From: Lycocorax pyrrhopterus obiensis
Taxonomy: Eukaryota; Chordata; Aves; Passeriformes; Paradisaeidae
DNA: 64,000 nucleotides
NCBI GenBank assembly: GCA_014706295.1
Contig: JACSVZ010000022.1
Span: 10,806,830 to 10,870,829 of the forward strand
Direction: 5' to 3'
The translations under genes were made by a program, and so were the position numbers. Positions 1 through 64,000 of this stretch are shown here, piece after piece (positions within the stretch are counted from its first letter, which is position 1; each line of letters opens with the position of its first letter). Under the pieces are notes generated by a model that was not told the DNA's origin, did not search any database, and saw nothing but the letters and a program-made list of their open reading frames with translations.

Positions 1-94
1 GAGGACTTGTTATCCAAAAGTGCTTGAGTAAACTCTGAATGTGTTTTGAGTTCGTGGAGAGGACGCGGGCAAAAGCGCCTTTCTTGTGCTGATA
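1..94 (+). other. ZGPAT: ZGPAT 5' UTR or end of preceding intron
   Basis: This is the sequence just before the ZGPAT start codon. No clear splice acceptor can be chosen, so I cannot say where the exon begins or whether part of it is intron. The start context is good, with A at -3 and G at +4. The frame is open a few codons further upstream but contains no ATG there. Confidence 0.5.
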
Positions 95-3000
95 ATGGAT
101 GAAGAGAGTCTGGAAGCAGCGATCCAGACCTACAACGCCCAGCTGGAGCAGGTGGAGCTGGCACTGGGGGCGGGCCAGGATCCATCGCAGCAGTCGGACC
201 TGATCCAGCTGCAGGAGGATTTGAAGCAGCTGATAGAACTGACCGAGTCCAGCCTGGTGGCTGTGAAAAAGAGCAAACTTCTGGCCACTTTGGACACAGA
301 TGCCTCCTCCTCCTCCCCAGCAGGTCTGCCGGGGCAGGATTCCCATCCGGAGAGCTCTGCCCAAGATGATGAATATGCTGCTTTTAAGGAAGCCATTGCT
401 GGGCTTGGAACAGATGAGCCTCCAGCTGATAACGAGATCTCCTCGGAGAGGGAGGGAGAAACTGGGGATAAAACCAAATCAAAGTGCAGTGAAGAGGAGG
501 AAGAGTCTGAGAGGGAGGAGGAGGAGGAGGAATTGAGTGGAATGAAGGTTAAAGCCCCCTACTACAGCTCCTGGGGGACCCTGGAGTACCACAATGCCAT
601 GATTGTGGGAACAGAGGAGCTGGAGGATGGCAGTGCTGGGGTCAGGGTGCTCTATCTGTACCCGACCCACAAGTCCCTGAAGCCGTGCCCGTTCTTCCTG
701 GATGACAAGTGCAGATTTAAGGAGAACTGTCGGTAAAGAGAGAGGGGTGGGAGGGGCCTTGTTTCAGAGGGATAAACCTCCTCCTGAAGTGCTCTATGTG
801 GCTTTCTCACCCAGAGAGGTTGTGCCTTAGTGTTTTTAAAGTGCTCTGTGGTGAGCAGTGTGGGCATCAGTTTGGCTGTTTTCTTTAGCTACTGCACAGA
901 TGAAGTGGAACATCCCACGGGAAAGCTGCAGAGGTGTTACATAACTGAGTGGATAAATTAACAACTGGTGAAGTGTTTTAAAATAAAACACCCGAGTCTG
1001 TGGATAGTGCACATGTTCCAGTTGCACAGGGAGGTTGTATAGGCTCCTTTTTTGGGGATCTTCAGCAGGATCAGCCTGAGTGGTCTGTGAAGGTGCTGAG
1101 CTGGAGCCCTGCCTGTCTCTGATCCTGTTTATCCCCAAAGCCATGAACTTTTTAACTGGATGTGTCACTAGCAAGGAAGTTAAAGTCTCTGGGGTGGGAT
1201 GCATTCCTCGTTCCATGACATAAATAACGTGTGAAACGTGAACAGCTTTATAATTGCAACAGCACGTGGTCAAACTTCCCCAATTATGGTGAAGGTTCAC
1301 CACCACTGACACTCGTGTGCATTTCCTTTGAGGAGGGATTTTCGTTTGAAAACTCCTGTTCCTCCTTCCCTGCAGGTTTTCCCATGGTCAGGTGGTGTCC
1401 GTGGAGGAGCTCCAGCCGTTCCAGGAGCCCGATCTGAGCAGTCTGGGGGTGGGCTCAGCCTGCCTGGCCAAGCACAGTGATGGGATCTGGTACACAGCCA
1501 AAATCACCGGTGAGGGGGGACAGGGGCTTTCCCGGGGTCCAGGGGGAAGGTGGAGGCTGAGGGTTATGTGGATCTAAAACTTGGCTGTTGGGGTTAACGA
1601 CAGAAAAACGTAAACTATGTGGCTGTGGCCCTGAACTCAAAATCTTGACACAGCTGAGGAAACAGTCCGAGTTTTGTCAGGCTAGAGGAGGGTATTGGCT
1701 GGGAAACAGGAGATATAAAGAGCAGGAATGTGGAAAGGAAATGACTACGAGGTGATTAACTGCTCCAGGGAAGAGGGAGGTACTGCAGGAATTTACATGT
1801 ATATTAGGTGAGAATTGCAATAATCTCTGTTTAAACCAAAACCAGGGGAGCTGGCCCTGCCCAGCAGCTGCTGATACAGGCTTCCTTATGTCCTGGGAAG
1901 AGGGAGGGTTTATTTCCTCTTTCCATCTTTCTTTTAACTGTTACTAAGTCAGAAGGGAGCGAGTCTAACTTCTTTTTAATTCCATTTCTTAGCAGCCCAT
2001 CTTTCTTGATTTGTAGAGATAAACCTTTGGGTATCAACACAGGCATTGTGGAAATAGCTTTTCATTGCAGTGGGTGCTTCTCCCTCCTAGACAGAAATAA
2101 AAATCACAAATTAAACCCAGAATCCTTTAGAACCTGTTCCTTGTGCTTCCCCCCTGTCCCGTGTTGCTGTGCTGGAGCTGACTCTGGTTTAGCTCCCTGT
2201 GTGCTGGGCACTGACTGGAGCTCCCGTCATTGCTGTTCCCTCTGTAGATGTGGACAGTGGTTACTACACGGTGAAATTTGACTCCCTGCTCCTCAAGGAG
2301 GCCGTGGTGGAAGGGGACAGTGTCATTCCCCCCCTGAGAAGTGAAGATGCTGCTGAATCTGATGAGTCTGATAGGGACAGTGTGGATGATTCTGGTTATG
2401 CCAAAGGTAAGAGAGTGGGGAGAGTGTGAGCAAGAGTGACTTGAGATTTTCTGCCGTTCTCTGGGACTGGCTGACTGTCCTAGAGCTCTCACTCTGTCTC
2501 ACCTCTGATGAAAGAGTAGTTGATCTCTTTATGTGTTCCTGAAAGATTGAGAACAGTAATTTGCTGTCACGCTGCAACTGCAAACTAAAATCTTTGTTTT
2601 ATGCAAATCCCTAGGCTAATGAAGGCTGGAGGTTTCCATGGGAACTTCCCACACATGGAAGAAGAGGGTGTCATATTTTAGAGTTACAAGCTCTGAGCCT
2701 GTTTCTTACATGTCTGGCTGAGCTGAGTTAATAAGTGAATCAGATTTCCTCATCCCTGGGAGCTCCATGACTCAGGAGTGTGAGACCCAAAGAAATGGGA
2801 GTGTTGGGTCCTTCCAGTGCCTCGATGAGGCTGCAGGAACAGCCATGCCCCGTTTTACTGCTGAAAGGTGACATAGAGTGCCCAAGTGACATCTTGGCAG
2901 CACTGTCCCTCTGCTGGTGCCACAGCTGCATCACAGGGACAAAGTCGTGTCCTAGAGCTCTTTACATTTAACCTGACAGAGATTATTGGATTCTAATAAC

Positions 3001-5263
3001 ACAAAATTAATACTGTGGCCTGGAGGAGCCTCATACCAGAGACGGGAGCTGGAGGCACAGGATAAGTATTAGGTGCCACTGTGCCAAATTCTACTCAGAT
3101 GTGTACATTAGTCTGTATCACCATCCTGGAAGGAAGGAAAAGGATCATAAAACTGGGTGATTCTGCCTGGAACTGCAAGGCGTTATGTGCATTAAATCAA
3201 GTGAAATCTCTCATTTCAGTCACTCCCTGTGCAGTGTTCATGGAAGGTGAGAATTCAGTAGGAACTAAGTAAGGCTGGAGGAGTGACCAAATGATTTTAA
3301 GGTTGGAGAAGTGAATTGTACTGCCCTGTGAGGGGTTTTTGTACTGTGTGGGTGCCCCACACAGCAGCTTTATTCATGATTCCTGTTTCACTGATTCTCC
3401 CCTTCTGTGCCACAGTGATAGATTCAGGAGTTCCAGAGAATGGGGAATGGACCCCTTCATGCAGCTCCTCTTTCGGTGGCTGGGAGGCCCATACTCGTGG
3501 CATTGGCTCCAAACTGCTTGTTCAGATGGGATATGAGTTTGGAAAAGGTAAGGGGAGAGGGTGGTCCTGGGGCTGTTAAGAAAAACCCAATATTTTGGAT
3601 GGAGCCAGAACTGTGCTGTGCTGAAGGGCCTGTTGGCTGAGGCTCAAGCAGTGTGATAGATCACAGCAGTGTTGGAGGGCAGAGGGAGGACTTATTTCAT
3701 GGAAGTACAGGCTTGTGGGGCACCAACCCCTGTATGGTAATGGCAAACTTTGGAGGCACTTGGAAGCACAGTCAAGTTCATGATCAAAGCCATGAGAACG
3801 TTGTGGAGTGTTCAAAGGCTGGAGGTGGAAGGGAGCTGATCTGCAAAGCTTCTGATGTCTGTGTTAATGCATCTCCTGGCCTGGACACAGACTTCAAAGC
3901 CTGCTGAACTCGCTGCTCCCACCCGAATTGCATCGAGCCTTGGGGGCTCTGGGAGGGCCTCTGTGTCTCCAGTTCTCCCAGAGGAACCAAACCAGTTTTA
4001 AGTAGAACCTGGCTTGAGAAGCTGAGGATGTGAGGCTGAACCCGGTTTCACAGAAACCGGCCTGATGGATGGCCTCGGGCTTGGAATCACAAATCTCCTG
4101 CTGTGGAAGGCTCCTGGCCTGGCCTTTGCTGCTACCCTTGGCTTGGACAGTAGTTCTAACTTTTGGTACCTCAAAAGCCTCTTTGCTTGTTCTAAGCTTG
4201 TGACTGTCAGCGTGAGCTTGTGGTGGGAGGTGACTCGGAGAGGGGATGCTGTAATCACTCGGTGTCTCTCCTCAGGCTTAGGGAAGAATTGCGAGGGCAG
4301 AGTGGAGCCAGTGCAGGCTGTGGTGCTTCCTCGAGGGAAGTCCCTGGACCAGTGTGCTGAGGTGCTTCAGAAGAAGAAGCAGGGCAAGCTGGAGCCAGGT
4401 AAATCGAGGAAATGCCGAGCGAAGGGAAGCAGCTCTGGACAGCCGGGCGGCCGTAAGGCCCCGCGCAACGTGTTTGACTTCCTGAACGAGAAACTGCGCA
4501 GGAAGAGTGCTGGGGACAAGGCTGGGGGGGTGGCACTGCCCCAGAGGAACAGCAAAGAGATCTACCATGCCAGCAAGAGCACCAAGAAGGCCCTGAGTGT
4601 CAGCCTCTTCCAGACCACGGAGAAGATTGAACAAACACAGAGGGATATCAGGGGAATCCAGCAGGCCCTGGCGCGCAACATCGGGCGGTAGGAAAACGTT
4701 CTCTTTGGGATCGAGTTCCTGGTGCTTCTGGGGAGGGGTGGGCTTGAAATGAGGTGTGGGGCAAGTGAAATGTATCTGGATGAGACCTAAGGGGAAGTGG
4801 AGGAGAGAGTTTAGTGTGTGCTTCAGACCAGTGTGGACACTGGCAGATGTGTCTGGGGTCCTGTGGGAATTTGGGCTGTGGCAAAGAGAGGAGCTCTCTG
4901 AGGAAAGGTGCTGGAGTCCTTCTTGTGCCCACCTCTGCAGCACTGCTGTTGAGCATCCCAGGAGGACAGTCTCTAGCCCAGATAGTGCTGAGCATCAGGT
5001 TATTCCTGCCTTTCAGCAGGTCCCTTGGGCTAATCCTACAGGAAAGGGCAAACCTTCCTGGGATGGAGCAAGCCTTTGATCTTACCATGCAGGATGACAT
5101 TGCCACCGTGCTTTTTGCTTTCAGGCACAGCATTGCTGCAGCTCAGCTGGAGGAGAAGCTGGCTGATGCTCACAAGCAGCTGGGGCAGCTGCAGGCCCAG
5201 GAAGCCAGGCTGCAGCGGGAGCAGAAGAAAGCAGACACCCACAAGAAGATGACTGAGTTCTAG
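95..5263 (+). CDS. ZGPAT: ZGPAT: CCCH zinc finger and G-patch protein, six coding exons
   Basis: Coding exons are 95-732, 1376-1509, 2248-2406, 3416-3547, 4276-4687 and 5125-5263; all junctions are GT/AG and keep frame, giving 537 aa (human about 531). The start MDEESLE matches the human N terminus. Visible parts are an N-terminal acidic region with a Glu-rich tract near residues 135-150, a CCCH finger (C198, C206, C212, H216) split by intron 1, a DNGYYTVKF-like Tudor-type stretch (here DSGYYTVKF), a G-patch at about 332-380 with GWEAHTRGIG and MGYEFGKGLG, and a C-terminal coiled coil ending KKMTEF. In mammals the protein is a nuclear DNA-binding repressor that recruits the NuRD complex, and it also associates with splicing factors through its G-patch. 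Identification rests on near line-by-line agreement with the human protein as I recall it. Exon 5 ends in a weaker donor (GTAGGA). Confidence 0.95.
733..5124 (+). other. ZGPAT: ZGPAT introns 1-5
   Basis: The introns are 733-1375, 1510-2247, 2407-3415, 3548-4275 and 4688-5124, interleaved with the coding exons. I see no repeats, RNA genes or extra coding segments in them. The phases at the junctions (2, 1, 1, 1, 2) agree with the protein alignment to human. Confidence 0.75.
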
Positions 5264-7254
5264 GTGCTGAGGAAGGTGTTGGATTGCAGGGATTGTCCTT
5301 CTGGTGCTCCTGGCCTCAGAGCCTGGGTGAGCTGTCCTGCTCTGCTGGGCCTCAGGCTGCCCAGCCTAAAACTGGGCAAAAAAGCAGCAGTTTCTGGATG
5401 CTTCTGAGCTCTTCTGGGAGGGGGAGGAGTGCACATCCGTCCAGCCCTGAAAGCATTCAGTGAGCTGGGCCTTGGATGAGGCCTAGCTACAAGGAATACA
5501 ATTCTCTGCTCTCTTGCACACTTCTTTCCTTCATTTTCCCTGCAGTAGCAGCTCCATCCAGGGTCTGTGGGTGCTCAGATGATAACACTGCTGGCTACAA
5601 ACCAGCCGAGGGGGCTTGGACAGCCCCACATCCTGCCATCAACTGTGGCTTCTGTCTGCGGCCACCTGCCAAGCACAGGTGCAGGCAGGGTCCCGAGCAC
5701 GGTTGGGTGAAAACATCAAAGGTGAAGTGCTTTAGCTGCTCTCTGCCTTCTGATTTTTACAATGCGATTTATCTGAGAACTCCATTTTTGGGGGGGAGCA
5801 GTTCTTTGTAGCCCTAGTGGAAGGAAGAGGAGGAAAACTGACAGCTCGGAGGTGGTAACCAGAAGCTTGGAGCATCAGATTCCAGCAGTTTGACTGTAAG
5901 AGAATCCCAGGACATGCTGTAGCCAGACTCACTGGCTTGGCATGGAAAGCTGTCTGGTTCCACAAGTAGAGTGCCACAGCTGGGGGAATAAGCCAGCAGC
6001 ATAACGGGATTCCCAAACCTCCTAGCCAGGAACAGCTCCACAGGCAACCTTGTGATTTTTGCCACCATTAGTTGGGTTTTTCTATCCGAGGTGGCTCACT
6101 GAACACCAGTCCTTTTACTAAAAAACCTCAGGCCCCAGATCCAGGTTGGACTGGGCCCTGGATGAGCACAAAGAGCAGGATCTGTGTGTGCCCAGCGTGC
6201 AGCCCTGCAGTGGGAGAGCTTGGGGCTGGGCTGGGAGCAGGCCAGGCAAGCCAAATGCCCTTCCCTGCAACATGGAAAGTGTTTGGACAAGAAGGATGTC
6301 CTCTCCCCTTGGTTGCATTCTGTGTTGGTGGTGGCCAGTCCTTGCCTCAGAGGAGATGCTGGTTTCATCATCTGGTGGGATTTCTGCATTGTAAAGGCTT
6401 TTTTTTAAAAAAAAAAAGTTTGCAATTCATTCCAGTATCTTAAGGACACCTTTTTTTTTTTAATTTAAGGAACCAATTTCCTTTTATTCTGTGAGTCATT
6501 TTTCTAATGAAAAGGTTCCTTTAGTACCTCCTTTTTTATCTATCCCTAAGAACAGATCAAAAAACAAGCTGTCAGCCTGGGCAGGGCTGTGCCTGCTTGC
6601 AGGGTCAGGCTGCCAAAGGAACCAGAAAATCTGAGACTGAAGAAGATACGATCAGAGCTGTTCAGGTCGTGTGGGATTTCACATTGCTGCAGACACACCT
6701 CAGAAATGCAGCGAGACAGCAAAACCTAACAAGATGAACATCTTCAGGAAACCTGTGGGAGTGAGTCTCTGCTCCTGAAGAGCACCTGGATCATGCTGTG
6801 ATCTGTGTGGATGTGGGAGGTGGCATGGGCTGCCTTGGGCACTTCAACATCCATTGGTTCCTATTGGGATTGGCTGTACTGTCCTCATTGTTCTGAATTT
6901 GTGTTCTCCACACACGGGGCTCAACTCAAGGGTTTAACAATGGCCCTTCCCTCACAAATGACTGTTTGTTTCTCACACTTGAGTGGTGACAAGGATTAAT
7001 GCGCCCAGCTTAGCATGGATGCTCACTGAAGTGGCCCATGACTGGAGAGCTGAGCTGGGCAGAGAAAATGTGGGGGTTTATTTTGTGCTCTGAGACTGTT
7101 TAACATCATCATCTCTTTAGGAACTGGGTGTATTAGCCCTATGTCTTGGCTAAGTCGTATTTTGACCCTTCCTTGGGATCTCCACAGTCTGACTTGTCAG
7201 GCTCCTTTTCCAGCAGCTGCCGCCTCCCACCCAGCGCAGTTCACGTCCCTGATG
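5264..7254 (+). other. ZGPAT: Probable ZGPAT 3' UTR
   Basis: After the stop codon there is no canonical AATAAA until 7255, so the 3' UTR may run about 2 kb. It contains poly-T and poly-A tracts near 6400-6470. An earlier end using a variant signal cannot be excluded. No coding exon or recognisable repeat was seen here. Confidence 0.5.
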
Positions 7255-7260
7255 AATAAA
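7255..7260 (+). terminator. ZGPAT: Poly(A) signal AATAAA, probably ZGPAT
   Basis: This is the first canonical AATAAA on the plus strand after the ZGPAT stop. It is followed by a GT/T-rich stretch (GTCGGTGTTTATTTTT) typical of a downstream element. It lies about 100 bases before the CpG-rich block that may be the LIME1 promoter. Confidence 0.5.
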
Positions 7261-7334
7261 GTCGGTGTTTATTTTTCCCCTCTCTCCTTGTAAGGCGTTG
7301 TTCATTTGCAAGGTAATGATGATCTGGGGCGCCC

Positions 7335-7732
7335 CATTCTTTCCTTATATTGCCCTGAGCTCCCGGAGGAGCCGGGAGGAGCCGGGCGGGGAGCGGGCGC
7401 GGCAGAGGGTGCTCGTGTGTGCCGGGAGCCTGCGGAGCCCGGGAGCCGCGGCGCTTCCCGCCCCGGCTGCGAGCACAGACCCAGCCTACCCCGGGGTGAA
7501 GCCACCACCTCCCAGGCCAGGAAGCTGTGCCGTGTGTGCCCCGTGTCTGCTCACAGCTGGCTGCTCCTCAGGGAGTGGGAGAGCTCACAACGGGATGTTG
7601 GAAATGTGCAGGAGCCCCTGATTGGGACTTGCTGTGGGATAAAAGAAATGAAGTTCTCCAGGCTGGCTGGCAAGGAAGAGAGCATGATCAGATCCGTGTG
7701 CTCCACATTCACTGGATTTTGAGTTCCTGCAA
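7335..7732 (+). promoter_or_regulatory. LIME1: Candidate LIME1 promoter and first non-coding exon
   Basis: A compact GC- and CpG-rich block (about 7355-7500) follows a TATA/CArG-like CCTTATATTG near 7343. The block ends at a strong splice donor, CAA|GTAAGT, with GT at 7733. The first LIME1 coding exon starts with a splice acceptor (AG at 7 bases ending 11734), so at least one upstream non-coding exon must exist; this segment is the best candidate. Placement is inference from sequence signals only. Confidence 0.35.
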
Positions 7733-9920
7733 GTAAGTGGTGGTGGTTTTCCGGCCTGGGAAACAGGGAATCTGCAACTAAACCGGGGGGGAAATACTTT
7801 AAACCCCGCAATGTATATAGAAGTTGCAGCGTTGTTGGAGATGCTGTTGGGGCTGGATAGACTGGACAGGCAGGATTCCTGCTCTGCTCTGGGAAGCCTC
7901 AGCTGGGTTCAGCTTTATGAGCTGGGCTCCAAGCTGTGTCACTCCATGCTTTGTGCTCTGCAGCTGGGCTTGAAAGGGAAGAAAAGGTGGTGAGCTTGGC
8001 AGCATTGCTAGGATCCCGTGGCTGGAGTCTGGAGGCTGAGTGGGAGCTGATTGCTTTTGGGATGAATGAATTCAGTTCAGAGGTGTGTGGCATTGTGGAA
8101 GTTTCCAGCTGTGTTGTGGGTGGCGGGACAGGAGTATTGCTGGTGTATGCAATGGGGAAGTGCTGAGCTCCTGGTTATGGGTGAGGAGGTTTGAGAATGT
8201 GGTCACTGAAATGCTGTCTTCTGTAAACCTAAGATGATGTACAAATACTGCATTTGTGGCAAAGAAAACCACTGTGGTAGGCAGATGATTCTCAAGAGGA
8301 CACATCTCCTAAATACACCCCTCCTGTAGTGTGGAATCTGGCTTCCCATAACAGCAGCTCCAAGCTCTCCACTGGTCTCCTGCTGTGGCTCAGCTCTGCA
8401 GAAAACCTCTTGAGCAGGTTCTTGCCTTAGAGGAGCATTTTTCTGCCCAAGTGAATGTTCAGCAACCAGGGAAGGGTGGGAAGAAAGAAGAGTGCTGAAA
8501 TGGTGTCAGCCTCGAGCAAAGCCCTGTGGTGTGGGCACACAGTCACTCATCCAAAGGTTTTAAAGTCATATTTTCTCAAAAGCCACTCCAGCACGTAAGC
8601 AGCGATCAGAACTGCAGCTAGAAGTGTGCATCCAAGTTTTCAGACATTTGGGTCTGGCATTTAGAATTATGGTTGGCACTTTCTGAATGAAAAGCCTCAG
8701 GATGTGTTTGACCATGAAATCTCATTAGAAAGATGAGCGAACTGGGTGAGATCTTGTGCCTGCTTTTTTGAAATAGTCTTAAAATTCACAAATTGCACCC
8801 CATGGTGTAGGGCAGATTCAGTGTTGTGACTAACTGTAAACAGGGCTTTCGCTTTTTGTAATTGAAAAGAAAAAATCCATCTACTTCTGCTTCTTGTGCC
8901 CTTTTTGAAGCACAACTCCCTGGGGTACCCAAGCAGAGTTTGCTGCAGCCGTGTGCACTGTTGCTGATGGAAATCAGCTCAAAATGTTCCTCTTGGTTTC
9001 GTGCAAATAGGCTTTGAGTAGCTTCGCAGACTTTTTTCTTGTAACCCTGCACTGAACACTGTGTGGTTTTATCAGGGGAGATGAATCAGAGGCCAGGCAG
9101 AATCAGCAGCAGCAGCCCTTGGTTTTGCAGTGAATTTAATCTTGCTTTCATGAAGCCCAGATGAGGAAATTGCACCTTTTTTAGGATTCACAAAAAAATC
9201 CCACACCCCGGAGTAGCAAACCATCTGCCTTTAGGGTGCCTGTGCTGGGGTGTCACACAGAGGGGAGCGATCCCTCCTCGGAGGGCTGTGGGTGTTGTCG
9301 CACGTAAGCAACGGCTGTGACCGCCCTCATCTTCAAAGCCACCTCGGCTGGCAGAGCCGGTGCCTTACGAAACGCCGTCTGCTGAGTCTCCTGCCCCGGG
9401 GAGCAGCCCCAGGACTGGGAGATCGATCGATAACTTTATTGGCAGGAAATTCGGGTGTAGGTTTCAGAAGGTCTGGCTGAGACTTTGCCTTGCAAACCTG
9501 CTCAGTCCTACCTGAGCACCTTCAGTCAGGCACTGGGTTCTGCTGGCAAATCTGTGATTTTGGGAGACCCAACGTGTTGTCCCAAGACATGGCTTCTCCC
9601 AGTGGCTGCTGAGCCTGAACACTGAGGAGCATGCACTGGGCAGTTTCACTGGTCAGAAATCCTGGAGCGACCACCGACCTGCCCTACAGAAAGTAGGCCA
9701 GAAGAATTTCTCTGCATTCTGAAGTCTCTCCCTTCAATCTTCAAAATTCAGGGATGAAAAATCCCCCTGCTGTGGGATAAGCTGCCCCGTGTGTGCCTGC
9801 CTCAGCATACTAAAAGCTTCCACCTCGATTGCAACATCACACCAGCTCTGGCCGTCGAACCTCGGTAGAACTTTGTCTGCTCAACTCCAGAGCCTGCTCA
9901 GCTCTGCCCTGCTCCTGCAG
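7733..9920 (+). other. Putative LIME1 5' intron, first part
   Basis: No coding exon, RNA gene or recognised interspersed repeat was seen. The open frames here are short and have no family resemblance. If the donor at 7733 is used, this is intronic; otherwise it is intergenic. Confidence 0.4.
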
Positions 9921-10003
9921 CCCATGATTCCATCACTCTAAATGAGCTGAACAAGTCCAGCGAGGAGCTCCAGGCTCTGTCTAACACTCTGGCCCTTTTG
10001 CAG
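9921..10003 (+). other. Exon-like segment of unknown origin
   Basis: An 83-base segment is bounded by a good acceptor (GCTCCTGCAG) and a donor (CAG|GTAATC). One frame is open across it and reads like an amphipathic helix, with leucines in ITLNELNKSSEEL and SNTLALLQ. It has no start codon in that frame. It could be a 5' UTR exon of LIME1, a minor coding exon, or a relic. I do not recognise the peptide. Confidence 0.25.
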
Positions 10004-11734
10004 GTAATCCATATAATTAATGTATACTCAGACAGAAAAGCTGCGTTGTCTAATTAAAACGTTGTTGGAAAGGGAACAGCCTCCCCTTCCCAGCTCTGAT
10101 CTAAGCCAGTCTGTCCAGCCTGGTTAGTCCTTAAAACCTCTCTGTCTCACTTTCTACCTTGAAATAATTGCTCTCCAGGGTTCATGCTTCAGTCAAGGCA
10201 GGTTCCAAAGGCATGGGAAGTTCTTAGATAAAAGGGTGCTCTCAGATAAAAGGGTGCTGCAAATGGGCAGAGACCTGCTGGTTATTGGGGTGAAAATGTG
10301 CCAAGGATGCTGCTGTGTGATGGGGGGTGTAGGGGAGAGGGGACATCCTGTGGGTCTGCAGTAGCTTCTGAGATTTACACAAGGCAGGGTGGCTTCTCAC
10401 CAGAGCTCATCTGGGCTTTGTCACCCAGATGAAGACATGCGAGAGGGTGAGTAAGGGGTGCTCAGCATGTCCTGCTGGATCTCTGGGTCCCCATCCATGC
10501 TTGTGGAAGCTGTCCTGCCCAGCTCTGCCTGGGGACCCTGCTGCTGGCCCCATCTGGATGAGCTACCGCAGCTTCTCGGAGCTGTGCTTTACTCCAGGAA
10601 CTGCCTCCATCTCCTTTCGGATCAGGCATTTCCTGGGTGCTGGTGTCAGGCCAGCCTTTTTTTGTAGAGCAGGGTGCACAGAGCCGAGCTGTGCAGAGCT
10701 GGGAGCTGCAGCCGCCGTCGACGCCGGTGCAGGTGAAGGGACGTCAGCTTTTGCTCTGGGTTTGCAGCGCGCTGGCAGCGGGGCAGGGACAGGGATGGCG
10801 GCACGGGGATGGTGGCACAGGGGTCACCAAAAGCCTCCTGGGGAAGGTGGTGATCCTGACAGGCTGGGGAGCATCCGTGCTTTGTGTCAGGCTCCCCAGC
10901 ACCCTCCTGCCTCTGCACCTCTTGCGCTGGCTCTACCGCTGCTGCAGTTTGCAGGGGATGACTTTTGCCTTGAGGAAGGCACAGGGACAAGGGCTGGATT
11001 TGGGCAAGGCCCAGATTTAGGCAGAGGAAAAGGATGGGAAGATTGGGTGTTTACTGGTCTGGTGTCACAGCAGAGAGCAGCTGCAGACCTGGGGTTGTGG
11101 TGGCACAGGGAATGCAGGGTCTGTGTGAATCCGCTGCAGGAGGAGCATGTCCTGATGCATTCTGCTGAGCCTGGGGTGCGAGGAGGGAGAGGAAGGAGAG
11201 GCTGAAGCTCACCCTGTTACCAGGAAGTTGAGTCATCCTGCTTGTCCTTTCTGGCCTCCCCTATGCTCAGGAGCAGTGTCACCCCCATCCCACAGCCCAG
11301 GGTAGTGTCCCGGTGTCCCCAGAAAGCATTCTGTCATTTTTAGGGTGTCTCCAGAGGGTTTTCAGGGCCCCTGGGCATCTCCTTTTCACCATTTCAGTGG
11401 CAACTTGTGAGCTTGAATCCCCTTGGTTTTGTTGGATTGTTTTTTTCAAAAGGAACCAAAACCTGAAGTTTTCCCCAATAGTGGCAGAGTACTCACTGCC
11501 GTGTGTCCACACTGGGCTGGGCACTGGAGGTGTTATGGCGACCCTGGGGAGGGCAATCGCTGGCCAGAAAATGGGACACTCAGTGAAATGTCCTTGTCCA
11601 GAGCATCCAGAGTCCCTGCTGGGGGACTGTGCTGAGGGGGTCCCTCAAGCCCTGGGGATCATAGAGCACCATTTCATGCCGTGGTGAGCCCAGCAGCTCC
11701 CGGCTGAACCCCAACTCGTGTTCTCTCTCCCCAG
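10004..11734 (+). other. Non-coding stretch upstream of the LIME1 coding exons
   Basis: GC content rises from about 10.4 kb. Several long open frames on both strands reflect GC richness and show no domain or conserved motif. A polypyrimidine tract and acceptor (TTCTCTCTCCCCAG) close the region and start the LIME1 ATG exon at 11735. Confidence 0.5.
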
Positions 11735-11770
11735 AGCTCGGGCCTGCAGTGGTGTTCAAGTGACCCCTCC

Positions 11771-13794
11771 ATGGCTGCAGCTGGCGGCGAGGGGACAGCA
11801 GGGACCCGGCTCCTGCCGGCCGGCGCTGCCCTGGCCCTGCTCGGTGGCCTGGTCTACCTGGGCGCCCTGTGCGCTGCCTGTAAACGGTGCGTGCTGCCCA
11901 CGGCTCTTCCCCTTTCCCTGCTGGGGCTGGGATGGGGCTGGGGATCCCTCGGTGACATTTGGTGGCTGCACGTGGAGACTCTGTGTGTGCCCATCCTGAG
12001 CTGGGACCGCTGGGATCTGCTCACCCCAAACCCCCACCTGTGCCCCAGTGCGGCTCTACCTGGCTTGATCCTGCATCCCTGTGTGTTGCAGCCCCTCTGG
12101 GACACGCCCTACACACAAAAACCTCGGAGGAGCAGCCCAGAGAGGGCTGAGCTGTGAGCGGGATGGGCAATGCCAGGGGCGGCAATGCCGAGGGTGGTGC
12201 CAGTGGTGCCCTGCACAGCCCAGAGGGGTGCAGGATGCAATCGTGATGTCCCCAGCCAGCACAGGCCCTGCTGTGGGGCTGGGGAAGGAGCAGGGATGTG
12301 GGTTTTGGGAGTGCCACGTTGGGGACCCGGGGCACCTGCTCCTCACCCCGGCTTTGCCATCTGCTTTGGGCTCAGCCCCACTTCTCCCTGCAGGAAGGGC
12401 AGGAAGAAAGTTGCTCCGGACGGGGTGAAGCTCGTGGATGAGGTAAGAGCACATTTGGGGGGCAGGATCGGCCTCGGGGGGTGGTCTGGGCTCTCAGCCG
12501 AGCCTGAGGGGGTGCGTTCCCCCACGGCAGGCCCTGCTCCGCCAGACGCAGCTGCGGTCACTCAGCAAGTCGGACACGAAGCTGCACGAGCTGTACCGGG
12601 TGAAGGTCAGAGACGACGGTGAGTGGCCGTGGAGCCGGGGAGCCCAAGGGGCTGGCGGCCCTGCAGTCCCCGTGCTGCCCAGAGAGTACATCGTGTCACG
12701 GACAGACGTGGCACTGCGCTGGCACAGGGGTTGGTGCCTGTTGCATCCCCTCATTTCCTCTCCTCTCCCGCAGTCCAGCGCCCGGCCAGCCTGGATCTCG
12801 CTTGTCCCGCGGCCCCTGGAGGCGAATCCCTGCACAGCACCGGCCTCCTGCACCGTGAGCTGCCCCAGATCCCCGTCCCTGAGCCCCCGGCCGCCTCCCC
12901 AGCACCCGACCAGACCTACTCCAACCTGCTGTTCACCCCGCTGCGGAAACCAGCGCCAGACACCGTCTATGAGTGCCTGGCAGTGGGGGGCGAGGACGCC
13001 CCGGTGCCCCCCATGCCCGCTGGCACCCAGGTGTCCCCTCCACGGGCCGTGTGTGGGGCAGCCGATTATGCCTGTGTCCATAAGGTGAAGAAGACGGTGT
13101 CGGTGGAGGTGCAGGATGGGGCTGTGGCAGGACCTCCTGGAGCACAGCACTGCTGGGATGGTGCAGGCAATGCCCCCCAGGCCAAGGTACGACTCTGGGG
13201 GGCAGCAGGGATGGGGCATATTGGGGGGTCATTTAATTCCCTGTCTCCCTGTAGTGCCTGTGTTTGGAATAAGGTATAAATTAGGATCCACTGCCAGGAT
13301 CCTCCTGGGGGGCTGTCAGAAGATGAGGGGGACAAAGTCATGAGGATACCCTGCAGTGGGCAGGGATTGCCCCTAAACTCCCACCCAAAAAACCATTCCT
13401 TTTGCAGCTGGAAGAGATGTACTCAACGGTGTGCAAAGCCACCAAGAAGAAATCCCAGGTCCCTGCATCGAGCCAAACGGCCGTGAAGGAGGCAGGTTCT
13501 GGGTGGCTGCCACCCCGCCAGCAGGAGGGGGCCCCGGCAGCCCCAGGCTGCCCTGACTCCTGTTATGAGTCCATCAACGACAGAGCATGGACTGCTCAGG
13601 GCTGTGGCCCCGACCCCGACTATGAGGCCGTGGACATTAACTGGAAGAAGGCAGCAAAACGGGACAAGCCGGGGAAGCCCTGTGTCCCCGAGAACCTGTA
13701 CGAGAGCGTGGTGGACATTTGGGCAGGGGAGCCCCAGAAAGCCTCTGCGCGCACGGCGGCCAACGGGCTGGAGGTTTACATCACCAACCTATAG
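11771..13794 (+). CDS. LIME1: LIME1: Lck-interacting transmembrane adaptor, five coding exons
   Basis: Coding exons are 11771-11886 (exon begins at 11735 with a 36-base 5' UTR), 12394-12442, 12531-12618, 12774-13186 and 13408-13794; together they encode 350 aa in frame. A very short extracellular N terminus is followed by one membrane segment (about 14-33) and a juxtamembrane CAAC (C34, C37), the palmitoylation motif that targets such adaptors to lipid rafts. The SLSKSDTKLHEL block in exon 3 matches human LIME1. The tail carries eight Tyr motifs: Y133 (YSNL), Y150, Y183, Y227, Y275, Y294, Y320 and Y346. Mammalian LIME1 is phosphorylated in lymphocytes and binds Lck, Csk and Grb2-type SH2 partners. 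Its position between ZGPAT and SLC2A4RG agrees with human synteny. The length exceeds the human protein (about 295 aa), mostly through the tail. Confidence 0.92.
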
Positions 13795-14317
13795 CCCCCC
13801 AGGAGCAGGGGCAGTGCCATAGCAGGGTCCCACCCAGCTGGACGCTGTCAGGTGCCAAGGGACAGGTGCCAGCAGCCCTGTGCCCACCAGAGCGGCTGCA
13901 CCCCTGCACACACTCTCTGTATATATTTTCTGTTACTTTTCCATGAGTGTCCTTGTCCCATCCCAGCCCAGCTGGTGCCAGCAGGTTGATGGTGGGATGT
14001 CCCAAGATGGGCATTTTGGGGGTGCTGCGTGCTGTGTGGGACCCTAGTGAGACAGGGCTGGTGCTGACACCAAGATGGGAACAGGGTGGGGACCATGTTT
14101 TGGGGTGGGGGATGACAGGGCTGTGGCCAGCCCCGTGCCTTGGGCTGCAGGATCAGACCCTCATCAGGGGGTCTCTGCCATGACTGAGGGTCTCCATCCT
14201 CCTCACACTGTCTGGAGGAGACCAAGGTCCCCTCCAGCCCCCTGGAAGCCCTGAGAAACTTTGCTCCCATCACAGAATGTCCCTTGTTATGGGGAGATGG
14301 GGTCAGCTCTGTGCCTT
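13795..14317 (+). other. LIME1: LIME1 3' UTR and flank
   Basis: No canonical AATAAA lies close to the stop. An AT-rich patch (GTATATATTTTCTG) near 13920 is the only sequence break nearby, and ATTAAA first appears at 14504. The end of the transcript is therefore not fixed. No other feature was seen. Confidence 0.4.
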
Positions 14318-14400
14318 CATGGAATCGTAGAATATCCTGAGTTGGAAAGGACCCACAAGAGCTCATTGAGTCCAACTCCTGACCCTGCACAGGACAACAC
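14318..14400 (-). mobile_element. CR1 LINE 3'-end fragment
   Basis: The segment shows the reverse complement of a CR1 tail: an ATGGAATCGTAGAAT repeat, then GAGTTGGAAAGGACC, then a stretch like GTCCAACTCCTGACCCTGCA. Only the 3' end is present and it is not coding. Confidence 0.8.
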
Positions 14401-16033
14401 AGAAATTTCACTGGTGTGGGCTGTGGGCTCTGCTCCATCCTCCATTCTCACTCTTTCAGACCCATGCAAGGGTGTCTCTATGGGCAGCCCTTTCCCAAAC
14501 ACCATTAAAAGGCTGAGAGAAGGTTTACACTCTTAAACTGGGTCTAAATCCCTGGTTCTGGGGACTGCTGCTGCTGCTACTGGTGCAGCTGGTGCTGGGA
14601 GAGCAGCTTTGAGCACAGTGTGACTGTGAGTGCACCCGTCCTGGATGGGTGGTTTGGCACCTCTGAAATGGGGACACACAGCCACCAAGAGCTGCTGAGT
14701 GGGGTGATCTGTGCCAGAGCAGAGCTTTGTACAGGGGCATGTTTGCCCAGCACTTGCTTCCTGCTCACCTCCCCATCACTCCCATGGGTCCTGTGGCCTC
14801 CATGTGCCAAAAAAGCTTGGGTGACCTGGATCTGTACCCCGACCGTCAGACCCCAGGGCTTAAACTTCACTCCTCTTCTCCCCGTGGGGAGTTGCACATC
14901 CCTGCCCCAAGGGACGCCCTGGTGAGGCAACAACGGTGGCTCTGGTCACATGGCCACCAGCCGGCCAGCGGCTGCCTGACCTCGTGGCACGATGGCCCGG
15001 TGCTCGCTGGAGCCAGGTGGAACCTGCAGCCCCCATGCTGTGCTGTGGCAGGAAGCCACACTCCTTCCCTCAGCAGCTTTGCCCCTGCACCGCGACAGGT
15101 GAAGAGATTAAAACCGAAAACGCGGCGCTCAGCAAACCCAGCTCAAGGCATTAGAGCTGGAGGCACCCCAGGCGTCGTCAGCTCCGTGCTCGACGCCAAA
15201 CCACAGCCACCCTCGAGAGGTCCCATCCCCCTGCGAGATAAGGGCGCTGATAGAACACGGCTGGTGCCGGTGCTGCTGTGCTCTTCCTGCTGCCAGTGGC
15301 ACCACAACGATGCGTGGGCTCCCCCCGCGCTGCCCCCGGCCGCACCCTTCCCCTGCTCCCTTTCTCCATCATCCCACCCCACATGGCTGGCTCCCTCCTG
15401 CACCACCTGAATCCCCTGGGAGCTGTTTTGGGCTGTGTTGCCAGGCACAAGAGCATCACTTCCGTGTGGGATCAGTGTGGCTTCACTCCGGTCGCTGTGC
15501 TGACCGTGGGCTGGGATGTGGGTACTACTGTGCCACCTCCCTGGGGAAAGGCAGGCTTAGAATGGCACCAGGGAACGGAAAGCTCCTGCTGTGGCGGAGC
15601 TGGGGTGGCCAAATTTTGTCTCCAATTTGCCCCAGCAGCAGCAGAAGCTGTGCAGGGCTGCCCACTTGCCCATAATCCCTGTGGGACGTGGGAGAGCCAG
15701 ACTCAAGAGAACAACTGGGCAGTCCTCAGGGTGATGGAAAATGTCCCTGGAACCTCATCTGGAGGCTCGAATCTGGGTGGTGAATGAAGGATCCATCCCA
15801 AATCATCACTTGGGGTCTCGGGGTCTGGTCGGGAAGGTCGGGGTTGGGGTCAGAGTGAGGGGAGAGGGTCGGGCTGGGAGTACCCCGCCTCAGCAAGCAG
15901 CGGGGACAGACATGTGCGGGGCTCTTCGTCACGCTGCGAGGGGACGGTGCTGCGAGGAACGGTGCTGAACGGTGCCGTTCCCACAAGAGGGAGCGAGCAG
16001 GAGCCCGGCGAGGGCCGCAAGAGGCTGAACGGG
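14401..16033. other. Intergenic GC-rich sequence between LIME1 and SLC2A4RG
   Basis: No gene, RNA or repeat could be supported. Numerous open frames on both strands result from high GC and lack family resemblance. Confidence 0.5.
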
Positions 16034-16180
16034 TTGCACGTCGTGTAGCCCTGCACGCTGTAGGATGTAGCTCGGTGCTGCAAGGCGCATTACACGGTGC
16101 ACGCTGTGACACCTGCACGGTGCGACACGTGCACCGTGTCACACACTGCTTGGCGCTGTACGGGGCTCTGCACTACAGGG
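16034..16180. repeat. Cluster of imperfect palindromes built on GCACGGTG / CACCGTGC
   Basis: Variants of GCACGGTGCACG and its complement recur at short intervals. The centre (about 16107-16143) forms a near-perfect inverted repeat, with GTGACACCTGCACGGTG on one side and CACGTGCACCGTGTCAC on the other. It could extrude as a hairpin. It matches no transposon known to me. Confidence 0.55.
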
Positions 16181-16524
16181 ACCCGCACCCCCTATGTCCC
16201 TGCACCCCGTACGGCTCCGCAGCCCGCGCAGCTCTGTGGCTGTACGGCAGCACAGGGCTCTCCACCCAAATCAGCCCCGCACCTCAACAGCTCCGCACCC
16301 CGCCCAGCCCCACATCCCTGAAGCTCACACCCGTGCGGCCCCGTCCCCCGGCAGCTCTGCACCCCCGGCAGGCAGGCAGGGGACACGGGCAGTGCGGGCA
16401 CGGCCCCGGCTCTCTCTGCGACACCACCTGGGCGAGGGGCATCACAGCCCAGTCCGCAGCCAGCCCGCCCCTCGCAAGAGAATCCGGGTACCACGGGGGG
16501 ATCTCCCAGGGATGGTGATTCTTG

Positions 16525-16605
16525 GGGGAGTCCTGTGCAGGGCCAGGAGTCGGACTAAATGATCCTTGCATGTCCCTTCCAACTCAGGAGGTGCTATGAC
16601 CACGA
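16525..16605 (+). mobile_element. CR1 LINE 3'-end fragment
   Basis: The forward-oriented tail is recognised by CCAGGAGTCGGACTAAATGA followed by TGTCCCTTCCAACTCAGG and a decayed GCTATGACC repeat. It is about 80 bases long, truncated at the 5' side and non-coding. Confidence 0.8.
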
Positions 16606-17504
16606 TTTTAGTTTGGGATGCCACCCTGCCGCGCCCTCCTGCCCGGGCCGGGGGTCGGGCTGGCGGCACCCTGTGCAAGGGCGGGCGATACTCGTGGAGT
16701 TGCACAACACCGAACGGAGCTGCCGGAGCCTCCAGCTCCGCGCTTCGGCCGCCGTTAACCATTAAACCAGAGCGGGGGCGGCCGCGGAGCCTCCCCCGGG
16801 CCCCACGGGCTGCTCCAGGGCTGCGCTAATGGGGGCTGCGGGATCACAGCCCCCAGGGACGGGACAGGGTAGGGAATAAAGGCTGCTCTGGCTGTGCTCC
16901 TCCTCCCGTGCTCCCCGGGCAGGTCTGGGGCCCCGCGGGTGTCCCGGTGCCCGGGGGACACTGCCCTTCACCCGGCTGGTCCCCAGTTCCTGTGGGGTGC
17001 AGGGGGACCCCGCGGGCGGCCGTGCCGGGCTGACACCGGGCGCTTGGCCGGGTTCGTGGGGGCTTTCCCGGTTTGCTGCTTTTTTCAGTCTTACGAAAGC
17101 ACCTGGGCATGGCGCAGGGTGGAAGCGGCACCTCCAGCCCCCCTCCACCACAGGAGAGAACATGGGGTGGCCAAGCACCCCAGGAGCCAAGCTGGGAACA
17201 TCGCCTCCCCGGGCAGGGGATCCCCGGGATGCCGCCCCAGCAACCCCACAGCCCCCGAGCCACGGGAATCAGCCGTGTCAGCCAGCCCAGGGCTGCTAGG
17301 GGACAGGCAGGGGAGACAGGCGGGGGGGACAGGCGGGGGCCACCATCCGGGACAGCCGCACGGACTCTGTCCCGGCCTTCAGGCTGCGGGTTGGTCAATC
17401 CAGCAGCAGCAGGGCCCGGCGGCCCCTCGCCGCCGCCCGGTGCTCGCGGCCCCGCGGGTTTTGGGGCAGGTGAGGAGCAGAAGGTGGGTGGGCGCCAGCC
17501 CGAG
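16606..17504. other. GC-rich intergenic sequence
   Basis: CpG-rich sequence with long but patternless open frames on both strands. No promoter or exon can be placed with any certainty. An AATAAA occurs at 16874, but no plus-strand gene end lies near it. Confidence 0.4.
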
Positions 17505-17795
17505 CTCCCCAAGCACCCCATGCACCCCAGAACCCCATGCACTCCACGTACCCCCTGCACTACAGGTACTCCCTGTTACCCTACGTACCCAGGGCACCCC
17601 AAGGCACCCCAGAATCCCGTGGACCCCACGCACTCCAAGCATTCCATGTACCCAGGGCATTCCACGCATCCCACATGCTCAGGGTACCCCATGCACCCCA
17701 TGGAGCCCATGCTCCCCGCGTACCCCCCATGCACCTCAGTACCCCAAGTACCTCCTGTACCCCCGGCAGCCCGGGCACCCCACCCACACCCAGCC
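17505..17795. repeat. Degenerate minisatellite, unit about 9-10 bases (CCCATGCAC-like)
   Basis: About thirty loosely repeated words of the type CACCCCATG, CACTCCACGTAC and GTACCCAGGGCA follow each other. All frames stay open, giving Pro/His/Thr-rich or, on the other strand, Gly/Val-rich nonsense peptides. Spacing is irregular, so this is an old decayed array and not a CRISPR. Confidence 0.7.
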
Positions 17796-17929
17796 GTGCC
17801 ATTCTGGGTGGGTTTTGGCAGTGATTCCTCGTGGTGGGCAGGACTGACTGAATCCGTGTGGAATTAGGGACTTCTTTCCTGCTGGGAACGGCGCACACAC
17901 CCCAAAAATCCAGACCACACCCCCTTTCT

Positions 17930-18325
17930 AGCAGAAGGGTACTGTAGCTTTTGGGGGAGCCCTAGAGCTGATGGGGAACCCTACAGGCAAGTTCCAGGGG
18001 GTATAAAACTTGGGAGAGAACTTTGGGGGGACCCTATAAATTTTGGGGAGCATAACTTTGTGAGGAGCTCTGCAACGTTTGAAGAACCCCTGTAACTTAT
18101 CGGCGTCCCTATAATTTGGCGGGGTACATCACTTTTGAGCGAATCCCCCAAATTTTAACGCTGCAAGTTTCACCCCGGTAAGTCCGCAGGAGCCGTCGGG
18201 AGTTTCGCGGGATGCTCCGCGGTGGCGGGATCCCCGCGTTTTTTTGGGGGGGCGCCCATAATCCCGCACCGTAACGACAAAATCGGAACTTTCGGGGGTC
18301 TTCTACAACTTTTGGGGAGCCCCGC
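17930..18325. repeat. Degenerate tandem repeat of TATAACTTTTGGGGAGCCCC-like units
   Basis: Variants of an approximately 25-30-base unit combining AACTTTTGGGG with AGCCCC and TATAA recur from 17948 to about 18320, for example near 17998, 18022, 18050, 18090, 18130 and 18310. It lies directly upstream of the SLC2A4RG CpG island. Copies are too divergent to define an exact period by eye. Confidence 0.55.
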
Positions 18326-18339
18326 GAGTTTGGCGGGAA

Positions 18340-19020
18340 AAGGGGAGGTGACTTCACGGTGGCCCCAGGGGTGCCGGGGAGGACTCAGCGGTGAGGGGGG
18401 TGACACGGGCGGCCCGGTAGAGGTGGGGTGGGGCTTTGGGGGGGGTGTTTTTTTGGGGGGGGGGGGTCCCGCGGGCAGCGCGCGCGGCGGGAGGGCGGGG
18501 CGCGCGAAGATGGCCGCTGCCGGCGGGGGCGTGGCCCGGCCGGGGGGGCGTGGCGGCCTCGCGAGGGCGGGGGCGTGGCCGCAGCCGGCGAAGTGGCAGC
18601 GCGCCGCAGCCAATCAGAGGCGCGGAAAGCGGCGGCCGCGTTCCAGCCCGCGCGCTCTGGCCAATGGCGTGGCGCTCGGGGGGCGTGGCCCGGCCGGCGC
18701 CGACACCGGGGCCGCGCGCGGCGGAGCGCGCTCCCCCCGCCGGGCCGCGGCCGCTCCGCGCATGGACCCCCCGCGCCCGCCCGCGGTCCTAATGCCCGCC
18801 CGCCGCCGCCGCCGCCCGCCGCCCCCGCCCGCGCCGCCCGCCGCCCGCGCCGCCGCCGCCAAGGTACCGGGGGCGGTGGCGGAGACCGGGGTGGGATCCG
18901 GGGGAGGCGGCGGGGGGGCGGTGACAGCTGACAGCGGCCCGCCCGAAACTTTCCCCGCCGGTAAAATGGCGCCGCGATGGGATAAACTTTGGGGGCCGGG
19001 AAGGGGGGGGGGGGTGTGGC
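18340..19020 (+). promoter_or_regulatory. SLC2A4RG: SLC2A4RG CpG-island promoter
   Basis: This is a dense CpG island around the first coding exon. It has two CCAAT boxes (18610-18614 and 18661-18665), four GGGCGTGG-type GC/GT boxes (near 18525, 18544, 18568 and 18679) and a YY1-like AAGATGGCCGC at 18508. There is no TATA box. The pattern is typical of a broad housekeeping start site, and the CCAAT positions suggest transcription starts at roughly 18690-18750. Confidence 0.75.
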
Positions 19021-22000
19021 GGCGGGGCGCGGGGGGGGTGGTCGTGGATCACATCACCCGCACCCCCGGGGGATCGTCTCTCCTGGATCGCAGCCCTTTG
19101 GGATATTCCAGGGATCTCCCGCCGCCGGGATCCGCCCAGCCCCGCCCCAGGGGGATCAGCTAGGATCCGCTTGGAGCGGGATCCGCTTGCAGCGGGATCG
19201 GCTTGGTGCTGGATCACGTGGGATCTGCCTGGAGTGGGATCCACTCGGTGCCGGAGCGCGGGCAGTGGGTGCCGGTGTCTGGGGTTGGCCTGGCAGGCAC
19301 AAGTGTGCTCCCAGCTCTGGGGATACCCGCTGGATCCCGGGTGATCCGCCCAGAGCGGGATAAACTTGGGATGTGGATTCATAAGGTGTGGATCTATACC
19401 GGAATGTGGGTGCTGCCACTTTAGAGTTGCCTTGCCAGGAGGGTGTCAGGTCGTCTCCTGGCTCTGTGGAGATCCCTGCTGGATCCCTGCTGATACTCAG
19501 CCAGTGGGCGATGGTGCTGGGAGCAGCATCACAGAGGGATCTGGAGAGTGCTAAGGAACTCCTGGCTGGATCCCACTGCGACCTAGTGGGATCCACTTGG
19601 GATTTATCCCAGGGGGACCCACTGAGCGGCTGGCAGGGTCCCACCACAGCCCTGCCTGGAGGCGCTGATCCAGCTCCCCAAACCCACCTTCCCATCCCAC
19701 CCAGGTCAGGGGGATCCCTGCGGAATCCACTGCTCGGGGATCCCTGCTGCCCGCTGCCGTCTCTCCCGCAGGCTCCGCTGGGATCCGAGGGCTGGCTGGG
19801 GGAGCCGCCGCCGCTCCGGGACCCGGCCAGCCAGGAGGACATGCTGCGGGTGCTGGACGCGGGGCTGGAGCGGTGCCTGGCGCTGCACTCGGCCGTGCAG
19901 TGCATCCCCGTGCCCCGGCACAGGTAGGGACACCGGCACGGTCACCACCCTCCCACCGGCACTGGCCTCACTGCGGGAGCCGGGATATTTTTCTGCAGGA
20001 GGACTTTGGCCGCTGTTGACCACGCCAGGATCCCCGGCAGTGAGCGGCTGTCCCGCTGTGGCAGCTCCAGGGACTCCCAGCTGGGAGCATCACCACGTTA
20101 TCCGTTTGCAAAATGCTTTTGGGTGCTCTTGACCTCTTGCCTTTTTTTTTAAATCTAAATTATTTATAGGTTTTTTTCCACCTCAGGGAACTGTTTGGCC
20201 CCAGGCAAGCCATCCCCATGTCCCTGGGCAGGATGCAGGTGCCAGTACCCTCCGGCACGGTGCTGCCCGCGGGCATGGAAGGGTTGTCCCTGGCATGGCA
20301 CAGGCAGTGGCATTTTGGCAGCCTGCCTGCACCTCTGCCTGTGCCCTGCCCAGGGGAATTCCAGCCAGCTGCTGGAGTGATCCCTGGAGGGGTCAGCAGC
20401 ATCTCAAGGTGCTGCAGGGTGTGGGACACCTGTGGGTGCCTTTCCACCTGGTGATGCCCCCAGCGTGGTGGGGCCACTGAGACCCTGTGCCATCCATGTG
20501 CCCCCACACAAACCACCCTGGGGTGGGTGCAGGCCACTGTGGGTGGGAAGTCCCGGCACCTCAGGGAGGGAGGGAGAGCAATAGAGGGTCCCAGGGGGCC
20601 TGTCCATCCTGACACAGCCCCCTCTGCTCTCGCTGGCAGGAAGCTCTCGGGCAAGGCGGGCATCGACGAGGTGATGGCCGCCGCGGTGCTCACCAGCCTC
20701 TCCGCCAGCCCGCTGGTGCTCGGGCACCCACCGGCCACTCATGCCCCAGGTAAGAGCGTGTCCCTGTCCCCCCCCATCCCTGGACACCTGTTCCAAGGCA
20801 GGACCTGACCTTCCTCTCCTCACCAGAGCCCGGCAGCGAGGTCTGGAAGGAGGCTCCTGCCATGTCCTCCAGCTGCAGCAGCAGCAGCAACACCAGTGGG
20901 GACTGGAGCTGGGACCCCTCCAGCGACCGATCCACCCCCTCCACCCCCTCACCCCCCCTCTCCAGCCACGTTCCCAGCACCTTCCTGCCTGGCCCACTGC
21001 CGGATGAGGGCCCTGATGAGTCCGATGGCACCCACTTCGTCTTTGGAGAGCCCACCCCACGGAAGAGGAAGGTGGGATGAAGCTGGGGATGATGATGGGG
21101 GTCAAGTTGGTAATAGTAAGGATGGGGATGAAGAGGAGGATGAGGTTAAGGATGAGGGATGACGGTTGGGATGAGGTTGGGTACATGAATGAGTTTGGGA
21201 ATGGGGATAGTGAGGATAAGGATGAGGAGGAGGATGACATTTGGGGTGGGAATGAAGAAGATGAGATTGGAGATAGGGATGAAGGTTGGGATGAGTTTGG
21301 GGATGTGGATGATGATGAGGGTAAGGTTGGGGATGACAATGAGCATGATATTGGGGCTGGGATGACAGTGGGGCTGGAGATGAGGTTGGGAATGAGGATG
21401 ATGATGGGGATGGGGCTGCCAGCCTGACGCCTCTCTCCTGCAGAATTCCACCAAGGTGATGTTCAAGTGCTTGTGGAAGAGCTGTGGCAAAGTCCTCAGC
21501 AGCTCCTCAGGGATGCAGAAGCACATCCGAACTGTGCACCTTGGGTAAGCACATGGGGTCCCCCTGCCCACCCCCAGACCCCCTGGTACCCCTTGCAAGG
21601 TCCTGCCATGCTGGGGCAGAGTGTCCCAGCCAGCCTCTGCTCTCCCTGCAGCCGGAAAGCCGACCTGGAGCAGAGCGATGGCGAGGAGGATTTCTACTAC
21701 ACGGAGCTGGACGTGGACGTGGACGCGCTGACAGACGGGCTCTCCAGCCTCACTCCGGTCTCTCCCACCTCCTCGGTGCCTCCCGCCTTTCCCGGCCCCG
21801 AGGCTCCTCCGCCGCCGGCGCTGCCGATCCTCGACCTGGCCCTGGCCTCCCCCTGCAGCCCCCCGGCCCCCCCTGGCCGCTGCCACGTCCACACGGACCA
21901 CGCGTACCAGGTGAGGGGCACGGATGGAGCGGGGACAGGGATGGAGGCGGAGCTGCTGCACTCCCTCATCACCTTGTCTGACAGGAGCTGTGTCCTCTCT

Positions 22001-22284
22001 CTCCAGGGCTGCCGGACCCCTCCGCGGCCACTGGTGTCCCCCACTGTCCCCACCCCACCACCGCCCAAGCCACCGGCCGTGCCCAGGTGAGCCATCGCCA
22101 TCGTGCCCTACCCTGTCCCCCCTCGCCCGTGTGTGTCCCCCCTGCCTCGTGACTTGTCCCCTCTGCCCGCAGGCGGCCGCGGGGGGAGGCCAAGAAGTGC
22201 CGCAAGGTGTACGGCATGGAGCACCGGGAGATGTGGTGCACGGCGTGCCGCTGGAAGAAGGCCTGCCAGCGCTTCCTCGACTGA
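18762..22284 (+). CDS. SLC2A4RG: SLC2A4RG: GLUT4 enhancer factor, eight coding exons
   Basis: Coding exons are 18762-18863, 19772-19923, 20640-20749, 20827-21071, 21444-21544, 21652-21910, 22007-22086 and 22173-22284, giving 386 aa (human 387). A low-complexity Pro/Arg/Ala N terminus is followed by the conserved [17 protein letters not shown] block, a Ser-rich region, [13 protein letters not shown], one C2H2 finger (C212, C217, H230, H235), the acidic [14 protein letters not shown] segment and a C-terminal C-clamp ([20 protein letters not shown] and following). In mammals it binds the GLUT4 (SLC2A4) promoter with MEF2A in the nucleus; ZNF395 and ZNF704 are its relatives, but the neighbours and length favour SLC2A4RG. 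The frame is open upstream to another ATG at 18510, so a longer N terminus is possible. The CCAAT boxes between the two ATGs argue for 18762. Confidence 0.94.
19163..19260. repeat. 16-bp minisatellite GGATCCGCTTGGAGCG in SLC2A4RG intron 1
   Basis: Five to six head-to-tail copies of a 16-base unit beginning GGATC are visible, some shortened. Scattered single GGATC-centred copies continue on both sides, from about 18890 to 19620. Confidence 0.75.
19924..20639 (+). other. SLC2A4RG intron 2
   Basis: Ordinary intron with a T-rich tract near 20140. No repeat or exon was recognised. Confidence 0.6.
21072..21430. repeat. Purine-rich GGGATGAGGATGA minisatellite filling SLC2A4RG intron 4
   Basis: Almost the whole intron between exon 4 and exon 5 consists of imperfect GATGAGG, GGGGATGA and GTTGGGGATGA words, with G and A strongly favoured on the plus strand. 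Stops are nearly absent on the minus strand, which creates a spurious long antisense frame. Confidence 0.8.
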
Positions 22285-22905
22285 CGGAGCCCCGCCGCTC
22301 CCTCCTTCTTGCACATTTTGCACTCGAGGTGCCTTCGCGCCCCCCCCGGCCGCCCCCCCCGGACTCAGGGAACGGCCCCCCAAAAGCTTTATGCACACAC
22401 ACAGCCCCCCCGCCACGGAGCTTGTCCCCCCTGCCTTCTTTTTTCCCTTTGAAAATAAGCTAAATCCAACCCCGCTCCCTGCCGGCGGGGGCTGGCGGGG
22501 GCGTCCGGCTGCTCCCGGCCCCCTCCCCACCCCGGTTTGGGGACGCCCCCATGGTTCAGATAAGCTGTGCCTGTGGCCGGCGGGGGCTCGGAAAAGGGGG
22601 TGTCCATTCCTGCCCCTCGCCTGCTCCCGGGGGGCAGCCCCAGTGCCCAGGGCAGAGGTGGGCGCCTGCCCCCCCTCGCCCCCCCCAGGGGGGTTTTTAC
22701 TCTTTGTAATGTCATTTGTCTCTCTCGTTTTGGGGAGCCCCTGCCGGGGCGATGCCCCGGGAAGTGCCTGCAGGAATGCGCCCATTTGCACTAAGCCAAA
22801 CTGCACAAAGAGGGGTCTTTTTGTTTTCCTTTACTTTTGTTTTTTTTTTTTTCTCCTTCGTGTGGTTTTTATTTTTTAAATAAAATATATGAAAATTCGT
22901 ATTTT
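22285..22905 (+). other. SLC2A4RG: SLC2A4RG 3' UTR
   Basis: C/G-rich sequence after the stop, ending in T-rich DNA just before the poly(A) signal at 22879. It is about 0.6 kb long. No other feature was seen. Confidence 0.75.
22879..22884 (+). terminator. SLC2A4RG: Poly(A) signal AATAAA of SLC2A4RG
   Basis: Canonical signal about 600 bases after the stop, preceded by a T-rich tract. A second plus-strand AATAAA at 23338 could serve as a distal alternative. Confidence 0.75.
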
Positions 22906-23860
22906 TACCTACTCCCTCCCACAGCACGAGAGCGCGCGGGCCGCGGCGCTGCGGCAGCGGGGTGCCTCCAGCCCTGGGTGGGTTTTAAGGGGTTTAATTC
23001 ACATTAAACCCCCTTTTTACCCAAAAAACCCCTTTTTCTCCTCTAAACCCTTTCTTCCCTCTCATCCTGTCATTCTCCAGCCCAGGCAGCAGCTTGGGTT
23101 TTGGCCAGGTCATGCCACCCTGCTCCTCTCTGTGCAGGGAAGGGACAGGGAAGGATGGTGGCCCTGCCACCCTCCTGCCCTGTGGGAAGGTTCTCTTTGC
23201 ATGAGGGATCCCCCCCCCATTGCAGGGTCCCCCCTTGCAGGGGGTCGGACACTGCTTTGGCCCCATGGGTCAGGCTGCTGCTGTGCCCCCACTTGTCCCC
23301 TCTGGGGATGTGATGTGTCAAATCCAAAAGAAAAAAAAATAAATATTTGGATTTTTTTTAATGATTCCTGTTCTTTAGTTACTATTAAGACAGGCAGGGT
23401 GGGCACCCTGGGCCCCTTGGCACCCCCAAACCCACTGCTGTCACCCTCCTCCTGCATCCCACATCCCCCAGGGATGGCATCACCCCGTGCATCCTCCTGG
23501 GAGTTACTTTTAAGTTCAGATAAAGACCAAAAAATAAGGAAATTGCCACCAACAGGCAGGAGGGAGGGAGGAACGAGCAACAGGTGCCTGTTTGGGATGG
23601 GGAAGGGGAAGGGGGAGGGAGCAGCACCCCCAGCCTGAGGGTGAGCAGGGCTTTCTGCTGGGAGGAGGGGAGGTTTTGAGGATTGGGGACCCCCATTCCA
23701 GCATCCAGGAGCAAGGGTGAGGTGCAGGACCCTGCAGCATCACAGGGCTGCAGCTGGATCCTCCATGTCACCCCATCCTTCCACACAGGGCAAGGAGGAA
23801 AATAATAATAATTATGTATCAAATAAAAAAGCAGACAAAACTGTAGCAGCAATTTCCCAA
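22906..23860. other. Spacer between convergent SLC2A4RG and ZBTB46 ends
   Basis: About 1 kb with no gene. It contains a 10-bp perfect hairpin (22989-23012) with flanking poly-T or poly-C, and purine-rich stretches near 23560-23660. No interspersed repeat was recognised. Confidence 0.6.
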
Positions 23861-23866
23861 TTTATT
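23861..23866 (-). terminator. ZBTB46: Distal poly(A) signal of ZBTB46
   Basis: TTTATT on the plus strand is AATAAA on the minus strand. It is the last good minus-strand signal before the convergent gene. A nearer alternative lies at 24205-24210. Which one is used cannot be read from sequence. Confidence 0.5.
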
Positions 23867-25153
23867 GAAACTGATTGATTTTTGCAGGTATGTCTAAGCT
23901 AAATCCCATCACAAAGGTTCTATCCGAGGGGCAGCCCCCGGCAGGCGAGGAACTGGGCAGCAACTAGAAAATAAAATCAGATTTACCTGAACTACATCGA
24001 CAGAAAATCAGTACAACACAGCATGTTCTCCCACTGACTTCTGGTTATGAAATCTCCTCAACCTCCCCAAAATATTAAACACATCTTCAATACAAACACA
24101 GGTTTATAATAATTAATATAAAGTCAGTATAATATAGAATATTCCCAGCAAAAAAAAAAAAAATCAACAATCTTCAAACACCATCCTTTTTGTGTTTGTT
24201 CAGCTTTATTTTTGTAGACAGGTTTAAAGCACGTTGAAAAATAAATATATATGAAAGCATACACACAGCACTCTGACTAGGGGGACTAAAAAAAAAAAAA
24301 GGCTGAAATTCAAAACACGATTCAGGATCTACAAAATCAAAGGAACCATTAATTATGGCTTTCGTAGGAGTCGCACGTGTCACAGAATGAGCGAAAATTA
24401 GATTATCTTTCAGAATATTGCAAAAAATTCCAGTTTTTGCATTGTTTTCATGGAGTTTCTTTCCTCAAGGGTGATGTGCAAAAGGGGGAGCTTTGAGGGG
24501 AGGGTGCTCAGGGTCAGTCCCAAAACACACCCACCCACCCCACAGCCACAGCTTTGTTTCGGGGAAGCAGAGTGTTCAAAGGCAGGAGTGGGGAGAGGAA
24601 ACAAAAGGGGAAGTAACGCTGGAGTGGGTTTCCTTCCGGACAAAAAATACTCGTTTTGTTATCCAAAAAACTGGTTTTTGATTAAAGAAAAAAAAAAAAA
24701 GAAAAGGGAAAGGACAATCACTTGGCAAACCTTCATTAGGTAAGTCCCCTCTGCCTCCCCGCAAAGCCGCTCCGCAGCTGTGAGGCTTTGGGGTGACCTT
24801 AAAACCCACAAAACTGGGGAGTGCATGATTTTAAGAATATTTTTGGAAATCCCAAATCGACACAAGGACCTCGTTTGTCTCCATCCTTTAAGATGTTCTC
24901 CAAGTCCATGGATCCCTGGGATGTTTTCCAGAGGGCACAGACAGGACGATGCCCTCTGCCCCATTCCGCACCGTGGCCAAAATGCTCTCTACTCCTGGCA
25001 CTCAGATTTAAAATAAAAAATGAGGGTAATCAAGGAATTCAAGGAGGAACATTTACATGTACAAATGCTTTAAAAAAATGAGTTGCAAGTTCTCGAGACG
25101 GAGTATATCCATATTTTACCTCTAAGGGAGTTAATTGTTTTGGAGCTAAGTCT

Positions 25154-25186
25154 GTATATATATACACACACATATATATATATATG
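25154..25186. repeat. (TA)n(CA)n(TA)n microsatellite
   Basis: A run of TATATATA, then CACACACA, then TATATATATATA lies within the ZBTB46 3' UTR. It could be polymorphic. Confidence 0.85.
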
Positions 25187-28100
25187 TAGAAAAAATTAAA
25201 AAAAGGGAACCTCAGTGAAGTATACAAAGCCCTGAAGGGAAATACAAAGACGAGATGCAGAACAGGCAGAATTAGTGGGGTTTTGTTTAAATCTCCAAGA
25301 GCAGAAGTTTGCATAGGCAGTAGATCCGAGAGAACCCAGAGAGAAGCTGGAGGGATGCGATCACCTGGAGTGACTGATGAAGTTTATAAAGTTTCAGCAT
25401 AAAAAACGCGCCCAAATTCCTTTTTTTCAAACCCAAGTCGGAGCATGGAAGGTTAAAGATGAATCCCTGCATTTCCAACTCTGCACACCTCCATCAGAAC
25501 AAAGCACTTCAATAGACATCAGGTGTTAGAAGGGTTTTATTTGGTACATGGTGTGTTAGTGGGACAGAAGCACGTGCAAGGTTATAACATGGGAAAGTTA
25601 GTTTTTATGTGGATTTTCCATTTTTCTCTCCTTTTTTTGTTTTTGCTTTATTTTTTGCATCCTCAGCTCAAAGAGCCTCAAAGTGGCATAATTAGGAAAC
25701 ACTCCTGAGCACTGCCCGGCTCTCTGCTCACCCTTAAAAATAAGGAAAGAATAGAATATTTCCAAGGGAATTGTGAAGAAAGCTCAGCACTCCGTAACTC
25801 TGATGACAAAATTGAGTTACCCAAGGGCAGGGAGGAAGAGGAGGGCTTGGCCCACAGCTGGTCCTCCTCAGAAGGTGGACGCACACACCGGCATCGGAGG
25901 GGATGGGCCATTGGAATGTCACACAAACCCGGGGGTTTGAGCTGTGTGGGTTTTAAAATTCTCTTTTAAATAGATTTTTACATATAAAAAGCAAAGCTAC
26001 AGATAAATCTTTAAGTACTGTATGTATTTGTCTACACGCAACAGGTGAGGCTGCACGTTCAGGACCTCAGGCACCCCCACCCCTTCCATATTTACAGGGT
26101 AAATGACAATAAATACAGAGCCTACACTCTGGGGGAGCCAAAACTGGGGTAAAGAAACAGCCTCCTCATTCTGGGACCCCCCAAAACCACTGGAAAAGAG
26201 TATATAAATGTCCAATTGTGACTTACTGGATGGGTTGTTACAGCTTTTTAAATAGGGGAGGAGAAGGAAAAGAAGCTGAAACGCAAAATGAGATTTTTAC
26301 AAGAAAAATGTTCCTGCATGACCCACGCTGCTCTTCTCATATTTAAGGAAGAGGGTTATCCATGCTCACTGCCTAAAGCAAAAAGCCCCCTAACTCCTCT
26401 AGTCCAAAGGGCAGCAGCAGCAGTGCTGGTGTGGCCCCAGACAGCCACACAGAGGATTTTAGGAAAGACCTGTGTTCCCACATCACTGAGCACTCCCAAA
26501 CAGACGGGGCAGGAGCCTGGAGGCTCCCGATGGAAGCAACGGTGAACCAGGACGATGGATGCAGAGAGAAGGTGGTGAATGTCTGCAAGGAACTGAGGAG
26601 CAGAGAAAGGGAGTGAAGGCCATAAACCCAGGATGCAACTGGAAAGGGGGAACAAAGAGAGAACCAGCTCCTGCAGGTGCCAGGATTGAGGCTCCCACCG
26701 CACTCCACGAAATCCCAGCACCGAGTGGCTTAAATCCTTTCAGATTATTTGCTTTACGGGGGTTTATTGTACAATATACTTTTAATTCCTTTGCTGGGTG
26801 GAACCACGCTTTTCCTCACGGACCACCAGGCCTGCAGGAAGGAAAATAGCACCTTGAGTCATTTGGCTTCTGGCAAGGGTTGTCTTTCGTGGCAGGTTTC
26901 AAGGTACCACAGTCACAGACATCGTAGAAAATTGCTCGATGGGAAGGAAGGAGTGAGGTCTTCAGCTTTTTTTTTTTTTAATTTAAAAAAGCACCAGAAG
27001 CAAAGAGGTGAAGGTAGAACAAGCTGTTTCTCAGGAACAAGACAATTCCAACACACGCTGTTGCTGTTGTTATTTAGGTGTAGCTGGAAGAAGGCAACAG
27101 TGGCTGATATGAACAGGGAGAATCCAACTACCTGGCGCAGCCCCACAGAGTCTGAGGAGATGCTGGGAGAGAAACCTGGTTCTTATTTAAAGAAAAAATG
27201 GTTTATTTGAAAATTTACACAGAACCAGTGCAGCTAAATCTGAAGGTTTTTGTCGTGAATAAAGCAGGTGTTAGACCTACCAGTGATCAGTGAGAATGCA
27301 GAGATTAGCAAGGAAGAACAAGGTACCCAGGTGAAATCCTGGCCCCACCAAAGTCCATGGGACGGGAGCAGCAAGATTCCACCCTGCTGGGATCTCCTCA
27401 CCTCGGCTTCTCGCCTTTCCCAGCTCATCCTGCACTTCGCCGAATGCCTCGGTTTTGCTACAGTTTGCATATATTTGTGAAAAAGGCAGCTGAGCAAAGG
27501 GAGAAAAGTGAAGATATTTGTGGAGAAGAATGACAGGTACAGAACTACCTGTGTCCTCTAGAGCAAAAGGTGCTTCCAGAAGCACCAACACGCGTTTCGG
27601 TGCCTGTGGATGACCAAGGCTGGAAGACAGGACATCAGTAAGATGCCAGTAGGTCCAAGAAAAGTCACAATCTGTCTTTGATGGTGATTCTTTTGGAAGC
27701 TAAGAATCCAAGAGAAGTATTCATAAGGCTGTAATCTGACTTGCCTTTTGATCTATTTGGCTCCATAAAAAAGAATTAAAACTCTTTAAATAACTTTGCA
27801 AAAGGCCTGTATCATCAGGGGAAGCCCTCCAACACATCCATCCATCTGCTTTCACAACCTTAGCTTGGAATTCCACTGCTGCTGGGATTTTAGCACAGAC
27901 AAGGTGTTAAACCCCAACTGACCAACCAACCTGCTTTGGACACAAAGACCTCCCTGGTGCTCGGTTCGGAGTGGGAAGGGGAGGAGGATTCATGCTTCAC
28001 CAGCCTCCCCACACCTGCAGAGACTCCACCTCCCTCTGGCTGGCTTGGCCGGAGGGGTGGCCGTGGGCAGGGGGTCACAGGGGGAAAAGGGAAAGGGAAA

Positions 28101-28325
28101 AGGGGGAAGGCGAAGTCAGTCGTGCCGCTGGAAGCGACACTGCTAAGACAGTGTCTGAGTGGAACAGAGAAGGACTCGTTTAGAAAACACAAGAGTTATT
28201 TTGCACACATGGACGACAACAAGGCTACTTAGTTTTTCCAACATACTCCTTCCTCCCCACCCTCCCTCCCCCTACAAACAACAGAGCGAAACAAAAAAAA
28301 AAAAACCCCAACAAAAAAATAATCC

Positions 28326-28712
28326 CTAAGAAATCCAGGTAAAATCCTTGTCGTTCTCCCCAGAGTTGTCCTGCTCCTGTGGGGAGTCGACATCTTTGTC
28401 ATCATCTAAAATCACATCATCCTGTGACATGCCCACGTCATCCTTCCACTTGATGTCGTCCTCGTCTCCCATCTCCTCGTCTCCTTCCACTTTGATGTCG
28501 TCGGGGTCTTCCATGTACTGCCCTTCCCCGGGGTAACACTCGTCTGGGGACCCTTCTCCCCCGTTGTGGTCCAGGTGCCCGGCGATGCCGCGGCCGGAGC
28601 AGTCGGCACAGACGCCGTGGCGGCGCGAGCCGTGCTTGATCCCCACGCTGGCCGCCGACATGAACACCCGGTTGCAAACCTTGCAGACGTATTTTTTATC
28701 TTTGCTGTGGAC
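28326..28712 (-). CDS. ZBTB46: ZBTB46 terminal coding exon
   Basis: Begins [13 protein letters not shown], continuing finger 2 into an atypical Cys/His region ([12 protein letters not shown]). It then turns strongly acidic and ends at a TAG stop. The GC-rich 5' half stands out against AT-rich flanks. Confidence 0.95.
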   Translation of the reverse strand, partial: VHSKDKKYVCKVCNRVFMSAASVGIKHGSRRHGVCADCSGRGIAGHLDHNGGEGSPDECYPGEGQYMEDPDDIKVEGDEEMGDEDDIKWKDDVGMSQDDVILDDDKDVDSPQEQDNSGENDKDFTWIS

Positions 28713-31700
28713 CTGGAAAAGAAGAAAGATCACAGAGGTGAATGCCAGTGGAGATGGAATGAGAGCTGTTCTCATGTCCTTGCAAAGGCAAATCCACAAC
28801 TGCAGCCTGAGATCACAACTGGCTTCCACCATGAACTCAAACCCCCCACGATTAATTCAACCCAGCAATGATGACACAATGGAAAATCCTTTGGGATTGC
28901 CTGTTCATCATCACACTCATAGTTCTGAGAGGAACTTTCATCACAATTTTTTTTCTTCCTTTTTCTCTCTGTTTTTCTGGGGTGCAACAGCTGTATCACA
29001 CCCACCACCAAGAGGAAAATGTTAAAAAGAAAAAAAAAAGCAATCCACAAGCACCAGTTCTGTGCAGACCAGAGAAGAACAACCCCAATCAAACCAGTGT
29101 TAATCATGGTGATACAGAGGTCTCTCTCCTGGATCCCACTGCTGTCCAGAACCAAAGAACAGGAGCACTGGGAATGCCTCCTGTATCTCCCAAAAAATGC
29201 ATCTGACTGCACTTCTCACCTTATTTCTGACTACTTTGGTTTGACACAAATGTTTCTCCTCCATAACTCATCCTGCAAGAATCCTGGGCATGTGGAGCTA
29301 TCACAGAATACGTGGCCAGTACGGCAAGCAAGGAAAATGCTCTGCAGGATACAAGAATTCACTTCCAGAGTCAAACTGCACTATTCAATGAGCAAAATTA
29401 CACACTTTGAGAAGCACAAAACACCTGATTAAAGGTGAAATCTGTCCCTGGCCACTTTTGCCCTGCATGGAAGGCAAGCAGCTTGTTAAACCACTCAGCT
29501 GCTCCTCTGCCAAAGGAAATCAGAGCAGTGAGAATTCCCAAACTCCACCACAAGGAGCCTCATGAGGTACTTTCACTTACACATATATATCTACATGTAA
29601 AATGCATATTGATTTTATTTATATGTAGTAAAGTTCAGCTGGAAGAGACCCATGACAATCTTCTGGTCCAACTGCCTGACTGCTTCAGGGCTGCCCAATA
29701 CTTATTATAAATGTGTATCTTTCTTTTCTATATTTTTTTTTCTTTATTCTTTTATATGTTAACACCACACGGGGACAGCACAGGCACTTGATGCCCTGTG
29801 TCTGCCACTGAGCCTCAGGAGAGACTTCAGGAAGTGGTGTAGAAGCACACAAGGATCCAGTGCCCGTGGTTTGGGGTTGCTCTGAGCAGCCCAGCAGCCA
29901 CCAGAGCCTTGGGTACATATCACCAGTCCCTAATCCTTTTTAACTCGTTTCTTCTTTTCATGCTCACAACAGCCTGTGGGAAAGGTTTTGCTGATTAAAG
30001 TCCTTCTTTTTATTTTAAAGCAGCTGCCTGGATGCCTGCTCCCTGCTCCTGCCTCAGCATGGGATCACCAGCTCTCACCACCTGATTCTCCACAACCCTG
30101 CGCTCCGGAATACTCAGCTGAGCTAAAGCTCTTTGGGAAGAGGACAAATTGACCCATTGTAGCCCCTCAGCCCTCCCTACTGCAGGACACTGGCTCAGGC
30201 TCTGTGTTGCACCAGTCCCAGCCGTGTTCAAAGCCTGTGAGTGCCTCTGATGTGCTCTGGCTGCAGGTTCCCCTGCTCCGAGCCAGTCCCCACGACATTC
30301 TTCTACTGCATCAAGCAAAGGCATTACATTTTATTACTTTTTTTAAAGCAGTTGGACAGGGCTGCTCAGAGTCATCCAGCAGGATCTATAGGTATCACTC
30401 ACTTTCAACTCGTACAAGAATGATTTTCAGGCATCAAAAGCTGAATAGGAGAACAGAAGGTGGTCAGGGGTGCAGAATAAGGGCTAAAAGAGCCATATAA
30501 AAAAGAAATTATAAAACAAGTACTAAACCAATTTGTAATTATCACAGAATGGTTTGGGTTGGAAGGGACCTTAAAGCTGATCTAGTTCTGACCTCCTGCC
30601 ATGGGCAGGAACACCTTCCACTAGAGCAGGCTGCACATCTGTTAAAAAACTGATCACCTCTCTCCCTCTTTTCCAACGCTGACAGTTCAGTGAGCAGGTT
30701 CAAAGTGAGCCACATCCCTGGATGCAACTGAACAGAAATTAATCTTATTCCCTTTACTGCCAAATTAGTATTAAACACAGAAACAGCATTTGGCCCTCAG
30801 TATTGTAGAGTGCCATTAGAAAGATGATAGGCTAACTGATTAAATGCCAATATCCCAATGAAGAAAAGGGGAAATATGCTGACAACATCCTAAATTTATG
30901 AAAAAAATATTTTAAAAAGAGGAAGGTCTCAGAAATAAAACGCTGGAGGTAACCAGCTGGCACGACTGGGTGTTCCCTGCTGCAAAACCAGTAACAGATC
31001 TCGAAACTCGTGCGCTTGCAGCAGGACTGAGCTCACATTGGGATCGGCCTCCCCAGCTCCAGCGCCCCAAGGAAATAAGGAAGGGACATCTCAGGCAGCA
31101 GGCAGTGCCCAAGCAGATGGCTGGGGACTCATCTGAATGGAGATGGGAGCAGGGAAGGAAGGGAAGGAGATGGTGGGGGTTTGGGCACTGTGGAAATTGT
31201 CACACAGGGCTCCAGGATCCCGGTGTGGGATCCGGGGCATTGCCGGTGGTGAGCTGGGCCTGCTGCTGGAATCATTGCCTAGAAACTATCTGCTCTGCCA
31301 CAGTACCACCTCTACACCAAGCTTTGAGAACCTCTTTAGGATGGCAAGTGACCTCCACCCTGAAAAGAAAAATAATCAAAGTTTGGCTTAAAATGTTGTT
31401 TCTGGAGAAGCTGTGAAGAGCCAGACAGCAGCAGCAGCCTTGCAGTCAGAGCTGAGCAGCCTCTTTAATAAGGTGTAACAGTATTTTTGATAACTAAGCA
31501 CGGCCAGACCAGTGTAGCTTTGCCTCAAGTTCTTGCTGAGCAATGTATTTTAAAGCTTTCTGCACCAAGTCATAGAATTACAGGATTGTTAAGATTGGGA
31601 AAGGCCTCTAAGATCAAGTCCAACTGTTTCCCCAGCACTGCCAAGCCCACCACTAAATCATGTCCCCAAAAGCCACATTTACAGGTTTGTGAAACCCCTC

Positions 31701-34700
31701 CAGGGATGGTGACTCCACTATTGCCCTGGGCAGCCTGTGCCAGGGCTGAACAACCCTTGCAGGGAAGAATTTTTTGCTAATATCCAACCTAAACCCTGGA
31801 AAGCCTCTAGCTGAGCTTGGAGAGCAGCAGGAGGATGAACAGGCAGCCAGCCACAAGGTCTTGGAAAAGCAGGGAAAAAAGATATAGGAGAAGCCTTCAG
31901 ATGAGCCCTGTGTGGCAAACAAAATCCAGACTTAAACGAGGTGAAGCTCCTGCTCTCTTTACTCAGAACAAAAGGGCTGAGTCCCCAGCACTGCCCTTAC
32001 CAAGGTGTGGCGCTTCATGTGCTCCCGGCGGGTGAACTTCTTCCCACAGATCTCGCAGGGATAGGGCCTCTCTCCCGTGTGGGATCGCATGTGTCTCTTC
32101 AGGATGCACTGGTGCATGGCTGAAAAGCTGCAGTACGGGCACTTGAACTTCTTCCTGATGACTGTGAACTCGTTGACTGCAAGAGAGAAAGCAGAACACG
32201 CAGATTAATCTCAGAACGTCTCAAAACAGTCTTCTCGTTGACTATTTCACTATTAAATCAGTTCACTGTGAAATCACACCCTCACCCCTTAACCAGCTAC
32301 ACATTTTTAATCCTTTTACTGTATTACTGCCCATATATTATTAAAGCTAAGAAGTTGAGTACCTCCATCAGAGTAGCTTTTGAACAAGTTGACACACAAG
32401 CATTTAGCAACAGCCTGTTACAGACATCGCTTGCTAAAGGGAAAATGAAGAGGGCTGTCAACCTGCTAGAGTTCTGATTTATTATAAGGGATTATCTGAA
32501 ATATCAATATCTAAAATGCTAACAGTACTACTTGTGGAAGAAGCAGGGAGCCAGGAACAGAAGTCCACGAAGGCGGCACCCCAACAGTGCCAGTGCTCTT
32601 TATGGGGTGATGCGAGAACATCATCACACACCCCAGGAGCGTTTTGGTGAAGGAGCAGAGACCGAGGATGACCCAGAGGAAACAGGACAGTTACAACCTT
32701 CTCTACATTATTCAGTGACACAGGGACAGTGCCACACACAAAATACAGCAGTGAAAACAGAGTATTTGCTGCTCACTGAGGGCACCACCCACCCACGACA
32801 AGTTTGAAAGTGACTGTCCACAGTGGAGATCCTCTTGTTTCTCCTTCATTCTATTGCTGCCCATTAGTGTGTTAATTTTCACCCACTTTTCTCCTAATTA
32901 TTGCTATTTCTTAGAGCAATATATTTACATAACAAGGAGGGGGAAAAAAGAAAGCAAGTTCTGGTTAATCACCGTAACTTATGTGTATGTAAATGGCTCC
33001 TGGTAAAGGAAACAGTCCATGGAGGAGAGCTGGGGGAACAGGGGAATGCCAGACCTATTCCCTAGCTCCTAACAGACCCAGAACTCGGCAATAGTTTTAG
33101 AAGTTTAATGAAACATTACAAATATAATATATATAATAAATGCAATATATAATATAAATGCCCTACTAGGTGTGTGCACAGTCCACACCCTGAGTATGCC
33201 ACAGGTAATGCCCTGGAATTACACTGTACACTGAAAAATGGTCTTTTTAAAGAAAATTGGTAAGCCCACATACTCAGTGCCATTTCATGCCAAATTTGTG
33301 GGCTGGTTTTTTTTTTTTTTTCCCTTCTGCTTTTAAAATTGACTTTGTCTTGTATATCAATACAGGTGAAACAACATGAAAAGTAACTACATTTGTCACT
33401 CATGTAGAAGTGCAAACCAGCTGGCACTACTAAGAGACACCTTTAAATAAGGTAACACCCTCCTGGGTAATCAGAACAAACATTTCAACACCAGCTCATC
33501 TTAGAAAATGAATTTTAAGTAGTTTTCTATTGTTCTAATACACACTAAAAGCATGACTCAAGATCTTAAAAGCTGCTGAGATATAAAGTTTATCTTAGCA
33601 TTTGTTTTGACTACTCAGAATTAAAACACATCCTCCACACAGATAACGTTGTGGAAGAAAAACTTCCTTTGATTATCTAATCAAATCTTCCTTTGATTAT
33701 CAGTTTGCCTTGGATCTAATACTCCATTAGATTGGACCTGTGGTGGTCCAGCCCACAGCTGCTTTTTTTGGGTAGCTTGGTGTTTTTTCAGCCCATTTGT
33801 AAAGCTGTCAAGAGAATTTCCCAGCCCACAGGGAAAAAGCCCCAAACACCTACTCCCTTGGGCCATGGCTGCCACACAGACACCAGGGAAAGCCAATGGT
33901 AAGGAATATTTTATTCACCTGCCAGCAAAGCTCACCCACTGCAATGGGGCAGTGAGAAATGACTCTGCACTGCTTTGGGAACCTCCTGGAGGAGATGCCT
34001 GAGCACAGCCTGATGCCCAGAGCTTTGTGCAAGCTCCACTTGTAACATCTTTCTTTTTTTTTTTAACCATTAGAATATGAAAATTCTTTGTCTTTTATAT
34101 TACAGGAAAATACTTTTTTTCCTTTATTTTCTCCTAAGGTTTGAGACTCCCTCATCTATACACTCAGAGGCAAGGAGCCCACGTTCTCCTACAGCAGGTA
34201 GCAATTTCATGATACAAAGCTATTTATTGTAAGTACATTTCCAGTTGATTTTGTAAGCACTCGATTTTGGTGACAGGCCACACACACACTTGTAACAACC
34301 TCATCACTAAGGAGTGCAGACAAGGTGAGCAAGCTGTAATCTGGGCACGGGGAGTCAAGAGGGGACACGAACCCTCCTTCCTCCAGCGCTGCTCCACACA
34401 CAGAGCCACTGGAAAACACTGACTGGAGATCCTGACAGCAACCAGATCCTGGGATCATGAAGAAGAAGTGCTTTAAGGACAGAAAACCACTAAATCCCTT
34501 ATTCCTACATCGCCGGGTTGTACCTGATCCTGCTGCTCCCTCAGTGACCCGGTGCCTGCTCCCGTTTCCTGCCCATGTCTCTCCCTTCCCTTCAGGGCTG
34601 AGCTGCTGCAAAGCTGAAAAGGCAACAGCCAACGTTGGGTGCATGACCTGCACCCCCAGCACGCTCCTCCCCAGCCACCTGCTTCCAACACATCCATGGA

Positions 34701-37700
34701 TTTCCAACAGCCTATTCCTGACTCTGTCCAATTCCAAGATCCCTCGCGCCTGCGTTCAGCTTAAATCACTCAAACCCAACATTTTCAGCTTCTGTATTTA
34801 AAAATACTCACAGAACACTGTTTGCAGCTATAGTTTTATTCAAAACTATTTTTGCACCAAATAGCCACATATTTAGTTCGGGTATCTACAAAAAGAAACA
34901 CCTGAAAACCAGCAGCATTGTCAGAAAAATAACTGTATTGCAGAGTTAACATTTTCACACTCCTGTTAAATATATGCACCCACAGTACATCTATTTAATG
35001 CACAAATACCAGCTTTGGTATGAGCATGATCCTTTGTCTAAACGACAATATTTTATGGAGCAGCATTAAGTGTAGCAGCATTAAGGTCCTAAGAAATCAT
35101 CTTTAACACGATCATCAAGGTGATAAACAGCAGCGCCACGGATAAAGAGCTACTGGACACAGCACCAAGAAATGGAGAAGGAAATAGAAACAGTGCCACA
35201 GTAAAAATCTGTGTACTTAATGCCACTAAAATATTTATGGAAATGTGTGTTTTTAAAACCAACACAATAATGCTTGGGAAAAAAATCTTTGGTACTGTCA
35301 GCTCAAGTAACTTATTTCACTGAGGCTGTTAAAGGAAACAGGCTCCTACATCCCTGAGAGTGAAGGAAAAGCACTAGTGATGCCTGATAGAGCTGCACTG
35401 GATTAACTCTGTAAACTGGCAGCTAGTTAATAATCACTGAAATACTACATTCTTTGGGTTATTAGAAAGAATTCACAAACTTCAGGAGAATTCTTGTCCG
35501 CTAAATCCTCGTTACATTTAAGGTTATAAATAGCAAGGTGCAATTTAACTGTCAGACTCACACCTCCCATCAGCTTCCCCTGCCATTTCCTAACAGTAAA
35601 ATCCTGCTTCTAACACCTGTTATACACAAACCCAATAAAGCTCTGCCCTGTGATACCCTTCAGTTCTAACAATTTAAAAAACTTAGTCCTGATCCTGAAG
35701 GGAAGCACTGGAAGTTCCCAGTGCTGAAGTCAGGAAGCACTCTGATGTATAGGCCAAGGAAAATACTACTGAAACCTTTATTAGAGACAGCATTGACCTG
35801 ACTAAAGAAAAAGAATTCCGTGTTGAACTAAATTCTAAAATACAAGAAAAATGAACAAACATGAAACCTCATTAACTATTATCATGTAATGAAACCTTTT
35901 AAAGTTTGCTGAAATGGCTTTTGCTGGCATCTTACTTTCCCAAGTCAGACAAATCCTTCCCTGCTGCTCCCAAATTTCCAGATAAGATTCATTGGGTTAC
36001 AACTTTGTTTTCTGGCTCAGCTTTCTCCTTTCTCACTTGCTGATTATTTAAGAGCAAAATAAATCATGAGGCAATTACTCTGACATCTGTGACAAGGGAA
36101 GCTGACATTAAAAACTACACACATTCACAGACAGCCGAGATCTCCGATGCCAAAGATGTCAACGGGAACAAGAGCAGAAAAAATGAACCTGACTTCGCAA
36201 AAACCATAAAATTTAAACCCAAATGATTAAAGTGTACTACGGTGATTACATAGGAACTTATTCTCAATTCTGACTGCAGCCTGCTCAAATGAAGGGTAAG
36301 AACTAAGCCAAGCAGGGAAACTCCGGCTTCCCAGCCCTGGCATGGCATGGAGCTGTCTCCCTGAAGCTCTGACTCCCAGCAGGGACAGGTGGAGCAGAGC
36401 TGCACCAGAACACACCTGTTCCTTCTCCACAAGCCCAAGGGCAGCAGGAACTGATGGGCTCTCTCATTCACCTTTCCACAGGAAAGGGCTGGGGAAGAAG
36501 CTCCCCACTAAGTCCACATTGTGCACAACTAAGTATTTCTCATTTTCTGTCTCCCTGAGATGCAACAGTATCATGAGAAAGAACTTCCCTGAAGAACTCC
36601 AAAGAACATTTGTAGAAGTTGGTTTTTTTCTCCTCAGCTGTCTCTCACACTGAGGAAAGCAACCCCACATGCTGACAAGCTGTGCTGCACACAGAGCATC
36701 TGGGAAGCACTGCTCTTAATTATGCTACTTTCATTTCACAGTTACCATAATCTAGTTTTGTATGTAAATATATAGCAAGAGACACAGAAATATTGAATCT
36801 TTTTAAAAAATAAGTGAATTTCATAGAATGAAATAGGCATTACAGATTTCTACCCACCAGGAACAGCCATTACTGATTTTGTATGCACACCCCAAGTTCC
36901 AATTCAATCTATGTAAAGCCTCCTTCCTCTGCTTTAACACCACCACACTCAGCCTGGCTAACTTAATTACAGTATACAAACCAAATGAGTCACAAAAATG
37001 TATGGAATCCCTGAAAACCACAGCCATAGCCCAAGATGATTTTTAAAAAAAGCCCTGAAAGTACTGAAATATAATATCAGTAAAATATGCAAGCCATGCA
37101 ACAACTTTCAAGCCCAAAAAACATACCCTATTGCACATATCAACAAGAAGCATGTTTTTCTCCTTTGAAAGACATTGAAAATCAGACTATACAAACAGCA
37201 ACCCAGTGCTTCCACAGCTCCTAAGTTCACAGTGAAAACCCCTGGAATGCCCAAATGGTCTAATGGACAGAGCACTAGGGAAGAACTCAGAATTGAATTC
37301 TGTTATTAATTCTATTGCCAGCACTTTCAACAACCTGAGGGATGTTATTTTCCTGAGGAATTGGAGGAAAACATCACCATTTCTTTTATAAAGCACTTTG
37401 AGATCTACTGATAAGGCAGTTCAAGGTAGTGTCAGAACACAGATTGAGCACACCAACAAAACAGCCAAAGTGCCCGTTTTATGGACCCAAAAAAATTATC
37501 TTTGCCCAAAAATTGCACCAAGGCTGCAGTGACACAGCATCTGGAACCAGCACAGCATCAACTGATCAGCTCTGGGCAGTTACTCTATGGAATTACACCT
37601 GTGGAACATTTATTTGCAGCACGAGAACCACGGCACAATTTGCTTTTCCTAGTTCAAGGAAGTGTCTCATATACAACAACAGCAGCTATGCATCCTCAGG

Positions 37701-40700
37701 ATCCTCTCTTGGTCCTACACTGTCCAAAAGCTCCAGCCCAGCCAGGTGGGCAGAGCCCAGGTAACACATTTTCACGTGGCTACTGAGGTTCTTCTGGGTG
37801 CCGAAGCCCTTCCCACAGCAGAGACAGACAAAGGTGCGCTCGCTCGAGTGCACGGACAGAAGGTGCCGGTTTAAGTCTGTCTTGTCGCGAAACAGCTTGG
37901 CACAGTTAGGACACTGCATCTTCTTACAGTGGAAGTGGATGGTCTTCTCGTGCCGATCCATGTTGGATTTCAGGGTGAAGCTGGCGGGGCACTTGGAGCA
38001 CTGGAAGCGGGCGAGCTGGCCGGCAGGAACGCCGTCGGCGAGGCCGGGCCGGGAGCAGTCGAGCACGTCAAACGGGAGGAGCATGGAGAAGGCGTGCTCG
38101 TGGATGTGCTCCTTCAGCTCCTCAGCACACTGGAACACCCTCCTGCAGAAGCCACAGGTCAGCCTCTTGGCCAGGGCCGAATCCAGGAAGGTCCCATCAG
38201 CGGCGACGTCCGTGTCTTCTGACCTCGGGAAGCTCGCATCTGAAACAGAACCACGGATACGCACGCACGGATCAGCCTCTTCTCGTATAAAATAACAGCA
38301 GTTTAAAAGTGTATTTTCCTCTCTGCTTACCTGAGTCAGAGTTATCAAACTGCCAAAGTGCCAGCAATCCGTCGTAGGCGGCCTGCAAAGGAAAAGCACA
38401 GGGAAGTTAAGGCAGGCGCTTACAAGAACCTGTCCTGTAGGCAGAGCTCTGACTCCCATCGCTGCCACTGCCTTCACCCCTTCTCTAAGGGAGGCTCAAT
38501 CATTTGACCTGGCAACTCAAAGTGCCTTTGCAAACTTTCACTGCCAGAGCAGTGAACTGGGCTCTTATCTTGCAGGATTTGGTGTTTGGAAGACAGTAAT
38601 CAACATCCCCGTTTAAGTCTGGGACAACTACTCAGTTTCCATTCTCACTAAGCATTCGTAGCTCCCACTCAGGCCAGTGGGAAACGCTGGACAGAAAATT
38701 TTTAGTTGATACAATAGAACTGGAAAATTCTCCCTTAGCCCTCCACAGGTACTTTCCCTTTCCACACAGAAGAGCCTGTAGAACACAAACACCTTCTGCA
38801 TAGCTCCCTTTCCACAATGCCCTCTGGCACTGCTGATCCAAATTCTAAATAAAAGCTGAGTTTATCTTTTTTTTTTTCATAAATCCTCTGCGATATGCCA
38901 GTGTGTGGCAGATGGCAGCCCTGTATGAGGCAGAGGCGTGCTGCAGCCTCGGCAGGTCTGTGCAGACCAGCTCACTTCGCTCTACGGGGACTGCGAAGAA
39001 AAATCTGTGTTTCCATCCATTTGTTTAATAGAATTAAAGTATCATTCAAAAATGTTAAGAATAAGAAATGCTGCAGAAAGCTACGGATTTTAGGTCAAAC
39101 TTCTGACTTCTGTAATAGAGAGAGCCAGCCCACTTCTGTCCAAATTCAGACAGTTACAAAAAATCCAAACGCAGAACACCAGAAGTGAGCAATGGGTAGC
39201 TAAGGCCTCACGCCATTATTATATGCTAGTGTGCAATGTTGTGCAAATGAAGGGATTGACAATAAAAAGGGCATTTTTATTTAAAAAAATCCAGCGGTTT
39301 TTGAACAGAAGTTCTGTTGAGGTAAGGCAGAAAGACTAAAATTGGGACAGCACCAGTCCTGACCCTTAGGCAACTTCTGGTTTTAAAATAACCTGTATTT
39401 TTTTTTAAAAAAGCTCACAGATTAAAGTATAAGGTATTAGATCTTTCAAAATACTCCTAACCGGGGAGGATTTGATCAAACAGACACCTTTGCATTTCAA
39501 CTTCTTTGCATTTCTGCCCCCGTTCTTACCTGGGTTGAGGAAGGCACCTCTCCTTTTATCCCGGTTTCTGGTGACATTTCACCAGAAGAGCAGATCCTGG
39601 GGGGGCTCTGAGTGGCAAGGTGTGCTGAAGGCAGCGGGGGAGATGGTGCTTCCACTTTGCCATCACTTTCACCCCTTGAACGATTCGAGTTGGTGCCAGG
39701 CCCTGGGGAACACAGGAAACGAATCTCACCCACGTGAACGAGCACCAGCTGGTGGCTTTAAAAACGGCCTCGCAAAGGCAGCGCCCCAGCACTCGCAGCT
39801 CATCTTCTGTCAGTGGGAGGGAATGCAGCAGGACTGGGATGCCAGGCTTTTGGTCTTTCTGGTTGGTGGGTTGTTTTTTTTTTTTTTAAAACCAGCCTCC
39901 CCACCCAAATGTCTGTGTGTACTGGAGTGACATCGCAGGGCTCGGTCACTACAGAGTCCGTCGGGAGAAAGAAGCACAGTGCAGCACAAATATCCAGAGC
40001 AATCACATTTCTCTTGGAGAAGCACCATTCTGAACACAGACATTTCCATCTTTCAGGAATGTACACGCAAACTTCATTCCACTAACTTTCTTGAAAGTTT
40101 ATGTCACAGGTTCAGATCTCAAGATCTGTCCGTGGTGGTTTATTTAATATCGGACTGTCAGTCCTTGATCTCAAAGTGCTTTACAAAAGACGGGAAAAAG
40201 GATTCCTGTCACTCTATATTTAGCAAGGATGGAAGTTCAAATATTTGTACAAAACTGTTCAATTATACCTGACAGTCATTACAGTCTAAAAATCTCCCAT
40301 AATTCAAGAGGAAAACAGGCTGTGTCTGGCCCTCGCCTACACTGTAGCAACAGCCAAATGGAAAACAATATTCCAGAAACTGCCCTGAGGATCAATGACA
40401 AAGCTAAATACAAATAAAGACTGTGTCATCAATATCAGTGTACATTATAAATTATTATACAAACTTTAGCACACGCCTTGACTGAATATTGGAATGACGT
40501 AGTGAGCAGGTTGTTCTTTTTGAAACGCAAGGGGGCAAAACCAGAAGCAAATATGGCATAAAATAAACAAATTCATATTTAAAGCACTCTATGCTCTAAA
40601 GGCTTTTTCATTTCCAGCACAAAAGAGTCTGATGGCAACCTCCAGGCATATAAAAAACATGCTCTTTAATGCAGCTACAAATAACAAGCCACAGTTTACA

Positions 40701-43700
40701 CTGTCTGAATACAATGCGCTGTGATCTGGGTGACAACAAAGCACTCGAGTGAAACCACACCAAGGTTTTGTAATGTGAACAATCCCAAACCTTACTTTTT
40801 TATCAGCTATCAAAGGAAAATCTGCTCTTGTACCATGAGCTGGATGTTTGATTTACTTTCCTCTGCTTTGATGGCAGATCGATATCTTTCCTAACTTAGT
40901 TAACTCTATTCAGCTGGGATAACAACGCTCCAAGGTTTCCTTCAGGTGCTGCTCATCTGTTGGTGTTGTCATTTAAAAGTAGGACAACAAAATGCCAGGA
41001 ATTCAAGATAGGAAAAATTCAGGAAAAAAAGGAATCTATCAGTATTTCCTGTTAGAAACTGCTACCAGTAATCCAGCTGTACAGGTCAATAGCAGAATTC
41101 CTGCCTAGACAGCCACACGTTCCTTTTTTTCACCCCTGAACATCCCAAACTGATTCAAACTGCCCCAAAGGCATCTCTGGGTTACACTTCTTTGAACTAA
41201 TGGTATTTTAGCACACAGTAAAGATAAACCAGCGGGGCCTGGCTTGATGAATTCTTTATTAGCACCATCCCAGAGTTCCGCAGGTTCCTAAAAATCTCTG
41301 CACTTCTTAAAGCAAAAATTAAGGCTAATGAACGAGCAATGAAATAGAGCAAGGAGAAGCAATAAACTATCATCCAAGGTATACAAACACACAAAGATGT
41401 ACAACACAACAAAGATGAGTTTTCAAACAATAATCAGTATTTATTTGGTTTCAACAACTGCAAGTAACACAAGAAGAGAGAAACCCACACCAATGACCCA
41501 CACTTTGTACACAAGAATGCAGATTTACGTCCATTCTGACTTGTACTGTGAGAAACCTTTTTCCCTCCTAAACTTGTACTAAAATGAATTTTAATCAAAA
41601 GTATTTTAACTTCTAAATCAGGAATCAAAACCACTTTCCTTCAGTCATCTCTGCACACAGAAAATGAAGCAGGGGTTTAGCAATATTTGTGTGAATACAG
41701 AATTCTCATGACAACTGGACAGTAAACTATTGTGGAAAAGAGAAAGGCAAAGTCATTATATCTCATTTAAAATTGCATCCATTCTCCCCTAAATCTTCTT
41801 TTATCATGTACAAAAATTCCACACCAAACTGAATACCTTTAACTTCTTCCTGGGAAAGTTGACCACAGTGTAAAATGTATTCCTTAACATCCAGTGCAAG
41901 GATAAATTATTGGCTCCAATGAACCACTAACTAAAAATAACCTATTAGCTGGTTTGCCCAAAAGAAAAGGCCTCTGTGTACCATGTAATCACTTGGACTG
42001 GAAGCTTCATAGGAATTGCTTCTATAAACAGTTTCAATTGCAACAGGGTAAACAGGAAAAGCCAAACTTAGCCATATAAAAAAGCCTTCAAATGTGCTAT
42101 TCTGAAATGTGGAAGTCGCCCTTTAAGGGAGTTGGTCCCCCCCACGACCTGAAACTTTTCTTTTTTAATGAGAAAGCAAGGATGTAAACGAACCACCTCA
42201 TTTTCTAATGAATACTAAAATTCTCGTTCTCTTGATTATACTTGGCAAAACCAGCTCAAAACATTTGACTGAAGCCTCTGAGACTTCTGGCCGTGTGATG
42301 TAACCGTGCGGAACAATGCTACCAAAGTTCAGGCTCATAAATGAAATAAGACACGTTATTAAACCAAGGAGCTCTGCAGAGCAGCTCTGCTGGAGTGGAA
42401 ATCACACAACAACCACCTGCTTTTAGAGACAAACCAAGAAAACATGGCAAGACCAGGAAAACTTTCATGATGTCTTATCAGGAAGGCACCCCCAGCAACA
42501 ACCCAGGCAGGTTCAGTAACCAACAGTTCCCCAGACGACCTCGGTGTCACCCATGAGTAACTCACACATTTTTTTTCTGCAAAATCTGTGTGTTCCAGGT
42601 TTCTGACAAGCATATGAACAACGTCAATCTTGATCACACATCATGAACATCAAACTCTCAGAGCCCTTCAGCTGCAGGTTATCTGGCAACTGTGCTACCC
42701 AAATGGCAAGATATTTAAGTTTTCCCTTCTGATTTTAAATGAGTTTAAACTGGTGAACTTCAGAAATTCACCATAGTGATACAACACCCCCCCACACACA
42801 TTCTGGGCTTCATTTTCCACCAGCAGAATGTCAAGTTCATACCTCATATGATCATATAATGAATTAGTTAAAAAGAACACGAGGTAAAAGGAAAACCTTG
42901 AGGTATCCCCTAACTTCTAAAACAGGATGAATTATGTGGAACAGCAAGTGAAAACTTTTAATGTGTGCAGAAACTTGGAGAGTAATATCCCCTTTAGAAA
43001 TGGCTCATCCAAATTTGAAACATGTCTAACATCCTCTTTGCATCTGTCCACCCCCATTAAGTCTTTTTTCTTCCAGAAAAAAAAACCAAAACAAAACCTG
43101 AATACTGCTCCTTGAGGCAGTTATGTACCGCAGTGCTTTGTAAGAGAAGACAATCCAGTGATAGCAGCCAAGATTAAAAAACACTTCACTTCTTTAAGGT
43201 CAAGAGAGACCGATCACTTATAATCCCTGAAATTAGCGCATTTCTTTTCAAATCAAGACAGATGAAAACCGCTGGGTTTGGTTGTCTTGTTAAATTCAAT
43301 CTTCTTCATTGTGCTCCTGCCTACTCCCTCCTCCTTTTTTTTTTTTTTAATATAACCCAGGACTTAAAATGACTCAACATCCTCAAATTGTTTTTTAAGA
43401 AAAATGTCAAAAACACCTACAAAGCCAGCACCAACCTAGACTGTGCTTTTACATCTCCACAATCTTCCTACCACTTGCTTCACTGTCATTTTATACACTG
43501 AAAATTCTCATCAAACTTGATGTCCCGTTGTATTCAGTAATGACCACTTAAAAGGGAATTGTATATCACAAGATCTTTTTCAAGTTATTAAAATAAACCG
43601 ATACCTGTGAATCTGAATAAGATGAAAGAAAAATATGTCTCTTAACTCCCAGCTTCTATAAAAACCCTCTTACCAGGCCAATGCCACATCCCCGACTGCT

Positions 43701-46700
43701 ATGAGAGCTACAGACCAAGCAGGAAGTCTTCTTTTTGACTTGGGCATTTCACTTTGCTTCCATAAAGATGAGATAACTGAAGCTCAGCTGAATGAAATCC
43801 AATAGCGAGAAGACTGGAAAATAAGGACCTCAAATACAGGCTGGACAGGACCTCCTGAGCCATGCCACCCCTTAGTGAGCTATAAACCACCCCCTTTTCT
43901 ACATGTATCAAGCTTTATTTTAAATCCAGCTGGTCTCCTGCCTGCACCATGCCCATCCCCAAACTCTGCTTCTCAGCTGGTTGGGCAATCTCTAATTTTT
44001 AACCTGGATTTATGACTGCTTCATACACATTTATCTTTACGTCAAGTGGTGCTTTAGTTTTTAAGTAAAACCTAAAATCCTCCAATGAGGAGAAGGATGA
44101 TGGATAGAGGCCAGCGCTGTCATTATTCCAATTTATCAAGGCAGGAGATGAAACTGCTGATTTCACCCATCAGGAGTCACAGATCCGAACCCGTGGTGCA
44201 TCCATCACCCGCGGTCACGCATCGATCCAGGCTCCCACCCATCCTGGTGCCAGCTCAGGGCACTCTGCTCTCTGCACCCAAATCCTGCCACTGAACTGAG
44301 CCACATCTGTTCTGTTCCACTGCAACTGAGGGATTTTCAACCATGGAGCCCAATCTGAACTGTCTAAATCTGATTTAAGTGGAGATCCTTCGGGAAGTGA
44401 GTTACTGTGAAAGAAACCAGAACCCTGCACCAGCCATTCCCCACAAACATTTAAGCTACAGAATAAGGTACAGAAACTTCAAGGTTTTTGGATTTTTTTA
44501 AAAACAATCCCACTGTTCAGACATGAGAAGTGAAAAGAGACACTAAGTCTGACACTGCATTGTGCAGTTATTTCCCTTTGTCACACAACTCCTGTGACCA
44601 GCTGGCCACTTGGATGGGGCTTGGAGCAACCTGGTCTAGTGGAAAGTGTCCCTGCCCATGGAAACAGGATGATGTTCAAAGTCCCTTCCAACCCAAACCA
44701 TTCTAGGACTCTATGATTCATTCTCTAATTCTATGACCATTAAAGTTCTCTATCTTTTACCATTGAAGAAGCTAAAAGAAAACAGAGTAATAGATATCCC
44801 TAAGTGAACTTTTCATCCTATTTACCTGATCAGTTTTCTCAGCATAGATGAAAATAAACCTTTTCTTCTGGAAATTAACATGTAGTACTCAGGAAGCTGC
44901 TGCTTGCTCTAGTCTAGCTCACAAATGATATATCTTCTCAGATTATTACTAAAACACAGCATTAATAATATATCTCTTTCTTTATGCACTAGAGAATGAA
45001 GCTGCAATAAAGGAAACACAAAAACATGCTGAAAAATCAGCTGTCCACACCTAATGGTTCACATCAGCTGTCTCCAACAGATCACCAGAAGAAAAACATT
45101 CATTTCCAGGTGCAAGTATAACAAAATCAATAGCTGCTCATTACTTACAGGTCTAAAATTAAACTGCAAGAAGTAAAGATCATGCGATCTACAACACCCC
45201 AATTGTTTCCAAAGACGCAAGAGCAACATTCAAGCTGTTCAACATCAATCAAGTTTGGATTCAAAACGCTTCCCATAATGACTCAAATACTTTGTATTTT
45301 GTTTGTAAGTACCATTGTGCAAACAAGCAAAACAGAAATCTGAGGACAAGTGCTACAGGCTGAATATTTTCTTCTATGACTTCAGCAGTTAACATTAAGG
45401 TTGGATCAATACCAGACAAAAGTTTCCAAATTCTATGGAAAGTGGGATTAAGCAGGACTTAAACCTGGATATAAACACAGCAGCAGCAACAAACGAGGCG
45501 GTGACCTGTATTTTCTTCTCACTAAAGATTTCCCTTCAAGTGTCAGTAAACAAAAAAAAAAAAAAACCCAAAAACAACTTAAGAACGCCAACTTACGGGA
45601 GAGTGAGTGTGTGCCTTTGGGGAGGTACTCGAAGAGCAGCGAGCTGTCCTCGCCCAGCATGTCGGCTTTCAGCGACAGCAAACTGTTCTTACTCATCAGA
45701 GCCGCGCGCAGGTTGGCGACAGTGGCGGCCTGGAGCGCGTCCTCCTTGTCCGGAGTCAGGGGCTGATGGATGTAGCTGGATTCCCCGCCCAGCAGCGCTT
45801 CCTCCACGTTGGCGTAGGGGTCCGGCCGCTCCACCCTGCTGTCGGAGCTGCTGGGCTCCGTCCCGGCCACATCGGCACCTGCGGGAGGGAAGATGCTGTC
45901 AGAGACACGGGAAAACTCCGGGCACCGGGAGCAGGACCATGCACCTGCCCCACTGTGCGTCTGGGGAACACAACCAGGAATGCAGAGACAATTATTTTGG
46001 CTTTGCTTTGCACGTGGGAGTGCTGCTTCTCATCCCCCTTTTCCTGCCTCACAGCTGGGGGGTTCTGTTTTTCCAGCCCGTTCCCTCCTGCCCCACCAAA
46101 TGGGCTTCAGTTCAGTACCACACGCTACGAAGGCAGGGCCGAGGGAGGGGATGTGTATTTTATCCACAACCTGGATAAAAGTATTTCTTTATCTTAAACT
46201 AAGAATTCAGGATGGTTTGCTAGTACTGAAATTACATTCAAAGGTTTAAGTTGTGTTTTCTCCCTAATTTGACACTCCAGTAGTCCAAATTTTCACTCTT
46301 TCATTTCTTCCCCACAATGCAGGTTTTGAGAAACACAGTAATAAACAGCCTCTAAAAGTGGGGCGCTGAGTATAAATCCCTTGGGGTCACCTACTCTTAA
46401 AAAATACACAGTAACCAGTGGTTCCCAGCATATAGCACAGGGTGGGTTTTATACAGAAGTGATACAGTTAAAAAAAAAAAGATACGGATCAGCCACTTTA
46501 CAACATGTAACTACAAAGAAACTGTATAAAAATACAACATATTAGTATAAATATATCAATTACTGAACCCAAACAAACTAAAAAAGCTATGATATGGTAA
46601 ATTCCTTCCTGTGAAAACACAGGGGGTTTTTTTGTATTTTTTGGGGAGGTCTAATTGAAGAGCCTCTTTTGTTTGAACTTTGACTCTCTTATCAGCTTAA

Positions 46701-49700
46701 ATAATTTAGGTATTTTTATGTAAAGGAAAATGACTCTCAGACTCCTCTCTATTCTTCACATGAAACAACAAAAATTACACACAAAAAGGGCTGTTAGCCC
46801 ATTTTTAAAGTGCATAAAACAAATTGCAATTACCTACTCCACAATCTGCAGCAGCAAACACAGCTGACACACTCAAAGCACAGCTGAGCACCTGGCAAAC
46901 GGAGCTGAAGCTTCCCAACAAACTTCTGCCTTTGTGGCATTTCTCCTCTTAATGTAGAGGGGAAAAAACCCCATATCCAAAGAGCAGGCACAGATAATGA
47001 GCTATCAGATGGAAAAAGAAGCTGCTTTGCAGATCCTGAATATTCTACTGCCTCCTAGTTTAAAAGAGATTTAAATCTACTTAATGCAAGAGGGAACTAT
47101 TAGAGCTCAAACCAGTGGCAGGACGCGTACAAAATTAATACCTGCTGCTTTCACAAATTCACCTTGCGCTCTTCAGGGCAAGGAATGCAGGTGTTGTTCA
47201 CACACAGCACTGCAATAAACTCACTCCTGAACAGAAGCTCAGGAGAAGGGAGGAGGCAGAGTGGGACACTCCAGCACTCGGCTTCCACAACTCCAAACCA
47301 GGGCAAGGCATTAACCTGCAGAGCCTTATTAAAAAATGCTAATGAGGACACTGGGACTGTGCCCACCTCCTGTAACCTGGAAAACAGATGAAGGAAGATC
47401 ATTATTTTTAACTCCATTCTACAGCTGGTGGCTGCCAGAGCAAGATGTGGGGGCTCGCTCAAGGTGTCCAGCCTGAGGAGCCAGGAGCAGCCGGCGAATT
47501 TCCCAGTCCCAGTTCAGGGCATATCAGATTCCAGAACATGTTGAGATTGGTTTTACTAAGCTGCACTGTTCTGCCAGTACATCCTACTGCTAAGTTGTCC
47601 CTTTAAAAAACAAACAGACTCAAAGCAAACAACAAGGAAAAAGCAATCACAGGCAGAGTGCTCCCACACCCCGGAGATGTAGGGAATGCCCAAGGCCAGG
47701 GGCTACAAACACAGTAGGAAGTTCATAAATGTGAACTACCAGAGATGCTCTCTGTTTAAAACAAACCATTTTCCCTCCTCCATCTGTGTTTTGCTTGTAT
47801 CATTTCATATTATCAGTTTTATTAAATCTTAGCCAAGCAGAAGAATTCAAATGCTTTGAATTTTTACATATGTCATCCCTCTGTTAGCAGCTCACAGGAT
47901 ATCCACTTTTCTAGATGATAATGAAGGTTTTTTAAAAACCAGCCAGCATGCCTATATAAAGGAAAATTAGAAGACAGTAAAATCCAGCAGCTGTTACAAA
48001 AGGTGGTGAAGGAAGCAAATTAAACTTTAGCCCATTAAACTGGTAAGGTAACAGAGAGCTTCATCACATCATAGCCACGATAACAGCCCTGTTCCACTGC
48101 CTACACAGGGAATCCTAGCACGTAACTCAGGCCAGAAAGGGTGTTTGCCCACAAAACTGTGTTCCCAAATAACCAGGCAGGCAGGGAATCACCTTGGGCT
48201 TTCTGCCCTCCTTTCTCAGAGCCTGTTACAGCTGCTGATTGACAGTTGCCAGAACCGGCTGCTGCCCGCTGCACATAAACACTAATTGCTAAAACACACG
48301 CAGATTAATTGTAACCACAACAAGACATTAAATGTTCCTCAAAAGCCAAGATTAGAGACAGACAGCGAAATAGATGCTTCAGAGCTCCCAGTATTTATAG
48401 CTGATGTAATCTAATCAAACACACATTATGGCAAAATAAATATCCACTTAGTCACATAAGTACTAAAATACTCTCAGCACACCAAAACCCAAAAAATGCA
48501 CCAAGTTCCTCTCCACAGCGCCTCCAAAACCACTTCTCTTTTCTCTAGAATGCAGCTCCTTTTAACAAGATTTAGCCAAAGAATTATATGAATCGAAAGC
48601 ATCCGTCACTTCCCAGTAATCCAAACTGTTTACTACAGCGCTTCAGCCCCGCGTAAACCAGGCTTTAGTCAATGAGCTTCTATTCTGCAATTATTCACTG
48701 CCACGGGGCCCAGAGATCCATCCCAGCCCTCCAGAGCTCGTTTTTCACCCTGCTGGGACAGCCCCTGCGACTGCAGGGCTCCACACGCAGGAAATCCCGA
48801 GCTAAACACGGGATTAATGCTGCTCGGAAAACTGAGCTCATTAGTCTCTTTAGCAAATCATTATTTTGCAGTTATTCTATTACACCAGCCTACTTTCCAA
48901 AACACAGAAGCTTTAGAAAAGCTTTCTTAAGTTTGTTGACTTGGACGAATATTTTATTGTTAGCTTTTATTGTCAAATAAAACACAGGGACTATTTTTTG
49001 ACAATTTTGGCAACAGTATCCATGCAATTCTCAAAACAACAGTGAAGTTCTTACCTACACATGAAAGCATCACATAACAGGGACACAAGGACTGTATCAC
49101 AGAGGTCACCCATCCCAGCTGAGCTCAAAACACACTTCATTCCCAGCCACACAGACCAGCCAGGCTTTAACAGATCCATGAAGAGGAATAAACCTCACAC
49201 CAGGACAACAGGAGCAGTACAACATTCCCAACACACCCAGAATGGCCACTGTGTGAGCCCTGGAAGTCCTATAAACCGAGCTCCTGTCACAAACCCAGGA
49301 ATGGGAAAACCAAGTTGCACTTGTCAAAGAAAATCAAGCACTACAGACATCTGGCAGCCCCTTGGAAAGGGCTATGGCACAAATCAAAGTAATGCAATGT
49401 ACTAAAAGTATCCAAATGTTAATGTGATAATTTATTTTCAAAGATCTAGGAGGAAGCTGACAGTAAAAAGCATTAAACCTAGTCCAACGACTGAGTAAAA
49501 CACACATGCCATCCCAGAAACAGCAAGGAAAAGCTCCATTTTAAAGACTCCATTTACTACCTTAATTAATTACTTTAATACGCAAACCAATTTTTTTTCC
49601 TGTATTTCTTCTCCCTGCTTCTGTCATTTTTTCTCATTACAGCTTAAACTCAGCTGTTACCAAACTACTTCCTCAGCGCCTGCTTCTCTCACACCACTTA

Positions 49701-52700
49701 TTTCTTGTTTGTACTGTGTTTTAACCTTCTCAGTAAACCCCCAGTGGGGTTTCCCAGACTCCCAATGCTATTATTCTCTTTCATAGGTTTTTTTTTTTTA
49801 ATTATTTTTCCCCCTTTTCATCTTTTATTCCTGCTCTCTTATGTAGACAGTTGAACATCTAGAAATCAGTAGCTGGAGAACTAAACCCATGAGAAGAGAG
49901 AAAGGCGTGAATAAAAGCCATACAAGGTTGCATCTGCTGCTGGAAAACTCAAAGCAGAAACAAGCTTTTTCCCCAAGAACTAAAGGCAACGTTTTGCCAG
50001 CTCACTCTTTCTCAATATTGCCCTTTTCATTACAGTCTCGAGGTAAGAGGGGATGCAAGAAATCTGTCATCCTCTCTTCAAAGCCCCGTTTAGTGTGGCA
50101 GCAGCACAAAACAGGGATGTTTCTCCCTCAGTGTTCCGAGTCTCTGGGATGCCGGGGTTGTGTGACAGAGGTGACCCCCAGCAGTGAGGGGGGAGCCAGC
50201 CACAGGCACAGGAGTCCTTCAAAGGAGGGCAACAGTACCTCACTTACCATTTACAGAGCTTTAAAACAGTTCCTGTGTGTTTCTCCGTTAACCTGGCAAA
50301 TTTCAGGAATCTCTGAGGAGCACTCCCAACCCCTCCTCAGTCCCCCTAGAATGCAAGGGTGTTTCATGAGCCATTCCTCCAGCACACCTTTCTGAACTGG
50401 AGGTCTCACCACTCAGCACCTGGAGTAAACTCTCTGCAAGTCCCACAGCCTCCAAAGACGATGGCAATTCAAGTCACCTGCCACAAAAAGCTCCTGACCC
50501 TTTCCCGTAGCTCACTCGACCTGCAGGACCCATTCTGGCAGAATTAGGGTGGAAAGGTGAACTGAAGGGAAGACACTTTTGAGCACAGGAGTCTTGCTGT
50601 CAGCAAGGCAAGAACTAGGGAAAGCACAGTCTGGAAAGAGGAGCAGCTAGAATTACACCTGAAGTGGGGTCACCAGACAGGGGAGTGAGAAATCATCCTG
50701 ACCTAGGGCAGCGTTACTGCTCTGTCACCTGGAGTCATCTCCAAGAATTGCAGAATAAATTAGGTTGAAAGTGACTTCAGAGCTACTTTTAGAGTTAGAA
50801 TCCAGTGGCTTGTACAGCCCAGTTGTGAATATCAGCAGGAAAGACAGAGCAAAACTTCCCCAGGTCCTTCCTCCAGCTTTTGAGCACTTTGCGAGTAATC
50901 TCCTCCTTTCACCCCATGAGAATCTCCCTTCCTGTAACTCGTGTCCATCACCTCTCATCCTTTCTCAACCCACATCTGAGAAGGGTCTGGCCCTGGATAA
51001 TCCACCCATCCCCCTTCTCTTCTTCAAGGTTTTAAACCAAGCTGTCTCAGCCTCTCCTCACACACATCCATCTTGATGGCCTCAGCTGCGCTTGCTCAAG
51101 CTTGTCAAAGTCTTTCTTGGCCTGGAGATCCCCAAACTGGATCCTGTACTCCAAATGCTCTTCCTAAGGCAGGCAGCCAGCCTTCCCTGGCTGCGAGGGC
51201 ACACAGGCTCCTCCTCAGCTCCTTACTCACCAGAAGACATATTCTGCAAAGCTGCTTTCGCTCTCCTTGGCTGCCAACCCCGACTGCTGCACAGGGTTAT
51301 CCTGTCCCACACACGGGACTTCACACTTGTCTTGGTGGAATTCCTGCTGTGCCTGGCACCGCTGCCTTCCAGCCAATCATCCCTCCCAGCCTGGTGCCAT
51401 CCAGCAACTTGCCTGAGGGTTCACAACATCCCACCACACAACTTGTTAATGAACAAAGTCAACAGCATCGGGCCTGGAAGCAGCCTGTGATGGATGCAGG
51501 CATCACACTTTCCGGGGCAGATGTTTTGGATCTCCTGCACACAGCTGGATAATTTTTAGTGTGATGGGAAATTTATTTTTTTCTGTTTACAACATGACAA
51601 GCAGAAAGGGAAGAGGTCTCAGCATCAGCAACTTCTACCACCCCAAATTCCTGCACCCTCCCCCTGCTACTCCCTCAGTGGTACCAAGACCACACATACA
51701 GTTGTGATTGAACTTGAGACAGGAACTAATGTTAAAAATAAACTGATTTATTAAAAAAAGTTATTTTTAAACGCAGATCAGTTCCCCTCTCTGGTTCTCT
51801 ACATGGTTGCACAGAGATTTTCACCGGAACAACTGCAGAAGAGCGTGGGGGTGCAATTAAGTACCAAAGGAAAGTGGGAGCCACTTAAACTCAGCTTTTG
51901 TTTCAGGTACACTGCCAAATTGTGACCCAAAAAAAGTTAGGTGAAATCAAAGACTTAATTTTCTGAGGTTCTTCTACCTATTTGGGTCAAGTATCTGCTT
52001 GACAGTAGATTTTATCTAGAATTCCAGGGATGATGTTTCTTGCGCAAGTTTAGGAAGGTTTGGCTTGATCTCCTTCTGTACAAAAGACAATTAATTTTTA
52101 AACTCTCAGGGAAAAAAAGAAAAAAAAGCTTTCATTTCATAGTGTGCTTTTTGATTGGGAATTAAAAAAATAGCACACAGGCTGGCAGAAAAATGACAAT
52201 GTTTTACCAGCTGCTAAAAATATCCTTGAAGTTTGTATTTCAGTTCCCTCCTCCTTTCTAACAGAAATCTTCCAAAAGTGTTTCACAACTCACTATTTGT
52301 TAAGCAAACCCCAGCGTTCTCACCCACTGCAATATTTACATGGGGAAGTGATGCCATGAGCTATATTGGGTTTGATTTGCACTATTTTACAACCATAACA
52401 GCAGACATGTGGATACAATAAATGTGCACAGCATTCAGAATCAGCTCCAATTTCCTAGAGCAGGAAACAATCAAGCAAACATAGATATTTAACCACAACA
52501 CATATGATCATTAAAAACTGCCTTTATGTTAAAGGCTGTAAGATATCTTAAGTGAATCCTTATGGAATCAAAAACTTGGTCTCCTTCAGGCTGTGCTTTC
52601 CCACCCCTCTTCTTTCACATTTGAGTCCTACTACAGCTTCTCCACCATGACTCAAAGCAGGGTGACCTGGCACTGTCAGGATTTGAGTTCTGAAGAACAC

Positions 52701-55700
52701 AATCCTGCAGGAAAGTGCCAATTTCCAATGCTGCTCCTATTTCTGGAGGGCTCAGGAGGAGCCCATGCCAACTGAGGCTTCAATATAATTTCCTAGCCTA
52801 CAGCCATAGGATGTTCATTATCTGTGTTTTACCAACAGAAACATTCTCCTCAGCAGCTCTAGAACACTACTGCTAAAATAAACCAGGCTTGTTCTACACA
52901 AATATGACCTGATTTTATGTTGCTATTCCTGCAGCGTATTCCAAAAGCACAAGTGCATCCCCACATTTGTCTTCCTCAAAACAGTAATCAGTGTACAAAT
53001 AAGTGGAAAATTCCCTCCACTCTTCCAGGTACCTGGAAAAAAAATAATCAATTTTCATCTCTTTCCCGTGATATTTGTTTTTCTACCATTGAATCAAGTT
53101 CTGCAGGCACTTTTCTGTGGTCAGCAAAAGGAGCTCCTGGCCCAAACCCTGCTGCTCGTTGCTGCTCCCCCACCTCCTGTTAGTGACCTCAACTCAACTG
53201 TTCCTTGGGCTACAGAGCAAATCTGGCCAACTGCTGATCTTCCTAAAAAAAGATAGAACAAATCCAAAAAAGAGAGGAATGGTTAAACTGGGTGAGTTAA
53301 TTGTTTTTGAAACTCTTCTGAAATGGGATAATAAAGTATCTTTGCAGGAGCAGGAACGACTGGGCAGTGCAGAAATACCTGAAGCCACTCTTGTTTCTCC
53401 AAAATATGCAGAGAATTGTGCAGTAACTTGAGACTATCACTTTAAAAGTACTGTAAGCTTAACCTCTTTTTCCAAGTCTCCTAATTCAGGCAGTAAAAGG
53501 AGTGACACTATTCCCTGCTGCTCCTCGGGACAGAGGCAGACACAAACATGAAGGGACAGAAATAAAACATTCAAGTACCACATTAAATATGAATATTAGC
53601 ACTCATGATATGACAGAATGCTGAGTTATAAACTCTGAAAATCCTCATTACAAATATTTACCTTTTGAAACAAGTGCCTTGAAAAAAAAAAAGATACAAT
53701 ACAAAATAAACCAGAAACCAGTACAGAGAAGCTTGGGTTTGATTTCCAGGCACTGAATCTGAAGAATTAATTCCTACTACATTTTAATGCAAAAGCAGCA
53801 CTGCAAGTAGGGAAATTAAAGTCCTGGACAGGGCTGATTGCAAAGTAGGACTAGAATTTATGTTAAAATACTAAAAGCTTCTTGATTTCTCACTTGTAAT
53901 TTCAAAGTAAAGAACCAAAAGGGGTAAAAAGTTTCGGAAAAGTTGAGATCTCTGTAAAGAAAAGCACAAGGAACAAATAAAATAGTGAGAAGGGCACTCA
54001 GGAGAGGGGAAATGCCTCTGATCTCTGGAGTTAAAGCAGATTAAGAGAATCAGAACTGCTACCACGGGGAGGAGGAAGAGGAGGAGGAGAAGGAGGAGGA
54101 GGGCTTGGGAGCCTGGGGAAAATGGAATGCAGGGTGGGGAAAGGAAACAGACACTGAGCTTTGAGCTAAAGCTGGTTTAGGGTGGAACCATTTTAAAGCC
54201 AGGGTGTAGCCAGGGAGTAAGTGTGTCTGGGTTTAAAGCGATGATTTTAGTTTCCAAACTTGAAAATAACCTGACCTAACCCTTCAATAACAGAAACTCC
54301 GAAGTTACTCCTGCCAAGATTGTATCCTGATAACTCCATTAGCCTGTAGCTGTGCTGATAGGGAGAACCTGAATTATTCACTGAGCACCCTCTGCAAAAT
54401 TCTCCACATGGACACAGAGATCAGTGGTGTTCAGGGTCGGTTTTTTTCCTTTAGTTTTGCATTTTGAGGCAACTCTCAGCCACCTCCATGCTGTGCACTG
54501 GTGCTTCAGGCACACCAAGAGTTCCAGAGAGGGTCCAGAAACCTGGGCAGCTCCTAAACCCGAGGAATGCAGGCTAAGCCGATTTTGGGCTAAGAAAGAA
54601 TTCAGGGGGTGGCATAAGAGCACAGAGCTGTAACCCCTCCATGTCTGGCTGCATCACTGGCCACCAGGGCTTACGATGTCAAAATATCTCCCCAGCAAAA
54701 CCCCCTCAGCTGTAGCAAAGGAGGTTTTAATACCTTGCACCGTAACTGCATCGTCATGGCTGTAAAAGAAGGTGGAAAAATGCAGTAATGAACTTAATTT
54801 TCCAAGTGGCAGGAAATTTGTACCCCCAAAAAATACTCCAACACCTTTCCAATAAGCTGTTTTGATCCAAAATATCTATCCTGATTAAAAAGTGATCTTT
54901 CCAAAATGAGGCATAAAAGAGGTCTAAGTAACAAACTAACAGTAGGAAAGTATTAAAATTTGAGCCTGCATTGGTTTTTAGGACATCAGACATTCATCTG
55001 ACAACTGAAATTTTAGCCAGCCCAGTTTTCAGTCATGGCTGTAACAAACCATTAAACCCCTGAAGTTTTCCCATTGCAACCAGGACTCAGACCATGGCAG
55101 GTGGACTGGAGACTCCCTTTCTTCAAAGCAAAGTCCATTTAAAGGAAGAGTAACTTCCTGTATTCTGTCCCAGTGATTTTTCTGGCTGGATTATTTCAAC
55201 ACTACACGCTTCCAAAACTTCTCTCAGCACCTCCTGCAATACCTTCATTTTTGTCTTGTAGAACAGAGCAAAAATCTTTAGGAGTTCCTTAAACACCTGA
55301 ATCCTGCATACCAACACCTCACTCATCTTTCCCTTCTTTTCTCATTTTGCAAAATCTGGATTCCTCTAGTTGGACTAATATGCTTGCCAAATACCACAAT
55401 GGCAACAGGGGAATTTTCAGGGGAATTACTTATTTAATAATGACTTGGAAATCTTCACTTGATTCATGCTTTAAGATTTGCATTGACAATGGGACAGAGT
55501 TACAGGAAGCCCCGTAGCTTGCTGAGAAAAAAACAACTTTTTTTCAAGAATAACATTATCCTGTAATAAGGCAATCCACAAATCCACCTGCCTGAACTCG
55601 GGTCCAGAGATCTCACCTGCAGAAAATTAGTTGAGTTCATCTAGAACAAGCTCTTCCTTGCCTGTCTCTGAAGCCTTTTGCAATGTAAGCTCACTATGTG

Positions 55701-58700
55701 ATCCAGCTGTTCAGCATCTGTGCTCCCCAACAGCTCCTGTAATCATAATTTGCTCTCTGGAAACCAAGACAGAAAAAGGGATGGGAAAAGGCTGACGACA
55801 CCAGCTGTCTCCAGGCTTCCCAGGGAGCCAGCAGCTCCCTGCAGCAGCCACTGCAATCACATGTGTGTCATTGGAAAACGAGCTACTTGAACGTCTCCTC
55901 ACCGGGAGGGAGGAGACTTGTGCATAATTAAAGATTTTGATGGGGAAAACGTTAAAGGAACTGTGAACTCTGCAAAGTCAGAAGGATACAGTGAAGTCCT
56001 GCCTGTCCTTGCCATGGAGGTCACAACTCTGGGCTTACTCAAGTCTTCAAGCTCTTCTTAACAGAACACAGCAATTCCACTACATGTATTAAAGGAAAGA
56101 AAAGAGTTCCCAAACTGTAGTACCTTTAAAAAGGGCTGCTCTGTTTTTAAAATAATTAGCTTCATTTCACAGTCAATTGGCACACAGAAATTCACTTGCA
56201 GCTCTTGGGTGCAAACACTCAGAAGATGTGTGGGAGTACTTCCTTGGAAATAAATTCCTGAATCATAACTACCATGCTTGAACTAACACATTAATAAAGC
56301 CGTCAATAAATCCTTCAAAAGACACCCTTCAAGTGGCAGAGTTTTCCATTATGTGAAGAGGCAAAGCCAGCAACACTTTGCTGGCTTAACAGTGAAGATA
56401 TCCATCCTCTTTGGCAAGAGCCTTCCAAACACCACCTGATCCTGTAGCCCATGCACTCGGGATGTGTAATCCTGTAAAAATTTTATCCAGCAAGGTTAAA
56501 GGAACAGGAACCTAAGGCAAATAAAGATGTTCAAGGCACACGACTGCTTCTGAATTTCATAAGCATCTCTGATCCAAAAACTAACAAACAGCAATATGTT
56601 TCTTTAGAAGACCTATGAAATTCAAGAAAAAGGGATAAAATAAAAGGCAGACCTGTTCTTTTGGCAAGTCCATGGAGGAAATTCTTCTTGGCTCAGTTAG
56701 GAAGAAAGTTATTATTTATAAAAGCCCATCCTTCAGTTTACTTTGGAGAACTGCTGCTTCAAGTTAATGTGGCTTGGTGAGGAAAACATATATATGAATG
56801 TTTCCCACAAGGAATGACAGACTGACATCCTGAACAACCCAAACAGGATGAGAAAGAGAAAACCTAATGTGTTTGATGCTAAACAGACAGTCCAAATTAA
56901 TAAATAGGAACTAGCATGAAAAGATGGTGCTAATCAAGCTTTGTGCTTGACTGACACCACCCTGGGAAACTGAGAGCTGAATCACAGTCTCAATCCAGCA
57001 CCTCAGTTTTTCATTTGCATTCTATTGCAAATCCTATTTGATCATTCCTTCTTGGATGAAAAAGACAATCTTCATGGCAGACATTAACAATCTCTTGCTA
57101 TTTCCATTATGTTAGATTACCATTAATAAGATTACTCCAGACACTCCTTTTTATTTTAATCTCCAATGTTGTCAAATTCAAAGACTCTCAACAGCACCCC
57201 ACCAGCATATGGGAAATCAACTGATTCACAAAGAATTTTCTTACCCTTTCAATTTAAATAAAACCTGTGCCTTTTTTTGAGATGTCATTGATCTGTATTT
57301 AAATAGTCTACTTAAATATTTGGGACACTTTAATACACCTGCCTGTACTGATAAGAATGTTTTTCCCACTGAAAGCAGCACCACTGCTGAGTGTGAACGA
57401 GCTGAGTTGTTTCAAAAGCAAAGTTTCGGTGACTGCAATGTGCTTCTTTGCAATATAACAGGAATTAAGTAACCCTATATAACAGAGGAATAGGAAGCAT
57501 ATTTTTCATCTGTGAATAACCTGCCCCAAATAATCACTGAATTCAAAGGGTGATGCAGTGGTTACTTGCAAGATTCCCCTTCCAAAATGCTGCTGAAATG
57601 CAGTGCTGCTTGCAACCATGACCAAAAGAGCATCTTGCACAATTTCAGGAGGAAGACTGAACTTTGAAGAAGCATTCCCCTAAATCAGCTTTTGCATTTC
57701 CAGAAGGCACATGTTAGCCCAGCAGTATAGAGGCATTTGTAAACAGCACCTCACTGATCCCAACAAGAGCTTTCAGCCTTAGCAAGCAGCATCTTAGAAT
57801 AACTGATTAGATCAGAAAAGTGAACAAGCCCCAAAGAACAAAGAGTTCTAGGTAACTTTCTTTCCTCTCAGTTACTTCTGAAAGAACATTCAACACCCAT
57901 TTCCTCCGTAAGTGAGCAGCTTTCCATCTTAGCTGTGAACATTGCTGATAGGGACACTTGTAAATAAATGAGGTGAAAGAGAGCCCTAGACTATGAAGTC
58001 TGTTTTAAAAAATGAAACCTGACACGACTAAATCAAAGACAACTTCAAGCTGAAATTTAAACACAACCCAAGTACTTGTTACAAGTGTCTGCACTGTGTC
58101 ATTATCCATTTGCACACAAGAAAATCAATTATTCTTCACACTTAGGAGTCAAGTCTGCAACACCCCTACAGCACTGCTGAGTTCTAACAGGAGAGGGAAA
58201 AACCTGTGGTACCAAAACCCAACCTGAACACAACCCTGTAGCTCAGGAGATGGAGAAGTTTCTAGGAAAATATCTCCCATATGCTGGATATGAGAAATAC
58301 CCATGCAAGACCAGAAGACCCTGCTGCTTGCAGGGCCCCAGACAGGGATGTTTTTGGGGTAATGGGGTTGCTTTTACTTCACAGTGAAAGAGCAGCAGCC
58401 TCACTTGAGTGCCCATCTGATTTCCCCCAAACCACAGGTTTACCACACAAGAGGCTGCCTGTGGACAAGGTGTCCAAGGTTAACTGAAACCGAACATGTA
58501 TGGATCTCAAATCTTTTGAAATCATACCAAAAAAATCCCCAAAGACACCAACTTGACCTAAGACACATGCAGGGCTTGCAGAGGCAATCCTGGCTGTTAA
58601 GCCCACAGGCACCCACCCAACAATTTCAGACCCCATAATGCAGAGGAACCTCCCTTGCCAGCAGGGCAGAAAGGAGAATTTCACCTGCATTCACCTCTCC

Positions 58701-61527
58701 AGATGGCAAATATGGGGAACCCAGGAGCAGCTCAGTGTCCACACCTCCCCCCCACCCTTTTTCCTCATGGACACGCTGCTCTCTGCCAGCACAGCCAGCC
58801 TCTGAGCCTGTTCATTTTGGACAGCAAGAAGTGTTGCCATTAATTTTTTCCTTTTACCAGCACTATTGGAATATTGAAACTCTTCCCCCCAGCCACCACC
58901 ACTCAGCTGCCCTTTTCCCACCATCAGAACCACCTTCTTTATTGGAAGCTGCATTTCAGACAAGATTTGGAACAAATAATTTGATGTGCCTGCTGACGTG
59001 CTGTCTCAGCACTGTGCTGAGTCAACCCCCCGAGCCATCTTCCTCTCATCTGCAAACAGCCACTGCAATTTAATTCCTTAACAATTAGGAATTAAATAAT
59101 CTAAGTTTCATTCAGCTTCCAGTAACACAAGCTCTTCTATTCTGCACTATTTTCAGTAAAGACACTCAATCTACACCCAGCTTTCCAAGAGGCTCAGAGC
59201 TGCAGCTGTTTCTGCAGTCACTCTAACATGTCTGGTTCACTCCAGGTACCTGTCCAAACCCACACCCCTCAGACAGTACAAGTGATCGAGCTGTTTTTAT
59301 GGGATGCCATGGAAAATGAAAAATAGTTGCATGAGAACAGAGACCAGGCAATCCATGCTGAGTCTTCACTCAAAACAAGGATAAAATACATGCATCGTAA
59401 AAATGAGATCCTTCATAAATCACTGTTATCTTAAATTATCTCGCATTTTTCTCCTGACTGACGTTGTTTAGATTTTATCATCAGCTAATTAGAATAATTA
59501 CATGCAAGCTTGCTGCAGCAGATAACCATAAAACATAATAAATCCCAAGACATTTGCAGAGTTACTGTTCAATGAAAACCACATTTAAACTCCAGTATGT
59601 GAGCAACTTCAACCTCCTTTTTCAGCCCATAAAGACTTTTAAGACTTTCAGTACTCTTTGTATTGGTTTTTTTCATCCAAATTTGGCAACATAAAAGTCT
59701 ATAATCTCACACACCCTTCTCCTGGCTGACTTGGATTCTGGTATGCAATGAAACACAGGCTAACTCACAGCACAGACTAAGTTCTTGAAGTCAGCCTGAG
59801 AGAGTTTACTAACACACTTCCTTAAAGTCCTTAGAAAAAAACACAGAACTCCTAGTTCAGAAGCATTCCTGAATCTATTTATTGCCACTGATTAATGAAT
59901 CAAATGGGACAGTTATCTTGAGACAAAAAAAATAACTACTGAAGATTCATGGGAAGTCAAGAAAACAATTTTCTCGCTGGCTACACACTTTAAACGCAGC
60001 CACTCGTCTCAGACCACAAGTAGTCACACATCAAAATACACTTGAAGGCATAGTAGTGACTCAGAAAAACATGATGTTCTTGAGAGTTACTAAACACTTA
60101 TTCTGCCATTACCAGCAATAAGCTGTGGTGGTTTTCTTACCCAAGAGAAAGTGATACCTGAATATCAGGAAATTCTGAAGATGGTATCGGTAAGACTAAA
60201 TTACACCTGCGTGTGTGGTGTAATTACATCATCAATATACAGCGCAAGGAAAATTCTTCAACCTTGACATCAATGTGCACACCTGCTCAAATAAATTCCT
60301 TTAACCTTTTCTCTCATTAATTCCAACAATTAGAGTGGTGGTTTTGGGGTGATTTAGGCTGTTCAAGGCCAAAACAAAACTACCACTTTCACAGGAGAAT
60401 CAGCCTCCATCGAGGCTCCTGACTGAACCACACAGTGCTTGGTGCTTCTGAACAGCTGGCAACACAAGTTTCTACATTTTTCTATTTCTGGCAAGCTTCT
60501 ATTTCAGAGGCTGATAAGATCATCCCATAAACAGATCTAATTAACTCAAGGTTTTCAGTTTCATCCCCAAAAACTGGAAGAATGACTTACCTGGGTCTCG
60601 ACTGCTGTACGGCCATCCTGAGGCAGGTAAAAGGGACAGCACGGGAGAATTTGCCCTGCTGTCATCCTCCACTTGCTGCGTAATATGTCTCACAGTTTCT
60701 TTGTTTTTCCTGTTCTTCCTGCGGCCCGTGGGCTGCCAGCCATCCCCCACTCCTTGCTCTGAGAACCCACTCTGTATTGCACTATCCTTGGCAGGATGCA
60801 GCTCACCCCCTCCGTAATGGGATGGCGAGACCTGCTCCTCTTTGATACGCAAAGACCCATAGCCCATGTCACTAGCCCAGAGAGACTGGGATGAAATGTC
60901 TTCGTGGCTGTCTGGTTTTGGTTCTTGATCCTCTTTCCCATAACTACTCCCTCCCTCGTGGCAGCTGGCAATGGCTGAGTCCCCGGAGGAGTTTGCCGGG
61001 CTCGTTCTCCGAGCTAACCAGGGGGATATACTCCTGCCAGCCACGACTGCCGAAATCAGAGCGTCCGTGCTGCTGCTGGAAGGGGCTCCCAGCTCATAAT
61101 CAACCAGGTCCTCCGAGGCATCAGACTTGATGCTTATGTCCAGAGCTGCTTTGATGAAGTTGTGACAGGCCTGCACGATGTCTGTCATCTGCAGGTAGCT
61201 GGCAGCCGACATCACCTCGATGACGTTCCTGCTGGTCAGCGCCAGGTGTGCAGAATACATGAAGTCAATGATTGCCTTAAAGCCCTGGGCGGTGACGATG
61301 TCCAGGTGGGTGACTGTGGCCTGGTCAGAGGTTTTCTGGACCTGGCAGTAGAGGGTTTTGAAGTAGCGGCTACTCCCCAGGAGAACGTTTTTGTGAGCCT
61401 TGAAGATCTTGCCCTCCACGATGATGCAGACGTCGCAGAGGATCCCGTGCTGCCTCTGCTCGTTCAGCTCCCGCAGCAGGTGACGGTAGTGGGAAGCAAT
61501 CTCCATATCTTCCTTTCGGTTATTCAT
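28326..61527 (-). CDS. ZBTB46: ZBTB46: BTB zinc-finger transcription factor, four coding exons
   Basis: In transcript order the coding exons are 61527-60591, 45878-45597, 32176-32001 and 28712-28326; their phases join to 593 aa (human 589). The N terminus [10 protein letters not shown] matches human. A BTB domain (about residues 10-130, with LCDVC and [15 protein letters not shown]) mediates dimerisation. A nuclear-localisation-like [10 protein letters not shown] follows, then two C2H2 fingers (first cysteine at about 419) and an atypical third Cys/His region, ending in an acidic tail with DKDFTW. In mammals the protein marks classical dendritic cells and endothelium and represses myeloid alternatives. 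The start has a weak Kozak context (C at -3, A at +4). The exon carrying it begins at 61560, so 5' UTR exons lie beyond the window. An alternative set of zinc-finger exons sits in the intron between coding exons 2 and 3. Confidence 0.95.
29631..29701 (-). mobile_element. CR1-like 3'-end fragment
   Basis: AGCTGGAAGAGACCCATGA, then TCTGGTCCAACTGCCTGACT, resembles a reversed CR1 tail. It is short and diverged. Confidence 0.6.
30541..30640 (-). mobile_element. CR1 LINE 3'-end fragment
   Basis: TCACAGAATGGTTTGGGTTG followed by GAAGGGACCTTAAAGCTGAT is the reverse complement of the CR1 3' end. It continues with GGGCAGGAACACCTTCCACT, a well-known part of CR1 in this orientation. Confidence 0.9.
31570..31802 (-). 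mobile_element. CR1 LINE 3'-end fragment
   Basis: A reversed CR1 tail of about 230 bases starts with TCATAGAATTACAGG. It carries CTCCAGGGATGGTGACTCCA, GGGCAGCCTGTGCCAGGGCT and TAATATCCAACCTAAACC in the expected order. It is truncated and non-coding. Confidence 0.9.
32001..32176 (-). CDS. ZBTB46: ZBTB46 coding exon 3 (C2H2 fingers 1-2)
   Basis: Encodes [19 protein letters not shown] and [19 protein letters not shown], joined by the classical HTGERPY linker. It is almost identical to the human sequence I recall. The acceptor is CTCTTGCAG and the donor TTG|GTAAGG. Confidence 0.96.
32177..37253 (-). other. ZBTB46 intron 2, part downstream of the alternative exons
   Basis: AT-rich intron with several A/T homopolymers and many minus-strand AATAAA-like words. 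No exon, RNA gene or clear interspersed repeat was recognised between the cassette flank and coding exon 3. Confidence 0.5.
37254..37415 (+). mobile_element. Old MIR-type (CORE) SINE
   Basis: The sequence begins with TGGTCTAATGGACAGAGCAC, matching the tRNA-derived head of MIR-type SINEs. It ends with ATAAAGCACTTTGAGATCTA followed by CTGATAAG, which is the family's conserved 3' tail. The middle is decayed. It lies just beyond the cassette poly(A) signal. Confidence 0.7.
37609..37614 (-). terminator. ZBTB46: Candidate poly(A) signal of the alternative ZBTB46 transcript
   Basis: TTTATT on the plus strand (AATAAA on the minus) lies about 70 bases past the cassette stop codon at 37686. It could end the alternative mRNA early. 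Confidence 0.4.
37686..38239 (-). CDS. ZBTB46: Alternative ZBTB46 terminal exon C: four zinc fingers
   Basis: Acceptor TTCTGTTTCAG is followed by a phase-1 open frame of 184 residues and a TAG stop. Finger 1 is CGFC-x12-H-x3-H. After a long Pro/Leu/Gly linker, finger 2 is CSKC-x12-H-x4-H, finger 3 is CPNC-x12-H-x4-H and finger 4 is CLCC-x12-H-x3-C (C2HC). Fingers 3 and 4 are joined by a VHSSERTF linker. The exon is GC- and CpG-rich in an AT-rich intron, as expected for a conserved coding exon. It ends in a short acidic tail. I do not recognise a known ortholog for this finger set. It lacks a start codon of its own and joins upstream exons in phase. Confidence 0.8.
38331..38382 (-). CDS. ZBTB46: Alternative ZBTB46 exon B
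   Basis: A 52-base exon with acceptor TTTCCTTTGCAG and donor TCAG|GTAAGC. It enters in phase 0, encodes [17 protein letters not shown] and leaves in phase 1, exactly as exon C requires. It is only 91 bases from exon C. Too short to classify by itself; the support is the signal quality and phase match. Confidence 0.65.
39530..39702 (-). CDS. ZBTB46: Alternative ZBTB46 exon A
   Basis: A 173-base exon with acceptor TGTTCCCCAG and donor CCCAG|GTAAGA. It enters in phase 1, the phase at which both the BTB exon and coding exon 2 end, and leaves in phase 0 to meet exon B. The peptide is Ser/Pro-rich and starts [19 protein letters not shown], with no ATG upstream in frame, so it must be joined to an earlier exon. 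It looks like a flexible linker between the BTB domain and the alternative fingers. Confidence 0.6.
40166..40240 (-). mobile_element. Possible MIR-type SINE tail
   Basis: GATCTCAAAGTGCTTTACAA is the reverse complement of the conserved 3' tail of old MIR-type SINEs. The remainder is too decayed to be certain. Confidence 0.4.
44608..44738 (+). mobile_element. CR1 LINE 3'-end fragment
   Basis: GGATGGGGCTTGGAGCAACC continues into GGTCTAGTGGAAAGTGTCCC, then CCCTTCCAACCCAAACCATT and the ATTCTATGA tail repeat. This is a textbook CR1 3' end on the plus strand. Confidence 0.93.
45597..45878 (-). CDS. ZBTB46: ZBTB46 coding exon 2 (linker exon)
   Basis: Phase 1 in, phase 1 out, so it can be skipped without breaking frame. 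It encodes the linker with SSSDSR, then [19 protein letters not shown] and [18 protein letters not shown], all close to human ZBTB46. The donor is CCC|GTAAGT. Confidence 0.93.
45879..50741 (-). other. ZBTB46 intron 1, part nearest coding exon 2
   Basis: AT-rich, no exon seen. It contains a possible old MIR copy at 47396-47522. The GC-richer open frames just 5' of exon 2 (about 45890-46200) show no conserved motif. Confidence 0.5.
47396..47522 (-). mobile_element. Possible MIR-type SINE
   Basis: ATCATTATTTTTAACTCCAT, then TTCTACAGCTGGTGG, and further on GCTCAAGGTGTCCAGCCTGA keep the order of a reversed MIR body. Divergence is high. Confidence 0.5.
50742..51530 (-). mobile_element. Old CR1 LINE 3' region, about 0.8 kb
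   Basis: A diverged reversed CR1 includes CTCAGCCTCTCCTCACACAC, GTCAAAGTCTTTCTTGGCCT, GGATCCTGTACTCCAAATGC, CATCCAGCAACTTGCCTGAG and TTAATGAACAAAGTC in the right order. It covers the end of the reverse-transcriptase reading frame and the 3' UTR, with many indels; nothing functional remains. Confidence 0.75.
51531..60590 (-). other. ZBTB46 intron 1, part nearest the BTB exon
   Basis: About 9 kb of AT-rich intron without recognised exons. A purine microsatellite lies at 54067. Enhancers may be present, but none can be identified from sequence alone. Confidence 0.5.
54067..54102. repeat. (GGA)n-type purine repeat
   Basis: A run of GAGGAGGAAGAGGAGGAGGA and similar units with occasional A interruptions, in a ZBTB46 intron. 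Confidence 0.8.
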
Positions 61528-61560
61528 TTGGAGATCTTTATGTTTCCTCTTCCACAAGTC
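60591..61560 (-). CDS. ZBTB46: ZBTB46 coding exon 1 (BTB exon)
   Basis: The exon has a CCCCCTGCAG acceptor and a CCAG|GTAAGT donor. It holds 33 bases of 5' UTR and 937 coding bases, so it ends in phase 1 after Arg-Asp-Pro. It encodes the whole BTB domain, a Ser-rich linker and the basic [10 protein letters not shown] stretch. The frame is open upstream of the ATG through the acceptor, but those codons are intronic. Confidence 0.95.
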
Positions 61561-64000
61561 CTGCAGGGGGAAGGAAATGACAGGATTACAAAATCCAAGA
61601 CAAGACTGAGACAAACCCCAGGCTGTACCAAAAGAAGCAACGGGTTCATCTGGGAAGAGTGCCACAAATACAGCTACTGCCTGCAATCCTCCACATTCAT
61701 TACAAAATGCACCTTACTTTGCCCAGACTTCAAATAATTGACGTTAAAAAGGACTAGATTTGAAGCCAATCCTCCAGTGGGTCATAACATCCCAGAGAAA
61801 CGTTTCTTGAAGTTACTACAGACTTGTAAGAAAACCCATCTGAAGTAACCGGAGAACAAGAGCTGTCAGGTTTTACTGTGAATTTGTTGGAGTTTGGTTT
61901 TGAAAGAGATGCTACACTTGAAATCATGCTCAGATGCCCACAGACTACTGAGGGGAACACTGTAACACATTTTCCTCGAGGGAACAAGCGTGGTGTGTAG
62001 CACACAGAAGAGGTGAAATCCTCAAACAAGGAGAGCTGATTTAACCCAGCATTTCCCTTGTTATACTGCCATGGAGGGGCTATAAACATGGTTCAAAAGT
62101 CAGAAGAGCAACAAGCAAATCCAAGACCACAGATCACAAAGTTTTAAGTCCTCACCCAAACTAACCTGGCAATAGATCACAACAATTAAATTAATGTTAT
62201 TTGAAGGTTAACTACTTACAAGCAATACTTGGCAACAAACGTTGTATCATTGGCTTTACATCTCCAAGTCCCCACAGCCACCCTCAGATACTGAGTAGAG
62301 AAATTCTCATGATCACCTAAAGAAAGGATCCTTATGACCAACATAAAGCTGAGAAAAATTCACAGCACTTTTGATCACTTTTCATAAAATTTGGCAGTAT
62401 TATCCAAAATAAAAGGCCAGTTAGTGCCAGCAGCAAGTTATCTTGTAAGTTATGCTCCAGATTATCCTCCTCTTACCCTCCAAAACAGAAAACAAGGTCC
62501 TAAATGTTGACAGTAATCAGCAGTGCTAGGATTTTCAGATTGAATTTTTTCCAGTTACTATCTTTGCAATTCCATATTTGCCTTTGACGCCACAGCTTTA
62601 CAGATCCTTTGGCATTCAATTCTGTCATTTACTCTAGGTTATACCACTTTTTTTGGAACTTACAATCAAGATTTATCTACCATGTAACAGTGTTTTAATG
62701 GTTCTACTAATTAAGAGCACCAAGGTGAAGAATATCTTACTCCTTTCTCTCAAAAGCTTAAAATTCTTTCCAATATAAAAAGTCCCAACTGTAGAATTGA
62801 TAGGAGGGTCCACATGTCAACACACAACTGTAAAATTGGACCCAGTTCCAAATGTTTTTATGTGCAGGCACACACATCAGAAGCCTGGATTTAGGCTACT
62901 GGTTGTTACTTATAAAAACAAAATCTCTGAGGTCTTACAGCCTTGAAGCACACACGGTTCAATGTTAGCACTGGCATTAAGGAGGCTGTTTCCAGCCTGG
63001 AGTACCTTTCTAACATCCACTGAGTTCACACACAAATTCAGTCCCATCTGCTCAAACCGGCTTGCAGCAGTGGGCAGCACAGCCGTGATTAAGGAAGTTC
63101 ACTTGGCACATGCAAGTCTGTTTCCTGGGCTGTGGAACACAGATCCACAAGCACCCTGCCCCCTTCCCCTACCCTGTGCTATTATTATCATCGGCAGGAG
63201 CAAAATAGCTGCAGTTTAGTCAACACTGATGGCTAGAAAAGCACCTCCAGCCCACAGAACATCCGCGAGCTGGGACCTCCTCCTAGAGAGGCACCTGATG
63301 ATTCAAAAGTTCAAGTTATGCAAGACTGCTTCGAGCTCCTCCAGTTCTGCAAGGATGGAGCTGCCTCTCTGCAGCCCCGGAAATCCTAATTTGCAAGGCC
63401 AGCTGGTCCCTGATCATTGAGAAATGTTTGCTTCCCTCGAGAGAGGAAGGACCATCTCCCTGCAACACAAACACGCTGAACTGTGTTCACCCACTTCAAA
63501 GGCGTGCAGCTTTTCTGCAGAATTAAGCACAAAATGCACAGAGAAGCCAATCTTTTTTTTTTTAATTGAACTGGAAGAGGTCAATACCAGTGCAGCTGCA
63601 CACACCTATTTACCACAGAAATCTGCCCAGAGACCTCAAACCAAATCCTCACTCAGACACCATCTCTGTCTCAAATAAAATATATCAATGAAAATCAAAC
63701 CAAGAATCAGGGTCAGGGAGTATGGGAAAATAAATAAATAAATTTTCAGGTGTTTGGCCTGAAAAGGTTGTGATGGCACCAGCCAGCACAGCATCTCTCT
63801 AATCCAGGCTCTGGAGGTGACTGCCAGCACTTCCCAACATCTCCATGTTGGAAAGAACCACCTCTTAAGGCAGAGTGACAGTTCAGTTTTGTCTTTATTC
63901 CAGAAACCACTACTGTGTCTACTTTTAGGAGTTGAAGAGTCAGCTTAGTCCCCTTAGGAAATATGAATTGCCACATAGGATAAAGTGAGTTGTCCATCAC
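61561..64000 (-). other. ZBTB46 5' intron, continuing past the window
   Basis: Sequence upstream of the ATG-bearing exon. No 5' UTR exon or promoter-like CpG cluster is seen, so the ZBTB46 promoter lies beyond 64000. Open frames here are short and unremarkable. Confidence 0.6.

Follow-up and report, generated by a model that had tools for sequence, protein, structure and literature searches.

Does ZBTB46 carry, besides its canonical zinc fingers, a second finger-bearing C-terminus encoded within one of its own introns? The question arises from three minus-strand exons (A, B and C) in a 64,000-nt stretch of the Lycocorax pyrrhopterus obiensis genome (GCA_014706295.1, JACSVZ010000022.1:10,806,830-10,870,829, forward strand; hereafter the window), for which the initial annotation had proposed a lola- or broad-type gene with one BTB domain and two mutually exclusive DNA-binding ends. 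Alternative finger ends are a familiar feature of insect BTB-zinc finger (BTB-ZF) genes; we know of no worked-out vertebrate case. In most papers the name RINZF denotes ZBTB10, consistent with the miR-27a titles in the RINZF literature. That literature (gastrin CACC element) was considered as a possible prior description of the module and rejected, as it yielded mostly miR-27a papers and no primary paper. According to the available excerpts of the two sources, RINZF is an alias of ZBTB46 (PMC13421333), and mammalian ZBTB46 (BTBD4, zDC, BZEL), which shares the BTB domain, linker and canonical fingers with the gene studied here, is a dendritic-cell transcription factor (PMC6600524, PMC13421333), with the human finger domain assigned to exon 4 (PMC13421333); the same excerpts of these mammalian accounts make no mention of an alternative finger end. 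Our literature search returned no account of an alternative finger module in ZBTB46, nor worked-out alternative finger ends in a vertebrate BTB-ZF gene.

The analysis of the window and of related proteins indicates that exons A, B and C, located in the intron separating E2 from E3, very probably encode a second finger end, and that exon C is likely a composite terminal exon that selects the DNA-binding end of the BTB protein.

Exon structure and reading frames

The exons assigned to ZBTB46 are collected in Table 1. Exons A, B and C are each preceded by AG, A and B are followed by GT, and C ends in a stop codon, which bears out the borders and phases originally annotated. The donors of exon A (CAGgtaaga) and exon B (CAGgtaagc) are outscored by only one of the 3530 minus-strand GTs evaluated with a position weight matrix (PWM). 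In translation, spliced A-B-C remains open in phase from either E1 or E2 to the exon C stop. The path E1-A-B-C reproduces the previously predicted 571-aa product with its first finger cysteine at residue 416, and inclusion of E2 gives a 665-aa model with 96% identity to the Parus major ZBTB46 isoform X1. The canonical path E1-E2-E3-E4 encodes 593 aa with 99.5% identity to Corvus ZBTB46 and the canonical C2H2 fingers, identifying the gene as its ortholog. The BTB domain of the product was recognized by Pfam (94.7 bits, E=5e-27, residues 21-127), and the E1 exon probably starts at 61566, since residues 17-341 of the Parus protein P0002 align to 61566-60592 in tblastn. The ends of E1, E2, B and C1 and the starts of A, C and E3 are compatible in phase, so that each exon combination named below is in frame.

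Table 1. Features of the ZBTB46 gene in the window.
Feature	Position	Strand	Content	Remarks
E1	60591..61527	-	start codon, BTB domain, linker	ends in phase 1; from translation
E2	45597..45878	-	second shared coding exon, 282 nt, phase 1 to 1	found alongside E1 in 92 of 98 alternative-end proteins
Exon A	39530..39702	-	alternative end, 173 nt, phase 1 to 0, no fingers	98% identity to Parus P0002
Exon B	38331..38382	-	alternative end, 52 nt, phase 0 to 1	
Exon C	37686..38239	-	putative composite terminal exon, fingers 1-4 (three C2H2, one C2HC), stop	
C1	37928..38239	-	stretch of exon C with fingers 1 and 2 that hybrids retain; phase 1 at its end	bird-hybrid junction maps here
Internal 5' splice site	37922..37927	-	ACT/GTAAGA within exon C, in the finger 2-3 linker	donor at 37927
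Poly(A) signal (predicted)	37609..37614	-	AATAAA, about 70 nt past the exon C stop	from sequence
E3	32001..32176	-	canonical exon, two C2H2 fingers	accepts phase 1
E4	28326..28712	-	canonical last coding exon	

Exon C is a single-copy sequence in this genome: the locus scored 421 bits versus 49 bits for the next best match, a generic finger array, so that a second copy of the module was rejected (150 of 896 candidates scored). Membership of exon C in Pfam PF18868 (three-finger repeat) is not claimed, the score of 28.2 bits falling below the cut-off of 30.8, and an Rfam scan of positions 30000-50000 gave nothing at the gathering threshold.

Predicted isoforms and the proposed choice between ends

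A search of 5.8 billion database proteins with the module region retrieved 138 proteins (best E 4e-161), and most of the best 120 of these are named ZBTB46; the isoforms they represent are mostly computer-predicted gene models. The exact finger-2 motif was found in 116 of 277 database proteins, comprising 98 with the alternative end, 12 hybrids and 6 with both ends, a filter that leaves out relatives with an altered finger 2 (P0010, P0055, P0090). Four architectures are predicted: canonical (E3-E4), alternative (A-B-C), hybrid (A-B-C1-E3-E4) and insertion (A-B-E3-E4). Canonical and alternative forms are both predicted within Parus (X1, P0002; X2, P0196), Hirundo, Caretta (X1, P0007; X2, P0278) and Alligator, and alternative and insertion forms within Leucoraja. 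The six proteins in which a full exon C is followed by E3-E4 (P0053, P0063, P0089, P0099, P0118, P0130) were not accepted as real isoforms; given the extra residues lying between the two parts, they are probably fused gene models. They are included among the 104 non-hybrids used below.

The proposed arrangement of one BTB domain with a second finger end is thus supported both by the sequence, with its common BTB exons, and by the predicted isoforms, but the two ends do not appear to exclude each other. All 12 hybrids (ten from birds, two from rays) join the finger 2-3 linker of exon C to the canonical fingers at the identical position, each uniting two new fingers with the canonical ones, and one of them represents a cluster of 191 sequences at 90% identity (known by the representative alone). 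In nine further proteins, from kiwis, a wheatear, a turtle and a skate, A and B are joined straight to E3. A strict lola-like choice between two exclusive ends, with the hybrid and insertion models being minor or artefactual, would fit the 98 of 116 motif-bearing proteins that have the alternative end alone, as well as the weakness of the internal donor and its exclusion by the linker residue in 52 of 103 proteins, both described below; given the uniform junction in birds and rays and the nine insertion entries, we regard it as unlikely.

The sequence features expected of a composite terminal exon are all present in exon C: a stop codon (37686), an AATAAA (37614) and an internal donor (37927) leading in phase 1 into E3; the initial annotation named neither the AATAAA nor this donor. 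We propose that exon C, with its own stop codon and poly(A) signal in use, would provide four new fingers, while cutting at the internal donor and splicing to E3 would yield two new fingers followed by the canonical ones; as a third outcome, A and B alone may be inserted ahead of E3. The ratio would be set by competition between poly(A) site use in exon C and the internal donor, which is of moderate strength (5.3 bits vs 11.2 for the A and B donors; 189 of 3530 GTs score higher by the same PWM). This donor is not universal. Among 103 readable linkers (non-hybrids including the window; 3 of 117 rows were unreadable), the residue whose codon could be NGT is R, C or G in 51, and H, K, W or E, whose codons cannot be NGT, in the other 52. 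In turtles and mammals the residue is H, and in most spiny-rayed fish it is K, so that these animals cannot have such a donor at that codon.

An analogous design is found in the immunoglobulin mu secreted/membrane switch, where a composite terminal exon combines its own poly(A) signal with an internal 5' splice site to downstream exons. Exon C would share this pairing, but in ZBTB46 it is a transcription factor whose DNA-binding fingers would change, and the donor is embedded in finger-linker codons. A study on Drosophila lola describes a common BTB N-terminus that is combined with different C-terminal exons, mostly with zinc fingers and some of C2HC type, in at least 20 isoforms produced by trans- as well as cis-splicing (PMC1947980). 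The BTB N-terminus of ZBTB46 is likewise predicted to be joined to alternative finger-bearing exons. On the other hand, ZBTB46 has about four predicted architectures, a single alternative module was seen, and a hybrid unites both finger sets; the likeness is not a claim of common descent.

Conservation and predicted structure of the alternative fingers

All four fingers are intact in 99 of the 104 non-hybrid motif-bearing proteins, with damaged or missing fingers in Mesitornis (P0009), Apteryx owenii (P0011), Alligator (P0023), a pheasant (P0041) and a garter snake (P0051). Helix positions -1, 2, 3 and 6 read LSNR in finger 2 (99/99), DTDR in finger 3 (98/99) and TKNT in finger 4 (84/99), and the finger 2-3 and 3-4 spacings are seven residues in every one of the 99. 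Across 16 representatives, identity to skate and shark is 63-78% in fingers 2-3 but 25-32% in exons A and B; E3 is 97-100% identical in those fish, skate and ray proteins that have it. Judged from these alignments, the zinc ligands and putative DNA-contact residues of fingers 2-3 appear almost unchanged from shark to marsupial.

Splicing noise or prediction artefacts devoid of protein function would not be expected to keep ligands and contact residues in this way. We therefore consider such an origin of the alternative forms improbable, even though the isoforms are mostly predicted, damage to the module is seen in the pheasant, the garter snake and the alligator, and the matches listed include no module-bearing placental ZBTB46. 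As we propose, a single ZBTB46 gene likely gives rise to several proteins that would recognize different DNA: fingers 2-4 may form one DNA-reading array with a target unlike that of the canonical pair, and the BTB partners would be common to all forms.

For structure prediction, the window peptide was aligned with 54 of the 98 alternative-end proteins, hand-picked for spread; of the five damaged proteins only P0009 was included and the other four were left out. The AlphaFold model (55 sequences; mean pLDDT 70.7, pTM 0.33) contains four strand-strand-helix units; 10-residue blocks average 68-91 within the fingers, and 52 and 44 within the linker joining fingers 1 and 2. A structure search returned 70 PDB chains at E<=0.001, with DNA-bound C2H2 arrays (e.g. 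ZBTB24) among the best. Whole-model TM-scores were low (about 0.2-0.3 by query), which together with the low pTM supports the single fingers rather than their arrangement.

Taxonomic distribution

Among the matches listed, ZBTB46-type proteins with the module come from birds, turtles, crocodilians, tuatara, lizards, monotremes, marsupials, caecilians, ray-finned fish and skates, and sharks and further rays were retrieved with a skate query (all 117 matches covered). The best 120 of the 138 matches to the module query include no module-bearing ZBTB46 from placentals or frogs, and the placental and frog proteins among the 117 skate-query matches are zinc-finger proteins of other families. In the control search with the canonical end, the best 120 of 953 matches were all from birds, crocodilians and turtles, so that the matches listed in these searches contain no placental ZBTB46 of any form. 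Lampreys, coelacanth and lungfish did not appear among the matches listed in these general (not lineage-specific) searches. The pattern of missing matches suggests a module already present in the jawed-vertebrate ancestor, with losses in placental mammals and frogs and ongoing decay in certain other lineages. With somewhat better than even confidence, we propose that the ZBTB46 of the jawed-vertebrate ancestor was a lola-like switchable factor, able through a composite terminal exon with its donor inside linker codons to carry the canonical fingers, the four alternative ones or the two sets fused, and that the loss in placentals left the dendritic-cell-defining gene of mouse and human as a stripped-down version.

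If so, the marker gene of classical dendritic cells would have a further DNA-reading end, invisible to mouse work, in birds, reptiles, fish, monotremes and marsupials. This would bear on avian and fish immunology, on the gain of transcription-factor targets via splicing and polyadenylation, and on lineage-specific loss of regulatory isoforms.

The module as part of ZBTB46

Every one of the 116 motif-bearing proteins contains at least one ZBTB46 segment (E1, E2 or E3), in agreement with the original assignment of exons A-C to this gene. Alternative-end proteins from several vertebrate classes carry E1 in 94 of 98 cases and both E1 and E2 in 92, which makes the E2-less 571-aa form a minor one; E2 is skipped in P0006 and P0109. 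A separate nested zinc-finger gene (remains or body) with its own promoter, fused to ZBTB46 by gene predictors, could account for the four E1-less entries among forms known from predicted proteins (P0009, named 'hamlet-like', P0060, P0067 and P0076), but all four carry E2, and the phase that exon A takes up is precisely the one in which E1 and E2 end, rendering this origin highly improbable. The lack of E1 in P0009 is likely due to its source contig being only 13.6 kb long. The source names of some module proteins differ, e.g. 'hypermethylated in cancer 1' and 'PRDM16'.

Exon structure and conservation of the alternative end

As judged from sequence, ZBTB46 has a real and conserved second, predicted DNA-binding end, and its choice of end has more than two outcomes in the form of predicted isoforms. 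Re-reading of the window confirmed exons A, B and C where the initial annotation had placed them (see table). They lie inside the E2-E3 intron. Exon A accepts phase 1, the phase at which both E1 and E2 end, the A-B and B-C junctions are in phases 0 and 1, respectively, and exon C closes with a stop codon. The expected 571-aa product was obtained from E1-A-B-C, while translation of the window exons gave 665 aa for E1-E2-A-B-C and 593 aa for the canonical form (E1-E2-E3-E4), to which two Corvus entries are 99.5% identical, pointing to a songbird near the crows as the probable source of the window. Exon C is single-copy in the 1.1-Gb genome (421 bits here versus 49 bits for the next match), and plus-strand ORFs at window 1 to 22400 resemble ZGPAT, LIME1 and SLC2A4RG, which we take to be the expected neighbours of ZBTB46.

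Features of ZBTB46 in the window (minus strand)
Feature	Position	Remark
Extension, last part	61566	in frame
E1	60591..61527	shared coding exon
E2	45597..45878	shared coding exon
E2-internal donor	45692	ATGA/GTAAGA, phase 1
A	39530..39702	alternative end
B	38331..38382	alternative end
C	37686..38239	alternative end
C1	37928..38239	fingers 1 and 2, kept in hybrid A-B-C1-E3-E4
Exon C internal donor	37927	ACT/GTAAGA, phase 1; joins E3 at 32176
Poly(A) signal	37614	AATAAA
E3	32001..32176	canonical end
E4	28326..28712	canonical end

A 29-residue extension at the N terminus occurs in many bird ZBTB46 proteins. Since the initial portion of this extension (MSSAV, LEPSLL) did not turn up in the window, whose upstream side runs from 61566 to 64000, a further upstream coding exon probably lies outside it. 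E2 also contains a second GTAAGA donor, and an emu isoform (P0004) reads AALM/RPGTN, as if this donor led to exon A.

Residues 313-571 of the 571-aa model, used as a query, matched 138 proteins. Among the 120 listed, most bear the ZBTB46 name, and the module occurs in birds, turtles, crocodilians, tuatara, lizards, a snake, platypus, echidna, marsupials, caecilians, ray-finned fish and skates. A search with a skate protein (117 of 117 matches listed, a share of them unrelated zinc-finger proteins) added sharks and other rays. The E1-E2-A-B-C order was recovered when the window exons were mapped onto each protein; in most fish, A and B are too divergent to match. Among 277 proteins retrieved from the database, 116 possess the exact finger-2 motif; 98 of them have only the alternative end, 12 are hybrids and 6 have both ends complete. 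Every one of the 116 includes at least one ZBTB46 segment (E1, E2 or E3), and E1 and E2 are both present in 92 of the 98.

Constraint on the four fingers

Of the 104 non-hybrid proteins, 99 retain the complete set of four fingers; the five that do not are from a mesite (P0009), a kiwi (model P0011, which leaves finger 3 and enters E3 out of frame), a Chinese alligator (P0023), a pheasant (P0041) and a garter snake (P0051). Among the 99 intact proteins, recognition positions -1, 2, 3 and 6 read LSNR in finger 2 (99), DTDR in finger 3 (98) and TKNT in finger 4 (84), and the 2-3 and 3-4 spacings are invariably 7 residues, the classical tandem spacing. Finger 1 is set apart and variable. Across 16 representatives, from shark to tit, identity to the window is 70-96% for finger 2 and 63-97% for finger 3, and the rest of the module drifts. 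AlphaFold predicted four finger units, the first of them followed by a stretch of low confidence (mean pLDDT 70.7, pTM 0.33), and in Foldseek the predicted fingers group with DNA-bound C2H2 arrays, albeit with low overall TM-scores. The alternative and canonical fingers would presumably recognize different DNA targets.

Exon C as a probable composite terminal exon

The two ends had been proposed to be mutually exclusive, which is not borne out by the predicted proteins. Bird hybrids (e.g. P0017) exit exon C mid-way, at the point that in the window is the donor at 37927, and run into the canonical fingers, the junction falling at the identical linker position in 12 of 12 hybrids, including rays P0127 and P0128. 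The junction codon encodes F (T+TC) in birds and L in rays, which fits a TGT linker codon in the former and, as deduced from protein only, a CGT linker codon in the latter. Among 103 non-hybrid linkers read, the residue at this linker codon is R, C or G, whose codon could hold GT, in 51 and H, K, W or E, whose codon cannot, in 52. Other predicted proteins join B directly to E3 (P0072, P0084-P0088, P0117, P0133, P0134), and a Komodo dragon model (P0064) departs exon C past finger 1. In view of these forms, exon C is best read as a putative composite terminal exon, which would either terminate and be polyadenylated or be spliced onward. Polyadenylation may compete with the internal donor, whose lower strength (5.3 bits versus 11.2 bits for the A and B donors) fits such competition. 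We infer that the alternative exons are used in RNA. In ZBTB46 of skate and ray (P0133, P0134, P0127), a long repeat of DDHGEGPYP-like units is present in the canonical C-terminus.

In the available text, published accounts give ZBTB46 a BTB domain and a single finger region (PMC6600524, PMC13421333); the latter assigns that region to exon 4, and its text as available makes no mention of isoforms. No alternative finger end of ZBTB46 was found among the titles and abstract openings searched. As predicted isoforms, the alternative forms already have entries in public protein databases, and therefore there is no novelty in the sequences themselves; what they mean seems not to have been described in the literature so sampled. 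The closest functional parallel is lola (PMC1947980).

Distribution and possible decay

No placental or frog ZBTB46 with the module appeared among the annotated-protein matches listed, an absence that pertains to annotated proteins rather than genomes; the skate-query matches do include members of other zinc-finger families from placentals and frogs. The matches listed from the canonical-end search intended as an absence control (120 of 953) were all from birds, crocodilians and turtles. The module would be of ancestral origin and lost in placentals. The damaged modules of the alligator, the pheasant and the garter snake suggest that the alternative end has been repeatedly weakened within module-bearing lineages. 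In pheasant it hits fingers 3 and 4, which is of note because the quail hybrid form (P0050) dispenses with both, pointing to a possible shift of use in Galliformes.
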